Of a stretch of DNA of 64,000 bases, positions 1 to 64,000 are shown piece after piece. How positions within the stretch are numbered: the first letter of the stretch is position 1; the number at the start of each line of letters is the position of its first letter. This DNA is from Artemia franciscana (Eukaryota; Arthropoda; Branchiopoda; Anostraca; Artemiidae): the NCBI RefSeq assembly GCF_032884065.1, contig NC_088866.1, forward strand, positions 54,754,068-54,818,067. Direction: 5' to 3'. Position numbers and translations under genes: made by a program. A model generated the notes under the pieces. That model was not told the DNA's origin. It saw only the letters and a program-made list of their open reading frames with translations, and made no database searches.

Positions 1-540
1 TCTAATTGTTTCCATTGAACCGACTGATATGTGACATGTGTTATGCTTATGACTCTTTTTTATTATTTTTACATTATTTGACCTTATTATAATTACATTA
101 AACAATAATGTATTATTGTATTAATTATAAATCATCAGTATATTAATTATTTATACTAAATTAATAATTATACGTGCATAATTTAATTAAACATAAATAA
201 ATATAATTAAAAAAAATATATTTAGATTAAATGTAAATTAATTATATTAATGTATTATAAATGATAATAATAAAAATCACAACATTATCATCTGATTTAA
301 CCAGAGTTGAAACGAAAATTTGGCTAATTTCTTTAGTTTGTGATATCTTGAGGGTAGCCCTCTGATATAGATACTTCATTTTTGTTTCAAGTTTTTACTT
401 TTTTGAAATAGTTAAAACCTGAAATTTTATTTAACATCAAAATAGCTAATTAAGTATGCTTATTTTTTAAATTATTTTGCTTTTGTACGTTCTTAATATT
501 ATATTCAGATAGATGAGAGAAATGTCATTCCTCCCCACCC
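1..540. other. Very AT-rich DNA without a recognisable gene
   Basis: About 60-290 is almost pure A/T with many TTAATTA-like words. No open frame, splice-flanked segment or known element was recognised on either strand. Confidence 0.6.
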
Positions 541-699
541 TCCCTTTTTTACGTTTCAGGTAAAAAGCTTCCCTGTTTGCAAAAACGTGCTTGATGTAAA
601 TCCTGGCGATAGGGAAATTTGTGGATAGTTTCTCAAAACTATGAAAATAGGCGAATCTAGAAGACTGATTATCTTTCGTGTATTTGAAAAAATTGTTTT

Positions 700-2290
700 G
701 AAACCTCTTAAATATCTTGATTGATTTTGAAAATTATCTTTGTTCTCTAAAAAACTACCCTTTCAGAATTCCTTTTTAAGTTGGATACAATCATACAAAT
801 TTGATGCTTCATAACAGCAATGGAAATCATTCCTAAGGGCAAGAAACCGCTTGATATATAAGAAAAATTATGTCACCTCGCGTCAATTCCAAAATGTTAA
901 TTGATTAAAATAAAATAATATAAGGACATCAAACTAAAAGTTTTAGAATCGGAATTTTTACCTTCGTAGCTTATGTGTTTGGAATATGAAAAATAGTAGC
1001 AAATTCTTAAAATCAAAATAAAAAAGTCGCAAAATAAATTTTATTTCAGGAAAACTAATGTTAGTTCCAGTTCCAGGAAGATTAAACATGTCTATTTGTA
1101 GAAGAAAAAATTAACTTGTCAAAAAAAGCTATCTTTAGGATGTCAAAGAAATCGATGCGCAATGACAACTTCGTAAATTATTACATAGTGTACGGTTCAT
1201 TTTCGGATATTTGGAGAGGGCATTCCTTCCTCCTTACTTGAATTTTGCTTAGGTTGTCGAAAAGATGATATGAAGCTCCTTCAATATTCCAAGTTATTTG
1301 ATTTCTATAGTTAGGCTTCGACGTTACGGCAATTTATTTGGACAAAATGTAGGGAATTCGTAGAACCAAAACTTCAAAATAGAAAGTCACAGAAGTCATT
1401 TCATTTCTGAAAAACCGCTATCAGTTCGAATTCTTGGAAGAGCAAGATCGGTCTATCCGTGATGGAATTGAAATTTGAACTTTTTTAGTAGAAAAAAAAA
1501 TTACCTCCAGAATGTCAAGGAAATCGATGCGCAAAGACAACTTTAGACATTATTTCTTGGTTTACAGTTCATATTCGGATATAAGGAAATACATGCCTTC
1601 TTGCTAACTTTTATAGCATTAACAATTCAAAATATAATAGCCATCAAATTATGAAGAAAATAATAAAAATCGGAAATTCTCTTTCAAAACCAGGTGGTCA
1701 AAAATATACGATAACTTTTTATTAGTATTCGAAGTTATTTGATTTTTAAAGCTAGGTTTTGATGCTAGGGCAGTTTTAGCATCAAACTAGGGCAGTTTGA
1801 TGCTAGGGTAGAAGGATTTCATAAAATCGAAACTTCAAAATAGAAAGTCACAGAAGGAAATTTATTTATATAAAACAAATTTAAGCTCCAGTTCTTAGAG
1901 GATGAATATCTCTCATTCTTCGTTTTTCTGCCTTGTCTAGAAAAGAAGTTACCTCCAGGATGTAAAAATAAATTTGATGCATCACGAGAATTAAATTTAA
2001 ATCACGAGAAAATTTTAATTTAAATCACGAGAAAATTTGGAAATTATTTACCAAGTGAAAAAAGCAACTAGGTATATAAGACAGTTCATGTCAACTTGTG
2101 GTCCATTCTATAGCACTACTTAATTAAACATAATAGGCGCCAAATTAAAAATTCCAGAAAAAATCCAAAAATCTGAAGTTGGAACTCAAATATTCACTTT
2201 CCAGCATCATTTTCAAGAAATATAAAAGAAATATAAATTTTTCTGGGAGAAATAATTTAAAGTTCTGCCAGACCACGTCATAGCACTATT
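700..2290. repeat. Decayed tandem repeat, unit roughly 0.4 kb
   Basis: Several phrases recur in the same order at spacings of about 375-490 bp. 'GAAATCGATGCGCAA' occurs near 1147 and 1522. 'ACTTCAAAATAGAAAGTCAC' occurs near 1369 and 1828. 'TTATTTGATTT' followed by a 'TAGGCTTCGACG'-like segment occurs near 1292 and 1735. A block with 'CATCAAA' or 'GCCAAATTA' recurs near 925, 1645 and 2140. I read this as three to four imperfect units. No coding potential was seen. The right end lies close to the assembly gap, so a collapsed repeat may have caused it. Confidence 0.6.
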
Positions 2291-2336
2291 CTGAAAACGT
2301 TTATTTCCCAGTTATGACAGTTTGGTTTTAAAAAAT

Positions 2337-2436
2337 NNNNNNNNNNNNNNNNNNNNNNNNNNNNNNNNNNNNNNNNNNNNNNNNNNNNNNNNNNNNNNNN
2401 NNNNNNNNNNNNNNNNNNNNNNNNNNNNNNNNNNNN
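2337..2436. other. Assembly gap (100 N)
   Basis: Exactly 100 consecutive N, the usual placeholder for a gap of unknown size. It follows the 0.4-kb tandem repeat. Any open frame spanning it is an artefact. Confidence 0.99.
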
Positions 2437-2839
2437 GGGAAGTTCCATCCAGGCGAGTTGGCAACAACCCCCAACAAAACATTATTAGCAAATATATTGC
2501 AGGGCTTCGTTGATGCAATACTAAAAATATATGTGTTCCGGATTTTGTTATACGAAACGCGAGTGAAATTCTCATAATCCCGATTTTGCATTCCCCCTGC
2601 TTAGTAGCAAAGTCGAAGCTTGTTTCTATGAGCTACCTGCATTGTCAGAAAAGCTTCAAACGCGGTCACCTATCTCAACCTCCGCCTCCATTCTGGCTGA
2701 AAATAAACCTACATGTGCAGTTATTGAGAAATTGAGAGTTAATTGAAATATTATACCCATTTTTCTCTTTTTTCATTTGTAAGTATTGGTTCAGTTGCTT
2801 TCAAATCAAATGTTAGTTAAGTATCATTTACCTTTTTAG

Positions 2840-3109
2840 ATACTCCTTCATGAACGAGCTTCTCGAGCTGGGAGTTTACAGAGGGGAAGCCTCCCAAATG
2901 GTCGTTCGAGATCCCGATCTCAGTCTAACAGAAGATCTGTCTCAAGAGGTTTGACGCCAAGTCCTGGAAGGTTAATTAGTGGCCCTCAATATGCCCGATG
3001 TGGAGATACACCAATTCCTCTGTGTATTGACCACTGGTCGCGTTTTATATTTCCATTTTCTTTTATTATTTTTAATTGTTTTTACTGGATAAGTTACCCA
3101 TCTTTTTAG
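2840..3109 (+). CDS. Candidate 3'-terminal exon, Arg/Ser-rich frame, protein unidentified
   Basis: A pyrimidine-rich tract ending in TTTTTAG at 2833-2839 could be a splice acceptor. From 2840 one frame is open for 89 codons to TAG at 3107-3109. Its first half is rich in Arg and Ser (GRSRSRSQSNRRSVSRG near residues 23-39, then TPSPGRL), typical of a disordered basic tail. The last ~20 residues are hydrophobic and aromatic and may be intron or UTR read-through. A poly(A) signal AATAAA lies at 3153-3158, as expected after a last exon. There is no in-frame ATG near the start, so it would have to be spliced to an upstream exon. A second frame of the same segment (beginning YSFMNELLELG) is also open to TGA at about 2955, next to a possible GT donor at 2950, so the frame is not settled. 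I do not recognise the protein family. Confidence 0.35.
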   Translation: MLLHERASRAGSLQRGSLPNGRSRSRSQSNRRSVSRGLTPSPGRLISGPQYARCGDTPIPLCIDHWSRFIFPFSFIIFNCFYWISYPSF

Positions 3110-3152
3110 ACTTAATTTTTGTATTCTAAAACAATTTACTTTTTTAGTAGAA

Positions 3153-3158
3153 AATAAA
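3153..3158 (+). promoter_or_regulatory. Candidate polyadenylation signal AATAAA
   Basis: AATAAA about 45 bp after the stop codon of the candidate terminal exon at 2840-3109. Such hexamers are common by chance in AT-rich DNA; its value is positional only. Confidence 0.3.
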
Positions 3159-3454
3159 ATAATTGCTTTACTGAAAAAAAATGTGTTTTTCTAAAGAGTG
3201 ACAATTTAATGAGTGATGGACTATTTTTCAAACGATATATCTCCCTCTGATCGTTTTAGAGCAAAAGTAAAATTTTTCAAAAAGAATAAATGGAAAAATC
3301 ATGAGTATTTAATATGTTTGTAAATAAAAAAAAAGATGTTTCAATGGATGGTTATGCAAGGTATGCATGAAACGAATAAACCCACCGATTTTCACAACAA
3401 GAAGAGATCATGGGCATTAAGGTTTAATTGACCTTGTATGGAAATAATAACAAG

Positions 3455-3556
<102 letters not shown>

Positions 3557-3961
3557 CGTGAGTGAGGGACTAAGGAGCCACTTAAAATTACTTAAAGCAC
3601 ATTTTTTAAAAGTGGAATCATACAATAGCTTTTTATTTGTGTTAATTGGATAAGATAAGTTTTTTGTGGTTAAATCGTTAATTCAAATCAAACATACAAT
3701 ACAATGAATAATTCCACGAACAAATAGAGCCTGCCATACGGAGAGAAATAGAAAAACCAATAGTGGTGTAACTTAAAAATGAGAGAGAACGAAAGAAAAA
3801 AATGAAAGAGATAGCTCTTTAATTCATTCCAGACACAAAACCTAATCTTAAACACATCAAAAACAAACAAAAGACAAATAAAATTATTAACAAAAGTAAG
3901 GCTTAAATTATCTTTCAACAATCATCGGGAAAACCTATTGGGCTGTGTTTGATATTTGTTT

Positions 3962-4490
3962 CAAACAGTTCGTGGTAACGAACTGTAGTAAGGAGCGACC
4001 CGGCTCAATAGTAAACGAAACTCTAAAAAACGGAAATTCGATACTAAAAGATATATCAAAAGAATCGGATTTTTATGCTGATTTTAAATATATACATTTC
4101 ATCAAATTTAGTCTTTTTCATCAAAAGTTACGAGCCTGAGAAAATTTGCCTTATTTTGGAAAATAGGGGGTAACACCCCCTAAAAGTCATAGGATCTTAA
4201 CGAAAATTACACCATTGCATTCAGCGTATCAGAGAACCCTACAGAAAAAATTCCAAGGTCCAATCTACAAAAATGTGGAATTTCGTATTTCCTCCTCGAC
4301 ACCCCGCTCCTTGCGCTAAAGTTTGATTCTTTCTCGCAACTCTACTTTTTAAAACAATAAAAAACTTTAGCGTAAGGAGCGGGGTGTCGAGAAGGAAAAG
4401 CCCCTTTCATATACGGAGTAATTTCTGTTCGTTTTAAGTTTTAATGTCGCTCCTTACTTTCATTTAAAAAAACTTGTTTTTTTTTATTTA
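3962..4490 (+). mobile_element. Family A copy 1: short deletion derivative (~0.53 kb)
   Basis: It begins with the family A small-hairpin end (CAGTTCGTGGTAACGAACTG at 3966-3985), runs through the first ~320 bp of the element, then jumps directly to the inner part of the long terminal hairpin (CTCGACACCCCGCTC stem, arms around 4294-4330 and 4367-4404). It ends in CTTGTTTTTTTTATTTAAT. The middle ~1.2 kb and the outer left stem are absent. Both family ends are retained, so this is a MITE-like derivative, not a random fragment. No coding capacity. Confidence 0.85.
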
Positions 4491-4492
4491 AT

Positions 4493-5050
4493 CATTCTTA
4501 AAATGGATTAATACATATCTATACTCTACCTATAAATCAAAAATCATAAAAACGAGAAGAAAAAATTCTAAATCATTAAGAACTTGTCAGGAGGTAATGT
4601 CCCAACTTGTAAGCCTCTGAGAAACCCGTTCAAACTAAAAATCAAAATTCAAATATATTATATACCTAGTATTTTTCTTATTAATGAACCAGAGCCATGG
4701 AGTTTTTTGTTTCGTTCTCTAAACTGTTCCAATCTATAAACCCTCCCCCACGTAATTAAAGGAAAAGTTTCATATGGCGCTGGTGGCCTGTGGAGAATGT
4801 CAGTTTGTATAAATAATTCTGGGTTTTTAAGGTAACTTTTCCTGAATAAAATAATTGAATTTTCTCTCAGCTGGTATCCCTCAGATATTTTTTTCTAACA
4901 GGTAAACTAAATCTTACTCTGTTTTTAGTAAAACAAATTTCTATATTAAGAGCAAACATGCGAATCAGAGGCAATGCTATAGCGTTGCCTATAGTAAAGG
5001 CCATACGGCTCCAATGTTTGATTATTATTATTTGTTCCCCAAGAGACACT
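4493..5050. other. No recognisable gene
   Basis: AT-rich sequence following family A copy 1. Short open frames here have no recognisable similarity and no convincing splice context. Confidence 0.4.
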
Positions 5051-5270
5051 TCCTATGTCGTCATATAAACTTCAAAAGGGGCTAATTCAATTTGATATTG
5101 AGAGCTTTAGTGCCCTTTTTAAAAGTCAAAAGTAATCGGAGGGCAACTAGCCTTCCCCCCAATCCTTTTCCCCCAAACACATCCGATAAGAATTTTTAGG
5201 TATTTTTCGTCAATTTTTAGAATTTTTCAGCCATTTTGCTAAAACATTTCAAAAATCTAGCTGAGAAATT
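5051..5270. repeat. Remnant related to the family A central module
   Basis: It contains, in order, a 'GTGCCCTTTTTAA' phrase, 'GGAGGGCAACTAG' with 'CCTTCCCCCCAATCC', a CCGAT-like phrase and 'AGCCATTTTGCT'. This is the order seen in the GGAGGGCAACTAGGC module inside family A and in the 60.9-62.4 kb array. Neither family A end is present. It is an old relative or fragment. Confidence 0.5.
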
Positions 5271-5759
5271 ACCATGTAGAATAATACAAAATAACGTTTT
5301 TAGATATCTAGAATAGAAGATTTCCACCTGCTGCCAACAAGCCCTTAGGGATTTTCTTAGCAAGCGCAGCAAAAATGTTCTGTATTTTTGGGGGGAATAA
5401 AATTATTTATTCATTTATTTATTTATTCATTTACTAACCTCTTTATTCTCACTGAAAATTCCCGGTAGTTTTATTTTTTTTTTTATTGAAAAACGGCAGC
5501 AATTAAAACTGTAAATCGCCTATAGTTTAATCAGACACATATGTAAAGGAGGAAGAAGGGGGGTAATTTTAAGGCTCTTAAATGGCTCATAGAATCTTGA
5601 AAATGATAATAAAAGTGGTCAGGCTTTCATTGATTGACATAATCGCTTTCTAAAACTGCTCATATTGCCCCATAGTTTTACTAGAAAATAGTAAATCCTT
5701 AGTAAACAATAAGTCGATATTTCCTGTTAATTCCAAAGTAATAGAAATATGTTTTGAGG

Positions 5760-6235
5760 TGATGTTACATCAAGCTTGAACAACACTCTACATTAAGTCC
5801 TGCATAGTTTAGATTCCATACTGGGTTTATTACAAATCAAGATATTATTTTACAAGAACTGTTTGGTCTATTCTTACGTCTGGATAAGAATTTGGTGGAA
5901 CTATGAAATTTAAAACTGTATGCCAATAGATCCTGCTTAGAAAGGTGTAATTTTGTGGGATACGCGGAACAGCACTTGATGCTTCAGAAGTTTCCTATTA
6001 GATCTATATCAGTATGCCCATATGGAAAAAAAACTGTCTTCAATGCTACATGTTCAATCTGGCGTACTCCACGGTTTAGTTGTGGGACCATTACGTTTCG
6101 TGGTTTTTGTGAACAATTTAAGGAATTGGTTTAGTAATTTTAAGGCAAAATTTTAGTGGCCTACGTCATAGAAATAACATATTTTATGCCAATGATTGCT
6201 GATGACACTTTTCTAATTTGTAATTTGCAAAGAGA
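5760..6235 (+). mobile_element. CR1/Jockey-like non-LTR reverse transcriptase relic
   Basis: The broken plus-strand frames contain several reverse transcriptase landmarks in order. An IRGTALD segment near 5957 matches the IRG..L.WF block, and LYQYAH follows. Next comes SGVLHGLVVGPLRFVVFVNNL (about 6060-6120, a degenerate GVPQGSVLGPLLF..F.NDL block). The catalytic-core remnant ADDTFLICN is at 6199-6225. Many stops and shifts show it is dead. No endonuclease or 3' tail belongs obviously to it. It runs directly into a second, different RT relic at 6243. The clade assignment is by motif look only. Confidence 0.75.
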
Positions 6236-6239
6236 ATTT

Positions 6240-6905
6240 AACTCATTTGATCCAGAATGCTTGTGGAGAGTCCTAAAGTACTATCGAATGCCAGAAAAAC
6301 AGGTGATTATGATTATATCCATCGATTAAGGTACTGATGGTACAGCAAAATTTTATGATCAAGTCTGGTGTCTGCCTGGGATGTGTATTTTCCCAAGTTT
6401 CTTTTTGAAGTTGCCTGCATTTGAAGCTGCGGCTCTCCAGTAACAATGTGCTGTCTATGCTCCTCTACACAAGCGTGTTCGAGAAAATGAACCAACAGCT
6501 TGAAAAGCGAATTTTTGTATTTGAAAAATTGTGCCTGAGGATAATTCTAAATGTAAACTGGTAACAGAGAATCAATAACTCAGAAATCTTCAGTAGAACG
6601 GGCCGGTCTCTAATTACTGTGTCCAATGGAAGAAGAGGTGGATGTAATTAGGACATGTGCTCCGCATGAAAGAAGGTTGCCTTCCTCGGACGCTCCACAA
6701 TTTCAAACCTGTCAGCAGAAGAAAACAGGGCCTTCCAAAGAACACCTTGTGGCGAATTTTTGACTGAGGCCTGAATAAGACTGAGATTTCACAAGCACCT
6801 TAATGGGAAGACGTCATCACTACATCACCACTTGGGGGGATAGGGAAAAGGCTTCATCGACACCCTATATATCGCCAATAGCTAAGGGGAACTAAAGCCT
6901 AAGAG
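6240..6905 (+). mobile_element. RTE-like non-LTR retrotransposon relic (RT fragment plus C-terminal tail)
   Basis: It opens with CLWRVLKYYRMPEKQV (about 6261-6310), typical of the RTE block 'LW..L..YG.P.K.V'. After a frameshift comes SGVCLGCVFSQVSF near 6366, the RTE GVRQGC..SP.LF block. Around 6635-6770 is the characteristic C-terminal region LGHVLRMKEGCLPRTL, then RRKQGLPKNTLWRIF, matching 'GHVLRM....LPR.L.....GRRK.GRP..TW'. The YADD region between these parts is missing, so the relic has an internal deletion. Stops are frequent. It abuts the CR1/Jockey-like relic on the same strand. Confidence 0.75.
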
Positions 6906-8130
6906 TCTAATTTCTACTTGTTAATATTAGAAACGCGTTGGACAAAATTAAAAAAATAGGGATGGAATTCGGTCAACAATGATTTTTAAAAATAAATTTA
7001 AATATTAACTTTACGATGTGGGTTATCGTATTTTTGTAAATTTGTACATATATACCTAAAAAAAATTATATTTAGTATATTTATGTGTGTTAGAATTTGT
7101 GTTTATTTTTATGTTTTTTTCTAATGTAATTATATGAGTTTTACGTTGATTAACCTGGAACCCTGGAACTATACTCCGGAACCTTTTGCTGCTACTGGAA
7201 CTAGTGCTGTTTAATCCTTATTGAACTCATTTTGAAGCACCGGAGTTTATTCTTTTATCGGTTTACCAGACTCTTCGTATATTACGATGAATGATGTTCC
7301 CTCTTAAAGGAATAAATTGGGAGAAAACAATTCATGACCACGATGATTGAATTTTATAGATAAGAATTCGTTATTCCTTTCCTAATTCTCCACAAAAAAA
7401 AATATTTATTCATTCCCATTCATTAATTCCCAATTTTTTATAAATTTTTAAGTTATCTCTTCATTTTTTTAGTGCAGTATTGAAACTAAGTCATAGAACA
7501 ACATATTAAGTAGAACTTCAGACAAATGGACAATTTTACAGCTTTAAGTCAAAAAGTAGGCCGAGTTTGTGAGCCATTTCCAAGATTGCTGTCTTATTCA
7601 TATGAAATTATAGAACTATCTGACATTCACATATGAAGAGTTCATAATTCCTAAAACTGTCTCAAAAAATAGGATGATTTGCTAAGTATTTGTCATTTTC
7701 GCCTCAGCAAGCGAATAGCTGCAAGCATAGACTACTTAAATGAATGTGGGTCTTTTGTGAAAATAATTCGATTTTGTTGTTAAAGAAAATGGACGTTACC
7801 AAACTAAGTTTGTCTCTAATTTTTTCTCTTCATGGAAGTTCTCTTGGCCCTATGCAGGGCCGGATAAAGGACAATTGGGTGCGATTGGGCTCAATATATT
7901 GTTTTTTAATTGTCAATTATTCTCAACAATTCCAGTAAGCCTGCTCATGGAGAAAGGTTATTTTCCAGGCCAAAACTAAAAAAACATATCTGATATCAAT
8001 AATGAATCATAAATAGATTAAATAGGTCAGCAATTATGCCGACTAAAAGTGATAACACAAGAAAATTAGATTTTTAAGACAGTTTTAGAAGAATTTACAG
8101 AACAAAACTTTGACATTTATAGTTTATGGA
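6906..8130. other. No recognisable gene
   Basis: AT-rich intergenic or intronic DNA. The plus-strand frame at 7744-7938 (64 codons) shows no domain, no splice context and no similarity that I recognise. Confidence 0.4.
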
Positions 8131-8139
8131 TATAAATTC

Positions 8140-8440
8140 ATATTCAGTTTTTTTTTTTGTATTTTGTAAATGAGAAACAATTGAATGTATATTTATTTGT
8201 TTATGCATAGATGTGTGCATAAATTCTTTCTTTAAAACGACCTCATATTTTTTTTGTGGAAATCGATATCCTGAGATTTTCTGGCCTGAAAAACCTATCT
8301 AGATAGGATATAAGTTTGAGAACATTCGTTAAAAGCTTTATTTTTGGATACAAAATCATATGAGTAATGTCATATCTATGAGCACATTTCAAAGGCACAG
8401 ATGCGTCATTTACAGGGAGTGGCTCTCTGATTTTTAGTAT
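8140..8440. repeat. Dispersed repeat, left part (paralogue at 50.5-50.75 kb)
   Basis: This segment parallels 50515-50740. Both have 'TATTTATTT(G/A)T' then 'CATAGATG' or 'CATTTTTTC', a 'CCTCATATTTTTTT' or 'CTCCATATTTTTTCT' block, 'TATC(C/T)TG(A/G)GATT', 'ATCTAGATAGG', and 'TCGTTAAAAGC' or 'CCGTTAAGAGGC'. Family A copy 2 follows at once and may have split an older element whose other part resumes at 10140. Confidence 0.5.
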
Positions 8441-8444
8441 ATAT

Positions 8445-10139
8445 AAGGAGCGACATTAAAACTTAGAACGAACAGAAATTACTCCATCTATGAAAGGGGT
8501 TTTTCCTCCTCGACACCTCGCTCTTTACGCTAAAGTTTTTTATTGTTTTAAAAAAAAAAGTTGCAAGAAAGAATCAAACTTTAGCATTGACGGAGTTATT
8601 TCTCCGTCTATCATGGACGGAGTAATTTCTGTTCGTTTTAAGTTTTAATGTCGGTCCTTAATTTCATTTCAAAAAACTTGTTTTTTTTTATTTAATTTCT
8701 GAAAGTTTTTGAATTAATGCATGTCTGATTTTGGCTCTCCGTACATAAATTATTAAATGAAATTTAATAATTAATTAATTCTTTTTTTGGCTAAATGGCT
8801 TTCTCTTAGTTATGATCAGACGATTTTGAGAAATCAGGGGTGGGGAAGGAGGCCTAGTTGCCCTCTAATTTCTCGGTTACTTAAAAAGGCAACTAGATCT
8901 TTTAATTTTTAACGACCGTTTTTATTAGTAAAAAATGTACGTAACTTAAGAATTAACTTACGTAACAAACTTTTATATTCTTTTATTTTTGATTATATAT
9001 ATGAGGGGGTTGGTCCCCTCGTTAATACCTCGCTCTTCACACTAAATCTTGTTTTGTCCCAATTCTTTAAGAATGACCCCTGAATCAGAAAGGCCGTAGA
9101 ATAAATAGTTGAAATCGCTTAAAAATTTTTTAGCATAAAGAGTGAAGTATTTATCTCCTCCTAAATACCTCGCTCTTTATGCTAAAGTATTTTTCGAACC
9201 CCTCATATTCGTAATAATCTCTGTTCGTTTTAAGTTTTAATGCTTCTCCATACTTTCAATTGAAAAAAAACTTTTATATGTTTATATTTTCATCGTTTTT
9301 TTTTAATAGTAATGCAAGAAAATCCTGCGCCCTTTTCATTGAATTTCTCTTCCCCCATGAAATATTCCTCCAGGGAAAGATACTCCTATATAGCCCCCTC
9401 CCCAGAACCCCACACCCAAACCAAAAAAAAACCCTGACAACGTCGGTACACTTCCCAGTAACCATTACTGTATGTAAACATTGGTCAAAGTTTGTAACTT
9501 GCAGCCCCTCCCCCAGGGATTGTGGGGGGTAAGTCATCCGAAAAGACATAGTTATTATGGTTTTCGACTATGCGGAACAAAATGGCTATCTGAAAATTTT
9601 GATCCGTTGACTTTGGGAAAAAAATGAGCGTGGGAGGGGGCCTAGGTGCCCTCCAATTTTTTTGGTCACTTAAAAAGGGCACTAGAACTTTTCATTTCCG
9701 TTAGAATGAGCCCTCTTGCAGCACTCTAGGACCACTTGGTCGATACGATGACCCCTGGGGAAAAAAACAAACAAAAAAACAAATAAACACGCACCCGTGA
9801 TATGTCTTCTGGCAAAAAATACGAAATTCCACATTTTTGTAGATTGGATCTTGGAATTTTTTCTATAGGGTTCTCTGATACGCTGAATCCGATGGTGTCA
9901 TTTTCGTTAAGATCCTATGACTTTTAGGGGGTGTTACCCCCTATTTTTCAAAATAAGGCAAATTTTCTCAGGCTCGTAACTTTTGAGTTTTAATGCTTAT
10001 TTTATGCTTTATATTTAAAATCAGCATAAAAATCCGATTCTTTTGATATATCTTTAAGCATCGAAATTCCGTTTTTTAGAGTTTCGTTTACTATTGAGCC
10101 GGGTCGCTCCTTACAGTTCGTTACCACGAACTGTTTGAT
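8445..10139 (-). mobile_element. Family A copy 2, full body, outer stem truncated
   Basis: In reverse orientation: the long-hairpin end comes first (GGAGCGACATTAAAAC from 8447) and the small hairpin (GTTCGTTACCACGAAC) last at about 10116-10131. The outermost ~35 bp of the hairpin end are missing and the right arm is rearranged (a 'GACGGAG' duplication near 8590-8625). The stem is of the CTCGACACCTCGCTC type. A second internal inverted repeat (CTCGCTCTTTATGCTAAAG and its complement) lies near 9135-9190. There is no open frame with an ATG and protein-like content. The frames around 9274-9682 recur in other copies only because the DNA repeats. Confidence 0.9.
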
Positions 10140-10450
10140 GACGCATGGGAAAATACACGAGATTCATAGCTAACTATAGAATACCAAATGAAATGATTCG
10201 ATTTACAAAAGGTGTTTTCAGCAGTTTCATAATATCTAGAGGAGGAAAAAACATAAAGTAGCAATTGCTCAAAATTAACAAACTAGACCATCAAATGAGA
10301 CAAGATCAAGAGGACGACCTGAGAAATATCAATCTACAATGGGTGAAAATGAACAACCAAGGCTACCAATTGTGACAAGACCAGCTAAGGCAATGGGCAT
10401 TGAAGAAAAAATTGAAGTAATGATAAACGAAAATAAAGGAGAAGATTTTC
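10140..10450 (+). repeat. Dispersed repeat, right part (paralogue at 50.8-51.1 kb)
   Basis: A short frame reading KINKLDHQMRQDQ (near 10275) parallels KIDNLDHQLRQYQ near 50912. Together with the left part at 8140-8440 this suggests one older repeat split by family A copy 2. The frames are broken; I cannot name the protein, if any. Confidence 0.4.
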
Positions 10451-11110
10451 TGTTTGGTCTATTTCTGGGTACCAATATTTTTTTAGTTTTTTTTTATCAT
10501 TGGGGCTAACTCTGTTAATTTTTGTTCATAATAAGCTTAAGGACTTCATAATAATTACCCTGTAAGAAGACTAATTTATAATGTCTGAAAAATTGTTAGT
10601 CATGAGCTTTTCATACACTGTTATTAACAAGAAGGTCATCTAGACACGTTTCGGTTTTGAATTGAATTTTTATGAAATTGTTTTAATTTTTGGATAATCT
10701 AATTGATAATTATAAACAGAATTTTTCTGACATATTTTTTTTCTATAAATAGGGCTCCCGGACGACGGACGAGGGAATTTCATCCCGGACGCATAGATAC
10801 CATCAAAAGAAACTAAACACAAGCTGAATTAACGAAGAAAGTTAGAAAAGGATTGCTATGTTAACAGTCCAATTGCTTATTTGACCCCAGCTTTGATGGT
10901 CTCCTTCTCGACAAATATACCTATTGGCCCCCTCTATTGTTTCTTGGTTTAGTTAACTTCGACAAATGACCTAAAATAAAGATTAAAAACTTCATATTAG
11001 ACTCTCACTGTAAGCTCTTTGAAATAAATTTCGTTTTTGATAAAATTTTATTCAAATTTGCTCCTCAAGAAAATTTCCTTCTTAAGCATAAAGTCATTCA
11101 AAGTTGACGA

Positions 11111-11140
11111 ATAAGGTTATGTTGTTCAACATAACCTTAT
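11111..11140. repeat. Perfect 14-bp inverted repeat (hairpin)
   Basis: ATAAGGTTATGTTG, loop TT, then its exact complement. 'GGTGTCTCTTATGGTTCTTATGGTGTCTCTCAG' style direct repeats follow (GGTGTCTCT twice). The function is unknown; AT-rich DNA yields shorter palindromes often, but 14 perfect pairs with a 2-nt loop is uncommon. Confidence 0.8.
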
Positions 11141-11789
11141 GGTGTCTCTTATGGTTCTTATGGTGTCTCTCAGCCTTTCAAGTCTCAATTTATTGGTAAT
11201 CTAATTTTCAGTTTCCTATTCAGTAGAAGTTCTAGAATTTACATGCAAAAAGAAAAAAATTCTTAACATTTATGGGACACAGAGCTTACTGAACTTTATC
11301 TATTTACAAAGTATAAAAAAGACTGCACTTTTTTTTACTGGTAAGTTGGACTTAATTTGAGTTGAAATTCCAAATGACAAGATTTTGGGCCAAGCTGAAT
11401 GTTGGAGAAGATAGGAAGATGGTACTCTGACTAAAGAATATATTCAATATATAAAATGATTTCTAATTAGTTAAAGGCCATATTAGGGATGTTAATTCAC
11501 AAAAATTAAGGGCGATAAGATGGAATAAAATATAATTTTTGTAATGTGTATTTTTGTAAGTGTTTATTTTTAAATGGAAATACTAGAGAGGCTTTTTTCC
11601 ACTGAAAATACCAAATAAAGGTATTTTTATAAATTGAAAGGGATGGAGTGGGACAGAAAGACACAACTGAAATCATCGTCTCCCCATTTTCATCCGTTGC
11701 ACACATGCACCTGTGGATGTGAAAAATATCACAAGGACGTGAAAAATTTGTCCCCAAAATAAATTTCTGCCCAAGGTTTTAAAAACAGA

Positions 11790-12775
11790 GTGAGGCTTCC
11801 TAAGCCGGTAATCCAGGCAATTGCTGATAGGACTGATGTGAATATGACAACTTATAAAAAAGCTAGAAAACATGAAACCAAACTGTTGCTTGAAAATAGG
11901 CGGGACCTTGAGTCAATTTTGATTAGGAATTCTGAAAAAAAAATCCGAAAGCATTTTGGTGGTATATTGGTCTTTATCAGGAGATAGTCACCATCGTCCA
12001 GCTTTTTCTTTAGAGAAGGTACCATTCTTATAAAAAAGGACGTCTTTAAAGCCGAGAAGTTCAACTATATTTTTAGCAGTAGATTTGAATTTTCTGGGAC
12101 AGAGAATTCGATAAAAAATGAGGTGGAATCTAGTATCAAGAATGATTTAGCTAGTCCGAATGGAGTATCTGATGATCGTTTATTTTCTATTTCCGACGTT
12201 TTGAAAGCGCTGAGAACATAGGATACAGGTAAAATCCCGGATACTGGCGATATTATAAATATCATCTAAAGAAATTAAGCATCTGTTTTATGTGAACCGC
12301 TTTTTATACTGTTTAATTGGTCGTTTTCGACTGGATCTCTTCCAAGCAGATGGAAAGAAAGCTCTTGTTGAGCTACTATAAAAGTCTGGTAGACGTGATT
12401 CTTTTCAAAATTACAGACCAATTTTGCTATCCGAGTTTTTTGTGGTGTTGGGAACCAGGAGTCCTTGAGGTCTGTGTATATAGGTTTAAATATAATGCCT
12501 GCAGCTGGATTATGTCATTTTTATACATGGATTTTTATGTATAAGTATTGCAGTGAGATCCTTCCTGATTGTTTTACAGGCATATTTTGTGTGAGGTCTG
12601 ATGTTCACCACCACGTTACTCGGATACTAGGTAACGTGGTGGTTCCTCGATCTAAGGTTCCTCGATTAGTTTCAAGTAGGTCTTCGTTTTCACTTATTTA
12701 CAAAGCTTCAAAACTTTGGAATAAACTGAATATAGATATCAAGGAAATAGGTAGCTTTGGTTAGCTGATATTGTG
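11790..12775 (+). mobile_element. CR1/L2-like non-LTR retrotransposon RT relic
   Basis: Successive broken plus-strand frames follow the order of a CR1-type ORF2. A linker region comes first (KPVIQAIADRTDVN, then YKKARKHETKLLLENRR, 11800-11910). Next is NYIFSSRFEF (12063-12095; compare the 'FN.YF.S.F' block), then the SISDVLKALR segment near 12190. SLPSRWKESS near 12340 matches 'P..WK.A.V.P', and NYRPILLS near 12408-12432 matches NYRPISLL. The C-terminal part HHHVTRILGNVVVPR comes next, followed by FSLIYKASKLWNKL (12605-12730; compare 'F......WN.LP'). Catalytic palm motifs are deleted between 12.45 and 12.58 kb. Dead element, truncated at both ends. Confidence 0.75.
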
Positions 12776-13239
12776 CAGGTTTCTTTTGTCAGAGGCAAAC
12801 AAACCATGTCCGTGAAAACTGATTCGGACGAACATCCTCAAGAATGGGATTTCCTACAGCAAAGGTTTGATTGTCAATTTTTCCCCTCGATGCTGTTAAA
12901 GCCAAGAGGTGTACAGAGTGAAAACTTGCCCTCATACTTGAGAAGCCAGTTCCCTTGATGGCAAATCGAGTCAACCGCGATTTTTGGAAAAATATGCCAA
13001 CGTCAACAGGGAGTGAAGACTTTGGGGTCAATCAACAAATGTGTACTTTTTTTTTACCTGAAAAAAATACATTGTCCATCCTGGTGTCTATCCAGCCTTG
13101 CCATTCTCGTGTGAACAGACGTATATCCAACTCATCATATAAGTAAAAGACTTATATCCAACTGACCAGAAAACTAAAGAGATGTATATCCAATTTTCGT
13201 TTGTTCAGAAGGGCGTATGTTTTTAAAGTTTCTAGTGAA

Positions 13240-14345
13240 AGAGACGTAAAAACCAAATGGACAGCTTCCCAAGTTCGGATATACTTGAAAAGCCGCCTAT
13301 CGACTTCTCTAGTATCGAAAACCCCAAATTAAGTTTAAGAGGCTTTACTACAGGCTTATTTACTCTCCAGTGAAGTGAAGTTTTTGGAATTTTTGAACCA
13401 AGTTTTCTTGAAACTCTGATTTTGGAAATATGTCTCTTTCTCAAAAATGGCTGAATTGTGACTCCGTTTCTGTCTTTAACTAGGACATTTCTTGATTGAC
13501 TACTCCCTCTTAATTTATTAACCTGCAAGTACACCATTTTACCATTATGCTGTCTAGCTGCATCTTTCAAATCCTCGGCAATTTTATCCATAGCCTCCCC
13601 TTCACACCTCCTTAGCTCATATTTTAATGCTTTCTCTACTTTCTTTACATTCCTTTGGTTTTCATATGATCTATGGCTCAGATAATTCTTGTACAAACCT
13701 CTTCTCTTCTCTATTAAACATAAAGCTTTTTAACTAATATTCCTAGCTGTAGTCTTAACTTTTTCCCTAAGACACCATCAGCAACTTCGCAAATTGTTTT
13801 TCTAAAATTATTTAAACCATCTTCTACATTGTCAAATTTTAAACTCTCAAGTTTAGTATTCAATCGTTCCAGGAAAGTTTCCCTCAAATTCTCATACTGG
13901 AGTCTACCAAATCATAAATTTTCGCGAGATAGTTACCCTTCTTAAATGTCAGCTTTAAATTAACCCGAGACACTACTAGATGATGATCTTTACTTTTAAC
14001 ATCAATAGCATCACTCCTATAAACCCTAGTGTTCTTGTATTGATCCTGCCAGTCTTCGGTTTTCTATAACATAATGTATAAGGTTTGCTGTCTTACCATC
14101 GCGTGGGAACCATGTCAACTTATGGACCATTCTATGACCTAACACCGTATTGGTTATAACTAGATTGTTATACCTAAAAAATTGCAAAAGTCTGTAGCCA
14201 TTACTGTTTTCTTTTCCTACAACAAATTTACCTAGGCTAGGATACCATCTGACCCTATTTTTACTGAACTGGTTGAAATCTCCTAGGAAAAACCCCATAT
14301 TTCTACCTGTGACTCAGTCTATGTGCTCCTGTAAGCGTAAGTAAA
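13240..14345 (-). mobile_element. RTE-type LINE endonuclease-to-RT linker relic
   Basis: Read on the minus strand from 14345. MGFFLGDFNQ near 14298 carries the GDFN motif of the exonuclease/endonuclease/phosphatase fold. It is followed by RWYPSLGKFVVGKENSNGY, YNNLVITNTV and LTWFPRDGKTANLIHYVI, which end the endonuclease domain of RTE-like elements (often annotated as craniofacial development protein 2-like). Around 14000-13750 the frame is interrupted but continues recognisably. At 13696-13400 are KNYLSHRSYENQRNVKKV and DAARQHNGKMVYLQVNKLRG, the linker just before RT. The RT is missing: the frame changes character at about 13400-13240. Several stops. It lies close to, but opposite, the CR1-like relic at 11.8-12.8 kb. 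Confidence 0.85.
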
Positions 14346-14349
14346 ATTA

Positions 14350-16065
14350 ATTTGGGTCACTAGTCTCTCTCTAAGTCGGGTTAACATGGGCCTCTACCAG
14401 ATCTCAAGGAATTAGTGGCGAAAGAAAATTCAAATTCAAAATTTGGAAAGCCAACTGTACATAAAAATTTTCCAAACAACAAAAATATATGTAGGGCTTC
14501 AACTTCGAATAAGCCTAAATATAGCATATTCATAAATTAGAATTAAATAGCCAATAAAGTAACTTTCTCACCTTTTATTCAAGTTTTAATTTACTGTATT
14601 TGCTTTAAAAATATTAAATTGGTGGTACGCTCAGGCTAAGGTTGAGTTTTTTTCTCTTTGTTCAACTTTCATCCAAATGTCTCTGCATTTCCTAAGAATG
14701 CAACCTTACATATATGTTTACATATATATAAGAATAGAACCAGCAGTCGTTTTAGGCATCATAAAATGGGTGTAGGCAAAGTGTACCACAGATATCCCTT
14801 TAATGTAAGAAAAAAGTAATTTAATGAGTTATATCAGAAAAACTACGGGGTGTAACTGCCTCACCCCCTGTCCAGGTTTAGAACTGTCATTGAATAAAAC
14901 ATATTATTTTGTTTCTACTTATCAACATAAATTAAAACACTAATTTAGATACTATCAACCAATAAAAATGTCTAAAAATTTTCCAGCTGTTTATAAGTCA
15001 ATTTATATAGTGATATTTGGTGGACCAATAAAGGTGATTGGGAAACATTCATCCTAATGGGAAGGACAAAGCATTACTGACAACTTTGCTGATGAGGATG
15101 TATTACCAAAATCCATCTTCTGAGAGTACCAGAGAGGATTCAGTGAAAGACAGATTAAATACTCTCTGGCAACGCACATCCCAAAGGATTAAAATGGGAG
15201 GGTAGCAGGAATGCTTAGGAGGAAGAATGGTTTTCTTAGATGTATCTAGTACAACTAGAAGAGTTAAAATGAAATCTGGCTGTTGGAATTCGGTAAGTGG
15301 AGGAATGCCCAACCAAATATGTTTTAAAAATAAGAAAAAATTGAGGATTAAATTTGTAACAAAAGTGACGTCCTTATTCAGTTTTAATGATAGAGCGTAT
15401 TGTGTAAAAAAAAGAGAAAAAAGCGGCAAAATTAGCTATTAATATTGACACTTAACATCTTAAGAAGGTATAACTTAGTTTTTGAGTCATTGTTAGCGTT
15501 TGAATTCTTGCAAATGGAAACGATACTAAATTTAGCTAACTATTTTCGCTTATTGATCTTCAAGAATCAGTGTGGCGACGCTGATAAAAACGTAGAATAG
15601 GACTTCATAAGTATGAAAGAGCTCAAATCTTATTTCTTTAATTCTTGCTCTATATTATAAAAGTATGAACAAACCTAATATGGATCCAAGAGTTAAAACA
15701 TACGTTCATTTTGATGTTCGTGGTGCTTAGGATGCACCAGGTGTTTGATGTTCACGGTCTGTAGTGCTGTTCTTATACCTATGGGTATGTCTTGCCCTCC
15801 AAAGTCCAAGTAGAAAGGGCTACAAATAATGCAATGTGCCCACTGTTTACATAGGGGATTTATAATTGGAAAAGAAGGATAAATGTTTGATCATGAGTGC
15901 GTCACAATAGGCTAAGGGTATTATGGGGAAAACTTAGGAAATCTTAAGGATGATATTAAACTAAATCAAAACACACATGCATCCAGATAATCAAAACGAA
16001 GTATTTGCAATACCTTAGGAGTGACTAATGGTATTAACTTTAAACTTTTAGGACCACTATTGCTA
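14350..16065. other. No recognisable gene
   Basis: AT-rich sequence. Frames of up to ~108 codons at 15.1-15.4 kb on both strands show no domain, splice context or repeat match. Confidence 0.4.
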
Positions 16066-16069
16066 CTAA

Positions 16070-16262
16070 TGCTGTGACTTTAAACTGCGACTACTTACAA
16101 CAAGACCATGACTACTTGTGACTACTTGCAAGTCTGACTACTTTACAACTTTGACTACGACTACGTAAAACTGTGACTACTTACGACTGCAACTACTTAA
16201 GAGTGCGAATACACACGACTGCAACTACTTGAAACCGCGACAACTTGTGACTGTGACAAGTA
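16070..16262. repeat. Degenerate minisatellite rich in GACTAC/ACTTG words
   Basis: GACTACTT, GACTGCAACTACTT, TGACTACTTGC and close variants recur a dozen or more times at 12-20 bp spacing. It looks like a decayed short-unit tandem array. No frame stays convincingly coding. Confidence 0.7.
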
Positions 16263-17046
16263 TTTCCCCTAACTCTTTTTTATAATTCTTCAAAGGTCAG
16301 TAGTTTTTTGTATGAAATCTATAATTGGCATTTTGGAGTCTGTAGATTTTTTCGGCGGCTACCAGGTGCCACAAAAGTTCATGGTCAAAGTACATAACGA
16401 CGAAACCACACTGCCTTTCTATCATACAAAAAAGGAAAGAAGACAATGATGAGCTTGTGAGAACAGGGAATAACAAAGTCTTACAATCTATTCAGATATT
16501 TTGGCTATACACTCAACAGGCATCGTTTGCGAAATACAACATAAAACAAATTACTTAAAAAATTACATTAATAAAACAATTTTTTAACTAAAATCGTAAA
16601 ATAAATTTCTTTAAAAGAGTCCAGGCTTTCTCATCTTGCATAGGTGCAGCCAATACTGACAAAATAAAAGTTATTCATTAAAGCTACCTGGATTGATTAA
16701 AAATTCAAAAATTCTTTATTGTAATATTTGCTCTTTTCGCTGCTAATCTTCTATATCTTTTAGAAGCGGTTTTATTTTGACTGGCTCCTAATTTTATTAA
16801 ATTGTGCATACATGGTTGATTGTGGGCTCACCCAAGTCTCTATATAGGGATTGATTCGGATTATCAAAAATATGGTTGCTTAAAGCTGAATCAAAAGATG
16901 TTAAGCTATCGTTGGATTTTAATTCTTTTTTTTTCAACTATCTCTTTGTATATGCTGCTGTAAGCCATACGTATTTTTTCGAACACTACACTGCCTTTCT
17001 TTGACGAACAAATAAAAGTTCAACTAGAAGTAGGTCCATTTATTAG

Positions 17047-18666
17047 ATTAAATAAAAAACAAGTTTTTTTTAACGGAAAGTAAAGAGCGACATTAAAACT
17101 TAAAACGAACAGAAATTACTTCGTATATGAAAGGGGCTGCTTCCTTATCAACGCCCCACTCTTGATGCTAAAGTATGACTCTTTCTCTTAACTCTACTTT
17201 TTAAAACAGTAAAAAGTTTAGTGTAAAGAGCGGGGCGTTGATGAGGAAGCAGCCCCTTTCATATACGAAGTAATTTCTGTTCGTTTTAAGTTTTAATGTC
17301 GCTCCTTACTTTACGTTAAAAAAAACTTGTTTTTTTTATTTAATTACTGAACATTTTGTAAATCAATACATGTTTTTATTTTGGCTCTCCGCAGATAAAT
17401 AATTAAAACGAAATTTGCATATTTATTTTGTTGGCTAAATGGCTTTCTCATAGTTTTGATCGAATGATTTTGAGAAAAAAAAGAGCGGGGGAAGAGGCCT
17501 AGTTGCCCTCTGATTTTTTGGTTACTTAAAAAAGGCAACTAGAACTTTTAATTTTTTACGAATGTTTTATTAGTAAAACATATACGTAACTTACAAATTA
17601 GCTTACGTTATTAACTTCTGTATTCTCATGTTTTATTATGTACACGAAGGAGTTTACCCCCTCGTCAGTACCTCGCTCTTTACACTAAAGCTTAAATTTT
17701 GTCCCAATTTCTTAAGAATGACCCCTGCATCACAAAAGCCGTAGAATAAATAGTTGGAATTACTAAAAATACTTTAGCGGAAAGAGCGAGGTATTAGGAG
17801 GAGGTGAGCCCATCATATGCGTAATAATTTCTGTTCGTTTTAAGTTTTAATGCTTCTCCTTACTTTCAGTTGAAAAATTTCTTTTATTTATTTTTCAATG
17901 TTTTTTTTTTAAATAATGCTACGAAATCCTGCGCTCCCTTCATGAAAATTTTCTTCCCCCCTGACAAGTTCCTCCAAGGAAAGTTCCCCCAACATATCCC
18001 CCTCTTATCAAACCCCCCCCCACCACCTGAAAATCCCCCTGAAAACGTCTGTACACTTCCAAATGACTATTACTATATGTAAGCACTGGTCAAAGTTTGC
18101 AACTTGTGGCCCCTCCTACGGGGACTGTCGGGGAGTAAGTCATCCCAAAAGACATAGTTATAACGTTTTCAGACTACGCTGAATAAAATGGCTATCTCAG
18201 AATTTTGATTTGGTGACTTTGGGAAAATGATTAACGTTGGAGGGGGCCTTAGTGCCCTCCAATTTTTTAGTCACTTAGAAAGAGCTTTAGAGCTTTAGAG
18301 CTTTAGACACGCATCCGTGATCTGCCTTCTGGCAAAAAATACAAAATTCCACATTTTTGTAGATAACAGCTTGAAACTTCTACAGTAGGGTTCTCTGGTA
18401 CGCTGAATCTAATGGTGTGATTTTCGTTAAAATTCTGTGACTTTTACGGGTTGTTTCCCCCCATTTTCTAAAATAAGGCAAATTTTCTCAGGTTCGTAAC
18501 TTTTGATGGGTAAGATTAAACTTGATTAAACTTATATATTTAAAATCAGCATTAAAATGCGATTCTTTTTATGTAGCTATTGATATCAAAATTCCATTTT
18601 TTAGAGTTTTGGTTACTATTGAGCCGGGTCGCTCCTTACTACAGCTCGTTACCACGAACTGTTTGA
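17047..18666 (-). mobile_element. Family A copy 3, near-complete
   Basis: It starts with ATTAAATAAAAAAC and the long hairpin (17047 to about 17345; stem GAAAGGGGCTGC paired with GCAGCCCCTTTC). The internal CTCGCTCTTTACACTAAAG inverted repeat is near 17673-17800, and the small hairpin end is at about 18641-18666. The AAAGGGGC stem variant is present in both arms. About 100 bp are missing near 18300, where GAGCTTTAG is repeated in place of the usual GAGCCCTCTTGC block. No transposase frame. Confidence 0.92.
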
Positions 18667-19911
18667 CAACGAAACAGATGCAAAGAATTCAGAATATTTT
18701 GAAGGCTCACATTAGTGATTATCATCAGAAAATAAACCAAAATATTAAAATTAAACAAACTATATTTATACAGAATAAAGTAATTACTTTCTGATCAGAG
18801 CTAATTCCCGGCTCACTGGCTTAGAGGGTTCATTTTCAGGGCTCATTCAAAGTCTTTAGTTCCTTAATATTGCCTAAATGTACGTTGAATTTTCAATGAA
18901 AGTTGCACAAACTTCTTCGTTCGATTGCAAACAAAATATCGCTGAGTTTACAGTTATACACTTGATTGGTATATCATCCCCATTTATACGAATTAGATAT
19001 TTTTTCGAAGATCGTACTGCCTTTCTATGACAAACAAATAAAAGTTTAAGGAAAGATAAGTCCCCTTGTTCCACAGTGAAAGACAGATATAAACAATTCT
19101 GGATATTTCGACCACTTACATTAGTGATCATCATTTTTGAAAGAGATAAACATTATTTACACGCTGTTTGGAAAAAAGAAATAAATTCCACAAGTCATCT
19201 ACAAAGATGTTTTTCTATTATGGATATTGCTCAATTCTTTCTTTTTTTAATAGAAGGCTGTCTTGGATTTAAAGGAATCTTTCAAATTAAGTTCTTTTTA
19301 CCCGAAAGCAAATGCAAGAAAAAAAAAAGAAATCTCACAGTATAATATTTATTATCAGAATTAGTCAAACAAATATCTAAGGCATAAAAAGTGTTAAAAA
19401 CAATGCTTTTATATAGATAGAAATGGTCCTGAGAATATGAAAATTGCCTTATAAGAATTGTCTATCCTTGTGGGTTAAAAGTCTTACGCATAGCCAGCCT
19501 CAATTTAAGTTCATTATTGTTTTGATTCTTACTATTAATGCCACTAAATTAAAGAACAAACTTGCTAATCATGCGATAAATTTCTTCAATTTGTAGGATA
19601 ACAACTGATTCTAAAACCGATTTTAGTCCCCTTTTCATTATTCATCAAACGAAATATTTTCTTCAAACAGATAGATTTAGTTTACCTAAAATTTTCAGAA
19701 GCCACCACCAAAGATGTTTTTCTAATCAACAATTCAACTTTATTTTCAAGGAAACTATTTAAATTCCTTCCGAAGAAAGATGACTGTCATGAATGATAAC
19801 GAATCTTCTAAGGAAGCTATAGTGCATCCGAAAGAAGGCAAAAAACAAAAACATTACGAAACTGAACCAGATAAATATTGAATGGTTATGTTTCTATCGG
19901 CCTTTAAAAGT
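18667..19911. other. No gene recognised; contains a 65-bp paralogous segment
   Basis: About 18999-19063 (TATTTTTTCGAA, then CTGCCTTTCT, then AACAAATAAAAGTT, then AGTCC) is similar to 16972-17038, just left of family A copy 3. Apart from that I see only AT-rich DNA. Confidence 0.45.
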
Positions 19912-20212
19912 ATTAAATAAAAAAAAAACAAGTTTTTTCAACTGAAAGTAAGGAGTGACATCAAAACTTAAAACGCACAGAAATTACTTCGTATATGAAA
20001 GAGGCTGCTTCCTCATCAACGCCCCGCTCTTTACGCTAAAGTTTGACTCTTTCTCTCAATTCTTCTTTCTAAAACAGTAAAAAACTTTAGCGTAAAGAGC
20101 GGGGCGTTGATGAGGAAGCAGCCTCTTTCATATACGAAGTAATTTCTGTGCGTTTTAAGTTTTGATGTCACTCCTTACTTTCAGTTGAAAAAACTTGTTT
20201 TTTTTATTTAAT
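19912..20212. repeat. Long terminal hairpin of family A copy 4 (perfect 119-bp arms)
   Basis: Bases 19926-20044 and 20082-20200 are exact reverse complements over 119 bp, separated by a 37-nt loop. The pairing continues outward through A/T tracts to ATTAAATA and TATTTAAT with only a length difference. Differences from the family consensus (GAGTGACATC for GAGCGACATT, and CGCACAG for CGAACAG) are present in complementary form in both arms. Confidence 0.95.
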
Positions 20213-21632
20213 TTCTGAACGTTTTTGAATCAATGCATGTTTTTGATTTTGGCTCTCCGCAGAGGAATAATCAAAACGAAATTTGCATATTTTTTTTTTT
20301 TTTTGGCTCAATGGCTTTCTCATAATTTTGATCGAATGATTTTGAGAAAAAAAGAGCGGGGGACGAAGCCTAGTTGCCCCCCGATTTTTTGGTTAATTAA
20401 AAAGGCAACTAGAACTTTTAATTTTTTACGAATCTTTTTATTGGTAAAAGATTTACGTAACTTATAAATTAGCTTACGTAAAGAACTTTTGTATTCTCAT
20501 GTATTTATTACATATATGAGGGGATTCGCCCCATCGTCAGTACCTCGCTCTTTACACTAAAGCTTAAATTTTATCCCAATTCATTAAGAATGACCCCCTG
20601 AATCACAAAAGCCGTAGAATAAGTAGTTGAAATTACCGAAAATACTTTAGCGTAAAGAGCGAGGTATTAGAAGGAGGTGAGCCCCTCATATGGGTAATAA
20701 TTTCTGTTTGTTTTAAGTTTTATTGCTGTTCCTTACTTCCAGCTGAAAAAGCTTTTTCACTTTTATTTTTTAATTGCTTTTTTTTAAATAATGCTAGTAA
20801 ATCCTGCTCTCCCTTCATGGAAATTTTCTTCTCCCATTACAAATTATCGATGGAAAGTTCCCCCAGCATATCCCCCTCTTCTCAACTCCTCCCCCAAACC
20901 AAAAAAATCCTCCTGAAAACGCCTGTATACTTCCCAATAACCATTACTATATGTAAGCACAGGTCAAAGTTTGTAACTTGTTGCTCCTCCCACGGGGACT
21001 GTGGGGGAGTAACTCTTCCCCAAAGACATAGTTATAAGGTTTTTTGACTACGCTGAATAAAATGGCTATCTCAGAATTTTGATCCGTTGACTTTGGGAAA
21101 ATAATTAGCGTGGGAGGGGGCCTAGGTGCCCTCCAATTTTTTTGGTCACTTAAAAAGGGCACTAGAACTTTTCATTTCCATTAGAATGAGCCCTCTTGCA
21201 ACATTCTAGGACAACTGGGTCGATACGATCACCCCTGGGAAAAAAAACAAAAAAAAACAAAAAAACAAATAAACACGCATCCGTGATCTGCCTTCTGGCA
21301 AAAAATGCAAAATTCCACATTTTTGTAGATAGGAGCTCGAAACTTCTACAGTAGGGTTCTCTGATACGCTGAATCTGATGGTGTGATTTTCGTTAAGATT
21401 CTATGACTTTTAGGGGGCGTTTCCCCCTATTTTCTAAAATAACGCAAATTTTCTTAGGCTCGTAACTTTTGATGGGTAAGACTAAACTTGATGAAACTTA
21501 TATATTTAAAACCAGCATAAAAATGCGATTCTTTTGATGTAGCTATTGGTATCAAAATTCCATTTTTTAGAGTTTTGGTCACTATTGAGCCGGGTCGCTC
21601 CTTACTACAATTCGTTACCACGAACTGTTTGA
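19912..21632 (-). mobile_element. Family A copy 4, complete (1.72 kb)
   Basis: This is the best-preserved copy. The long terminal hairpin is at 19912-20212. The first half-unit follows, with the module near 20300-20430 (AACTAGAAC, GCCTAGTTGCCC). The internal inverted repeat is at about 20540-20680, and the second half-unit (GGCCTAGGTGCCCTCC near 21120) comes next. The small hairpin end (GTTCGTTACCACGAAC) is at about 21609-21624. The two half-units resemble each other, so the element probably grew by internal duplication. It is unlike any autonomous transposon: no ATG-initiated frame exceeds about 80 codons. Confidence 0.95.
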
Positions 21633-21703
21633 TTAATTCAAAGGTGAATTTTAGCTGTGAAAATTAAAGACGGGATAGAGAGCTTAAATCAAGCCGAAAC
21701 CGA

Positions 21704-22690
21704 TCAAACAGTTCGTGATAACAAACTGCAAGTAAAGAGCGATGAAGCTCAATAGTGACCGAAATCTCAAGAAACAGGGTTTTGATAATTATAATACATA
21801 CATCAAAAGAATCAAATCTTGATGCTTATTCAAAATATATAAAATTCATGAAGTTTAATGTTACCCACCGAAAGATACCAGCTTGAAAAATTGCCTATTT
21901 TTTGAAAACAGAAACCAATTAACCTTAACGAAAATCACACCACTAGATTCAGCCTGTCAGGAAACCCTCTTATTATAGGTTTCAAGCTCCCATTTACAAA
22001 AATTGGGAATTTTAAATGTTTTTTGCCTAAAGCTAGATCACTGTTCACGTTATTTGTTATTGTTTTTTCCCATGGATGATTGTATTGAACCAGTGATCCG
22101 AGAAGATTAGGAGAGGGCTAGTTTGAGAGGGCTAAACTCAAAAGTTCTAGTGAACGTTTTAAGTGACCAAAAATATTGGAGGGTAGCTAGCCCCTCTCAT
22201 GCCCCCATTTTCCACATAATAACTATCTAATAGCTGTGCCTTTGAGCATGACTTGATCACCAACAGCCCCCGGGAAAAGGCTCTAAGTTATGAACCTTTC
22301 CCATTGCTTCCATTCAGTTCATATTACATATTGGCTATTGGGATGTACAAATATATTTTTGGGTGGGAGGGGGCTTTCTGGTGGGTGCGCTTACATCGCA
22401 GGATCTTTCGATAGTGGAGTTTGGGTGGCAGAAGGGAATTTTCCATGGAGGGAAAACTGGATTTCCAGGCATTATTTAAAAAAACATCAGAAAATAAAGA
22501 AAAAAAACAGTTTTTCCAACTGAAAGTAAGGAGCAACATTAAAACTTATATTGAACAGAAATTATTACGCATATGAGGGAAGTCGCCCCCTCCTCAGTGC
22601 TTCACTCTTCGCAATAAAGTATTCTAATTTTTAAAAAAGCTTATTATTCTAATTAAACGATCCTTGTGTGTCAGAGGTCATTCTTAAATA
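21704..22690 (+). mobile_element. Family A copy 5, old and truncated
   Basis: It starts with TCAAACAGTTCGTGATAAC and keeps the family order (TAGTGACCGAAA, CATCAAAAGAATC, TTTCAAGCTCC, GGAGGGTAGCTAGCCCC, AACTGAAAGTAAGGAGC, GCATATGAGG). It is much more diverged than its neighbours and stops in the internal region after TCAGAGGTCATTCTTAA, where another family A head begins. It lies only ~70 bp from copy 4, head to head. Confidence 0.75.
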
Positions 22691-22691
22691 A

Positions 22692-23272
22692 TCAAACATT
22701 TCGGGGTAACGAACAGTAGTAAAAAGCGACCCAGCTCAAACTCTAAAAACGGATTTTGATATCAATAGTTACATCAAAAGAATTGTATTTTTATGCTGAC
22801 TTTAGATGTATAAGTTTCATCAAGTTTAGTGTTACCTATCAAACGTTACGAGCCTACCTCATTTCAGAAATTAGGGGAAAACACTCTCTAAAAATTATAG
22901 AATCTTAACAAAAATCACAGATTCAGCATATCAGATAACCCTACAGTATAAGTTTCAAGCTCCTATCTACAAAAATGTGGAATTTTGGAAGTTTTAAAAA
23001 ATAGAGTTGTGAGAAAGTCAAAGTTTAGCGGAAAGAGCGGGGTGTAGAAGAGGGGACAACCTTTTCATGTACAGAAAAAATCCTGTTTTTTAAGTTTTAA
23101 TGTCGCTCCATCCTTTCAGTTAATTAATTTGGAACAAAAAGTCAAACTTTACCGTAAAGAGCGAGGTACCGAAGTGGGGGAACCCCTCCCCTCATATACA
23201 TAATAATTTATGTTCTCTTCAAATTATAATGTTTCTCCTTACTTTCACCTGGATAACTTGTTTTTATTTAAT
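22692..23272 (+). mobile_element. Family A copy 5b: second short deletion derivative (~0.58 kb)
   Basis: It starts with TCAAACATTTCGGGGTAACG, a mutated small hairpin. It runs through the first ~300 bp, then jumps at AAAATGTGGAATTTTGG to the hairpin end (GTTTAGCGGAAAGAGCGGGGTG) and finishes at CTTGTTTTTATTTAAT. This is the same head-plus-tail architecture as copy 1, so these short forms may be a propagating subtype. A second GCGTAAAGAGCGAGGTACC-like block near 23152 suggests an extra stem segment. Confidence 0.75.
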
Positions 23273-23805
23273 TTACATAAAACACCAAGGAAAGAAATTA
23301 CAACCAAGGAAGATTGTAAAATAAACGATGAAGAGTGAAATCGAACTTCATTGAGCAGAAAGAAAAGGACAACACTGTTTTTTCCATATTCTTTCTGCTT
23401 CATTATTAAGCTCTGTTTCTTCTTAATTGACAATGTTTTTGTAATATTAGTAATAATAAAGCAGTTCTTTATTCTTTATCAGTTGATTAAATTGCTTGAA
23501 CAGGCATACCGTCAACAAATTAGAGGTGACAATATATTCCAGTTTACACTACAAACACAGAAAGGCCACTGTTGGCATTTTTCTTTTTTTTCACATGTTA
23601 AAGTAAATTTGAGCTTTTTATTAGGATATTTAAAAACAAGTCTAAAAAAAACATCTAAAAAAAGTACTTGAGTTTGGAATTTTCTTTTTTCATAAGCAGT
23701 GTCCAAATTTTCTGTAATTAATGGTTTCATAGCGGATGTTAGATTCTGTCCCCCTCTCCAACCCCGAGCTCTCAATATTTTTTGAACAATTTATCATAGA
23801 TTAAT
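23273..23805. other. No recognisable gene
   Basis: Open frames on both strands (about 100 codons) are low-complexity Phe/Lys-rich sequence without splice context or similarity I recognise. Confidence 0.4.
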
Positions 23806-24981
23806 TTAAGGACCTCCTCCATGCCACTCATTGTGCCCCCAGGTGGCGATAGGGGAATTCTCTACAGATATGTAGGTTACCTCCATAGGAGGTATGGACC
23901 AAGGGGGACCTTGTCCCGTAGGGTCCTTAATAGAAACAGGGGCACCCTCCCCTGGGGCCATATATAAAGCCGGTGGAGTAAGAAGGCCTCTCAAATGTAC
24001 ACTCAATAGGGCCCACAGGCATGCCCACACGTCCTGTAAGTTACAAACCTCCTCCCAACAATGGGTTAAATTGCATGATGACGCAGAACACAATCGTGAG
24101 AGCATCCTATATAGGAGGACAACAGCGGCAGGGCGTAAAATCCAGATCTAGGAACAACAGCCTCTGCAAAGGACTGCCTCAACCCTTTCGGGGCACCTGC
24201 AAGATTAGAGACCTTGCATTCAACTTATTCCCACTTGAGGAGTGGCACCCCTCGAGGAAATTATAGTCTAGTAAACGACACAGCATTCGTATAGAATTCT
24301 GATTAATAGACAATTCTTCTGGGCTTGGTCTGTTTTACGGGTGTTTTCAGGCTAAAAATACTGTTCATGGCTAATTTATCTACTATGGGTTGTCTCCTAG
24401 TAGTAGCATAATATTTTTAGGCATGACTATATAATGAATCGGAGGTAATAGACTGAATTTCTGTGCAGGATTTCAACTCTTGTTGATAGAAGATCATCGC
24501 CAAGTGCTGAAAACCATGTTATGACCAAGAAGGGCCCAGGATTGCCCAAACCCTTCATTCATACTGGAGGTCTAAAGGAAGTTCGTGCTGTCCGGTTCTA
24601 AGCCGGCTTAAGCGGTTTGATGTAGACTTAAGAAGATATGTTGATCTCCGCCCTGCACTAGTATCCGGGAGCATTGCTTTGCCTGAGACCAAAATAATTT
24701 CAATGGTTTAAAGAGCATTTAAATTGGAACTAGGAATTTTATGACGTTAAAAACTGACTATCGTATAGACATTTTGACTGACGATTTTAAACGATTCAAA
24801 CTGGATTTATTAAGAGTTTCATAAATTCATATCCCAAGGGAAGAAGCATGAAATTAGGTGATATACAATTGGTTTTCTCAGGCAGGAAGGATGGGATACA
24901 TAGACAGGGAGTAGGGCTCATGATGAATAAGAAAGCTGCTTAGTTTTGTTTAGGCTGGGAAGGTATTAATAATAGAATACT
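23806..24981 (+). mobile_element. RTE-like LINE 5' region, cut off by family A copy 6
   Basis: The last ~110 bp encode FSGRKDGIHRQGVGLMMNKKAA (read across 24873-24940 with small breaks) and LGWEGINNRIL at 24952-24980. These match the endonuclease block 'SG.....QGVG.....A...L..W.P...RI' of RTE-like elements. The 1 kb upstream is less AT-rich than its surroundings and resembles an untranslated leader; that part is inference. The frame is cut exactly where the family A hairpin sequence begins at 24982, so family A inserted into the LINE or recombined with it. Confidence 0.6.
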
Positions 24982-26520
24982 AAAAGAGCGGGGCGTTGAT
25001 GAGGAAGCAGCCCTTTCATATACGAAGTAATTTCTGTTCGTTTTAAGTTTTAATGTCGCTCCTTACTTTCCGTTAAAAAAAACTTGTTTTTTTTACTTAA
25101 TTTCTGAACGTTTTTGAATCAATGCATGTCTTGATTTTTGGCTCTCCGCAGATGAATAATTAAAACGAAATTTGCATTTTTTTTTTTTTTTGCTAAATGG
25201 CTTTCTCATAGTTTTGATCGAATGATTTTGGGAAAAAAGGAGCTGGGGAGGAGGCCTAGTTGCCCTCCAATTATTGGTTACATAAAAAGGCAACTAGAAC
25301 TTTTAATTTTTTTACGAATGTTTTTATTAGTAAAAGATATACGTAACTTACAAATTAGCTTACGTAGCGAAATTCTGTATTCTCATGTTTTTATTACGTA
25401 TACGAAGGGGTTCGCCTCCTCGTCAGAACCTCGCTCTTTACACTAAAGCTTAAATTTTGTTCCAATTTCTTAAGAATGACCCCTAAATCACAAAAGCCGT
25501 AGAATAAATAGTTGAAATTACTAAAATACTTTAGCTTTAAAAAGAGCGAGGTATTAGGAGATGGTGAGCCCTTCATATGCGTAATAATTTCTGTTCGTTT
25601 TAAATATTAATGCTTCTCCTTACTTTCAGTTGAAAAGACTTTTTCATATTTATTTTTTCATTGTATTTTTTGAAAAATGCTAGATAATCCTGCACTCCCT
25701 TCATGAAAATGTTCTTCCCCCATGACAAGTTCCTCCAAGGAAAGTTCCCCAACATATCCCCCTCTTCTCAACCCCCCCCCAGCCTAAAAACCTCCCCGAA
25801 AACGTCTGTACACTTCCAAATAGCCATTACTTTATATAAGCACTGTTCAAAGTTTGTAACTTGTGGCCCCTCCCACGTGGAATTTGGGGGAGTAAGTCGT
25901 CCCCAAAGACATAATTATAAGGTTTTTTGACTACGCTGATTAAAATGGTTATCTCAGAATTTCGACCTGGTGACTTTGGGAAAATAATTAGCGTGGGAAG
26001 GGGCCTAGGTGCCCTCCAATTTTTTTGTTCACTTAAAAAAGGCACTAGAACTTTTCATTTCCGTTAGAATGAGCCCTCTTGCAAGATTCTAGGACCACTG
26101 GGTCGATACAATCACCCCTGGGGTAAAAAAAGCAAAAAAAGAGAAAAACAAACAAATAAACACGCATTCGTGACCTGCCTTCTGGCAAAAAATACAAAAT
26201 TCCACATTTTTGTAGATAGGAGCTTGAAACTTCTACAATAGGGTTCTCTGATACGCTGAATCTGACGATGTGATTTTCGTTAAGATTTTATGAATTTTAG
26301 GGGGTTGTTTTCCCTTATTTTCTAAAATAAGGCAAATTTTCTCAGATTCGTAACTTTTGATGGGAAGACTAAACTTGATTAAACTTATATATTTAAAATC
26401 AGCATTAAAATACGATTCTTTTGAAGTAGCTATTGATATCAAAATTCCATTTTTTAGAGTTTTGGTAACTATTGAGCCGGGTCGCTCCTTACTACAGTTC
26501 GTTACCACAAACTGTTTGAT
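24982..26520 (-). mobile_element. Family A copy 6, lacking one hairpin arm
   Basis: It starts inside the long hairpin, at the beginning of the inner (right) arm (AAAAGAGCGGGGCG). The outer arm and loop are absent. The remainder is complete through the small hairpin end at 26498-26520. The break lies almost exactly at the hairpin tip, as expected if the palindrome was cleaved or lost during replication. The stem is of the GATGAGGAAGCAGCC subtype. Confidence 0.9.
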
Positions 26521-27420
26521 TATTTATGATTTATGGCACATATTTATGGGTAGTTTCAAAGTTATATAACAAGTAGTTACTATGTGATGAAATAAGTGTG
26601 ATTTATAACTGAAAATTATTTTTTTAGTATGTGTTTGAGTGAAAAAAGTGGTTCTAGTTTTCGATATGCTACAATCCTAGTCCTCCTCAAATATCACTAC
26701 ACTTTACTCAGTGGTTTGAAAAATTAATCTAGATATGGTTAACTGAAGTATTATAGTTTTGAAGTTATTTTAGATTAAACAATATGTGGTCATTTTGGAG
26801 CAAGCTGGTTGGTGCCAAATTGATACACTGCATCAATTTGCCCCAGCATAACTTTTACGGCGATACTAAGTTCCAAAGTTCTGATCAGGGTGCGAACTTA
26901 CAGGAGGGAGACAGATACGGGTAAATTACTGACACATGAATTTGAAAAAGCTTATGAAGCTGATAAATTGAAGACAATGACATTAGGGAAGGCAGCTACA
27001 GTTTACAGAATCGACAATATGACATTATAAAGACAAACAACAAGCATGAATTTTTTGTAAGACAGTAAAACTTTAGCCTTAAATGAATATTTCAACCCTA
27101 TATCCTAGGGCCGTCCTCAGTGAAGGAAAATTGAACGTATTAAAAAATTTACATTAAAATCAGTCCATTAAAACTAAATTTTTTTGGACATTCTTAGCAA
27201 CCTCACTTTAATGAAGTTCAACCAGGACCAGGAACTTGCTGAAGGCGGCCCTTGGATATTTCGCAGAAATATTCATTTTAAGAACAAAATATTCACTGTC
27301 TTACGTAGAAAATTCCCTGTAGTTGTACTTGTTGTTTGTGTTTATTATGGAACGGCCGTGTTGTTGGCTTTATTTAATATGACATCGTTTTGGTGCATTG
27401 AAAAGAAAGATGAATCAAAT
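26521..27420. other. No recognisable gene
   Basis: AT-rich DNA. From about 27211 an ATG frame is open and leads into the pogo-like relic. Its first ~70 codons include a hydrophobic stretch (VVVLVVCVYYGTAVLLALF) that I cannot assign. Confidence 0.4.
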
Positions 27421-27429
27421 GGCAATGAA

Positions 27430-28890
27430 CTCGCAATAGTTTTTGCTCAGCCAAGGCAAGTATTTAGCGTGGAACTGAAAGAACAGTTTAGACAGCATAT
27501 TATATACTTATCAAAGCTGTATAATCCACTGACTTATCTAAACATAAAAGTGCTACCTCTGAAGTGGCCATGGCTAGTGGCTCAAAATTGTCTGTCCTGA
27601 ACACCTATCAACCTCAAATCAATTACACAAGAATGGTTGAATTTATTCATGAAGGGACACATTTACCTATCAATTTGAGAATCTGAGGCAACAAGCCTCA
27701 GCCGAGGAGCAAGCTTCAATAAGTCGAATGATGGTTTGTTTTTCGAGAACCTAAAATGTGGTACCGATCAAAAGAAGTTTAAGGACATGAACATTCGGAG
27801 CGTTGGTGGAATGGGTGTTCAGACTACCCAACGACCAAATAAAACTGTAGCCGAGAAAGGGGTACACCTAGCTTGAAAGGTGATGCTGGCCGAGAGGGCC
27901 AGACTATTACTATATCATTGGCTTTAAAAAAAATAGAAACAGCGTTCCACCGAAATTTATGTTTCCCATGGTGCAATTTCTTAAGGGACGCTTTAATGGA
28001 AATAGGCCACTTAGCAGGTACTGGTACTTCATATATACTAGGATGGATGACAGGTTATTTTATTACATGTTGATGGAACGCTGCCGTAACTATGTCCAGT
28101 CATCAAAAGCTAATCCATGTCTGGTGCTATTAAACAGCCTTGATTCGCAACTCTTAGTTTACGGGTTGGATTTTCTAGGCACAATGGTATTGTGAGGTTT
28201 TCGTTCCCACCACATAATTTTCACCGCTTGCAACCATTACATATCTGTTTTTAGGCCTTTTAAAAAGCCATTTTTTTGCTGCAGTGGTTTCATATATCTG
28301 GCAAATATTTACAGAAGCTTACTTTATTCTGAATTCTGTCACAGACAGGTCGGTATCGGCTAAAGAAGTTGTCTCTATTCCTGGAGAAATCTTCGATGCA
28401 CATATCTCTTCTCTTAGTCCGTTACTTTCAGACCAGGCTCTTCAGCAAACCCCATCAAGGGCTGGACTGTAACAAGAATTTTGAGTCCATTACACGCACG
28501 TTAATTCCTAAGGCTGACGAAAGAAAACTGAATAAGAAATAAAAAAAGCCTTTGGGGCTGGTAATTTTAACGAGCACACTTGTTAAGGAAAGACTGGAAA
28601 AAAAGTAAAAAGTTGAAAGAAAAGTTGTTCAAGCCATATGTGTGAAAGTCAAGATTGAAAAATGATTTTAATCTACGAAAGAAAAAGGAACTGGTGCCGA
28701 TAAGACAAAAACCCAAAAAAGAATCAGAATTGAACGAAGAAGAAGATCCTTTGTATTCTGTGTGTTTAGAACCCTATTTAATATACTTATGGTGAAATTC
28801 GAGGAAAAAATTAAGGAGAATTGAGGACATTTGCTCCATTTACGAGGAAAGAGGAAACCCTTTCGCAACTATGTTCTTTTATTTTCGACT
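27430..28890 (+). mobile_element. pogo/Tigger-like (CENP-B/jerky type) DDE transposase relic
   Basis: Conceptual translation across frameshifts follows the order of this family. QVFSVELKEQFRQHI and NPLTYLNIK (27455-27550) match the helical region before the CENP-B DNA-binding domain. EWLNLFMKGH and SEATSLSRGASFNKSN (27631-27730) are the CENP-B type HTH. MNIRSVGGMGVQTTQRPNK (about 27789-27845) stands where 'IWNVDETG..T.Q.P.K' is expected, with the first catalytic Asp lost. GREGQTITISLAL, LCFPWCNFL and GWMTGYF follow. NPCLVLLNSLDSQLL near 28111 replaces 'P.LLLLDNHDSH', so the second Asp is lost too. IWQIFTEAYF and a C-terminal EEEDPLYSVCLEPY (28735-28776), recalling the Cys-rich tail of such proteins, complete it. 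Multiple stops and lost DDE residues mean it is dead. No terminal inverted repeats were identified. Confidence 0.8.
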
Positions 28891-29122
28891 GAGCCTCAGT
28901 TTGCCATTACTTTTTTCTAACTAATTCGATCGCTTCACGCACCTGGCACTATATATAAAAAAAAACTGTATGACAGAGAAACAGTGTTAATAATCTGGCA
29001 AATTTTTAGGTTACAAATCAGTTTACAAGTACTGGTATATACAATATAATAGCCTAAGGGTGGTAACCCGCATTATATCTTGGATAGGCTCAGGTATCAA
29101 CTGAAAACAATCGCAAATCAAA

Positions 29123-29335
29123 CAAAAAAACAGGTTCTTTTTTCAAATAAAAGAAGAGAACGACACTAAAATTAAATCTAAATTTATTAAAATTCATATA
29201 AATTTATTATTTACTTATATATTATTTACTTATATTATTATTTATTATATAAATTATTATTTACTATTACAAATTTATATTAAATTTATCTAAATTTATT
29301 TAAAATTAAATTAAATTTATTGATAGCTTCAATTT
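29123..29335. repeat. AT-rich degenerate repeat with a family A-like start
   Basis: CAAACAAAAAAACAGGTTC, then AAGAAGAGAACGACACTAAAA, resembles the beginning of the family A long hairpin. It then turns into cryptically repetitive AAATTTATT/TTATTTACTTAT sequence. Either a very old end fragment or coincidence in AT-rich DNA. Confidence 0.3.
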
Positions 29336-29339
29336 AAAA

Positions 29340-30860
29340 GTCTACATAAACACAAACTATTAAATTATGGCCTATATTGAAAAAGCGTCACAAAATATGA
29401 TGTATATTACCACTACTTATGATACTATCCCCCTTTTTAACATTGTTCTAGTGAAAACTAATCAGAAAATGAAAATAGAGCAAATTAGTCATTGCGATTT
29501 CTTATTGCCTTTTAAACAATCGGAAACAAAGTGAAACTGTTTCTAGATTTGTTTAGAACCACTGTATGTTAAATTAAGCATATTATTGAATAAATTCTGA
29601 ACCGAAGTAATATAATAAAAAAAGAATTACGTTTCAAAATTTATGTCACATTAAATATCTTGAATTAGTGTAAAAAGTGAGAGGAGGAAGGTGTGGGTCA
29701 ACAGTCTTCACACTCAGAATCACATCTGCTTCGTTGAATTTCCAACGAAGAATTTTTTTAAACTACTTTTTAACGTTTATTCCACCAGGAACACTAAACA
29801 GATTCATCTTCCGTGAATATTGTAATAAATATAAAAAAAAACATTAAAATATTTCACTTTTTTTGTTTCAGGTGGAATTTCAAGTTCAGAGTTAATGGGT
29901 GGGGTTTAACTTCGAATGAAAGAAGGGGAGAACCAAATGTTTTTCCCACGGAAGAGGTTGAAGTCATAATTTTCAGTCGCCATTCACTAATGTATCTAGA
30001 CTCTTAATAAGTGTCCTACTTTTGCTATAAATCCCAAGAAACCATGGAGAAATTAAACATTTCACAAAATTTCGGAGGGGGGCGGACCCGAAGGCCCCTC
30101 CTGCGTGCGTGCCAGTCTTCACACTAAAAAGCAGATCAAAGTCATATAGGTTGGCAAAATGCAATGCCAAGCCTAGGGTTGAACATAGGGGTATTCCATA
30201 GCTAACTTGAATTTTTCTCCCCAAATTTAGCAGCAATACACAGGTCTGTAACGCATGATGCAAGTCATGTAAGCTGTCCTATGTTAAATCCGTTATAAGA
30301 TAGTTCACCTATAAGAATTTTGCTTGGAATACTGTGATTTTTTTTTTTTTTTATAGCGTGAAACAAGTCGAGTATAGGAGGGAGCATCTTGTAAACCGGA
30401 GAATAGCCTACTCTTGCATTCATAGTCATAATTAGTTCATTGGTTTTCCCGTCTTCAAATTGCCTGTGGTGGAAGAAATATTTTGCAGTACGATCACCTA
30501 AAAGATGTTTAAGCATTGTTTTTTTTTATATTTTGGAAAAGGCTGACAGAAGAGAGATGGGATAATATAATCTTCCAGAAATTCATTGTTCCCCGTTTTA
30601 GGGATACCTACCTCTCAAGACAACTTGAAAGGCTTAGTAATTACTGCTAGTTAACTAACTTATTAACCAAATTACATAATGATTTTATAATCATGGGAAG
30701 AATATATTCAGTAGCCGTAGTAAGGAGTTGTTCAAACCTGTAGACGAATCCTAAAGACTCTTCAATGCCTCCCGTGCCCCATCTATTACAAATTTGTTAG
30801 TTGGTTTGACCAAACTATTCAGAATTTATTGGGTGGTCTTGCCGTGACTTGTGTAGCTTC
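29340..30860. other. No recognisable gene
   Basis: Mixed AT-rich sequence. The minus-strand frames at 29973-30516 (96 and 83 codons) show isolated phrases such as 'FHHRQFEDGKTNELIMTMN' that might derive from a decayed retroelement, but I cannot place them. Confidence 0.35.
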
Positions 30861-31470
30861 GATAGTAGAACTGAACAAACGAAACAATGTTAAAAGCAGA
30901 CACCCACTTTCCAGGAAACCTTTAGGAAACGTTTAGTGCTGAACAAAGTAGATAGTAGAACTGAACAAACGAAACAATGCTAAAACCAGACACCCACTTT
31001 CCAGGAAACCTTTAGGAAACGTTTAGTGCTGAACAAAGTAGATAGTAGAACTGAACAAACGAAACAATGCTAAAAGCAGACACCCACTTTCCAGGAAAAC
31101 CTTAAGGAAACGTTTAGTGCTGAACAAAGTAGATAGTAGAACTGAACAAACGAAACAATGCTAAAAGCAGACACCCACTTTCCAGGAAACCTTTAGGAAA
31201 CGTTTAGTGCTGAACAAAGTAGATAGTAGAACTGAACAAACGAAACAATGCTAAAAGCAGACACCCACTTTCCAGGAAAATCTTAAGGAAACGTTTAGTG
31301 CTGAACAAAGTCGATAGTAGAACTGAACAAACGAAACAATGCTAAAAGCAGACACCCACTTTCCAGGAAACCTTTAGGAAACGTTTAGTGCTGAACAAAG
31401 TAGATAGTAGAACTGAACAAACGAAACAATGCTAAAAGCAGACACCCACTTTTCCAGGAAACGTTTAGTG
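30861..31470 (+). repeat. Seven-copy 90-bp tandem satellite
   Basis: GATAGTAGAACTGAACAAAC marks unit starts at 30861, 30951, 31041, 31132, 31222, 31313 and 31403, a period of 90-91 bp. Units are almost identical. Variation is confined to a few sites (AAACCTTTAGG versus AAAACCTTAAGG or AAAATCTTAAGG), and the variant units alternate. The seventh is shortened. Each unit contains AGGAAAC(C/G)TTTAG twice, so the 90-mer itself arose from a shorter duplication. High identity indicates recent expansion or ongoing homogenisation. Confidence 0.97.
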
Positions 31471-31545
31471 CCAGAAATATTCAGATTTAATGAAGCTTAC
31501 ATCATTAAAAATCAATTTTTTTTTATAAATATTATTGTTGAACGG

Positions 31546-32055
31546 TATTCTTGTATACCTGCTTGGAAAACATCAGAAATCAGCCCAAAAGAAGGATTGA
31601 GGATGCATTATTTATGCTTTATGTACATAAAGCTTTTATAAGTTTTGGAAAGGGCTGTCCCTAAAAATAATCTAGTATATCTGCTTGGAAAACATTAAAA
31701 ATCAGCCCAAAAGAAGTCGCATTGAATATTTTGACAGCTTTTGAAGTTTCCTGTTGTGCTAACTGTCTTGATTTAAATATTAGCGGATTCAGGACGTATG
31801 TTATTTATACTTAATGTAAATAAATGTAAAATTGTAAATTTTGTCGTTTTGATTGAATCGAGCAGAATTTTCTTTTTAAATTTCTGGAAAGGGCTGTCTC
31901 TAAAAATAATCTAGTATACCTGCTTGGAAAACATTAAAAGTCAGCTCAAAATAAGTCTCATTGTATAATTTAGCAGCTTTGGAAGTTTCCTGTTGTGCTA
32001 ACGGTCTTGATTGAAATGTTGGCACACACAGGATGCACATTATTTATGCTGTTAT
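31546..32055 (+). repeat. Three imperfect tandem units following the satellite
   Basis: CTGCTTGGAAAACAT(C/T)A, then AATCAGCCCAAA, recurs near 31560, 31682 and 31921. The last two also share GGAAAGGGCTGTC(C/T)CTAAAAATAATCTAGTATA before it and GAAGTTTCCTGTTGTGCTAAC after it. The spacing is 122 and 239 bp, so the first unit is shortened. Confidence 0.8.
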
Positions 32056-32289
32056 TACACTGATTAGACAGTGTTTTGTTTAAAAATTAGTAAAAATAAT
32101 AAGTTTCCTTTGTTTTAAACTAGCCTCTCGTCAGCTTTTCTAACTTTTGATACATCAAAGATCCCTTATCAACCAAACAACCTTAAAGAATGTTATTATT
32201 TTCACAGGCTCTTGCTCTGATAGTTTCAAGGCATATCATTTCCATCTGTGATATTAAAGAGTGGATTTCCTTCTTATGTTTATATTACA

Positions 32290-34040
32290 TAAAAAAACTA
32301 GTTTTTTTAACTGAAAGTAAGGAGCGACATTAAAACTTAAAACGAACAGAAATTACTCCGTGTATGAAATGGGGTGTCCCCTCCGCAATCCCTCGCTCTT
32401 TACGCTAAAGCTTTTAATTGTTTTAAGAAGCAGAATTGTGGCAAAGAGTCAAACTTTAGCGTAAAGAGCGAGGTATTGCGGAGGGGAAAACCCATTTCAT
32501 ATACGGAGTAATTTCTGTTCGTTTTAAGTTTTAATGTCGCTCCTTACTTTCAGTTAAAAAAATTAGTTGTTTTTTTTTATGTAATTTCTGAACGTTTTTT
32601 GAATTAATGCATGTTTTATTTTGGCTCTCCATACATAAATTATTAAAATGAAATTTGCATATTAATTCCTTTTTTGGCTAAATGGCTTTCTCTTAGTTTT
32701 CAGACGATTTTGAGAAATAAGGGATGGGAAAGGAGGCCTAGTTGCCATGCAATTTTTCGGTTACATAAAAAGGCAACTATAAATTTTAATTTTTAACGAT
32801 TTTTTTTTTATTAGTAAAAAACATACGTAACTTAAAAATTAACTTACGTAACAAACTTTTGTATTCTTTAATTTTTATTTTGTATATGAGGGGGTTTGTA
32901 CCCTCGTTAATACCTCGTTCTTTACACTAAATCGTAAGTTTTGTCCCAATTCTTTAAGAATGGCCCCTGAATCAGAAAGGCCGTAGAATAAATAGTTGAA
33001 ATTACTAAAAATACTATAGCATAAAGAGCGAGGTATTTATCTCCTCCTAAATACCTCGCTCTTTATGCTAAAGTTTTTTTAGAACCCCTCATATGCGTAA
33101 TAATCTCTGTTCGTTTTAAGTTTCAATGCTACTCTTTACTTTCAAATGATAAAACTTATCCCTGTTTATTTTTTATTTTTTTTTATAGTAATTTTAGAAA
33201 ATCCTGCGCCCTTTTCATTGAATTTCTGTTCCCCCATGACATATTTCTCCAAGGAAAAAACCTCCCACATAGCCCCCTCCCCTCAACCCCACCCCCAAAA
33301 CCAAAAAAAAATCCCCTGAAAACGACTGTACACTTCCCAATAACCATTATTATATGTAAACACTGGTCGAAGTTTGTAACTTGCAGCCCCTCCCTCAGGG
33401 ACTGTGGGGGAGTAAGTCATTCCCAAAGACATAGTTATTATGTTTTTTGACTATGCAGAACGAAATGGCTATCTCAAAATTTTGATCTGTTGACTTTGGA
33501 GAAAAATTAGCGTGGGAGGGGGCCTAGGTGCCCTCCAATTTTTTTGGTCACTTAAAAAGGGCACTAGAACTTTTCATTTCCGTTAGAATGAGCCCTCTTG
33601 CGACATTCTAGGACCACTTGGTCGATACGATGACCCCTGGGGAAAAGAAAAAAAAACAAAAAAACAAACAAACAAATAAACACGCACCCGTGATTTGTCT
33701 TCTGGCAAAAAATACGAAATTCCATATTTTTGAAGATAGGAGCTTGAGAATTTTGATATAGGGTTCTCTGATACGCCGAATGCGATGGTGTGATTTTCGT
33801 TAAGAGTCTGTGACCTTTAGGGGGTGTTTTCCCCTATTTTCTAAAATAAGGCAAATTTTTTCAGGCTCGTAACTTTTGATGGCAAAGACTAAATTTGATG
33901 AAACTTATATATTTAAAATCAGCATGAAAATCTGATTATTTTGATGTATATTTTAGCATCAAAATTCCGTTTTTTAGAGTTTCGTTTACTATTGAGCCGG
34001 GTCGCTCCTTACTACAGTTCGTTACCACGAACTGTTTGAT
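32290..34040 (-). mobile_element. Family A copy 7, complete (1.75 kb)
   Basis: The long hairpin is at about 32290-32585, with stem GAAATGGGGTGTCCCCTCCGC and its complement GCGGAGGGGAAAACCCATTTC. This is a different subtype from copies 3, 4, 6, 8, 9 and 10 yet pairs almost completely with itself. Internal inverted repeats of CTCGCTCTTTA are near 32920-33070. The small hairpin end is at 34018-34033. No coding frame. Confidence 0.95.
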
Positions 34041-35163
34041 ATACTAAGGAATATTATTTGTTGGAAAGTCAAACCAAATGCTTCAGTTTCTTGGACATGA
34101 TTTCTTTTTTATTTTCCCTGTTTTTTTTATTTAATTCTTTTTTGCACCTTTTTGAGAGAAAATTATTGTATTTTGAAAGGTAATCAAAATTACCTCTTTT
34201 TATTCAATCCCTCTCTTATCCTTAAATTACAATAGGGAGAAGACTGTGCTAAAAATTTGAACAATTGATTTAACCCTAAAAGAATCCAAAGTGGAACTGA
34301 ATCTCTTATCAGATTGTTTCTAAGAAATAAATAAGATTCCGCTAAGGTTCCTATAAGGGAAATATTTTCCAGCAATTATTCCTCGTATTTTCCACTCATT
34401 AACTAAACATCAGAACGAATGGAACAGAAAATCACAATTACATTTTGTCACCTTTAGCAAAATTCTAGCTGCAAAAAAAAAGAAAGAAAAAAAGGAAAAC
34501 AACTCATACAGTATCAAAATTCTGTAGCCAAAAATAGAAAATTAACTTTTTTACAAGACAGCTAACCAATTCTTTTTATCCCGTCACTTGCATCGCTTCA
34601 CTAAGCAGCCCTGGTGTTGAGTCTTCTGCATAGCATTGCAATAATGGTAGCTCCATTTTTATTTTGCTAAACAAAATTGTAGGTTTCTAGCTTAAAAGTG
34701 TTTAGTGGCTTGATAAGCACAAGTTTCTCAGTGTAAAAAAACACACTTTGCATATTCAATCCTTTTTCTACTTCAAACATAGTCTAGGTTTTTAATCCTG
34801 TTTGACCTACAGTATCAATAAAAATTCGCCCTAAAAAGTTTGTTTTTACTCAGCGTCTTATTTGCTTGAAATAATAAGCAAAAAAAAATAGTTTTCAGAT
34901 AGAAGAAAAAAATCAAAGTTGAGACTTAAAAAAGAAATACTGTCTTTCTATGTAAGTTCATTAAAAAAACAAAAAAAAACAAACAAACTAAAACCAACTG
35001 AAGATAGTTCTCGATAATTTTTAGATTATTCAAAACCAGTGGTTTACTGAAAACATCCATTCCATGCATGAAAACAACAATATTGTATTTGTTTTTTTTA
35101 AGCCAAAAGGGCATTATCTAAACTGAAGAAAATAACAGATTAGTCTAAACAGTAATTATTTAA
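34041..35163. other. No recognisable gene
   Basis: AT-rich DNA between an oppositely oriented pair of family A copies whose small-hairpin ends face each other. Nothing else was recognised. Confidence 0.45.
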
Positions 35164-36879
35164 TCAGACAGTTCGTGGTAACGAACTGTAATTAAGGAGC
35201 GACCCGGCTCAATAGTAACCAAAACTCTAAAAAATGAAATTTTGACACCAATACCTACATCAAAAGAATCGCAATTTAATGCTAATTTTAAATATATAAG
35301 TTTCATCAAGTTTAGTCTTACCCATCAAAAGTTACGAGCCTGAGAAAATTTGCGTTATTTTAGAAAATAGGGGGATACGCCCCCTAGAAGTCATAGAATC
35401 TTAACGAAAATCACACAAGCAGATTCAGCGTATCATAGACCCCTAATATAGAAGTTTCAAGCTCCTATCTGCAAAAATGTGGAATTTTGTATTTTTTGTC
35501 AGAAGAAAGATCACGGATGCGTGTTTATTTGTTTTTTTGTTGTTGTTTTTTTCCCCAGGGGTGATCGTATCAACCCAGTTGTCCTAGAATGTTGCAAGAG
35601 GGCTCATTCTAACGGAAATGAAAAGTTCTAGTGCCCTTTTTAAATGACCAAAAAAATTGGAGGGCACCTAGGCCCCCTCCCACGCTAATTATTTTACCAA
35701 AGTCAACGGATCAAAATTCTGAGATAGCCATTTTATTCAACGTTGTCGAAAAACTTTATAACTATGTCTTTGGGGACGACTTACTCCCCCACAGTCCCCA
35801 TGGGAGGGGCAACATGTTAAAAACTTTGACCAATGCTTGCATATAGTAATGGTTATTGGGAAGTGTACAGGCGTTTTCAGGAGGATTGTTTTGGTTGGGG
35901 GAGGGGTTGAGAAGAGGGGGATATGCTGGGGGAACTTTCCATCGATAATTTGTCATGGGGGAAGAAAATCTCCATGAAGGGAGCGCAGGATTTACTAGCA
36001 TTATTGGAAAAAAAAAACAATGAAAAAATAAATATGAAAAAGCTCTTTCAGCTGGAAGTAAGGAACAGCATTAAAACTTAAAACAAACAGAAATTATTAC
36101 CCATTTGAGGGGCTCACCTCCTCCTAATACCTCGCTCTTTACGCTAAAGTATTTTTAGTAATTTCAACTATTTATTCTACGGCTTTTGTGATTCTGGGGT
36201 CATTCTTAATGAATTGGGACAAAATTTAAGCTTTAGTGTAAAGAGCGAGGATCTGACAAGGGGGCGAACCTCCTCATATATGTAATACAAATATGAGAAT
36301 ACAAAAGTTCTTTACGTAAGCTAATTTATAAGTTACGTAAATCTTTTACTAATTAAAATATTCGTAAAAAATTAAAAGTTCTAGTTGCCTTTTTAATTAA
36401 CCAAAAAATCGGAGGGCAACTAGGCTTCCTCTCCCACTCTTTTTTTTCTCAAAATCATTCGATCAAAATTATGAGAAAGCCATTTAGCAAAAAAAAAAAA
36501 ATACAAATTTCGTTTTAATTATTCCTCTGCTGAGAGCCAAAATCAAAACATGCATTGTTTCAAAAACGTTCAGAAATTAAATAAAAAAAAACAAGTTTTT
36601 TTTAACTGAAAGTAAGGAGCGACATTAAAACTTAAAACGAACAGAAATTACTTCGTATAGGAGGAGGCTGCTTCCTCATCAACGCCCCGCTCTTTACGCT
36701 AAAGTTTTTTACTGTTTTAAAAAGGAGAATTGAGAGACAGAGTCAAACTTTAGCGTAAAGAGCGGGGCGTTGATGAGGAAGCAGCCTCTTTCATATACGA
36801 AGTAATTTCTGTTCGTTTTAAGTTTTAATGTCGCTCCTTACTTTCAGTTAAAAAAAAACTTGTTTTTTTTTTATTTGAT
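35164..36879 (+). mobile_element. Family A copy 8, complete (1.72 kb)
   Basis: The small hairpin is near 35169-35188. Half-unit 2 module (GGAGGGCACCTAGGCCCCCTCC) is near 35658 and half-unit 1 module (GGAGGGCAACTAGGC) near 36411. The internal inverted repeat is at about 36127-36250. The long hairpin is at 36576-36879 (stem GAGGCTGCTTCCTCATCAACG). A frame beginning with GTG (not ATG) at 35631 is shared with other copies. Confidence 0.95.
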
Positions 36880-38060
36880 ATCCATTTAAGATCAAAAGCA
36901 AGCAAATCATTATACTTGGCTCACTTGCAAATGTCATACCAAATCAGAAAATTCAAGCCATGTATAAATATAAAAAATACTCACTTTGCACCGTTGAAAC
37001 ATATTAAAGCAAACTATGATTCACCTGCGCAATAATATTTATAGCCCAAAGGTGTCATTTTGACTAGATTTAAGAAATGAACAACCCATTGGTTGAACAA
37101 CTGTCTTCTTTTGACCAATTAAATTTGAGGGAAATGTGAAGGATGTCTACTGTTTGCACTCTGGTTTTCTTTCTAGAGAACCCTTGTTCCGCCATACATG
37201 GCGAGCTTCTACAGAAACGTTTCCTATTTGCACCACGAACGGGATTCTTCACGCCAAACGTATCTTATGACACCGGTGTACACAATTTTTGAATGGTACC
37301 CCTTCAGTGAAATCTTAAACTCCAATATAGACTTACACCTTTCACAGAAAAATTAGTATTATACTTTAATAAAATCCTGGAAAGTAAGCTTAAAGGATTG
37401 GCTTTAGGTATCTAAAAAAAAACATAAGACTACAGCAAGAGAATTTGACCACTTACTTCCAAATAAAAGTAGTATTTTAAACGAAAAAAATTATATATCC
37501 TTTGCTTTCCACAACAAAAAGAAAAAGTCTGCAGCTATTTCAGAGACAAGATAATTATAATATTTATATTATAGTTATAATTTATTATAAATTATTAATT
37601 ATAATTTATATTACATTATAATATTTATGTATATTTTTCCTTTTTTTTTAAACTATAGTCAACAAATCTTCTCTAAGATTGGTATTGGGTCAATTTTCCT
37701 TCTTTTTTCACGCAGTGAAAAAAGAAGGAAATTTCACTAAGCCCTGCTTTTAACATATAACCATTTCATTAATTGAAAAAAAGTTAATCAGTATAATAAA
37801 ATGAAAACGTGCTTCAAATTAGTTATCTTACTTCAGCTTAATAATAAATGTGATGCTGGGTATCTGATTTAATTCTTTATAATTTTCGATCCCAGAGCGC
37901 TTTCTGAGTGCTTAAACATCAGTTTTTAACGTGTGGAATTTTAAAGGACAATCCATTTATATAACGCTGATTAAGATCTTTTACTATTGTGTATGTTTCC
38001 GTGCCTCAGATGAGACTGAGTTAAGGGAAACTGCTTGAGTCGTCCTTTCTTAATCTAATT
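36880..38060. other. No recognisable gene; AT-rich, one strong hairpin
   Basis: AT-rich intergenic or intronic DNA including a TTATAATTTATTA-type stretch at 37556-37630 and the hairpin at 37695-37731. The minus-strand frame at 37070-37252 is Arg/Lys-rich but unrecognised. Confidence 0.45.
37695..37731. repeat. Perfect 17-bp inverted repeat, 3-nt loop
   Basis: TTTCCTTCTTTTTTCAC, loop GCA, then the exact complement. One arm is pyrimidine-only apart from its last three bases. It is not flanked by an obvious gene, so no regulatory role can be assigned. Confidence 0.85.
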
Positions 38061-38065
38061 TTTAG

Positions 38066-38250
38066 GGATAGACTTTGCATTTCCACAAATGGGGGAATCC
38101 TCTTCGTGCGCAAATTTCCTTGAGGTTTTTACTCTGGAAAACCTGAGATCTGTGATTGAACATGTTTTACTAGTGTTGGTTATGGAACAGTCCTATTCGC
38201 AGCCAAATAAGGATGCTCTACACGGCTACTTTTTTTACAGTAATTGTAAG
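38066..38250 (+). CDS. Candidate internal exon, protein unidentified
   Basis: A pyrimidine-rich acceptor (TTAATCTAATTTTTAG, ending 38065) precedes 185 bp open in one frame. It ends at AAG followed by the donor GTGAGG (38251). The predicted peptide runs IDFAFPQMGESSSCANF, then LEVFTLENLRSVIEHVLLVL, then VMEQSYSQPNKDALHGYFF, then YSNCK. It looks like a normal globular sequence with an amphipathic helix, unlike the low-complexity frames around it. It enters with 1 base carried from the previous exon and leaves in phase 0. The frame continues past the donor to a stop at 38278, so an alternative is a short terminal exon. I do not recognise the family. The same strand as the channel gene is not evidence that they are one gene. 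Confidence 0.5.
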
Positions 38251-38949
38251 GTGAGGAGGCTTGAATGGAATATATTGTAAATTATGAAAACTTGAATTGA
38301 TTTAAAAACCGCTTTCTGTACGAAATCAGGTTTAAGTCTAAAATTGCGATTGTTGAAAAGGAAGTATGTTAAAAAAAACAGTTCTTAACTATATAATATG
38401 CAAAGTAATTGTAATAAATACATTTTGATTGTATATCCACTATGCTTACCACCCCCCCCCCCATAATGTGTAAATATATATCCCAAATTGTATATTTCCC
38501 GTGTGTTTTTCCGATTCTTGATTTCGTCTCATTTGATATTAATTTACGGGTACAAGGGTTGAAACAAAAGTAATGAATAGCTAAATGCATGGCAAACATA
38601 ATTTGGGCTATATATCTGCACATTTGGTGAGTAGGGGTTGTGGGTAAAGTATAGTGGAGATGCGGTCAAAATGTGTTAACTACGATTCTTCTGCATCCTA
38701 TGAGGTAAGAACTGTTTTATTAACATGTTTCTTACTTAACATCACCAATTCAACACTAATGCCTAAGCTTTATCAAGGTGAATGAAATTTACTAGGATCA
38801 GCACAAATATCAAGTCGTAAGGTTTCACTTGGCTAAATTAGCTCTTTAAAAATGTTAATGAAAGCTTGTTTGAAAAGCACCAGTTTACCTTATACTGTTT
38901 TCTCAGACAAATCGACTGATATACAATGACTTAGGAGTATTTGCGTAAA
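38251..38949. other. No recognisable gene
   Basis: AT-rich, with a C-run (about 38451-38461). No supportable exon or element. Confidence 0.4.
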
Positions 38950-40666
38950 TCAAACAGTTCGTGGTAACGAACTGTAGTAAGGAGTGACCCGGCTCAATAG
39001 TAACCAAAACTCTAAAAAATGGAATTTTGATACCAATAGCTGCATCAAAAGAATTGCATTTTAATGCTGGTTTTAAATATATAAGTTTCATCAAGTTTAG
39101 TCTTACCCATCAAAAGTTACGAGCCTGAGAAAATTTGCGCTATTTTAGAAAATAGGGGGAAACACCCCCTAAAAGTCATGGAATCTTAACGAAAATCTCA
39201 CCATCAGATTCAGCGTATCAGAGAACCCTACTGTAGAAGTTTCGACCTCCTATCTACAAAAATGTGGAATTTTGCATTTTTTGCCACAAGGCAGATCACG
39301 GATGCGTGTTTATTTGTTTTTTTGTTTTTTTTTCCCAGGGGTGATCGTATCGACCCAGTTGTCCTAGAGTGTTGCAAGAGGGCTCATTCTAACGGAAATA
39401 AAAAGTTCTAGTGCCCTTTTTAAGTGACCAAAAAAATTGGAGGGCACCTAGGCCCCCTCCCACACTAATTATTTTCCCAAAGTCAACGGACCAAAATTCT
39501 GAGATAGCCATTTTATTCAATGTAGTCGAAAAACCTTATAACTATGTCTTTGGGGACGAATTACTCCCCCACAGTCCCCTTGGGAGGGGCAACAAGTTAC
39601 AAACTTTGACCTGTGCTTACATATAGTAATGGTTATTGGGAAGTATACAGGCGTTTTTAGGAGGATTTTTTTTTGGTTGGGGAGAGGGATTGAGAAGAGA
39701 GGGATATACTGGGGGAACTTTCCGTCGAGAATTTGTCATGGGAGAAGAAAATTTCCATGAAGGGAGAGCAGGATTTACTAGCATTATTTAAAAAAAAAAA
39801 AATTAAAAAATAAATGTGAAAAAGCTTTTTCAGCTGGAAGTAAGGTACAGCAATAAAACTTAAAACAAACAGAAATTATTACCCATATGAGGGGCTCACC
39901 TCCTTCTAATACCTCGCTCTTTACGCTAAAGTATTTTTAGTAACTTCAACTATTTATTCTACGGCTTTTGTGATTCAGGGGTCATTCTTAATGAACTAGG
40001 ATAAAATTTAAGCTTTAGTGTAAAGAGCGAGGTACTGACGATGGGGCGAATCCCCTCATATATGTAATAAGAACATGAGAATACAAAAGTTCTTTACGTA
40101 AGCTAATTTATAAGTTACGTAAATCTTTTACCAATAAAAATATTCGTAAAAAATTAAAAGTTCTAGTTGCTTTTTTAATTAACCAAAAAATCGGAGGGCA
40201 ACTAGGCTTCGTCCCCCGCTCTTTTTTTCTCAAAATCATTCGATCAAAATTACGAGAAAGCTATTTAGCAAAAAAAAAAAAAAAAAAAATATGCAAATTT
40301 CGTTTTGATTGTTCCTCTGCGGAGAGCCAAAATCAAAACATGCATTGATTCAAAAACGTTCAGAAATTAAATATAAAAAAACAAGTTTTTTTTAACTGGA
40401 AGTAAGGAGCGACATTAAAACTTAAAACGCACAGAAATTACTTCGTATATGAAAGAGGCTGCTACCGCATCAACGCCCCGCTCTTTACGCTAAAATTTTT
40501 TACTGTTTTAAAAAGAAGAATTGAGAGAAAGAGTCAAACTTTAGCGCAAAAAACGGGGTGTTGATGAGGTAGCAGCCTCTTTCATATACGAAGTAATTTC
40601 TGTGCGTTTTAAGTTTTAATGTCGCTCCTTACTTCCAGTTAAAAAAACTTGTTTTTTTTATTTAAT
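38950..40666 (+). mobile_element. Family A copy 9, complete (1.72 kb)
   Basis: TCAAACAGTTCGTGGTAACG opens the element. The long hairpin is at 40366-40666. Three private variants (CTGGAAG, CGCACAG, GCTACC) occur in both arms as complementary changes, while some loop-proximal positions no longer match. The remainder is closely similar to copies 4, 8 and 10. Confidence 0.95.
40366..40666. repeat. Long terminal hairpin of family A copy 9
   Basis: Arms of about 130 bp around a ~40-nt loop. Left-arm CTGGAAGTAAGG pairs with right-arm CCTTACTTCCAG, CGCACAG with CTGTGCG, and GGCTGCTACC with GGTAGCAGCC. In most other copies these positions read CTGAAAG, CGAACAG and GCTTCC. Mismatches occur near the loop (GCATCAACGCC against GGTGTTGATGA). 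Confidence 0.93.
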
Positions 40667-41444
40667 AAAGAGTAGAGCCTAACCCAGCAGCGCGAGTTTA
40701 AACTAAACCAAAAGTAAAAATATATCTAACTTTCGCAAGTCCCCGCATCCTGACAAAGATTAGTCTTCAAAAGAATTGATTTTTCTTTGTGTAATTGATT
40801 CTTAGGAATTACTTCTGCCAGGTTAAATTTATTTGCAGTATAGGGGATCTGGCACTTTAATAAAAGTCTAGCCCTTTCTGATTAAAATAGAGGACGATGA
40901 AGCTTCTAGAAATGAACATTGAAAGAACAAAATGGGAACCACGGCGCCCTATCGCGGGAATAATTTTTGGGTACTGAATATCAAAAAACCAATATCAAAG
41001 GAGTATTGTAAATAAATGCAACAGATCTACCTTGCTGCCCGTTGTTGGAATAACTGAAATATAAATAAGAAAACAATCAAATAGCAATTTAAAGCTAGTA
41101 TACAATATAACTACCTTGTATGTAATACATATAAGGTAATTAGTACATAATAGTCTATAATTGGCTTATAATTGGCTCATAATTGTGTTTATAGGAGTTG
41201 CATTGCTTAAGATAAAAAAAAATCAGGGTCAGGTGAGATGTAAAGTCAGGTCAGATCAGCCTCCAATACCAAAAGCCGCTATTACGGCCTGTCAATTATT
41301 TTTGTATTTACTATAATGCTAAAAAAGAAACATAAAAAGAGCAAATATAACAAACAAGCAAAAAATCGATCAAAAGATAGGTGGACACGAACACAAAGGC
41401 AAATGTGCAAACTATCATAGGCAAAGCAACAGCCCTGTGTAAGT
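40667..41444. other. No recognisable gene
   Basis: AT-rich spacer between two family A copies whose long-hairpin ends face each other. Confidence 0.45.
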
Positions 41445-43158
41445 ATTAAATAAAAAAAACAAGTTTTTTTTAACTGAAAGTAAGGAGCGACATTAAAACT
41501 TAAAACAAACAGAAATTACTTCGTATATGAAAGAGGCTGCTTCCTCATCAACGCCCCGCTCTTTACGCTAAAGTTTGACTCTGTCTCTCAATTCTTCTTT
41601 TTAAAACAGTAAAAACTTTAGCGTAAAGAGCGGGGCGTTGATGAGGAAGCAGCCTCTTTCATATACGAAGTAATTTCTGTTCGTTTTAAGTTTTAATGTC
41701 GCTCCTTACTTTCAGCTAAAAAAACTTGTTTTTTTTTTATTTAATTTCTGAATGTTTTTGAATCAATGCATGTTTTGATATTGGCTCTCCGCAGAGGAAT
41801 AATTAAAACGAAATTTGCATTTTTCTTTTTTTTTGGCTAAATGGCCTTCTCATAATTTTGATCGAATGATTTTGAGAAAAAAAGAGCGGGGGAGGAAGTC
41901 TAGTTGCCCTCCGATTTTTTGGTCAATTAAAAAGGCAACTAGAACTTTTAATTTTTTACGAATATTTTTATTAGTAAAAGATTTACGTAACTTATAAATT
42001 AGCTTACGTAAAGAACTTTTGTATTCTCATATTTTTATTACATATATGAGAGGGTTCGCCCCCTTGTCAGATCCCCGCTCTTTACACTAAAGCTTAAATT
42101 TTGTCCCAATTCATTAAGAATGACCCCAGAATCACAAAAGCCGTAGAATAAATAGTTGAAATTACTAAAAATACTTTAACGTAAAGAGCGAGGTATTAGG
42201 AGGAGGTGAGCCCCTCAAATGGGTAATAATTTCTGTTTGTGTTAAGTTTTAATGCTGTTCCATACTTCCAGCTGAAAGAACTTTTTCATATTTATTTTTT
42301 CATTGTGCTTTTAAATAATGCTAGTAAATCCTGCGCTCCCTTCATGGAGATTTTCTTCCCCCATGACAAATTATCGATGGAAAGTTCCCCCAGCATATCC
42401 CTCTCTTCTCAACCCCACCCCCAACCTAAAAAATCATCCTGAAAACGCCTGTACACTTCCCAATAACCATTACTATATGTAAGCATTGGTCAAAGTTTGT
42501 AACTTGTTGCCCCTCCCATGGGGACTGTGGGGGAGTAATTCGTCCCCAAAGACATTGTTATAAAGTTTTTCGACTACGTTGAATAAAATGGCTATCTCAG
42601 AATTTTGATCCGTTGAATTTAGTAAAATAATTAGCGTGGGAGGGGGCCTAGGTGCCCTCCAATTTTTTTGGTTACTTAAAAAGGGCACTAGAACTTTTCA
42701 TTTCCGTTAGAATGAGCCCTCTTGCAACATTCTAGGACAACTGGGTCGATACGATCACCCCTGGGAAAAAAAACAAAAAAAAAACAAAAAACAAATAAAC
42801 ACGCATCCGTGATCTGCCTTCTGGCAAAAAATACAAAATTCCACATTTTTGTAGATAGGAGCTTGAAATTTCTACAGTAGGGTTCTCTGATACGCTGAAT
42901 CTGATGGTGTGATTTTCGTTAAGATTCTATGACTTCTAGGGGGCGTTTCCCCCTATTTTCCAAAATAACGCAAATTTTCTCAGGCTCGTAACTTTTGATG
43001 GGTAAGACTAAACTTGATGAAACTTATATATTTAAAATCAGCATTAAAATGCTATTCTTTTGATGTAGGTATTGGTATCAAAATGCCATTTGTTAGAGTT
43101 TTGGTTACTATTGAGCTGGGTCGCTCCTTACTACAGTTCGTTACCACGAACTGTTTGA
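41445..43158 (-). mobile_element. Family A copy 10, complete (1.71 kb)
   Basis: The long hairpin is at 41445-41745 (subtype GAGGCTGCTTCCTCATC). One arm reads ACAAACAG while its partner reads CTGTTCGT, so at this site the arms disagree. The small hairpin end is at about 43134-43158. Opposite orientation to copy 9. Confidence 0.95.
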
Positions 43159-43159
43159 A

Positions 43160-43504
43160 AGAGAAGCTTGGGCAAAAAGTATTACTTATATTTTTTTATG
43201 TTGTTTTGTTTAGACCATGGCTTTTTGTATAGAAGGAGGTGTCGTAGAAATTTCAAAAACGGCTCATTCGATTATGACTCAAAAGTGATAGGAGGGAATA
43301 ACAGAAATGTTTCTATCAATTTTGACGGCAGTGATCATTATATTTGGAAAAAGTATATTGAATGGGGAATCGTGTGGTATATACCTTATTTTTTCTATCT
43401 GACTTTTTTCCTGTATCATGAATTTGTCAAATTTTGCTTACAGTTTTTCATAATTGTCTTATATTTTAAAACGGTAAAACAAATTTTGTTTAATGTAAGA
43501 GAAG

Positions 43505-43546
<42 letters not shown>
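43160..43546 (+). other. Unassigned frame ending in a poly-A tract
   Basis: Between family A copy 10 and family B a plus-strand frame (ATG at 43198, TAA at 43507-43509) reads through RRRCRRNFKNGSFDYDSKV and several hydrophobic aromatic segments. It stops just as a 39-nt poly-A tract (43508-43546) begins. TGTTTTGTTTAG at 43202-43213 could be a splice acceptor. A stop next to poly-A would fit a retroposed 3' end, but the poly-A may equally belong to family B. No protein similarity recognised. Confidence 0.3.
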
Positions 43547-43547
<1 letters not shown>

Positions 43548-44557
43548 AAGAGCTAAGAGATCATATGGCCCTTGTGACGAGGCCGGAAGAGCCAAGAGCT
43601 CATATGGTATGAGCTCTAGCAAAATTCTAAAAATCAATAGAATGATTTAAAAGGAAAATCAGAGGCTTTATGCCGATCGGGATTTAAAACAAGAGCTCTG
43701 AGTCACGAGGTCCTTCTAAATATCAAAATTCATTAAGATCCGATCACCAGTTCGTAAGTTATAAATATCTCATTTTTTCTAATTTTTCCTCTCCCTTCAG
43801 CCCCCCAGATGGTCGAATCAGGGAAAACGACTATATCAAGTCAATCTGTGCAGCTCCCTAGCACGCCTACCAATTTTCATCGTCCTAGCACGTCCAGAAG
43901 CACCAAACTCGTCAAAGCACTGGACTCCACCCCTAAATCCCCCAAAGAGAACAAATCTAGTACGGTTACATCAATCACGTATCTACGACATTTGCTTATT
44001 CTACCCACCAAGCTTCATCCTGATTCCTCCACTCTAAGTATTTTCCAAGATTTCTAATTTCCCCCTCCAACTCCCCCCAATGTCAACAGATCTGGTCAGG
44101 ATTTGAAATAAGAGCTCTGAGACATGATTTCCTTCTAAATACCAAATTTTATTAAGACCCGGTCACCTTTTCCTAAGTTAAAAATAACTCAATTTTTCTG
44201 ATGTTTCCAAATTAACACCCCCCAGCTCCTCCAAAGAGAACGGATCCGTTCCAGTTATGTCAATCACGTATCTAGAATTTGTGCTTATTCTTCCCATCAA
44301 GTTTCATCCCGATCTCTTCACTTCCCCTATGTCCCCGGATCAAATTCGAGTCGAAAATGGAGCATCTGAGACCTAAGATCCTTCTATATATCAAGTTTCA
44401 TTAAGATCCGATCACCTATTCGTAAGATAAAGATAACCCAATTTTCACGTTTTCCAAGAATTCCGGGTTCCTCCTACAACTCCCTCCCCAATGTCAGTGG
44501 ATCTGGTCGGAATTTAAAATAAGAGCTCTGAAGCACAAGTTCCTTCTAAATATAAAA

Positions 44558-46217
44558 TCAAGCAGTTCGTGGTAACGAACTGTAGTAAGGAGCGACCCGG
44601 CTCAATAGTAAACGAAACTCTAAAAAACGGAATTTTGATCCTAAAAGATACATCAAAAGAATCGAATTTTCATGCTGATTTTAAATCTATAAGTTTCATC
44701 AAATTTAGTCTCTGTCGTCAAAAGTTACGAGCCTGAGAAAATTTGCCTCATTTTGGAAAATAGGGTGAAACACCCACTAAAAGTCATAGAATCTTAACGA
44801 AATCACGGGTGCGTGTTTATTTGTTTGTTTGTTTGTTTTTTTTCTTTTCCCCAGGGGTCATCGTATCGACCAAGTGGTCCTAGAATGTCGCAAGAGGGCT
44901 CATTCTAACAGAAATGGAAAGTTCTAATGCCCTTTTTAAGTGACCAAAAAAATTGGAGGGCACCTAGGCCCCCTCCCACGCTCATTTTTTACCCAAAGTC
45001 AACGGATCAAAATTTTGAGATAGCCATTTTGTTCCGCATAGTCGAAAACCATAATAACTATGTCTTTGGGAATGACTTTACCCCACAATCCCCAAGGGAG
45101 GGGCTGCAAGTTACAAATTTTGACCAGTGTTTACATACAGTAATAGTTATTGGGAAGTTTACAGACGTTTTCAGGGGGATTTTTTTGGTTTGGGGGTGGG
45201 GTTGAGGGGAGGGGCCATGTGGAAGGATCTTTCCTTGGAGGAATATGTCATGGGGGAAGAAAAATTCAATGAAGAAAAAATTAAAAAAAAAGGGCGCAGG
45301 ATTTTCTAGCATTACTATAAAAAAATAATGAAAAAATAAGCATGAACACGTTTTTTCAATTGAAAGTAAGGAGTAGCACTGAAACTTAAAACGAACAGAG
45401 ATTATTACGCATTTGAGGTGTTCTAAAAATACTTTAGTATAAAGAGCGTAGTATTTAGGAGGAGATAAATACCTCGCTCTTCATGCTAAAGCATTTTTAG
45501 TAATTTCAATTATTTATTCTACGGCCTTTCTGATTCAGGGGTCATTCTTAAAGAATTGGGACAAAACTTACGATTTAGTGTAAAGAGCGAGGTATTAACG
45601 AGGGTACAAACCCCCTCGTATACATAATAAAAATATAAGAATATAAAAGTTTGTTACGTAAGTTAATTCTTAAGTTACGTATATTTTTTACAAATAAAAA
45701 CGTTCGTTAAAAATTAAAAGTTCTAGTTGCCTTTTTAAGTAACCGAAAAATTGGAGGACTACTAAGCCTCCTTCCCCACCCCTTATTTTTCAAAATCGTC
45801 TGATCAAAACTAAGAGAAAGCCATCTAGCCAAAAAAAGAATTAATATGCAAATTTCGTTTTTATAATTTATGCGCGGAGAGACAAAATCAAACATACATT
45901 AGTTCAAAAACGTTCAGAAATTAAATAAAAAAACTTGTTTTTTTTAACTGAAAGTAAGGAGCGACGTTAAAACTTAAAACGAACAGAAATTACTCCGTAT
46001 ATGAAATGGGTTGTCCCCTCCACAATCCCTCGCTCTTTACGCTAAAGCTTTTAATTGTTTTAAAAAGTAGAATTGTGGCAAAGAGTCAAACTTTAGCGTA
46101 AAGAGCGAGGGATTGCGGAGGGGACAACCCATTTCATATACGGAGTAATTTCTGTTCGTTTTAAGTTTTAACGTCGCTCCTTACTTTCAGTTAAAAAAAC
46201 AAGTTTTTTTTATTTAA
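44558..46217 (+). mobile_element. Family A copy 11, complete, nested in family B
   Basis: The element starts TCAAGCAGTTCGTGGTAACG. Its long hairpin is at 45920-46217 (stem GAAATGGGTTGTCCCCTCC). It interrupts a family B unit: left flank CTTCTAAATATAAAA, right flank TTTCATTAAGATC. The undisturbed unit at about 47140 reads ATAAAATTTCATTAA. About 110 bp of the usual body are missing near 44800 (GAATCTTAACGAAATCACGGG). Private arm variants (GACGTT/AACGTC, and CTTG/CAAG at the stem base) are shared by both arms. Confidence 0.95.
45920..46217. repeat. Long terminal hairpin of family A copy 11
   Basis: Arms of about 125-130 bp. The stem base reads AAACTTGTTTTTTTTAACTG on the left and CAGTTAAAAAAACAAG on the right. 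In other copies these are CAAG left and CTTG right, so the short word is inverted in both arms together. GCGACGTTAAAAC pairs with GTTTTAACGTCGC where the consensus is GACATT/AATGTC. One arm mismatch: CCACAATCCC against GGGATTGCGG. Confidence 0.93.
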
Positions 46218-47386
46218 TTTCATTAAGATCTGATCACCCGTTCGTAAGTTGCAAATACCTCATTTTTTCTAATTTTTTCGAATTATTCCCCTCCCCCAAG
46301 TCCACCAAATAGAGCGGATCCAGTCCGGTTATGTCATTTCCGTATCTTGAACTTGTTTTTATTCATCCCACCCAGTTTCCTTCTGATCTCTCCGCTTTAA
46401 GTATTTTCTGAGATTTCTACCACCACCACCCCCCCCCAACTGCCCCACACAATGACACTGGATCCGGCTGGGATTTAAAATAAGAGGTCTGAGTTACGAG
46501 GTCCTTCTAAATATGAAGTTTCCTGAAGATCCGATCACTCCTTCGTAAGTTAAAAATACGTCATTTTTTCTAATTTTTCGGAATTAACCCTCCCAAATCT
46601 TCCAGATAAATTTGATCTTCCAAATCAGAATTAATCTTCCCATTAGAGCGGGTCCGTTCCGATTATTTCAATCATATATCTAGGACGTCTGCTTATTTTT
46701 CCCACCAAGTTTCATCCCGATCCCTCCACTCTAAGCATTTTCCAAGATTTTAGCCCCCCCCCCCAAAAAAAAAAAATTCCCCCAATGTCACCAGATATGG
46801 TCTTGATTTAAAATAAGAGCTTTGAGACACGATATCCTTCTAATATCAAATTTCATTGAGATCCGATCACTCGTTCGCAAGTTAAAAATACCTCATTTTT
46901 TCTAATTTTTCAGAATTAACCCTCCCCTCCCCAACTACGCCGAAGAGAGTGGATCCGTTCCGGTCATGTCAATAATGTATCTAGGACTTTTGCTTATTTT
47001 TCACACCAAGTTTCATCCCGATCCCTCCACTCTAAGCGTTTTCCAAGATTTTAGGTCCCTCCCTCCAATTTCCCCTAATGTCACCGGATCTGGTCAGGAT
47101 TTAAATGATAGCTCTGAGACACGGTATCCTTCCAAAAATAAAATTTCATTAAAATCCCATCACCTGTTCATAAGTTAAAAATACTTAATTTTTTCTATTT
47201 TTCCTGAATTAACTGGCCCCGACTCCCCCCCCCCCCCCAGATGGTCAAATCGGAAAAACGACTATTTCTAATTTGATGTGGTCTGGTCCCTAATACGCCT
47301 GCCAAATTTCATCGTCCTAGCTTACCTGGAAGTGCGTAAAGTAGCAAAACCGGGACAGACCGACAGAATTTACGATCGTTATATGC

Positions 47387-47406
47387 CACTTGGTTAATAC
47401 CAAGTG
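47387..47406. repeat. Terminal hairpin of family B
   Basis: CACTTGGT, loop TAAT, ACCAAGTG: 8-bp perfect arms with a 4-nt loop, preceded by CGATCGTTATATGC and followed by CCATAAAAAG. Size and position resemble the 8-bp/4-nt small hairpin at the family A end (CAGTTCGT, GGTA, ACGAACTG). Confidence 0.85.
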
Positions 47407-47702
47407 CCATAAAAAGATGGGTTCTTAGTTCCCAGTTATTGAAGTTCTCTTAGGAGGAGGTCTTCGGGTAGGCTATATTCCTTTCTAAATGAGAATGCCT
47501 ACTGTCATTTATACAAGAATCAATAGTGAATCATTGTGTCGATAATTTCCCTTTTTGACTTATAGCTCATATTCGAATGAAAATTGCCGGGGCAATTTTG
47601 TTTTGGCACAAACGCCTCATGCAAATTTTATTACCAATATCATAGTCGCTTCATTGCCGGTAATAATGTCGACTAGTCGTTCCGACATGCTGCGAACCGC
47701 AG

Positions 47703-47847
47703 AAAAAAGGAATTCAAAAAACACCTGAAAAGCGCATAAAAGCACTTGGAAAATCAAACGTATGGTGCGGAGAAATTGCAGCTACGTTTTGCAAAATGAA
47801 TTTTAATCCGTTAGTTACTGATGAACTTCTACTATTGTTGTACGGAG
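47703..47847 (+). CDS. Weak exon candidate, protein unidentified
   Basis: CCGCAG at 47697-47702 could be an acceptor and GGAG followed by GTAAAAG (47848) a donor. The open frame between reads KKGIQKTPEKRIKALGKSN, then VWCGEIAATFCKMNF, then NPLVTDELLLLLYG, which looks protein-like. The frame remains open until 47876. Splice sites are mediocre and the sequence is not recognised, so it could also be a retroelement scrap ending in the poly-A tract at 47969. Confidence 0.22.
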
Positions 47848-47966
47848 GTAAAAGAATAGTAATTCACAGATTTTAACTTATTATCAATTCAACAGTAAGA
47901 TAATCATTTGAATCCCGGGCAAGTTTCTTGCAAGGGGCGGAGAGTTTCAACGCACGAGGATCTATG

Positions 47967-47968
<2 letters not shown>

Positions 47969-48000
<32 letters not shown>
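47969..48000. repeat. Poly-A tract (32 nt)
   Basis: An uninterrupted run of A, possibly the tail of a retroposed sequence on the plus strand. No target-site duplication was evident by eye. Confidence 0.95.
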
Positions 48001-48001
<1 letters not shown>

Positions 48002-48628
48002 GGTAAAGAATCTTCCAGAATTCATAAAATTGTAATGGTTTTCTCTAAAACACAACATATTGGAATTAAGGGTAATGTATGATCTATGTGCAGCCTCAAA
48101 ATGTAGAAAATAGACTCAAATGTAGAAAATAAACAAGTTTTTTAATGCGAGTTAAAGCCAATAATGATTTTTTATGCTTCTAAAAATTACCCATATACGT
48201 CTCTAAGCAGTCTCTGAATACCTTTTGAAAAGTTGGGCAATGCATTCTGGGAAAGAGCTACTAGATGACAGAGCTAGTTAAAGTTGGGAAGTTAGATTAC
48301 CTAGCTTTTAGAAAGGGGTTCTTTGTTCCTTTAAAACAGAAGATGCAAGAGACAAGATAAGCCATTTTTGTTTTTAAATGAGATAATAAAGTACAAGATG
48401 TCGTTCCAAATGGACTCGATGGCTTCTTGGTTTGGATGACGAAAATATTGGTTAAATACTAATCTGAATAAAATTTTAATTATTAGGTAATTTTAGAATA
48501 CGGTCATCTTGCTTTGAAACTTAAAAAAAATTGCTTAATTTTAATAGATCAGGGCGTTTTAAATACACCAGGGCGTATTTTATGAGGTGGTTAGCAAGTT
48601 AAGCTTCATTCCCTGGATTAGCTCTGAG

Positions 48629-49780
48629 TTACATCAAAAGAATTGTATTTTAGTGCTTATTGTAACTATATAAGCTCGTAACACTTCCTAAATTTATATA
48701 ATCATAAGAAAATCACACCATCAGATTCAGTGTATTAGAGAATCCTATTGTAAAAGTTTCAAGCTCCTATCAACAAAAATGTCAAATTTTGTATTTTTTG
48801 CCAGAAGACAGATCACGGATTCGTGTTTATTTGCTTTTTTGTTTGTTTTTTTTTCCCAGAGGTGATCGTATCGACTGAGTGGTTTTAGAATGTCGTGAGA
48901 GGGCTCATTCTAATGAGAATTAAAGTTCTAGTGCCCTTTTTAAGTGACAAAAAATTGGAGGGCAACTAGGCCCCCTCCCACGCTCGTTTTTCCTAAAAAA
49001 CACTGGATCAAAATTTCGAGATAGCCATTCTGTTCAGCGTAGTTGAAAACATAGTAACTATGTCTTTGGGGACGACTTAATCCCCCACAGTCCCCGGAGG
49101 AGGGGTTGTAAGTTACAAACTTTGACTATTGTTTACATACAGCAATGGTTATTATGAACTGTGCAGACGTTTTCGGGGAGACTATTTCGCGTTGAGGTGG
49201 GACTGGGTCTGGGGAAGTGGATTATGCGGAAGAATCTTTCCATGGAGGAATTTATTATAAAGGAAGAGAATTTCCATGAAGGGGACACAGGATTTTCTAG
49301 CATTATTAAAAAAAAAACAATAAGAAAATAAACAGTTTTTTTTCAGCTGGTAGTAATGAGCAGCACTAAAACTTAAAATGAACATTAAATATTTCGTATA
49401 GAAGGGTTTCGTCTCCTCCACAGTACCTTGCTCTTTAAACTAAAATATTTTTAGTAATTTCAACTATTTATTCTACGGCCTTTGTGATTCAGGGGTCATT
49501 CTTAAGGATTTGGGACAAAATTCAAGCTTTAGTATTAAGAGCGAGGTATTGACGAGGGGGCGTAACTCCTCATATACGTAATAAACATCCAAAAATATAG
49601 ATATTTGTTACGTAAGTTAATTCGTAAGGTGCGTATGTTTATTACTAACAAAAACGTTCGTAGAAAAAAAATCTAGTTACATTTTTAAGTAATCAAAATT
49701 TGAGGGCAACTAGGCCTCCTCCCCCACTCCTTTTCTTATCAAAACCGTCCGATCAAAACTATGAGAAAGTTATTAAGCGG
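48629..49780 (+). mobile_element. Family A copy 12, old, both ends missing
   Basis: It starts at ACATCAAAAGAATTGTATTT, lacking the small hairpin and the first ~80 bp. It follows the family body through GGAGGGCAACTAGGCCCCCTCCC near 48957 and CTTTGGGGACGACTTAATCCCCC near 49063. It passes the GGTATTGACGAGGGGGCG block near 49544 and ends at GAGAAAGTTATTAAGC just before the long hairpin would begin. More diverged than the complete copies. Confidence 0.85.
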
Positions 49781-49787
49781 TGTGAAC

Positions 49788-50425
49788 CACTGGTAATTGC
49801 AAAAATATTTGTATATATTTTGACAAGGGATTACAACAATCCCAAGACCTTAAAAAAACTGAAAGTTTGAGACTTAGTAGAAATCGCTGTTAAAAATTGG
49901 ACTTGCTTGAATAATAAAATATCTATGAATAGTTTAGTATGAAAAGACATTAATTGCGAAAAGAGGGAAAAACGATAATTTCAAAAATATTTGTAGGCAT
50001 TTTAACAAGGGATTACCACGATTCAGAAATCTTAAACAAGAAAACCAAAAGTTTGATAAATTATATTATTCTCCCCTCAACACCACTCGAGTTAATGTAT
50101 TGTTCTTAAAAAACGAGGAATTGAAGATTTTCATGCATGGAGAAAATAACAATAAATAGCTTAAAGAGCCAAAAACTGGTAATTGCAAAAATACTTTCGT
50201 ATGTTTTAAGTATACATTTTGACAAGGGATTACGACAAATCAAAAACCTTAAAAACAAAATCAAAAGTTTGAAGCTTAGTAGAAATTGTGCTTGAATAAA
50301 CAAAACCAGACTTGCTTGATTGCAATTCAAAAACCTCAAAAAAGAAAACCAAAAAGTTTGAAGCCTAGTAGAAATCGTTGTTAGAAATCTGACTTGCCTG
50401 AATAGTCAAATAACTGTGGTTAGAA
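49788..50425 (+). repeat. Tandem array, unit about 185-200 bp, three to four units
   Basis: GGTAATTGCAAAAATA or its variant recurs near 49790, 49974 and 50176. Each is followed by TTT(T/A)ACAAGGGATTAC(A/C/G)AC, a CCTTAAA block, AAAGTTTGA(A/G)(G/A)C(C/T)TAGTAGAAAT and GACTTGC(T/C)TGAATA. The last unit is partial. Confidence 0.8.
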
Positions 50426-50431
50426 GAAGAG

Positions 50432-50512
50432 CGACGATGAGAATCCGTGTATAGAAGGCTGCCGCGTACCGAGTGCCGATTTCAGATGGCGAAGCCGCCG
50501 GGCTCCCGGTAC
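50432..50512. repeat. Short GC-rich imperfect inverted repeat
   Basis: A GC-rich patch in strongly AT-rich surroundings. GTACCGAGTGCCG faces CGGGCTCCCGGTAC with a few mismatches, and GGCGAAGCCGCC forms an inner hairpin. GGGCTCCCGG also occurs near 10752. Possibly the end of the dispersed element at 50.5 kb. Confidence 0.5.
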
Positions 50513-50514
50513 TT

Positions 50515-51250
50515 ATTTTTTATAATTGAAAAATTAATGCATATTTATTTATGTATACATTTTTTCTCGAAACGGCTCCATATTTTTTCTGGAAAATTGG
50601 TATCTTGGGATATTCTCGCATAAAAAGAAACGATCTAGATAGGTCAGAAGTCTTGGAAAATCCGTTAAGAGGCTTAAATTCGGTTTTTGTAAATGATTCA
50701 TGTATTATGTTAGCGCATGATATAAGCATTTCCAATGACATCATCTAAGCATTTTATTATATGATGTTATGCATAGTATAAGTAAGTTTGTTGAGTTTCG
50801 AATGCATAAATTATCTATATAATATAATGTCTGTTGGAAGGCCCAACAAACAAAACTTAGCAGTTGCAGTTACTTAACTAATACCTGAACTCTCAAATGT
50901 AATAAGATGTGAAAATTGACAACCTGGACCATCAATTGCGACAATACCAATACGGGCAGCTAAATCAAAGACCATTGTTATTAGGTTTTGGGTTTTACAT
51001 GGATAAGATCATCAATACCTACCATTCCTTTGTTAAAAAACAAAGGATCGGCCATATGTATTTCATAATGACGAAAGACAAGCCTAGGTGAAACGAACCA
51101 AGCAAATTGAAAACGAGAGTGATGGCTTTTAGGTTTTGGGTTTTGACATGGATAAAGTCATCAGTGCCTACCTTACCTTTGAGATTCAAAAACTTGAACC
51201 AGGTAAATCGTTGGATGATAAAGAAGTTTTTGTCCCACCCCCTGAACAAT
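50515..51250 (+). repeat. Dispersed repeat, uninterrupted relative of 8.1-8.4 and 10.1-10.4 kb
   Basis: 50515-50740 matches 8140-8440 and 50880-50950 matches 10270-10310. Inside it, TTTAGGTTTTGGGTTTT(A/G)ACATGGATAA occurs twice (about 50977 and 51131), followed each time by TCATCA(A/G)T(A/G)CCTACC, an internal duplication of ~152 bp. The fragmentary frames (IDNLDHQLRQYQ; MDKIINTYHSF; MDKVISAYLTFEIQKLEPGK) may be remains of a transposon protein, unidentified. Confidence 0.45.
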
Positions 51251-51374
51251 TAAAAGATACTAAAGTTTGGTGATACGTCTTTTATAATGACAATAGACAA
51301 GCTGACGCAAAAATTAAAGATTCAATAAAAAAAAACGTAAGTTTACGAAGTCATTACTTTAAATTTTGAGGTCC

Positions 51375-51377
<3 letters not shown>

Positions 51378-51456
<79 letters not shown>
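51378..51456. repeat. (TA)n microsatellite
   Basis: About 79 bp of uninterrupted TA repeat. A shorter TA run lies at 51599-51621. Confidence 0.98.
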
Positions 51457-51460
<4 letters not shown>

Positions 51461-52238
51461 ATTTACATAAAAAAAACAAACCTTTGTTTGGCCTTTGGCT
51501 TCCCGTAAACTTGCCTATTTACCTTTAGATATAGCTATATTTAGAGCTGTATATAGATGTACAGCTGTACAATGTATACATACATTGCATATATGCAATA
51601 TATATATATATATATATATATGGAGTCCCACTCTCCCACTTAGCTTGGAACATGCAAGCCATAGGACCCACCACCACCTGTAACACCTTTTGGGAAGCCA
51701 TGGATTCTAACATAAAAAATAACAGTGTGTTTTCTTCAAACTTGAATATTTAATGGTAGGAATAAAAGAGAAAGAATAATCGTTAAATTTGATTGTGAGA
51801 CAAACACAGACATAAAGTCAAATACGTGTCTAATAACTTGGATGGTAAAACTTTTTGAGGACTTAAACCTCTCTTGTGTTGTTGTTCTTATGTTTTTCAT
51901 CGATGCCTTGTGTCATTTGTTATTATTTTATTTGCATGTTAACCAATTAGTATGTCGTCTCAGTTTAGAGTAATATGTTTAATGTGACATACTTATATAG
52001 TTTTTGTACAATGTAGTTAGCCCAAATCCCATGTATTTAGCGTTAGCCTCCAAGAGAAGAATGCACCCCGTTTCATTGATTTTGTAATGGATTTTGAAGC
52101 AATATATTTTTTTTACCTTCTTATTTTCACAAATTTCTTTTTCAAAATATTTCTATAATAGTATACTCTCACTATTTTACATAGCTCAGACAATTGCACA
52201 AACAGTGTGTCAGTTTAAGCTTTTGTAAAGAATTCAAA

Positions 52239-52300
52239 ATGAATAAAATATGGAATTGGGTTAATAGTCTACTACTGATATTGTTTGTCACAGCTATATG
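52239..52300 (+). CDS. Possible first coding exon with signal peptide
   Basis: The start codon in TCAAAATGA context begins MNKIWNWVNSLLLILFVTAI, a plausible signal peptide (short polar start, hydrophobic core, small residues). A donor-like G followed by GTATCT lies at 52300-52301, and a TCAGTT initiator-like word is at about 52210. It is 4.2 kb upstream of the first recognised channel exon on the same strand. Direct splicing to the 56484 exon would create a TGA at the junction, so at least one more exon or a different donor is required if it belongs to that gene. The frame also stays open to 52487 without splicing. Treat as a suggestion only. Confidence 0.25.
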
Positions 52301-52499
52301 GTATCTCAGATCGAGAACACCGATCCCCCATTTACTCTTGTTAAAAAATTCTGCTTTCTCAAATCTGTGTTTAAATTACCAGACCGTCCTAATCTGGTAT
52401 CACCGGCGTATCCAGGGGAGAGGGCACCCTCTTTCCCAGTTTTTTTCTTTTTTCATTCTTTTTTATAGAATAAATTTGTCAATTTGATCATTTATTATC

Positions 52500-53925
52500 A
52501 CTTTATCACTTTGCCACCCCCCCCCCATGATTTCGCTCATTGGTGCCCTTGTCACATTGAGTCCTTCCCAAGATTTTACTCTAAATCTGCGGGCTTTATT
52601 TATATAGGGAATATTTCCAAGCCTCCTATGCCATCCTTTCTAGATATATTGAGATGAGATCTCGGTCATTTCGTTCTTAAAATATCCTGGAAACACCCTC
52701 ATATGCAATCTTTATTTCTAAAATAGTCCTATTTTTTTAATAAGGCCAGCCATATATGCTTCAGTTTTTAGACGGCACAATTCTGCATGGTGCTTAGCTG
52801 GTCTTCAAATAGCCTAAAACAACAAGTTTTTTTTTCCCAAATGTTTCGCTCTCATATATTAAGTGAAAATATCTATTGTTAGGATGTTTTTTTTTCTGCT
52901 TTTTAATTACTCTTCTGTTACTCAAAAATATCTTTGGCTTTTGCTTTTATACTTTTTACATCTTTCATTTAAACCCTATGAAAAATTGTAAGCTGTCGGC
53001 CACAATGGTCAAGTAAAGGAGCTTTTCTGCTGCTTCAAATATTTTAGTCTCCAATTCTGCAGCACCTTTGACAACATAAAGATAACGAGACAGAACAAAA
53101 TACAACTAAATGGACATTCCAAAAAAAATCGATACGACAAGAGGTTGACAGTTACTTTGTCATGCTTATTTGGAATTATCTTTAAAGAAACAAGCTTGAA
53201 GGTTATTAGTCTTTCTGCTGAAAAAAAAACCTGTCACTAATAATGAATAAACAAACTACTAAATGGTATTTCTAAGCCTATTTGACATTATTTACTGGGT
53301 GCCGTTTGAGACTTAGAACGTTTAGACTAACGTCTTAGACACAAGTGGGTATTTTATTTTCTATCATTTTGCATGAGCTAAATGTATGAATTATACATCC
53401 AACATCGTTTATGAAACAAACGTTTTTTTTTTTCGCCAGAACTTTCAGCATTAGCAAGGCTGTCGGATGAAACCTCCATACCCATTAGGCTACTTACATA
53501 CCCATTAGGCCCACTGAAGTCCAAACTCTCCCCAATCTAATAAAAGCCCAAGGACTTGTCAAATTTCTCCTATAGTGGCACCATTAGCGTCTTATAAAAA
53601 CATTTTAGAGCCTCTCACACTCACAAATCTTTACTTTAAACTTTTTAGACCAAAACTCTTTACCTCATACTCATTTACACTTCAGAATTGCTTCAACCCC
53701 TTTGCTGCTTCTCAATCAGTTGACCAAAAGTAAATGCTGAGCTGTAGAAAAGAAATGAAAAGACTCGTTTGACAAACGCGCAGTTTATTAATTTTGTGTG
53801 TGGTGACAAAATTGTTTTAACAGAATATCGATTATACTTTTGAACGTCTTCTCTTTAGCGTGTAGCTGGTTTAAATTTGACTCTAGGTGGATGTCTAGAC
53901 TTCACGGGACACGGGTTCTAAAGAT
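52500..53925. other. No recognisable gene
   Basis: AT-rich intergenic or intronic DNA; nothing beyond short homopolymer runs. One short direct repeat, CATACCCATTAGGC(T/C), is near 53480 and 53500. Confidence 0.4.
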
Positions 53926-53929
53926 GGAA

Positions 53930-54005
53930 CGGGTTAAAACGGTTTAGAGTTTAACGGTCTTTAACGGGTTTTAACGGTCTACAGGTTTAGAACGGGTTCT
54001 AAATA
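53930..54005. repeat. Degenerate (TTTAACGGG)n-like tandem
   Basis: AACGGGTT, AACGGTTTAG, TTTAACGGTC and TTTAACGGGTTTTAACGG recur over ~75 bp. Related AACGGTT words reappear at 54922-54975 in the array to the right. Too degenerate to be called telomeric. Confidence 0.6.
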
Positions 54006-54654
54006 ACGCTTGATTTAGTAATGAGGCTATGTTTTTAAGCCGAAAGCTCAAACAAAACTCATAAAAATCGTAATTTTTCACACTAAGTATACTAATTGTG
54101 TTAAAAGTCAGCTAATAAGCCTTGGGGCTGTAAGCTGTCTGAAAAATTGTCAAGTCAGTAGGAAAGACTGGAAGTGACCTTCAAAAAAATCGTTGGGCTT
54201 CTTATGACTCTTTGTTCCATTTTTCACTTTACTAGTTCTTTACCTTCATACTTTTTACCGATAAATTTTATCCTTAAAATAGATAACTTCTTAATAATTC
54301 TTGCCGTATCTTAGACTCGTTTCATTTTCATTTGCAGCATATTGATTTTCATATTGCTGCATCTTCCAACACCCTTCATTTCAATTTAATAATCTTTCAG
54401 TCCATCACTTGTATTTTCATCCATTTCTGGTCCCTTTTTTTTTCATTTCTCTTATAACTAGCGTATAAACTGCTTTAGCTTTCTTTGACTTGTCGTACGC
54501 TTGTCAGATGGAAACAGCTTTGAAAATATTTTCTTTTTTACAAATAAGTCCTATAAATTTTCTATGAATATTTACCAAAAGGTTATAAATAGTAGTTAGG
54601 ACTTCTAGTAAAATTTGGCCGTTATTTTGTGCATCTTTGCCAAGTTGTACTTTT

Positions 54655-55150
54655 TTCGAATACTTGTTTAAAGATTTTCTTTATTATTCCTCTGTGTAGA
54701 TTTTAATTTTTTTTTTCGAACGGTGATCAATGGTGCTGATCACCGTTCACTTGAATACTTGTTTAAAGGTTTTCTTATTATCGCTTTAAGGATGTTTTAA
54801 TTTGGTAATTTTTTTGTTTTTTTAGGTTCTTTTTCCTGGTATTTTGACGTTTATTTTACATTAAGACCTTAAATATTTTGTCTTTCAGGACAGGGGTTCG
54901 GGTCCTGGTCTAACTGGTTATTCCGTTCGAACGGTTGTTTAACGGTTCTTCAGTTGAATACTTGTTTAACGGTTTTCTTTATTATCTCTCTATGTAAATT
55001 TGAAATTGGTAATCTTTTTTGTTTTTTGGGGGTTCTTTTTCTCCATATTTTGACATTTATTTTACATTAAGATTTGAAATCCTTTGTTTCTCAGAACAGG
55101 GGTTAGGGTCCTTTTCTCGCTGGTTATTTTGATCGAACAGTGATCAGTGG
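54655..55150 (+). repeat. Three imperfect tandem units with a 12-bp perfect hairpin
   Basis: GAATACTTGTTTAA(A/C)G(A/G)TTTTCTT begins units near 54658, 54753 and 54956. Shared later parts include GGTTCTTTTTC(C/T), TTTATTTTACATTAAGA and GACAGGGGTTCGGGTCC. At 54718-54748 GAACGGTGATCA and TGATCACCGTTC form perfect 12-bp arms around a 7-nt loop. A mutated form (GAACAGTGATCAGTGGC) ends the last unit near 55135. Confidence 0.8.
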
Positions 55151-55154
55151 CGCA

Positions 55155-55345
55155 ACTCTGTAAGGTCAACCAGAATCGATCTAGATCACAAAGGGTACCT
55201 GAAGAAATATGAGGAAGATAAACAGGAAGGATGTGCAAAACACAGGATGGATGGCTCCCAACCCCTCCGTTGTACTTCCTGGCTTAAGGGCCACGAAACA
55301 ACAATCAGCATCAGTGGTAAGGACTACAAAGTCCAATAATGTATT
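55155..55345. repeat. Probable dispersed repeat fragment
   Basis: Composition differs from the surroundings (GGATGGATGGCTCCCAACCCC, CTTCCTGGCTTAAGGGCC, ATCAGCATCAGTGGTAAGG). It looks like a fragment of a LINE leader or SINE, but no second copy is present in this window to prove it. Confidence 0.3.
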
Positions 55346-56470
55346 CTTTGCCTTTTTATCTTCGGATGAAAGTTAAGCAAAACTAGTAATTTAAACCAAC
55401 AAAATCAGCATAAATTGAATAAGGTCTAAGGCTACATCTCACCCAATAGGGAAGGGGGATGGCACACATTTTTAAGGGTATCAACTGGTATTGTTGGAAA
55501 GAGCACTAAAAGGTGCAGCTAGTGGTATAGTCTTTTAGCTACGGAATTAAGAACGAAAACTAAATTTACCTTTATTTTTATGTTAAACTTTATCATTCAT
55601 TTAAAATGTTAGTAAGGCTTTTAAGTAAGATCTTTACCTTTTTTAGGCTTTAATCATAATTCGACTTACTGACTTTTCTTATTATTATGCATTGCCATTA
55701 AATTTGAGCTTTTTTTATTAAGTATAAAATTAAGGGTGCGGGTTATTATTTGAATATATTATAAGGATTTCACAAAAACACGAACACTTTCATATAGAAA
55801 TAAACGTGATATAATGTTACTAAAACGCAAACGATAATTGGACTTAATATTAAAATTTTATTTTAAAACATTATTAAAACTAAAAATCCCCACAGTATTG
55901 TCTGGCAAAGAGACATAACTATTTGCTACTGAAAAAGGAAAATGATTAAAGAAATTCTAGCAATTAGAAGAGTTATAAGTTATTATTAGACGAGTGGGAT
56001 AAAACAGGGATGAAGATTTTCCTGAGCTATTGACGGCGCATAGGCTGGTAAATTCACCTTTCAATTTGTTAGGTCTTTTTTTTACAGGTATAGGTAGCAA
56101 GCCTCTCAACCCGCCTTGTTTCAGTGGGGATCAATCCCTAGGCTAAAGAGTATGATTTAATTATAAGAATGGAAACTGGTGCTAAGTATCGGCAAAATAT
56201 CCATCAGCTTCATCTAGTTGTTGGCGACACTTGGTATTTCTTCAAGGTATTTCGTTTTTCTGTCAGGAACAGAGATCAGACACTTATTAATACACAAATT
56301 TTACTAGCTAAATAAATCAAACTAGTCATTCTTATTAATAGACTGATGAAGCTACAAACACTAGATAGTGTTGAGGTTTTTTGCCAAAATTAACAGTAAT
56401 TCCCACTGTCTTTGGACCAGAGCATCTATCCATTGTGCTACCATGAGGTTATTGCAAGAGTAATTATTGT
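55346..56470. other. No recognisable exon
   Basis: AT-rich DNA upstream of the first recognised channel exon, presumably intron or 5' flank. No further channel exon was found here by translation. Confidence 0.45.
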
Positions 56471-56483
56471 TTATTATTTGTAG

Positions 56484-56634
56484 ATTGTCTAGATGCTTGG
56501 AATTTGGTGATATTTTACCAAAAGATCAGGAGTATGATAAAATGAGGCCCCCAAAAAAGGATCTTGGAGAATCTACAGTCGTGTATTTCCATGTAACTGT
56601 GATGGGGCTGGATTCAATTAATGAAAATTCAATG
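56484..56634 (+). CDS. Cys-loop ligand-gated chloride channel subunit, exon encoding the start of the ligand-binding domain
   Basis: The acceptor TTATTATTTGTAG ends at 56483. The exon is open in one frame and the donor ATG followed by GTAAGG is at 56635. It enters with two bases of a codon carried over and leaves in phase 0. The peptide includes LSRCLEFGDILPK, DKMRPPKKDLGE and STVVYFHVTVMGLDSINENSM. It matches the N-terminal part of the extracellular domain of GlyR/GluCl/pHCl-like subunits: a helix, 'ILP..YD...RPP', then beta1 and the beta1-beta2 loop ('V.V...V..L.SI.E..M'). It lacks the signal peptide, which must lie upstream. Closest in character to the arthropod GlyR-like group that includes Drosophila CG12344; that assignment is from memory of the family, not a search. 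The product would be a plasma-membrane subunit of a pentameric anion channel; the ligand is not predictable. Confidence 0.88.
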
Positions 56635-56751
56635 GTAAGGGTTTTTTACTCGTATGCATTATTTCAACTGTTTAATTTCGTTTTAGAGAGTTAATTCATC
56701 AAAGTGAATCTATAGAATTTGAAAAACAAATGAAAGCCATTAAAATGGACC

Positions 56752-56752
<1 letters not shown>

Positions 56753-56802
<50 letters not shown>
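56753..56802. repeat. (TA)n microsatellite in channel intron
   Basis: About 50 bp of pure TA repeat starting ~120 bp after the splice donor. Confidence 0.97.
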
Positions 56803-56809
<7 letters not shown>

Positions 56810-56926
56810 TTTAACCCACATCATAACAAGTTATGGCACTTGTGGAGTAACAAAAAGAAAAAAAAAATGAAATACACTACAAGTAAAATACACTACAAAT
56901 AGAAAAAACATTACGCTGCAATGAGA

Positions 56927-57472
56927 TTAACCGAACAGACGGACCAAAGGATGATGAGGCGATAAACGATAGAAAGCTGATTCCAACAACCTTCCATGCA
57001 GGAGGGCCAACTTTGCACTTATATCAGGGACATCAAACTTACGAATTATCTTCCTATTGCTATACCAAGGGGGGAGATAAAGTAAAAATTTACAATATCT
57101 GAAATAAAAAATCTGAATCTGATTAACATCTTTTTTCTTTAGAAGGGGATAAAGACCAGAAAGATAAAGGACAGAATGATCACAAAATGTAGCATATAGT
57201 CTACCGAGTACCGAATAAAAAGCTTGACTGTGAACTACATTGTCAAAAGCTTTAGAAAGGTCCAAAGTACACACATAAAGTGGCGACCCCTCAGCCATGC
57301 TATTGTTAATGGCGGAAGAAAGAACACAGTGTGCATGTTGACAACCAATACCAGTTTGAAACCCGAATTGATTCGACCCGAAATTTATATTTTCATTTAA
57401 ATGAGGAATTAAAATGTATTCAAGGATTTTACTCAAGTTACACGTAGTGGTTATAGGGCGATAAGATGAACA
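56927..57472 (-). mobile_element. CR1/Jockey-like RT relic inside the channel intron
   Basis: Minus strand from 57472: CSSYRPITTTCNLSKILE (YRPI..... S.K..E), then NQFGFQTGIGCQHAHCVL (QFGF..G....HA) and VCTLDLSKAFDNVVHS, which keeps the catalytic motif-A Asp context. An internal deletion then removes the rest of the palm, including YADD. The frame resumes in the C-terminal part: FRYCKFLLYLPPWYSN, KFDVPDISAKLALL and FYRLSPHHPLVRLFG, then a stop. The frame is nevertheless continuous over ~180 codons, so the deletion is in phase or the element is fairly young. Upstream the same frame runs into the AT microsatellite (Ile-Tyr repeat) and the foldback arm, which are not part of it. Confidence 0.85.
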
Positions 57473-57479
57473 TTGATAT

Positions 57480-57482
<3 letters not shown>

Positions 57483-57562
<80 letters not shown>
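57483..57562. repeat. (AT)n microsatellite
   Basis: About 80 bp of pure AT repeat between the RT relic and the left arm of the foldback element. Confidence 0.97.
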
Positions 57563-57564
<2 letters not shown>

Positions 57565-57910
57565 TATATTCTCCGGTGAATGTTCGAAATTCCTTTTTCG
57601 CTGCTTGGATTCCATTAGCTTTACAAGTCTGCTTTTTCAACCTAATGCAAGCTATGATGGTAAAAGTTAAAATTAGGTTAGATTATGTTAGTTTAGGTTA
57701 GATTAGGTTGAATTTCGTTTTACACATCAGAACTGGGTTAAAAACCTAAGCTAACCTCACCAAACCTAATCTATTCTAATCTAGCCTACCATCATCAAAC
57801 CTTGCATTAAATTGAAAAAGTTGACTGGAAACGCTGACTAAATCCAATGAGAAAATAAGGTATTTCAGAAATTCAACAGTGAATGTCGACATTCATCAAT
57901 TAGCAGATAT
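57563..57910. repeat. Foldback (inverted-repeat) element with TTAGG-like arms
   Basis: The left arm (57563 to about 57715) and right arm (about 57735-57910) are imperfect reverse complements over roughly 150 bp. Read inward from each end both show (G/T)AATGT(T/C)C, GAAATTC or GAAATAC, CTTTTTC at the end of the (A/G)AAAAAG block and GATTCCATT/GATTTAGT. Further in come GCATTA then CAACCT or CAATTT, and CCATCAT. The innermost ~50 bp on each side are AGGTTAGATTA-rich on the left and CTAATCTA/AACCTAA-rich on the right, that is, degenerate TTAGG-type words in opposite orientation. There is no coding frame of its own. It resembles a MITE-sized foldback element. Confidence 0.7.
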
Positions 57911-58147
57911 TCACTGTAACAGATATATAAAGTTAAAAATGCAGAAAACGTTTCTGGTTACTATTTTTGTTTTTATTATTTTTATAGACCAATCCTGCTG
58001 ACATGTTTTTGTTCAGTCTTACCGAGCTATACACATATATATATATAGCTATGTATTAAGATGTAAATGCAGATGAATATTTTGGATATCCATTATGTAC
58101 AATGGACAATGCATTAAATTGTTTTGATTGCTATTTTCTTATTTTAG

Positions 58148-58230
58148 ACCTATGCTGCTGACATTTTTTTTGCTCAATCTTGGAAAGATCACCGGTTGCG
58201 CTTGCCCGAAAATATGACTTCAGAATATAG
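58148..58230 (+). CDS. Cys-loop chloride channel, second recognised ligand-binding-domain exon
   Basis: The acceptor CTTATTTTAG ends at 58147. 83 bp encode TYAADIFFAQSWKDHRLRLP then ENMTSEYR, ending in AG followed by the donor GTGAGC (58231). The exon enters in phase 0, exactly matching the preceding exon, and leaves with two bases of an Arg codon. The peptide is the beta2 strand and following loop ('D.F..Q.W.D.RL.LPE'). NMT is a potential N-glycosylation site. The 28-residue length and phases agree with the conserved short second exon found in this region of many arthropod anion-channel genes; that comparison is from general knowledge. Confidence 0.93.
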
Positions 58231-58436
58231 GTGAGCTACTATAATGATTTTCAGTTATGCCAGACTTAAGCCCCCAAGCCACGGTAAGATACGATCATCG
58301 TAATTTAAGAACTAATTATATGATCCTAATCTAGTTATACAAAGGGCTTTTAGTCTAAACCCCAATTTCCAGAGAAATTGCTTACGGATTTTTCTGCTTA
58401 CCCGGTTGAGTAACCTCATTTCAAACAGTAGGCTGT

Positions 58437-58752
58437 ACGAAAAAATGTGGTTAAATCCCGCTTCCTTGGGCTATAATGAAAGAAAGGATGATATTACTAG
58501 AGCATGTTCTGTGGATGAAGGACGACAGATTGCCGAAGATTGCCCTTATTAGCCAACCGTCAAGGGCTAAACGAAAAGCAGGTCGTCCTAGTCTGGGATG
58601 GGAGGATGTCATGAAGAAAGATTTAAAGGAAATGGAAACTTCCTGCGAGGGCGTAAGAACAGAGGCTTTGAATAGATTGGGATTGAGGAGGAGCGTGCGT
58701 ATTCAGTTTGGCAGCATTTGGTAGTAGTTGTTCCCAAATTAAAAAAAAAAGC
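58437..58752 (+). mobile_element. RTE-like LINE 3' end with short A tail
   Basis: The frame from 58476 reads EHVLWMKDDRLPKIALISQP, then KRKAGRPSLGWEDVMKKDLK, then SCEGVRTEALNRLGLRRSVR, and stops at 58722-58724. This is the characteristic C-terminal tail of RTE-like ORF2 ('GHVLRM..DRLPK.AL......GRP...W.DV...DL......W..A..R..WR..V'), seen in a broken form at 6635-6770. After the stop, 15 bp of UTR lead into a run of ten A. The 5' truncation and A-rich end fit target-primed reverse transcription. The tail frame is intact, so this insertion is probably younger than the 6.2-kb relic. Confidence 0.8.
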
Positions 58753-59892
58753 CTGAGTGAAAATAAGCAAAATTCAGCTAAAAATATAGGACGTCAAACA
58801 GCTTAAAAAGCTGATGCATTTCTTCGCAAATGTAACTGTCTTTGGGCAATGAAAATGCGGTACGGCCCTAAAAATTTCATACTTTCGACACAACCAAAAG
58901 AATAATTATATATAATTTATGTTTTTAGATATAGATCCTAAGGCAGTTCAGAGGTGGGGGGGGGGCTAAAAATATTTTTACTTTATTATCCTTGGAACTA
59001 TAAGTACTCACAGCATGGTACGGTGCCCTTATCATAATTTAAGAGCAAATGATGTGATCCTTATTTGGCAATTCAGCTTAAACACTTTAAAAACGTTTGG
59101 AACTATTTTTGTGATGTTATTAATTTAAAAGGTAGTGACTAGGTAAGTAAACAGCCCTTGCTACTCCTCCAAATAAGACTTCTGAATGACAGGCAGCCAT
59201 ATAGCGTCTATGAAACGCGTCATATAGCGTCATATAGCGTTCCTATGAAAAAGAAAACAAGGTTTTTTTTATTGTCTTTGAAAACAAGTCCTGAAAAGTC
59301 TGGCACATATTTTCTTTTCTTTGTTTGTGAAGCACGAAGGTATTAATACCGAATACAGACAAAATATTTTTAACTAGAATTTGATGAGGTACAGTTTGAA
59401 ACTTTTATGGACAAAAATTTTTTTTTAACAGATTTAGCTTCAGCGGTTAATTTATTACTTGACAGTAATGGCATATGGTATTTTTTGGTAAAATATGATT
59501 TTTCGATAAAAATCCAAGATGTAAAAACTAATAAAATTACTTATGCTGGACTTGACTACTGATATCTGACATGATCCTATTCTCTTAATTAATTAAAAAA
59601 AAATTCCACAAAATAAGTTTTCAAAGAAAAGTCAAGTGCTCCATTAAGCCAAGAATGAGCAAAAATTAAGTCAAATAATCTTTTGAGCGTAAAAGTACCA
59701 CAGATCACTATCAATAAATAAATGAAACTCAATACAAGCAGAAATCATAATAAATGGCCGAGTCAAACTCAAAACGAGTAAAAATTAACAAGAGTAGGGC
59801 TGATAACCCCCAAGCCTTCTTAAGACCAGAACATAATTTGCGCTTTACTGAAAACAAAATACATTTGAAATGTTTTCACTTTTCTTGCTTTC

Positions 59893-59895
<3 letters not shown>
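58753..59895. other. Intronic DNA without recognisable gene
   Basis: A weak duplication links 58274-58330 and 59012-59075 (GGTA(A/C)G, ATCAT(C/A)GTAATTTAAGA, ATGTGATCCT or ATATGATCCT). Otherwise AT-rich. Confidence 0.4.

Positions 59896-59965
<70 letters not shown>
59896..59965. repeat. Poly-A tract (70 nt)
   Basis: Seventy consecutive A, preceded by CTTGCTTTCATT and followed by TGACCACGG. It could be the tail of a retroposed copy or an assembly-expanded homopolymer; no retroposed body was recognised to its left. Confidence 0.95.
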
Positions 59966-59967
<2 letters not shown>

Positions 59968-60039
59968 ACCACGGATTGTCGGTATAATTGACATAAGCCT
60001 ATACTGATATTCGCTCATTAAAAGTCTTGATAACTTTTT

Positions 60040-60790
60040 ATGTATAAAAGTGCGAAAAGTGAAAACAGTTCAAACGTATTTATTTTCAATAAAGCGCAAA
60101 TTCCTCAAAAGATAACTCACTCCCTCTTAAAAATTTCTTCAAAATTTCACCTTTATGCCCTTAACCACAGTGTAATAGTATTCACAGTAGTAGTATTGAT
60201 ATTATTAGCAATAGAATTGACTAGCGGCAGTACTATTGTCAGCATTAATCTATTGCCTTATGGTCAGTTGAAAATCCCTCTCATCAATTCTTGGAAGTTC
60301 CATACTTAATACAATTAGCCATTGCTAGGACATTGCTGATATGTCCTTTTGATAGCCTGTAAATTCATATACTTCCTGAAATTTTATCTCTATGCTCTTA
60401 GCCCTACAAGTAGTTGCAATAGAAGTAGTAGTAGTAAAGGTAGCAGCAACGGTTGTATTAGCGGTAGTGTGCGCAAATTGCCTTTTGGTTAGATGATCTT
60501 CCTTTTTAAGTATTCTCTGAAAATTCCAACTTAATACCCAAATCAATTCTTTAGATACGCTAATTTGACAATGTACATACAAATAGCGTCTTTGATTTAG
60601 TTCAAATTTCCCCTTAATATTGTAAATGGAGTGTTTTGGTAGTGGTAGGGGTGTTTGATGCAGTAGTGTAAGTAGCATGCAAATATTGTCTTTTTAATCA
60701 TCACCCTAATTATTTCCTCTATTTTCCAAATTAATATTCTCAGTTATTCCTGTCTTGTACCCTTTTAACAATCCATATACACAGAACGAG
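60040..60790. repeat. Tandem array of ~0.25-kb units with GTA/GTAGTA-rich cores
   Basis: Units share AAATTTC(A)CCTTTATGCCCTTA-type segments, a GTAGTAGTA-rich core (60187-60200, 60422-60436 and a shorter one near 60638), CTATTGCCTT(A/T)TGGT or GCAAATTGCCTTTTGGT, and CCAA(C)TTAATAC. The frames at 60040-60309 (plus) and 60325-60678 (minus, Thr-rich) are by-products. It continues directly into the next array and may be the outer part of the same composite element. Confidence 0.6.
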
Positions 60791-60929
60791 TTTTGATTTA
60801 GTTCATTACTCCCCTCATCATGGAAGGCTCACCTGAATAACCTTCGTCTTTTTGGTAAGAAAAATTCAGATATGCATACCTTTCTCAATAACATATACTA
60901 TGTGTAAACAATGAACGAATTGTCTAACC

Positions 60930-62410
60930 TATAGCCATAGTAATGAGGACTGTGGGGAGGTTGATATCCCCAAAGACATAATTACTGGACCTTTCAACAA
61001 TGCTGAACAAAATAGCTCTTTAAAATTTTGATCGGATATGTTTTGGGGAATGACAGCCCTGGGGGAGGGGCTGACGGCCCTCCATTCACTTTTGACTCTT
61101 AAAAAGGGCATTCAAACTTCTGACTTCCAATCAGATGAGCTTCATCCAATCCAAAGTTTATACAACCATCCGTTCCAAAAAAAAAAAGTTTCTACGAAGA
61201 CAAATGGCCACCTCAAAATTTCTATCAAATGCATTTTGAGAAAATAAAAGGGGTCGGGGGTATCCATCCTCTGATCACTTTGAACCTTAAAAAGAGTACT
61301 AAAACTCCTTATTACCAATCTAGTGAGCTCCTTCCGAAATTCATACGATCATTCTTTTTGTAAAAATCTTACTCCCAGGGCATAACTTAAATCCTTGCCC
61401 CGAGGGCTGAAGGGGGGTTGTCATCCTCGAAGACATAATTTTCGGACCTTTTAACTACGGTGAACAAAAGGTCTATCTCAAAATTTTTATTTGATGTTTT
61501 TGGGGAAATGGTGGGCATGTGAGGGGGGTTAGTTGCCCTCAAATCACTTTCGGCTATTAAAAGAGGCACTAACCCCTTCAATTCCCGATCGGATAAAGCT
61601 TTTTCAAAGTTTCTACGACAACAAATGGCCATCACAAGGTTTTATATCAGTTGCATTTCAGGAAAATACGAGGTGTGTGTGTGTGGGGGTATCCACCCTC
61701 CAATCACTCTGAATCTCAACAAGGGTCCTAGAACTTTTGGTTACCCATTTAATTAGCCCTCTCCAAAGTTTATGCGATTGCCCTTTCTATATATCCTTAT
61801 ATGCCCCCAAGGCATAATTTAAAACCTTTACCCTGAGGGCTGTGGGGGGTTTTCATCCTCAAAAACATAATTTCCAGACCTTTCAACTTCCAATTTCCCT
61901 TCCAATTAGCCCTATCGATTTCCGATCGAATGAAGCTTTTTTGAATTTTCTACGACAACAAATGGCCATCTCAAAATTTCTATCAGTTGCATTTCAGGAA
62001 AATAAAAGGTGGGGATATCCACCCTCCGATCCCTCTGAATCTTAAAAAGGGCACTAGAACTTTTGATGAACAATCCAATGAGCCCCCTTTGAAGTTTATA
62101 CAATCACACTTTCTATATAAACATTATATCTCTCCAGGGTATAAATTACAACCCTTGCCCTGAGGGCTTTGGGGGGGGGGGTCATCCTCAAAGACATAAT
62201 TTCCGAACCTTTCAGCTATGTTGAACAAAATGGTTCTTTCAAGATATTGATTGGATGTTTTTGGGAAAATAGTGGGCATGGGACGCGTGTTAGTTGCCTT
62301 CCAACGACTGTTGACTATTGAAAAAGGCGCTAGCCTTTTCAATTCCAATCGAATGGACCCTTTTCGAAGATTTTACGACAACTCTTTTGATATGAAGTTC
62401 CCTGGTCTAA
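60930..62410. repeat. Composite tandem array related to the family A central module
   Basis: The phrase (A/G)A(G/A)ACATAATT(T/A)(C/T)C(G/C)GACC(T)TTTCAAC recurs near 60974, 61431, 61863 and 62192, each time after a G-run ('GGGCTGTGGGGGG'). Between these are a second module (TCTACGACAACAAATGGCCATC, TTTCAGGAAAATA, ATCCACCCTCC, CTTAAAAAGGGCACTAGAAC) and CCAATCGAATGAGCCC-like joins. Order and wording parallel family A (CCCAAAGACATAGTTATA, ACTACGCTGAATAAAATGG, GGAGGGCACCTAGG, AAAAAGGGCACTAGAAC, GAATGAGCCC), but without its hairpins. Apparent frames (60929-61111, 61387-61635, 62124-62348) recall those in family A for this reason. Confidence 0.75.
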
Positions 62411-62479
62411 AACCAAAAAAAAATAATAATAAAACATTGTGCCCACATGACTCTTTACTTAGGCAGCGCTAGTGCACTA

Positions 62480-63740
62480 CCTATAATGGTTCAAACACAT
62501 AAAGTTTCGAAGAACATCATTAATTCAAGAAACCAAAATATTGAATAAATGACTTCGTTTTTATCTGTTCATTACAAAAAAAAAAAAATGGAGCACTGAA
62601 AGTTTTTGAAATCATGAGACCAAAAACATTAGAATATATATGTATGGTACGACATGGTTTTATAAGGATCTAGCATTTCCTATCGGCACATTCCAACGTC
62701 ATTCCTGAACATATTATAGCACAGGCTACGATCATTATATCATCTTGGGATAAAAACAAAAGATAATACAAACATCATGCATTAGAGAAAAGCAAGACCA
62801 TAAAATTAAAAATAACAAATTCTACCCTTATGGCAGGCACTGAGTGGGTAGCAACGCATCAAGTCTTCTTGTTTTGTTATTGTCTTGATGTTGTTCCTGG
62901 CTTAATCTTTATATTCTGGTGTAGATTTTGCTAAAATCGAACTTTCGGAATAAAATAATGTAATCATATTAACTAGCGTTTCTTATATATGAAAAAGGTA
63001 ATGAAAACTCGCTAGAGCTTTACAATTTTTCTTTACTATAAAAAATTTCTTTCGCCTTTTTAAAAGAAAAGTGTTGATAAATAGTTAACAAGAGTTTCTT
63101 ATACCCGCATATTTCCTTTTGATTCTGTTATTTTATCTTTCTTAGACAATCCAAGTTTTCCTAGTGTTTATAGTTTTTTTTAACAATTATTTGACTTTAA
63201 CTGCCCGATAATCATTCAGATTCCACTTACAAATACTCTTGAAATAAATTTTAAAGTCAGAATTTTAAAAACATCTACTTGCGTTGTATCAGATTCAACT
63301 CACAAATATTGGCATAGTACAGAGACTATAGAAAAAAGTGTCAAAATCCAACTCGTAAAAACGTAACAAAAGAGTGTAAAAAAAAGTTTTTGGACCTTTT
63401 TGAAGTTGTATTGTACCCCCCCCCCACGAAAAAAACATGGATACAAGCCTATCTATGACACTTTTTCCGTCCAACACAAAAATCATTTTCTTTTCATATG
63501 TAAAAGATGATATTTATATTTTACATTTGGCTGTTGTTAATTTTCCCTAAAACGGGTCGATCGCCTAAATTAGTTTGTACAGCAGCTCGAAAAATCTATC
63601 ACTAGCTATAAACAGTCATTTGAGATTAAAGAAATTACTCCTCTTCTTCTAAGTCAGCAGTCAAGTAGCATCAATTGAAATTCCTTTTCCCATACCTTTA
63701 TTCTTGGACTAAGGGAAAGCTAATTCCCCTATTTTTTCCT
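62480..63740. other. Intronic DNA without recognisable gene
   Basis: AT-rich, with a poly-A run (62576-62588) and a C-run near 63416-63425. No channel exon other than the one at 63746 was found. Confidence 0.45.
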
Positions 63741-63745
63741 TTTAG

Positions 63746-63889
63746 ATTACTTGAAGTTGAATGGCTTAAGTCAATGTGGAGACCGGATTCCTTTTTCAAG
63801 AATGCTAAGCAAGTTACATTTCAGACAATGACAATTCCAAATCACTACTTGTGGCTTTATAAGGATAAAACAATTCTTTACATGGTCAA
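63746..63889 (+). CDS. Cys-loop chloride channel, third recognised ligand-binding-domain exon
   Basis: The acceptor TTTTTCCTTTTAG ends at 63745. The first base completes the Arg codon begun in the previous exon (AG+A). The peptide runs LLEVEWLKSMWRPDSFFKNA, then KQVTFQTMTIPNHYLWLYKD, then KTILYMV. It contains the diagnostic W.PD.FF.N block of Cys-loop subunits (loop A region) and the IPN..LW(L/I)....L.Y segment that precedes the Cys-loop. The donor is best placed at AA followed by GTAAGA (63890), which leaves two bases of a Lys codon; reading on gives a TAA straight after. The Cys-loop itself, M1-M4 and the rest of the gene lie beyond the window. Confidence 0.93.
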
Positions 63890-64000
63890 GTAAGAATTTT
63901 TACTTTTTTTGAAAAGTTTTAAATTATTTTATATTTCACCATTAGTCGATAGTAAAAAATTTATATCTGGACTTTATTTTTTTTTTTTTTTTTTTTGGAG

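Follow-up and report, generated by a model that had tools for sequence, protein, structure and literature searches.

Arms of inverted repeats that remain alike have been described in several settings. Quasipalindrome correction is template switching between the two arms of an inverted repeat (PMC8604942, PMC8794818), and the consulted sections of the yeast study report that such switching yields both arm homogenization and spacer inversion (PMC8604942). In Galileo/Foldback transposons, according to the consulted part of PMC3573991, the two repeats of one copy are 98 to 100% identical and closer to each other than to those of other copies. Arm homogenization, spacer inversion, and transposon arms that are closer within than between copies (Galileo) are therefore already in print separately, as far as the consulted parts of these sources go. 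A limited search of titles and abstracts retrieved no published match for the combination of arm homogenization and inversion with a rolling-circle transposon.

The element analyzed here lies in a 64,000-nucleotide stretch of the Artemia franciscana genome (the window), which has a GC content of 34.1%; the scaffolds of this species are given in the consulted part of PMC11492255 as about 34.7 to 34.9% GC, with Helitrons making up 8.81% of the genome. Like the quasipalindromes of the consulted sources, the element presents arm homogenization plus spacer inversion (4 of 35 copies). Unlike the entries of the yeast spacer-inversion table, where arms are about 10 to 16 bp (PMC8604942, part consulted), the arms here are 124 bp long and sit at the end of a transposon, and in further contrast with that case there are very many copies, with correction apparent mainly in source lineages. 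What is new is the scale, the placing of a palindrome of approximately 300 bp at the terminus, and the difference seen between source lineages and copies after insertion.

The palindrome is one end of an abundant mobile element

The hairpin of copy 4 does not stand by itself but forms the left end of a mobile element of about 1.7 kb that is very abundant (Table 1). The window has about nine copies, which lie in either orientation and are flanked on each side by unrelated DNA. A segmental array was considered as the source of the copies' common surroundings and rejected, because these surroundings are the body of the element itself. Across the 1.27-Gb assembly, the 42-base motif at the stem tip has 23,508 matches with at most three mismatches, of which each hairpin can contribute two. 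The end signature consists of AGTAAGGAGCGAC on the left and GTCGCTCCTTACTACAGTTCGTTACCACGAACTGTTTGA on the right, and the short hairpin of the right end reads CAGTTCGT-TACC-ACGAACTG in most aligned copies, with a one-base difference in copy 4.

Table 1. Coordinates in the window of the copy 4 element, its parts, and related copies
Feature	Position	Strand	Remarks
Left arm of copy 4 terminal hairpin	19921..20044	+	124 bp, 100% complementary to right arm
Loop of copy 4 hairpin	20045..20081	+	37 nt, not in the reverse-complemented state
Right arm of copy 4 terminal hairpin	20082..20205	+	124 bp, pairs fully with left arm
Whole element, copy 4, about 1.72 kb	19911..21632	+	Self-alignment and alignment of ends
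Left 13-bp subterminal inverted repeat, inside left arm	19947..19959	+	AGTAAGGAGTGAC in copy 4, AGTAAGGAGCGAC in most aligned copies
Right end	21594..21632	+	GTCGCTCCTTACT (partner of left subterminal repeat), short hairpin, TTTGA; 3'-end alignment
Internal solo arm-like sequence	20639..20768	+	76% identical; served as unpaired control
Related copy, loop inverted, left end shortened	8431..10139	+	Self-alignment, end alignment
Related copy (copy 3)	17041..18666	+	Self-alignment, end alignment
Related copy without left arm	24983..26520	+	Self-alignment
Related copy, loop inverted	32283..34040	+	Self-alignment, loop reading
Related copy	35162..36880	-	Self-alignment
Related copy (copy 9)	38948..40667	-	Joint and single-arm marks in common with L006
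Related copy	41444..43158	+	Self-alignment
Related copy (copy 11)	44556..46218	-	Inserted in a repeat; comparison with empty sites gives no target duplication

The element is apparently noncoding. The 137-amino-acid open frame of copy 4 matched no Pfam family, and in a Pfam search of 8 of the 19 open frames of at least 100 amino acids in the window, none inside the element passed the curated cutoff. One match exceeded it, an RVT_1 domain (E value of 1.9e-9) in a 251-amino-acid open frame outside the element (56927-57682, minus strand), near which AT microsatellites are found.

Internal direct repeats at about 150 to 514 and 717 to 1267 of the element (right arm against solo arm, and 400 to 514 against 1150 to 1267) suggest growth by duplication of a part of itself. 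Beside copy 4, positions 21703-22692 hold a diverged relative of the element (about 65%) in inverted orientation, which aligns with 20579-21636. Positions 43679-47204 hold a repeat family with members about 250 to 420 bp apart, and the element at 44556-46218 sits in one of these repeats, so that usable empty sites are available. A tandem array with a period of about 90 bp, in which alternate units are the most alike (a higher-order repeat), occupies 30826-31558.

Likeness to rolling-circle transposons

Judged from its sequence, the element resembles a nonautonomous Helentron (HINE), with a rolling-circle build; we claim likeness and not membership. It agrees with the HINE/DINE-1 description in the consulted part of PMC4067079 in having no recognized coding content and a high copy number, in its subterminal inverted repeats (12 to 15 bp in HINEs and 13 bp here, AGTAAGGAGCGAC on the left and GTCGCTCCTTACT on the right), and in its short 3' palindrome, CAGTTCGT-TACC-ACGAACTG, which is followed by TTTGA. 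The T-rich target without target site duplication that is described for HINEs was found at one insertion, 44556-46218, compared with seven paralogous empty sites. Two features depart from the same description. HINEs have the left subterminal repeat 2 to 4 nt from the 5' terminus, but here the distance is about 35 nt in copy 4 and much the same in those other aligned copies whose left end is complete; the copy at 8431, which begins near this repeat, looks shortened. The second is the approximately 300-bp palindrome at the left end of the element.

HINEs also share their ends with an autonomous Helentron that encodes Rep, helicase, and endonuclease (PMC4067079, part consulted), whereas inspection of one candidate locus linked no such partner to the element. 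A Helitron_like_N profile search of the genome, in which 150 of 7,436 candidates were scored, retrieved Helitron replication genes genome-wide (for example, at C4:41852049), many of them in open frames of 1,500 to 1,700 amino acids with nearly identical scores, suggesting that these genes were recently active. The link to the one autonomous Helitron that was inspected failed on the 3' ends, as the 3' end of the element is absent from the 3.5 kb downstream of it. Downstream of this Helitron lies a palindrome with CTAG at its end, which by eye resembles a canonical Helitron end, and a copy of the hairpin element lies upstream (L051:353-2077). In contrast to the canonical CTRR end of Helitrons, 14 of 16 two-ended copies terminate in TTTGA, one in TCTGA, and one in CTTGA, in a search that required a TGA end; and in contrast to canonical insertion between A and T, the target was a T run in one case. 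Galileo differs from the element in that its repeats occupy both ends, its transposase is P-element-like, and its target duplications are 7 bp long (PMC3573991, part consulted).

Arms are closer within than between copies

An earlier reading of the window from its sequence alone (the sequence-only reading) had described the arms of copy 4 as identical over 119 bp; the identity is confirmed, with full complementarity, and the length is corrected to 124 bp. The changed sites it listed, GAGTGACATC and CGCACAG, are present in both arms of copy 4, and arm alignment likewise placed the sets it had named for copies 3, 9, and 11 in both arms. The AAAGGGGC of copy 3 is one of two common forms in the family, and besides its joint set, copy 9 carries several single-arm mismatches close to the loop. 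The stem base of copy 11 (45919-46221) reads CTTG in both arms, and CAAG in most copies. These are reverse complements of each other within an A-run/T-run, a tiny local palindrome that has seemingly been flipped in both arms.

The comparison among copies started from 49 hits, of which 14 were left out (repeat fetches of one copy; the diverged L049/L050, which are one copy twice; and L002, L015, and L017, with less than 75% identity). In the remaining 35 copies, many of them chosen by an exact 42-mer near the loop, left arms were aligned with reverse-complemented right arms over 105 columns. In the 63 outer stem columns, arms differ by 3.4% within copies and by 8.1% between copies, and none of 5,000 random re-pairings was as close, which excludes chance. 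The 12 copies that were not chosen by an arm motif gave 3.6% versus 10.4% (0 of 20,000 re-pairings as close), the seven two-armed copies of the window alone gave 3.6% versus 10.6% (9 of 20,000), and six copies of a single subfamily gave 2.1% versus 4.6% (a fraction of 0.0026). Left arms do not stand apart from right arms as a class, since their majority letters differ in 1 of the 105 columns, where there is a near tie. The proposal that arms are homogenized beyond what independent mutation would allow is borne out by these re-pairing tests and by the body-tree counts given below.

Joint changes that mark subfamilies

The changes that the sequence-only reading assigned to individual copies proved to be shared or recurrent. 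A 30-mer that includes two of the three sites of copy 4 (GAGTGACATC) has 2,032 matches in the genome. The 100 matches listed fall into 43 pairs, with one member on each strand and a spacing of about 205 bp, and 14 places without a partner; the last of the matches listed is among these 14. Both arms thus carry it in 43 of 57 copies among the matches listed, where an unpaired place may hide any difference within the 30 bases of the other arm; pairs in these and the following match listings were counted by eye and recounted. Because it is mostly paired among the matches listed, the 30-mer marks a subfamily, and the changes also occur in both arms of L028, L029, L045, and L048. The set of copy 9 is equally not its own, as L006 has the same set in both arms at an unrelated insertion site. 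For the GACGTT of copy 11, a 35-mer tested because it had been named beforehand has 338 matches, and the 100 listed resolve into 3 pairs (copy 11 included) and 94 single arms; this change is recurrent and elsewhere mostly confined to one arm (both arms in 3 of 97 copies among the matches listed).

Column counts in 31 copies (four shortened or part-deleted copies dropped) show 47 single-arm and 4 both-arm alleles among those present in one copy only, and 57 single-arm versus 88 both-arm instances among those present in at least two copies. This predominance of paired states among common changes, together with the location of the subterminal repeats inside the arms, is what might be expected if pairing were under selection, with single-arm mutants of a source transposing poorly and compensating second mutations spreading. 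That account is weighed below against the rate and kind of the joint changes.

Three rare variants were selected by position and not for being joint. Both arms are changed in 3 of 97 carrier copies for the first (among the 100 matches listed of 140), in 1 of 93 for the second, which lies at the site of L031 on another background (among the matches listed), and in 1 of 99 for the third (among the 100 matches listed of 376), or in 5 of 289 overall among the matches listed. In our own sample, the site of the third variant has two single-arm changes and that of the first has none. For the first two variants, the 4 pairs seen compare with about 0.37 expected by independent mutation (Poisson P of about 6e-4), so that copy-private joint changes are rare, yet above chance. 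The expectation uses a parent count of 7,659, an exact partner in 38 of 100 arms among the matches listed, and allele counts of 72 T and 22 C, taken by eye; a recount of 73 T and 21 C leaves the result as it is. A private joint change is also seen in L031, whose 35-mer, picked for being joint, has 13 exact matches, namely, 11 single arms and one pair, which is L031. Two places, C3:37274746-37274797 and C3:37552759-37552810, have two rare variants in common, each in a single arm; either a local duplication or the copying of a mismatched stem may account for this.

The excess of pairs and the private change of L031 are consistent with conversion in place, a process unconnected with transposition in which replication template switching or recombination would convert the arms of every inserted copy at a constant rate. 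Against this stands the contrast between rare variants, joint in 5 of 289 copies, and the subfamily marker, joint in 43 of 57, in both cases among the matches listed.

Joint changes on internal branches, single-arm changes at the tips

A tree of the element bodies was built with 28 tips, leaving out two copies whose body could hardly be aligned and five that were shortened or part-deleted. Internal branches carry 16 joint and 4 single-arm changes (plus 1 equalizing), and terminal branches carry 17 joint and 70 single-arm changes (plus 1 other double), a difference with a Fisher p of 6e-7. In the outer columns only, the counts are 7 joint and 1 single on internal branches and 10 and 28 on terminal branches (p = 0.002). 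The count of 17 joint changes on terminal branches is, if anything, too high, since poorly supported nodes separate copies that have some of these alleles in common. Relative to the body rate, joint changes on internal branches reach about 0.7 when all 105 columns are counted (16 events, 0.213 substitutions per site) and about 0.5 in the outer 63 (7 events). Double mutations that are rare and sifted by selection would not supply so many, and the joint changes include transversions that would require a mismatched intermediate.

Arm divergence increases with the length of the terminal branch (Spearman coefficient of 0.73, p = 1e-5, 28 copies), with a slope of 0.81 (95% interval of 0.68 to 0.99), where 2 corresponds to decay after insertion along the entire branch. 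Five of seven diverged regions contain a recognizable hairpin, and in four of these (L002, L050, L017, and L015) the longest arm match is 74 to 83% complementary. The fifth, L009, is diverged yet keeps arms that are 93% complementary, as conversion in place would allow. Since the changes on terminal branches are mostly single-arm and four of five diverged hairpins have decayed, conversion in place is unlikely to be the main process.

A first sign of constraint on the outer arms (30 private changes in 3,607 pooled outer sites, versus 57 in 3,367 sites of the whole solo arm) was dropped because the outer rate of the unpaired solo arm is also low, 0.0118, versus 0.0061 in left arms and 0.0106 in right arms.

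Loop inversion, mismatch position, and transmitted mismatches

Four of the 35 copies have a reverse-complemented loop; they belong to a single clade, which includes unflipped copies as well. Read backwards, the flipped copies restore the common loop, and in two of them the base at the loop edge has been carried along. Loop inversions of this kind could also arise by conversion in place. The same applies to L054, one of the rare-variant pairs, in which a perfect stretch of about 50 bp surrounds the joint changes and single-arm mismatches flank it on either side, as expected for a patchy conversion tract. In L053, another rare-variant pair, the outer stem is free of substitutions and three mismatches lie near the loop.

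In the 12 copies that were not selected by arm motif, mismatches crowd near the loop, at 0.092 in the last 21 columns versus 0.008 to 0.020 in the outer 63. The unpaired solo arm has a twofold position difference of the same kind, and local mutability thus explains some of the excess. The rise toward the loop, in part a matter of local mutability, is the opposite of what a simple snap-back starting at the loop would give.

Mismatched stems can pass through transposition, as copy 9 and L006, with unrelated flanks, have one left-only and one right-only difference in common. The copy at 32283-34040 and L014 share one left-only difference, and the two C3 places described above share two single-arm variants, possibly through local duplication. 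Common arm mismatches at separate insertions would be erased by a fresh copy of the arm and thus disfavor the self-primed or hairpin-intermediate copying put forward in the sequence-only reading, in which one arm is remade from the other at every transposition. The palindrome does extend to the terminus of the element, and several young copies have perfect or near-perfect stems, as such copying would predict, but with the shared differences of copy 9 and L006 in hand we regard it as scarcely probable.

Transmission of mismatched stems also speaks against selection for pairing. Pairing of an RNA finds no support, since wobble-type mismatches are about equally frequent for the two strands (34 versus 29). 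Taken with the rate of joint changes on internal branches and their transversions, these observations make selection very unlikely.

Source lineages and inserted copies

The reading that we favor, with a probability of about 0.68 on sequence evidence, is that active source lineages match their arms to each other by template switching or gene conversion, and that the arms of inserted copies then decay independently. As long as a lineage goes on transposing, a single-arm mutation would usually be erased or copied into the other arm, either through a template switch from arm to arm or through gene conversion within a folded hairpin or cruciform. Daughters would inherit matched arms, giving rise to whole subfamilies with matching changes in both arms, and after insertion a copy would mostly be left alone while its arms decay independently. 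Joint changes at the subfamily level, single-arm changes at the tips, some inherited mismatched stems, and loop inversion are seen directly. From these we infer a tie between correction and the transposition cycle (for example, through a single-stranded stage), the enzymes that would take part, and the reason why source lineages would correct more often than inserted copies.

Several observations weigh against this source-lineage reading. Internal branches yielded few counts, all from a single sample of 35 copies (28 in the tree), and the diverged L009 keeps arms that are 93% complementary. Alleles split at weak nodes and unsampled source history within terminal branches mean that the rates of source and inserted copies are not cleanly separated. 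Conversion or template switching, as the sequence-only reading had proposed among its options, remains the best account, while the idea that each copy shows a correction of its own finds no support, and remaking at each transposition is disfavored.

A more specific version places arm correction inside the transposition cycle, where a single-stranded rolling-circle intermediate would fold the terminal palindrome and mismatches would be repaired. We put this forward tentatively, as a possibility with odds well below even. If true, the genome-wide record of joint and single-arm changes would be a footprint of the single-stranded stage that separates source lineages from dead copies.

Co-variation of arms in a repeat family is by itself evidence neither of RNA structure nor of recent conversion in the copy under study. 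With so many copies in a single genome, the hairpin serves as a natural experiment on the upkeep of matching inverted repeats: each copy records whether a mutation remained in one arm or was carried over to the other, and whether the loop was flipped. Should correction prove to be linked to transposition, the folded single-stranded intermediate that has been proposed for rolling-circle transposons would gain support at the sequence level from these records.
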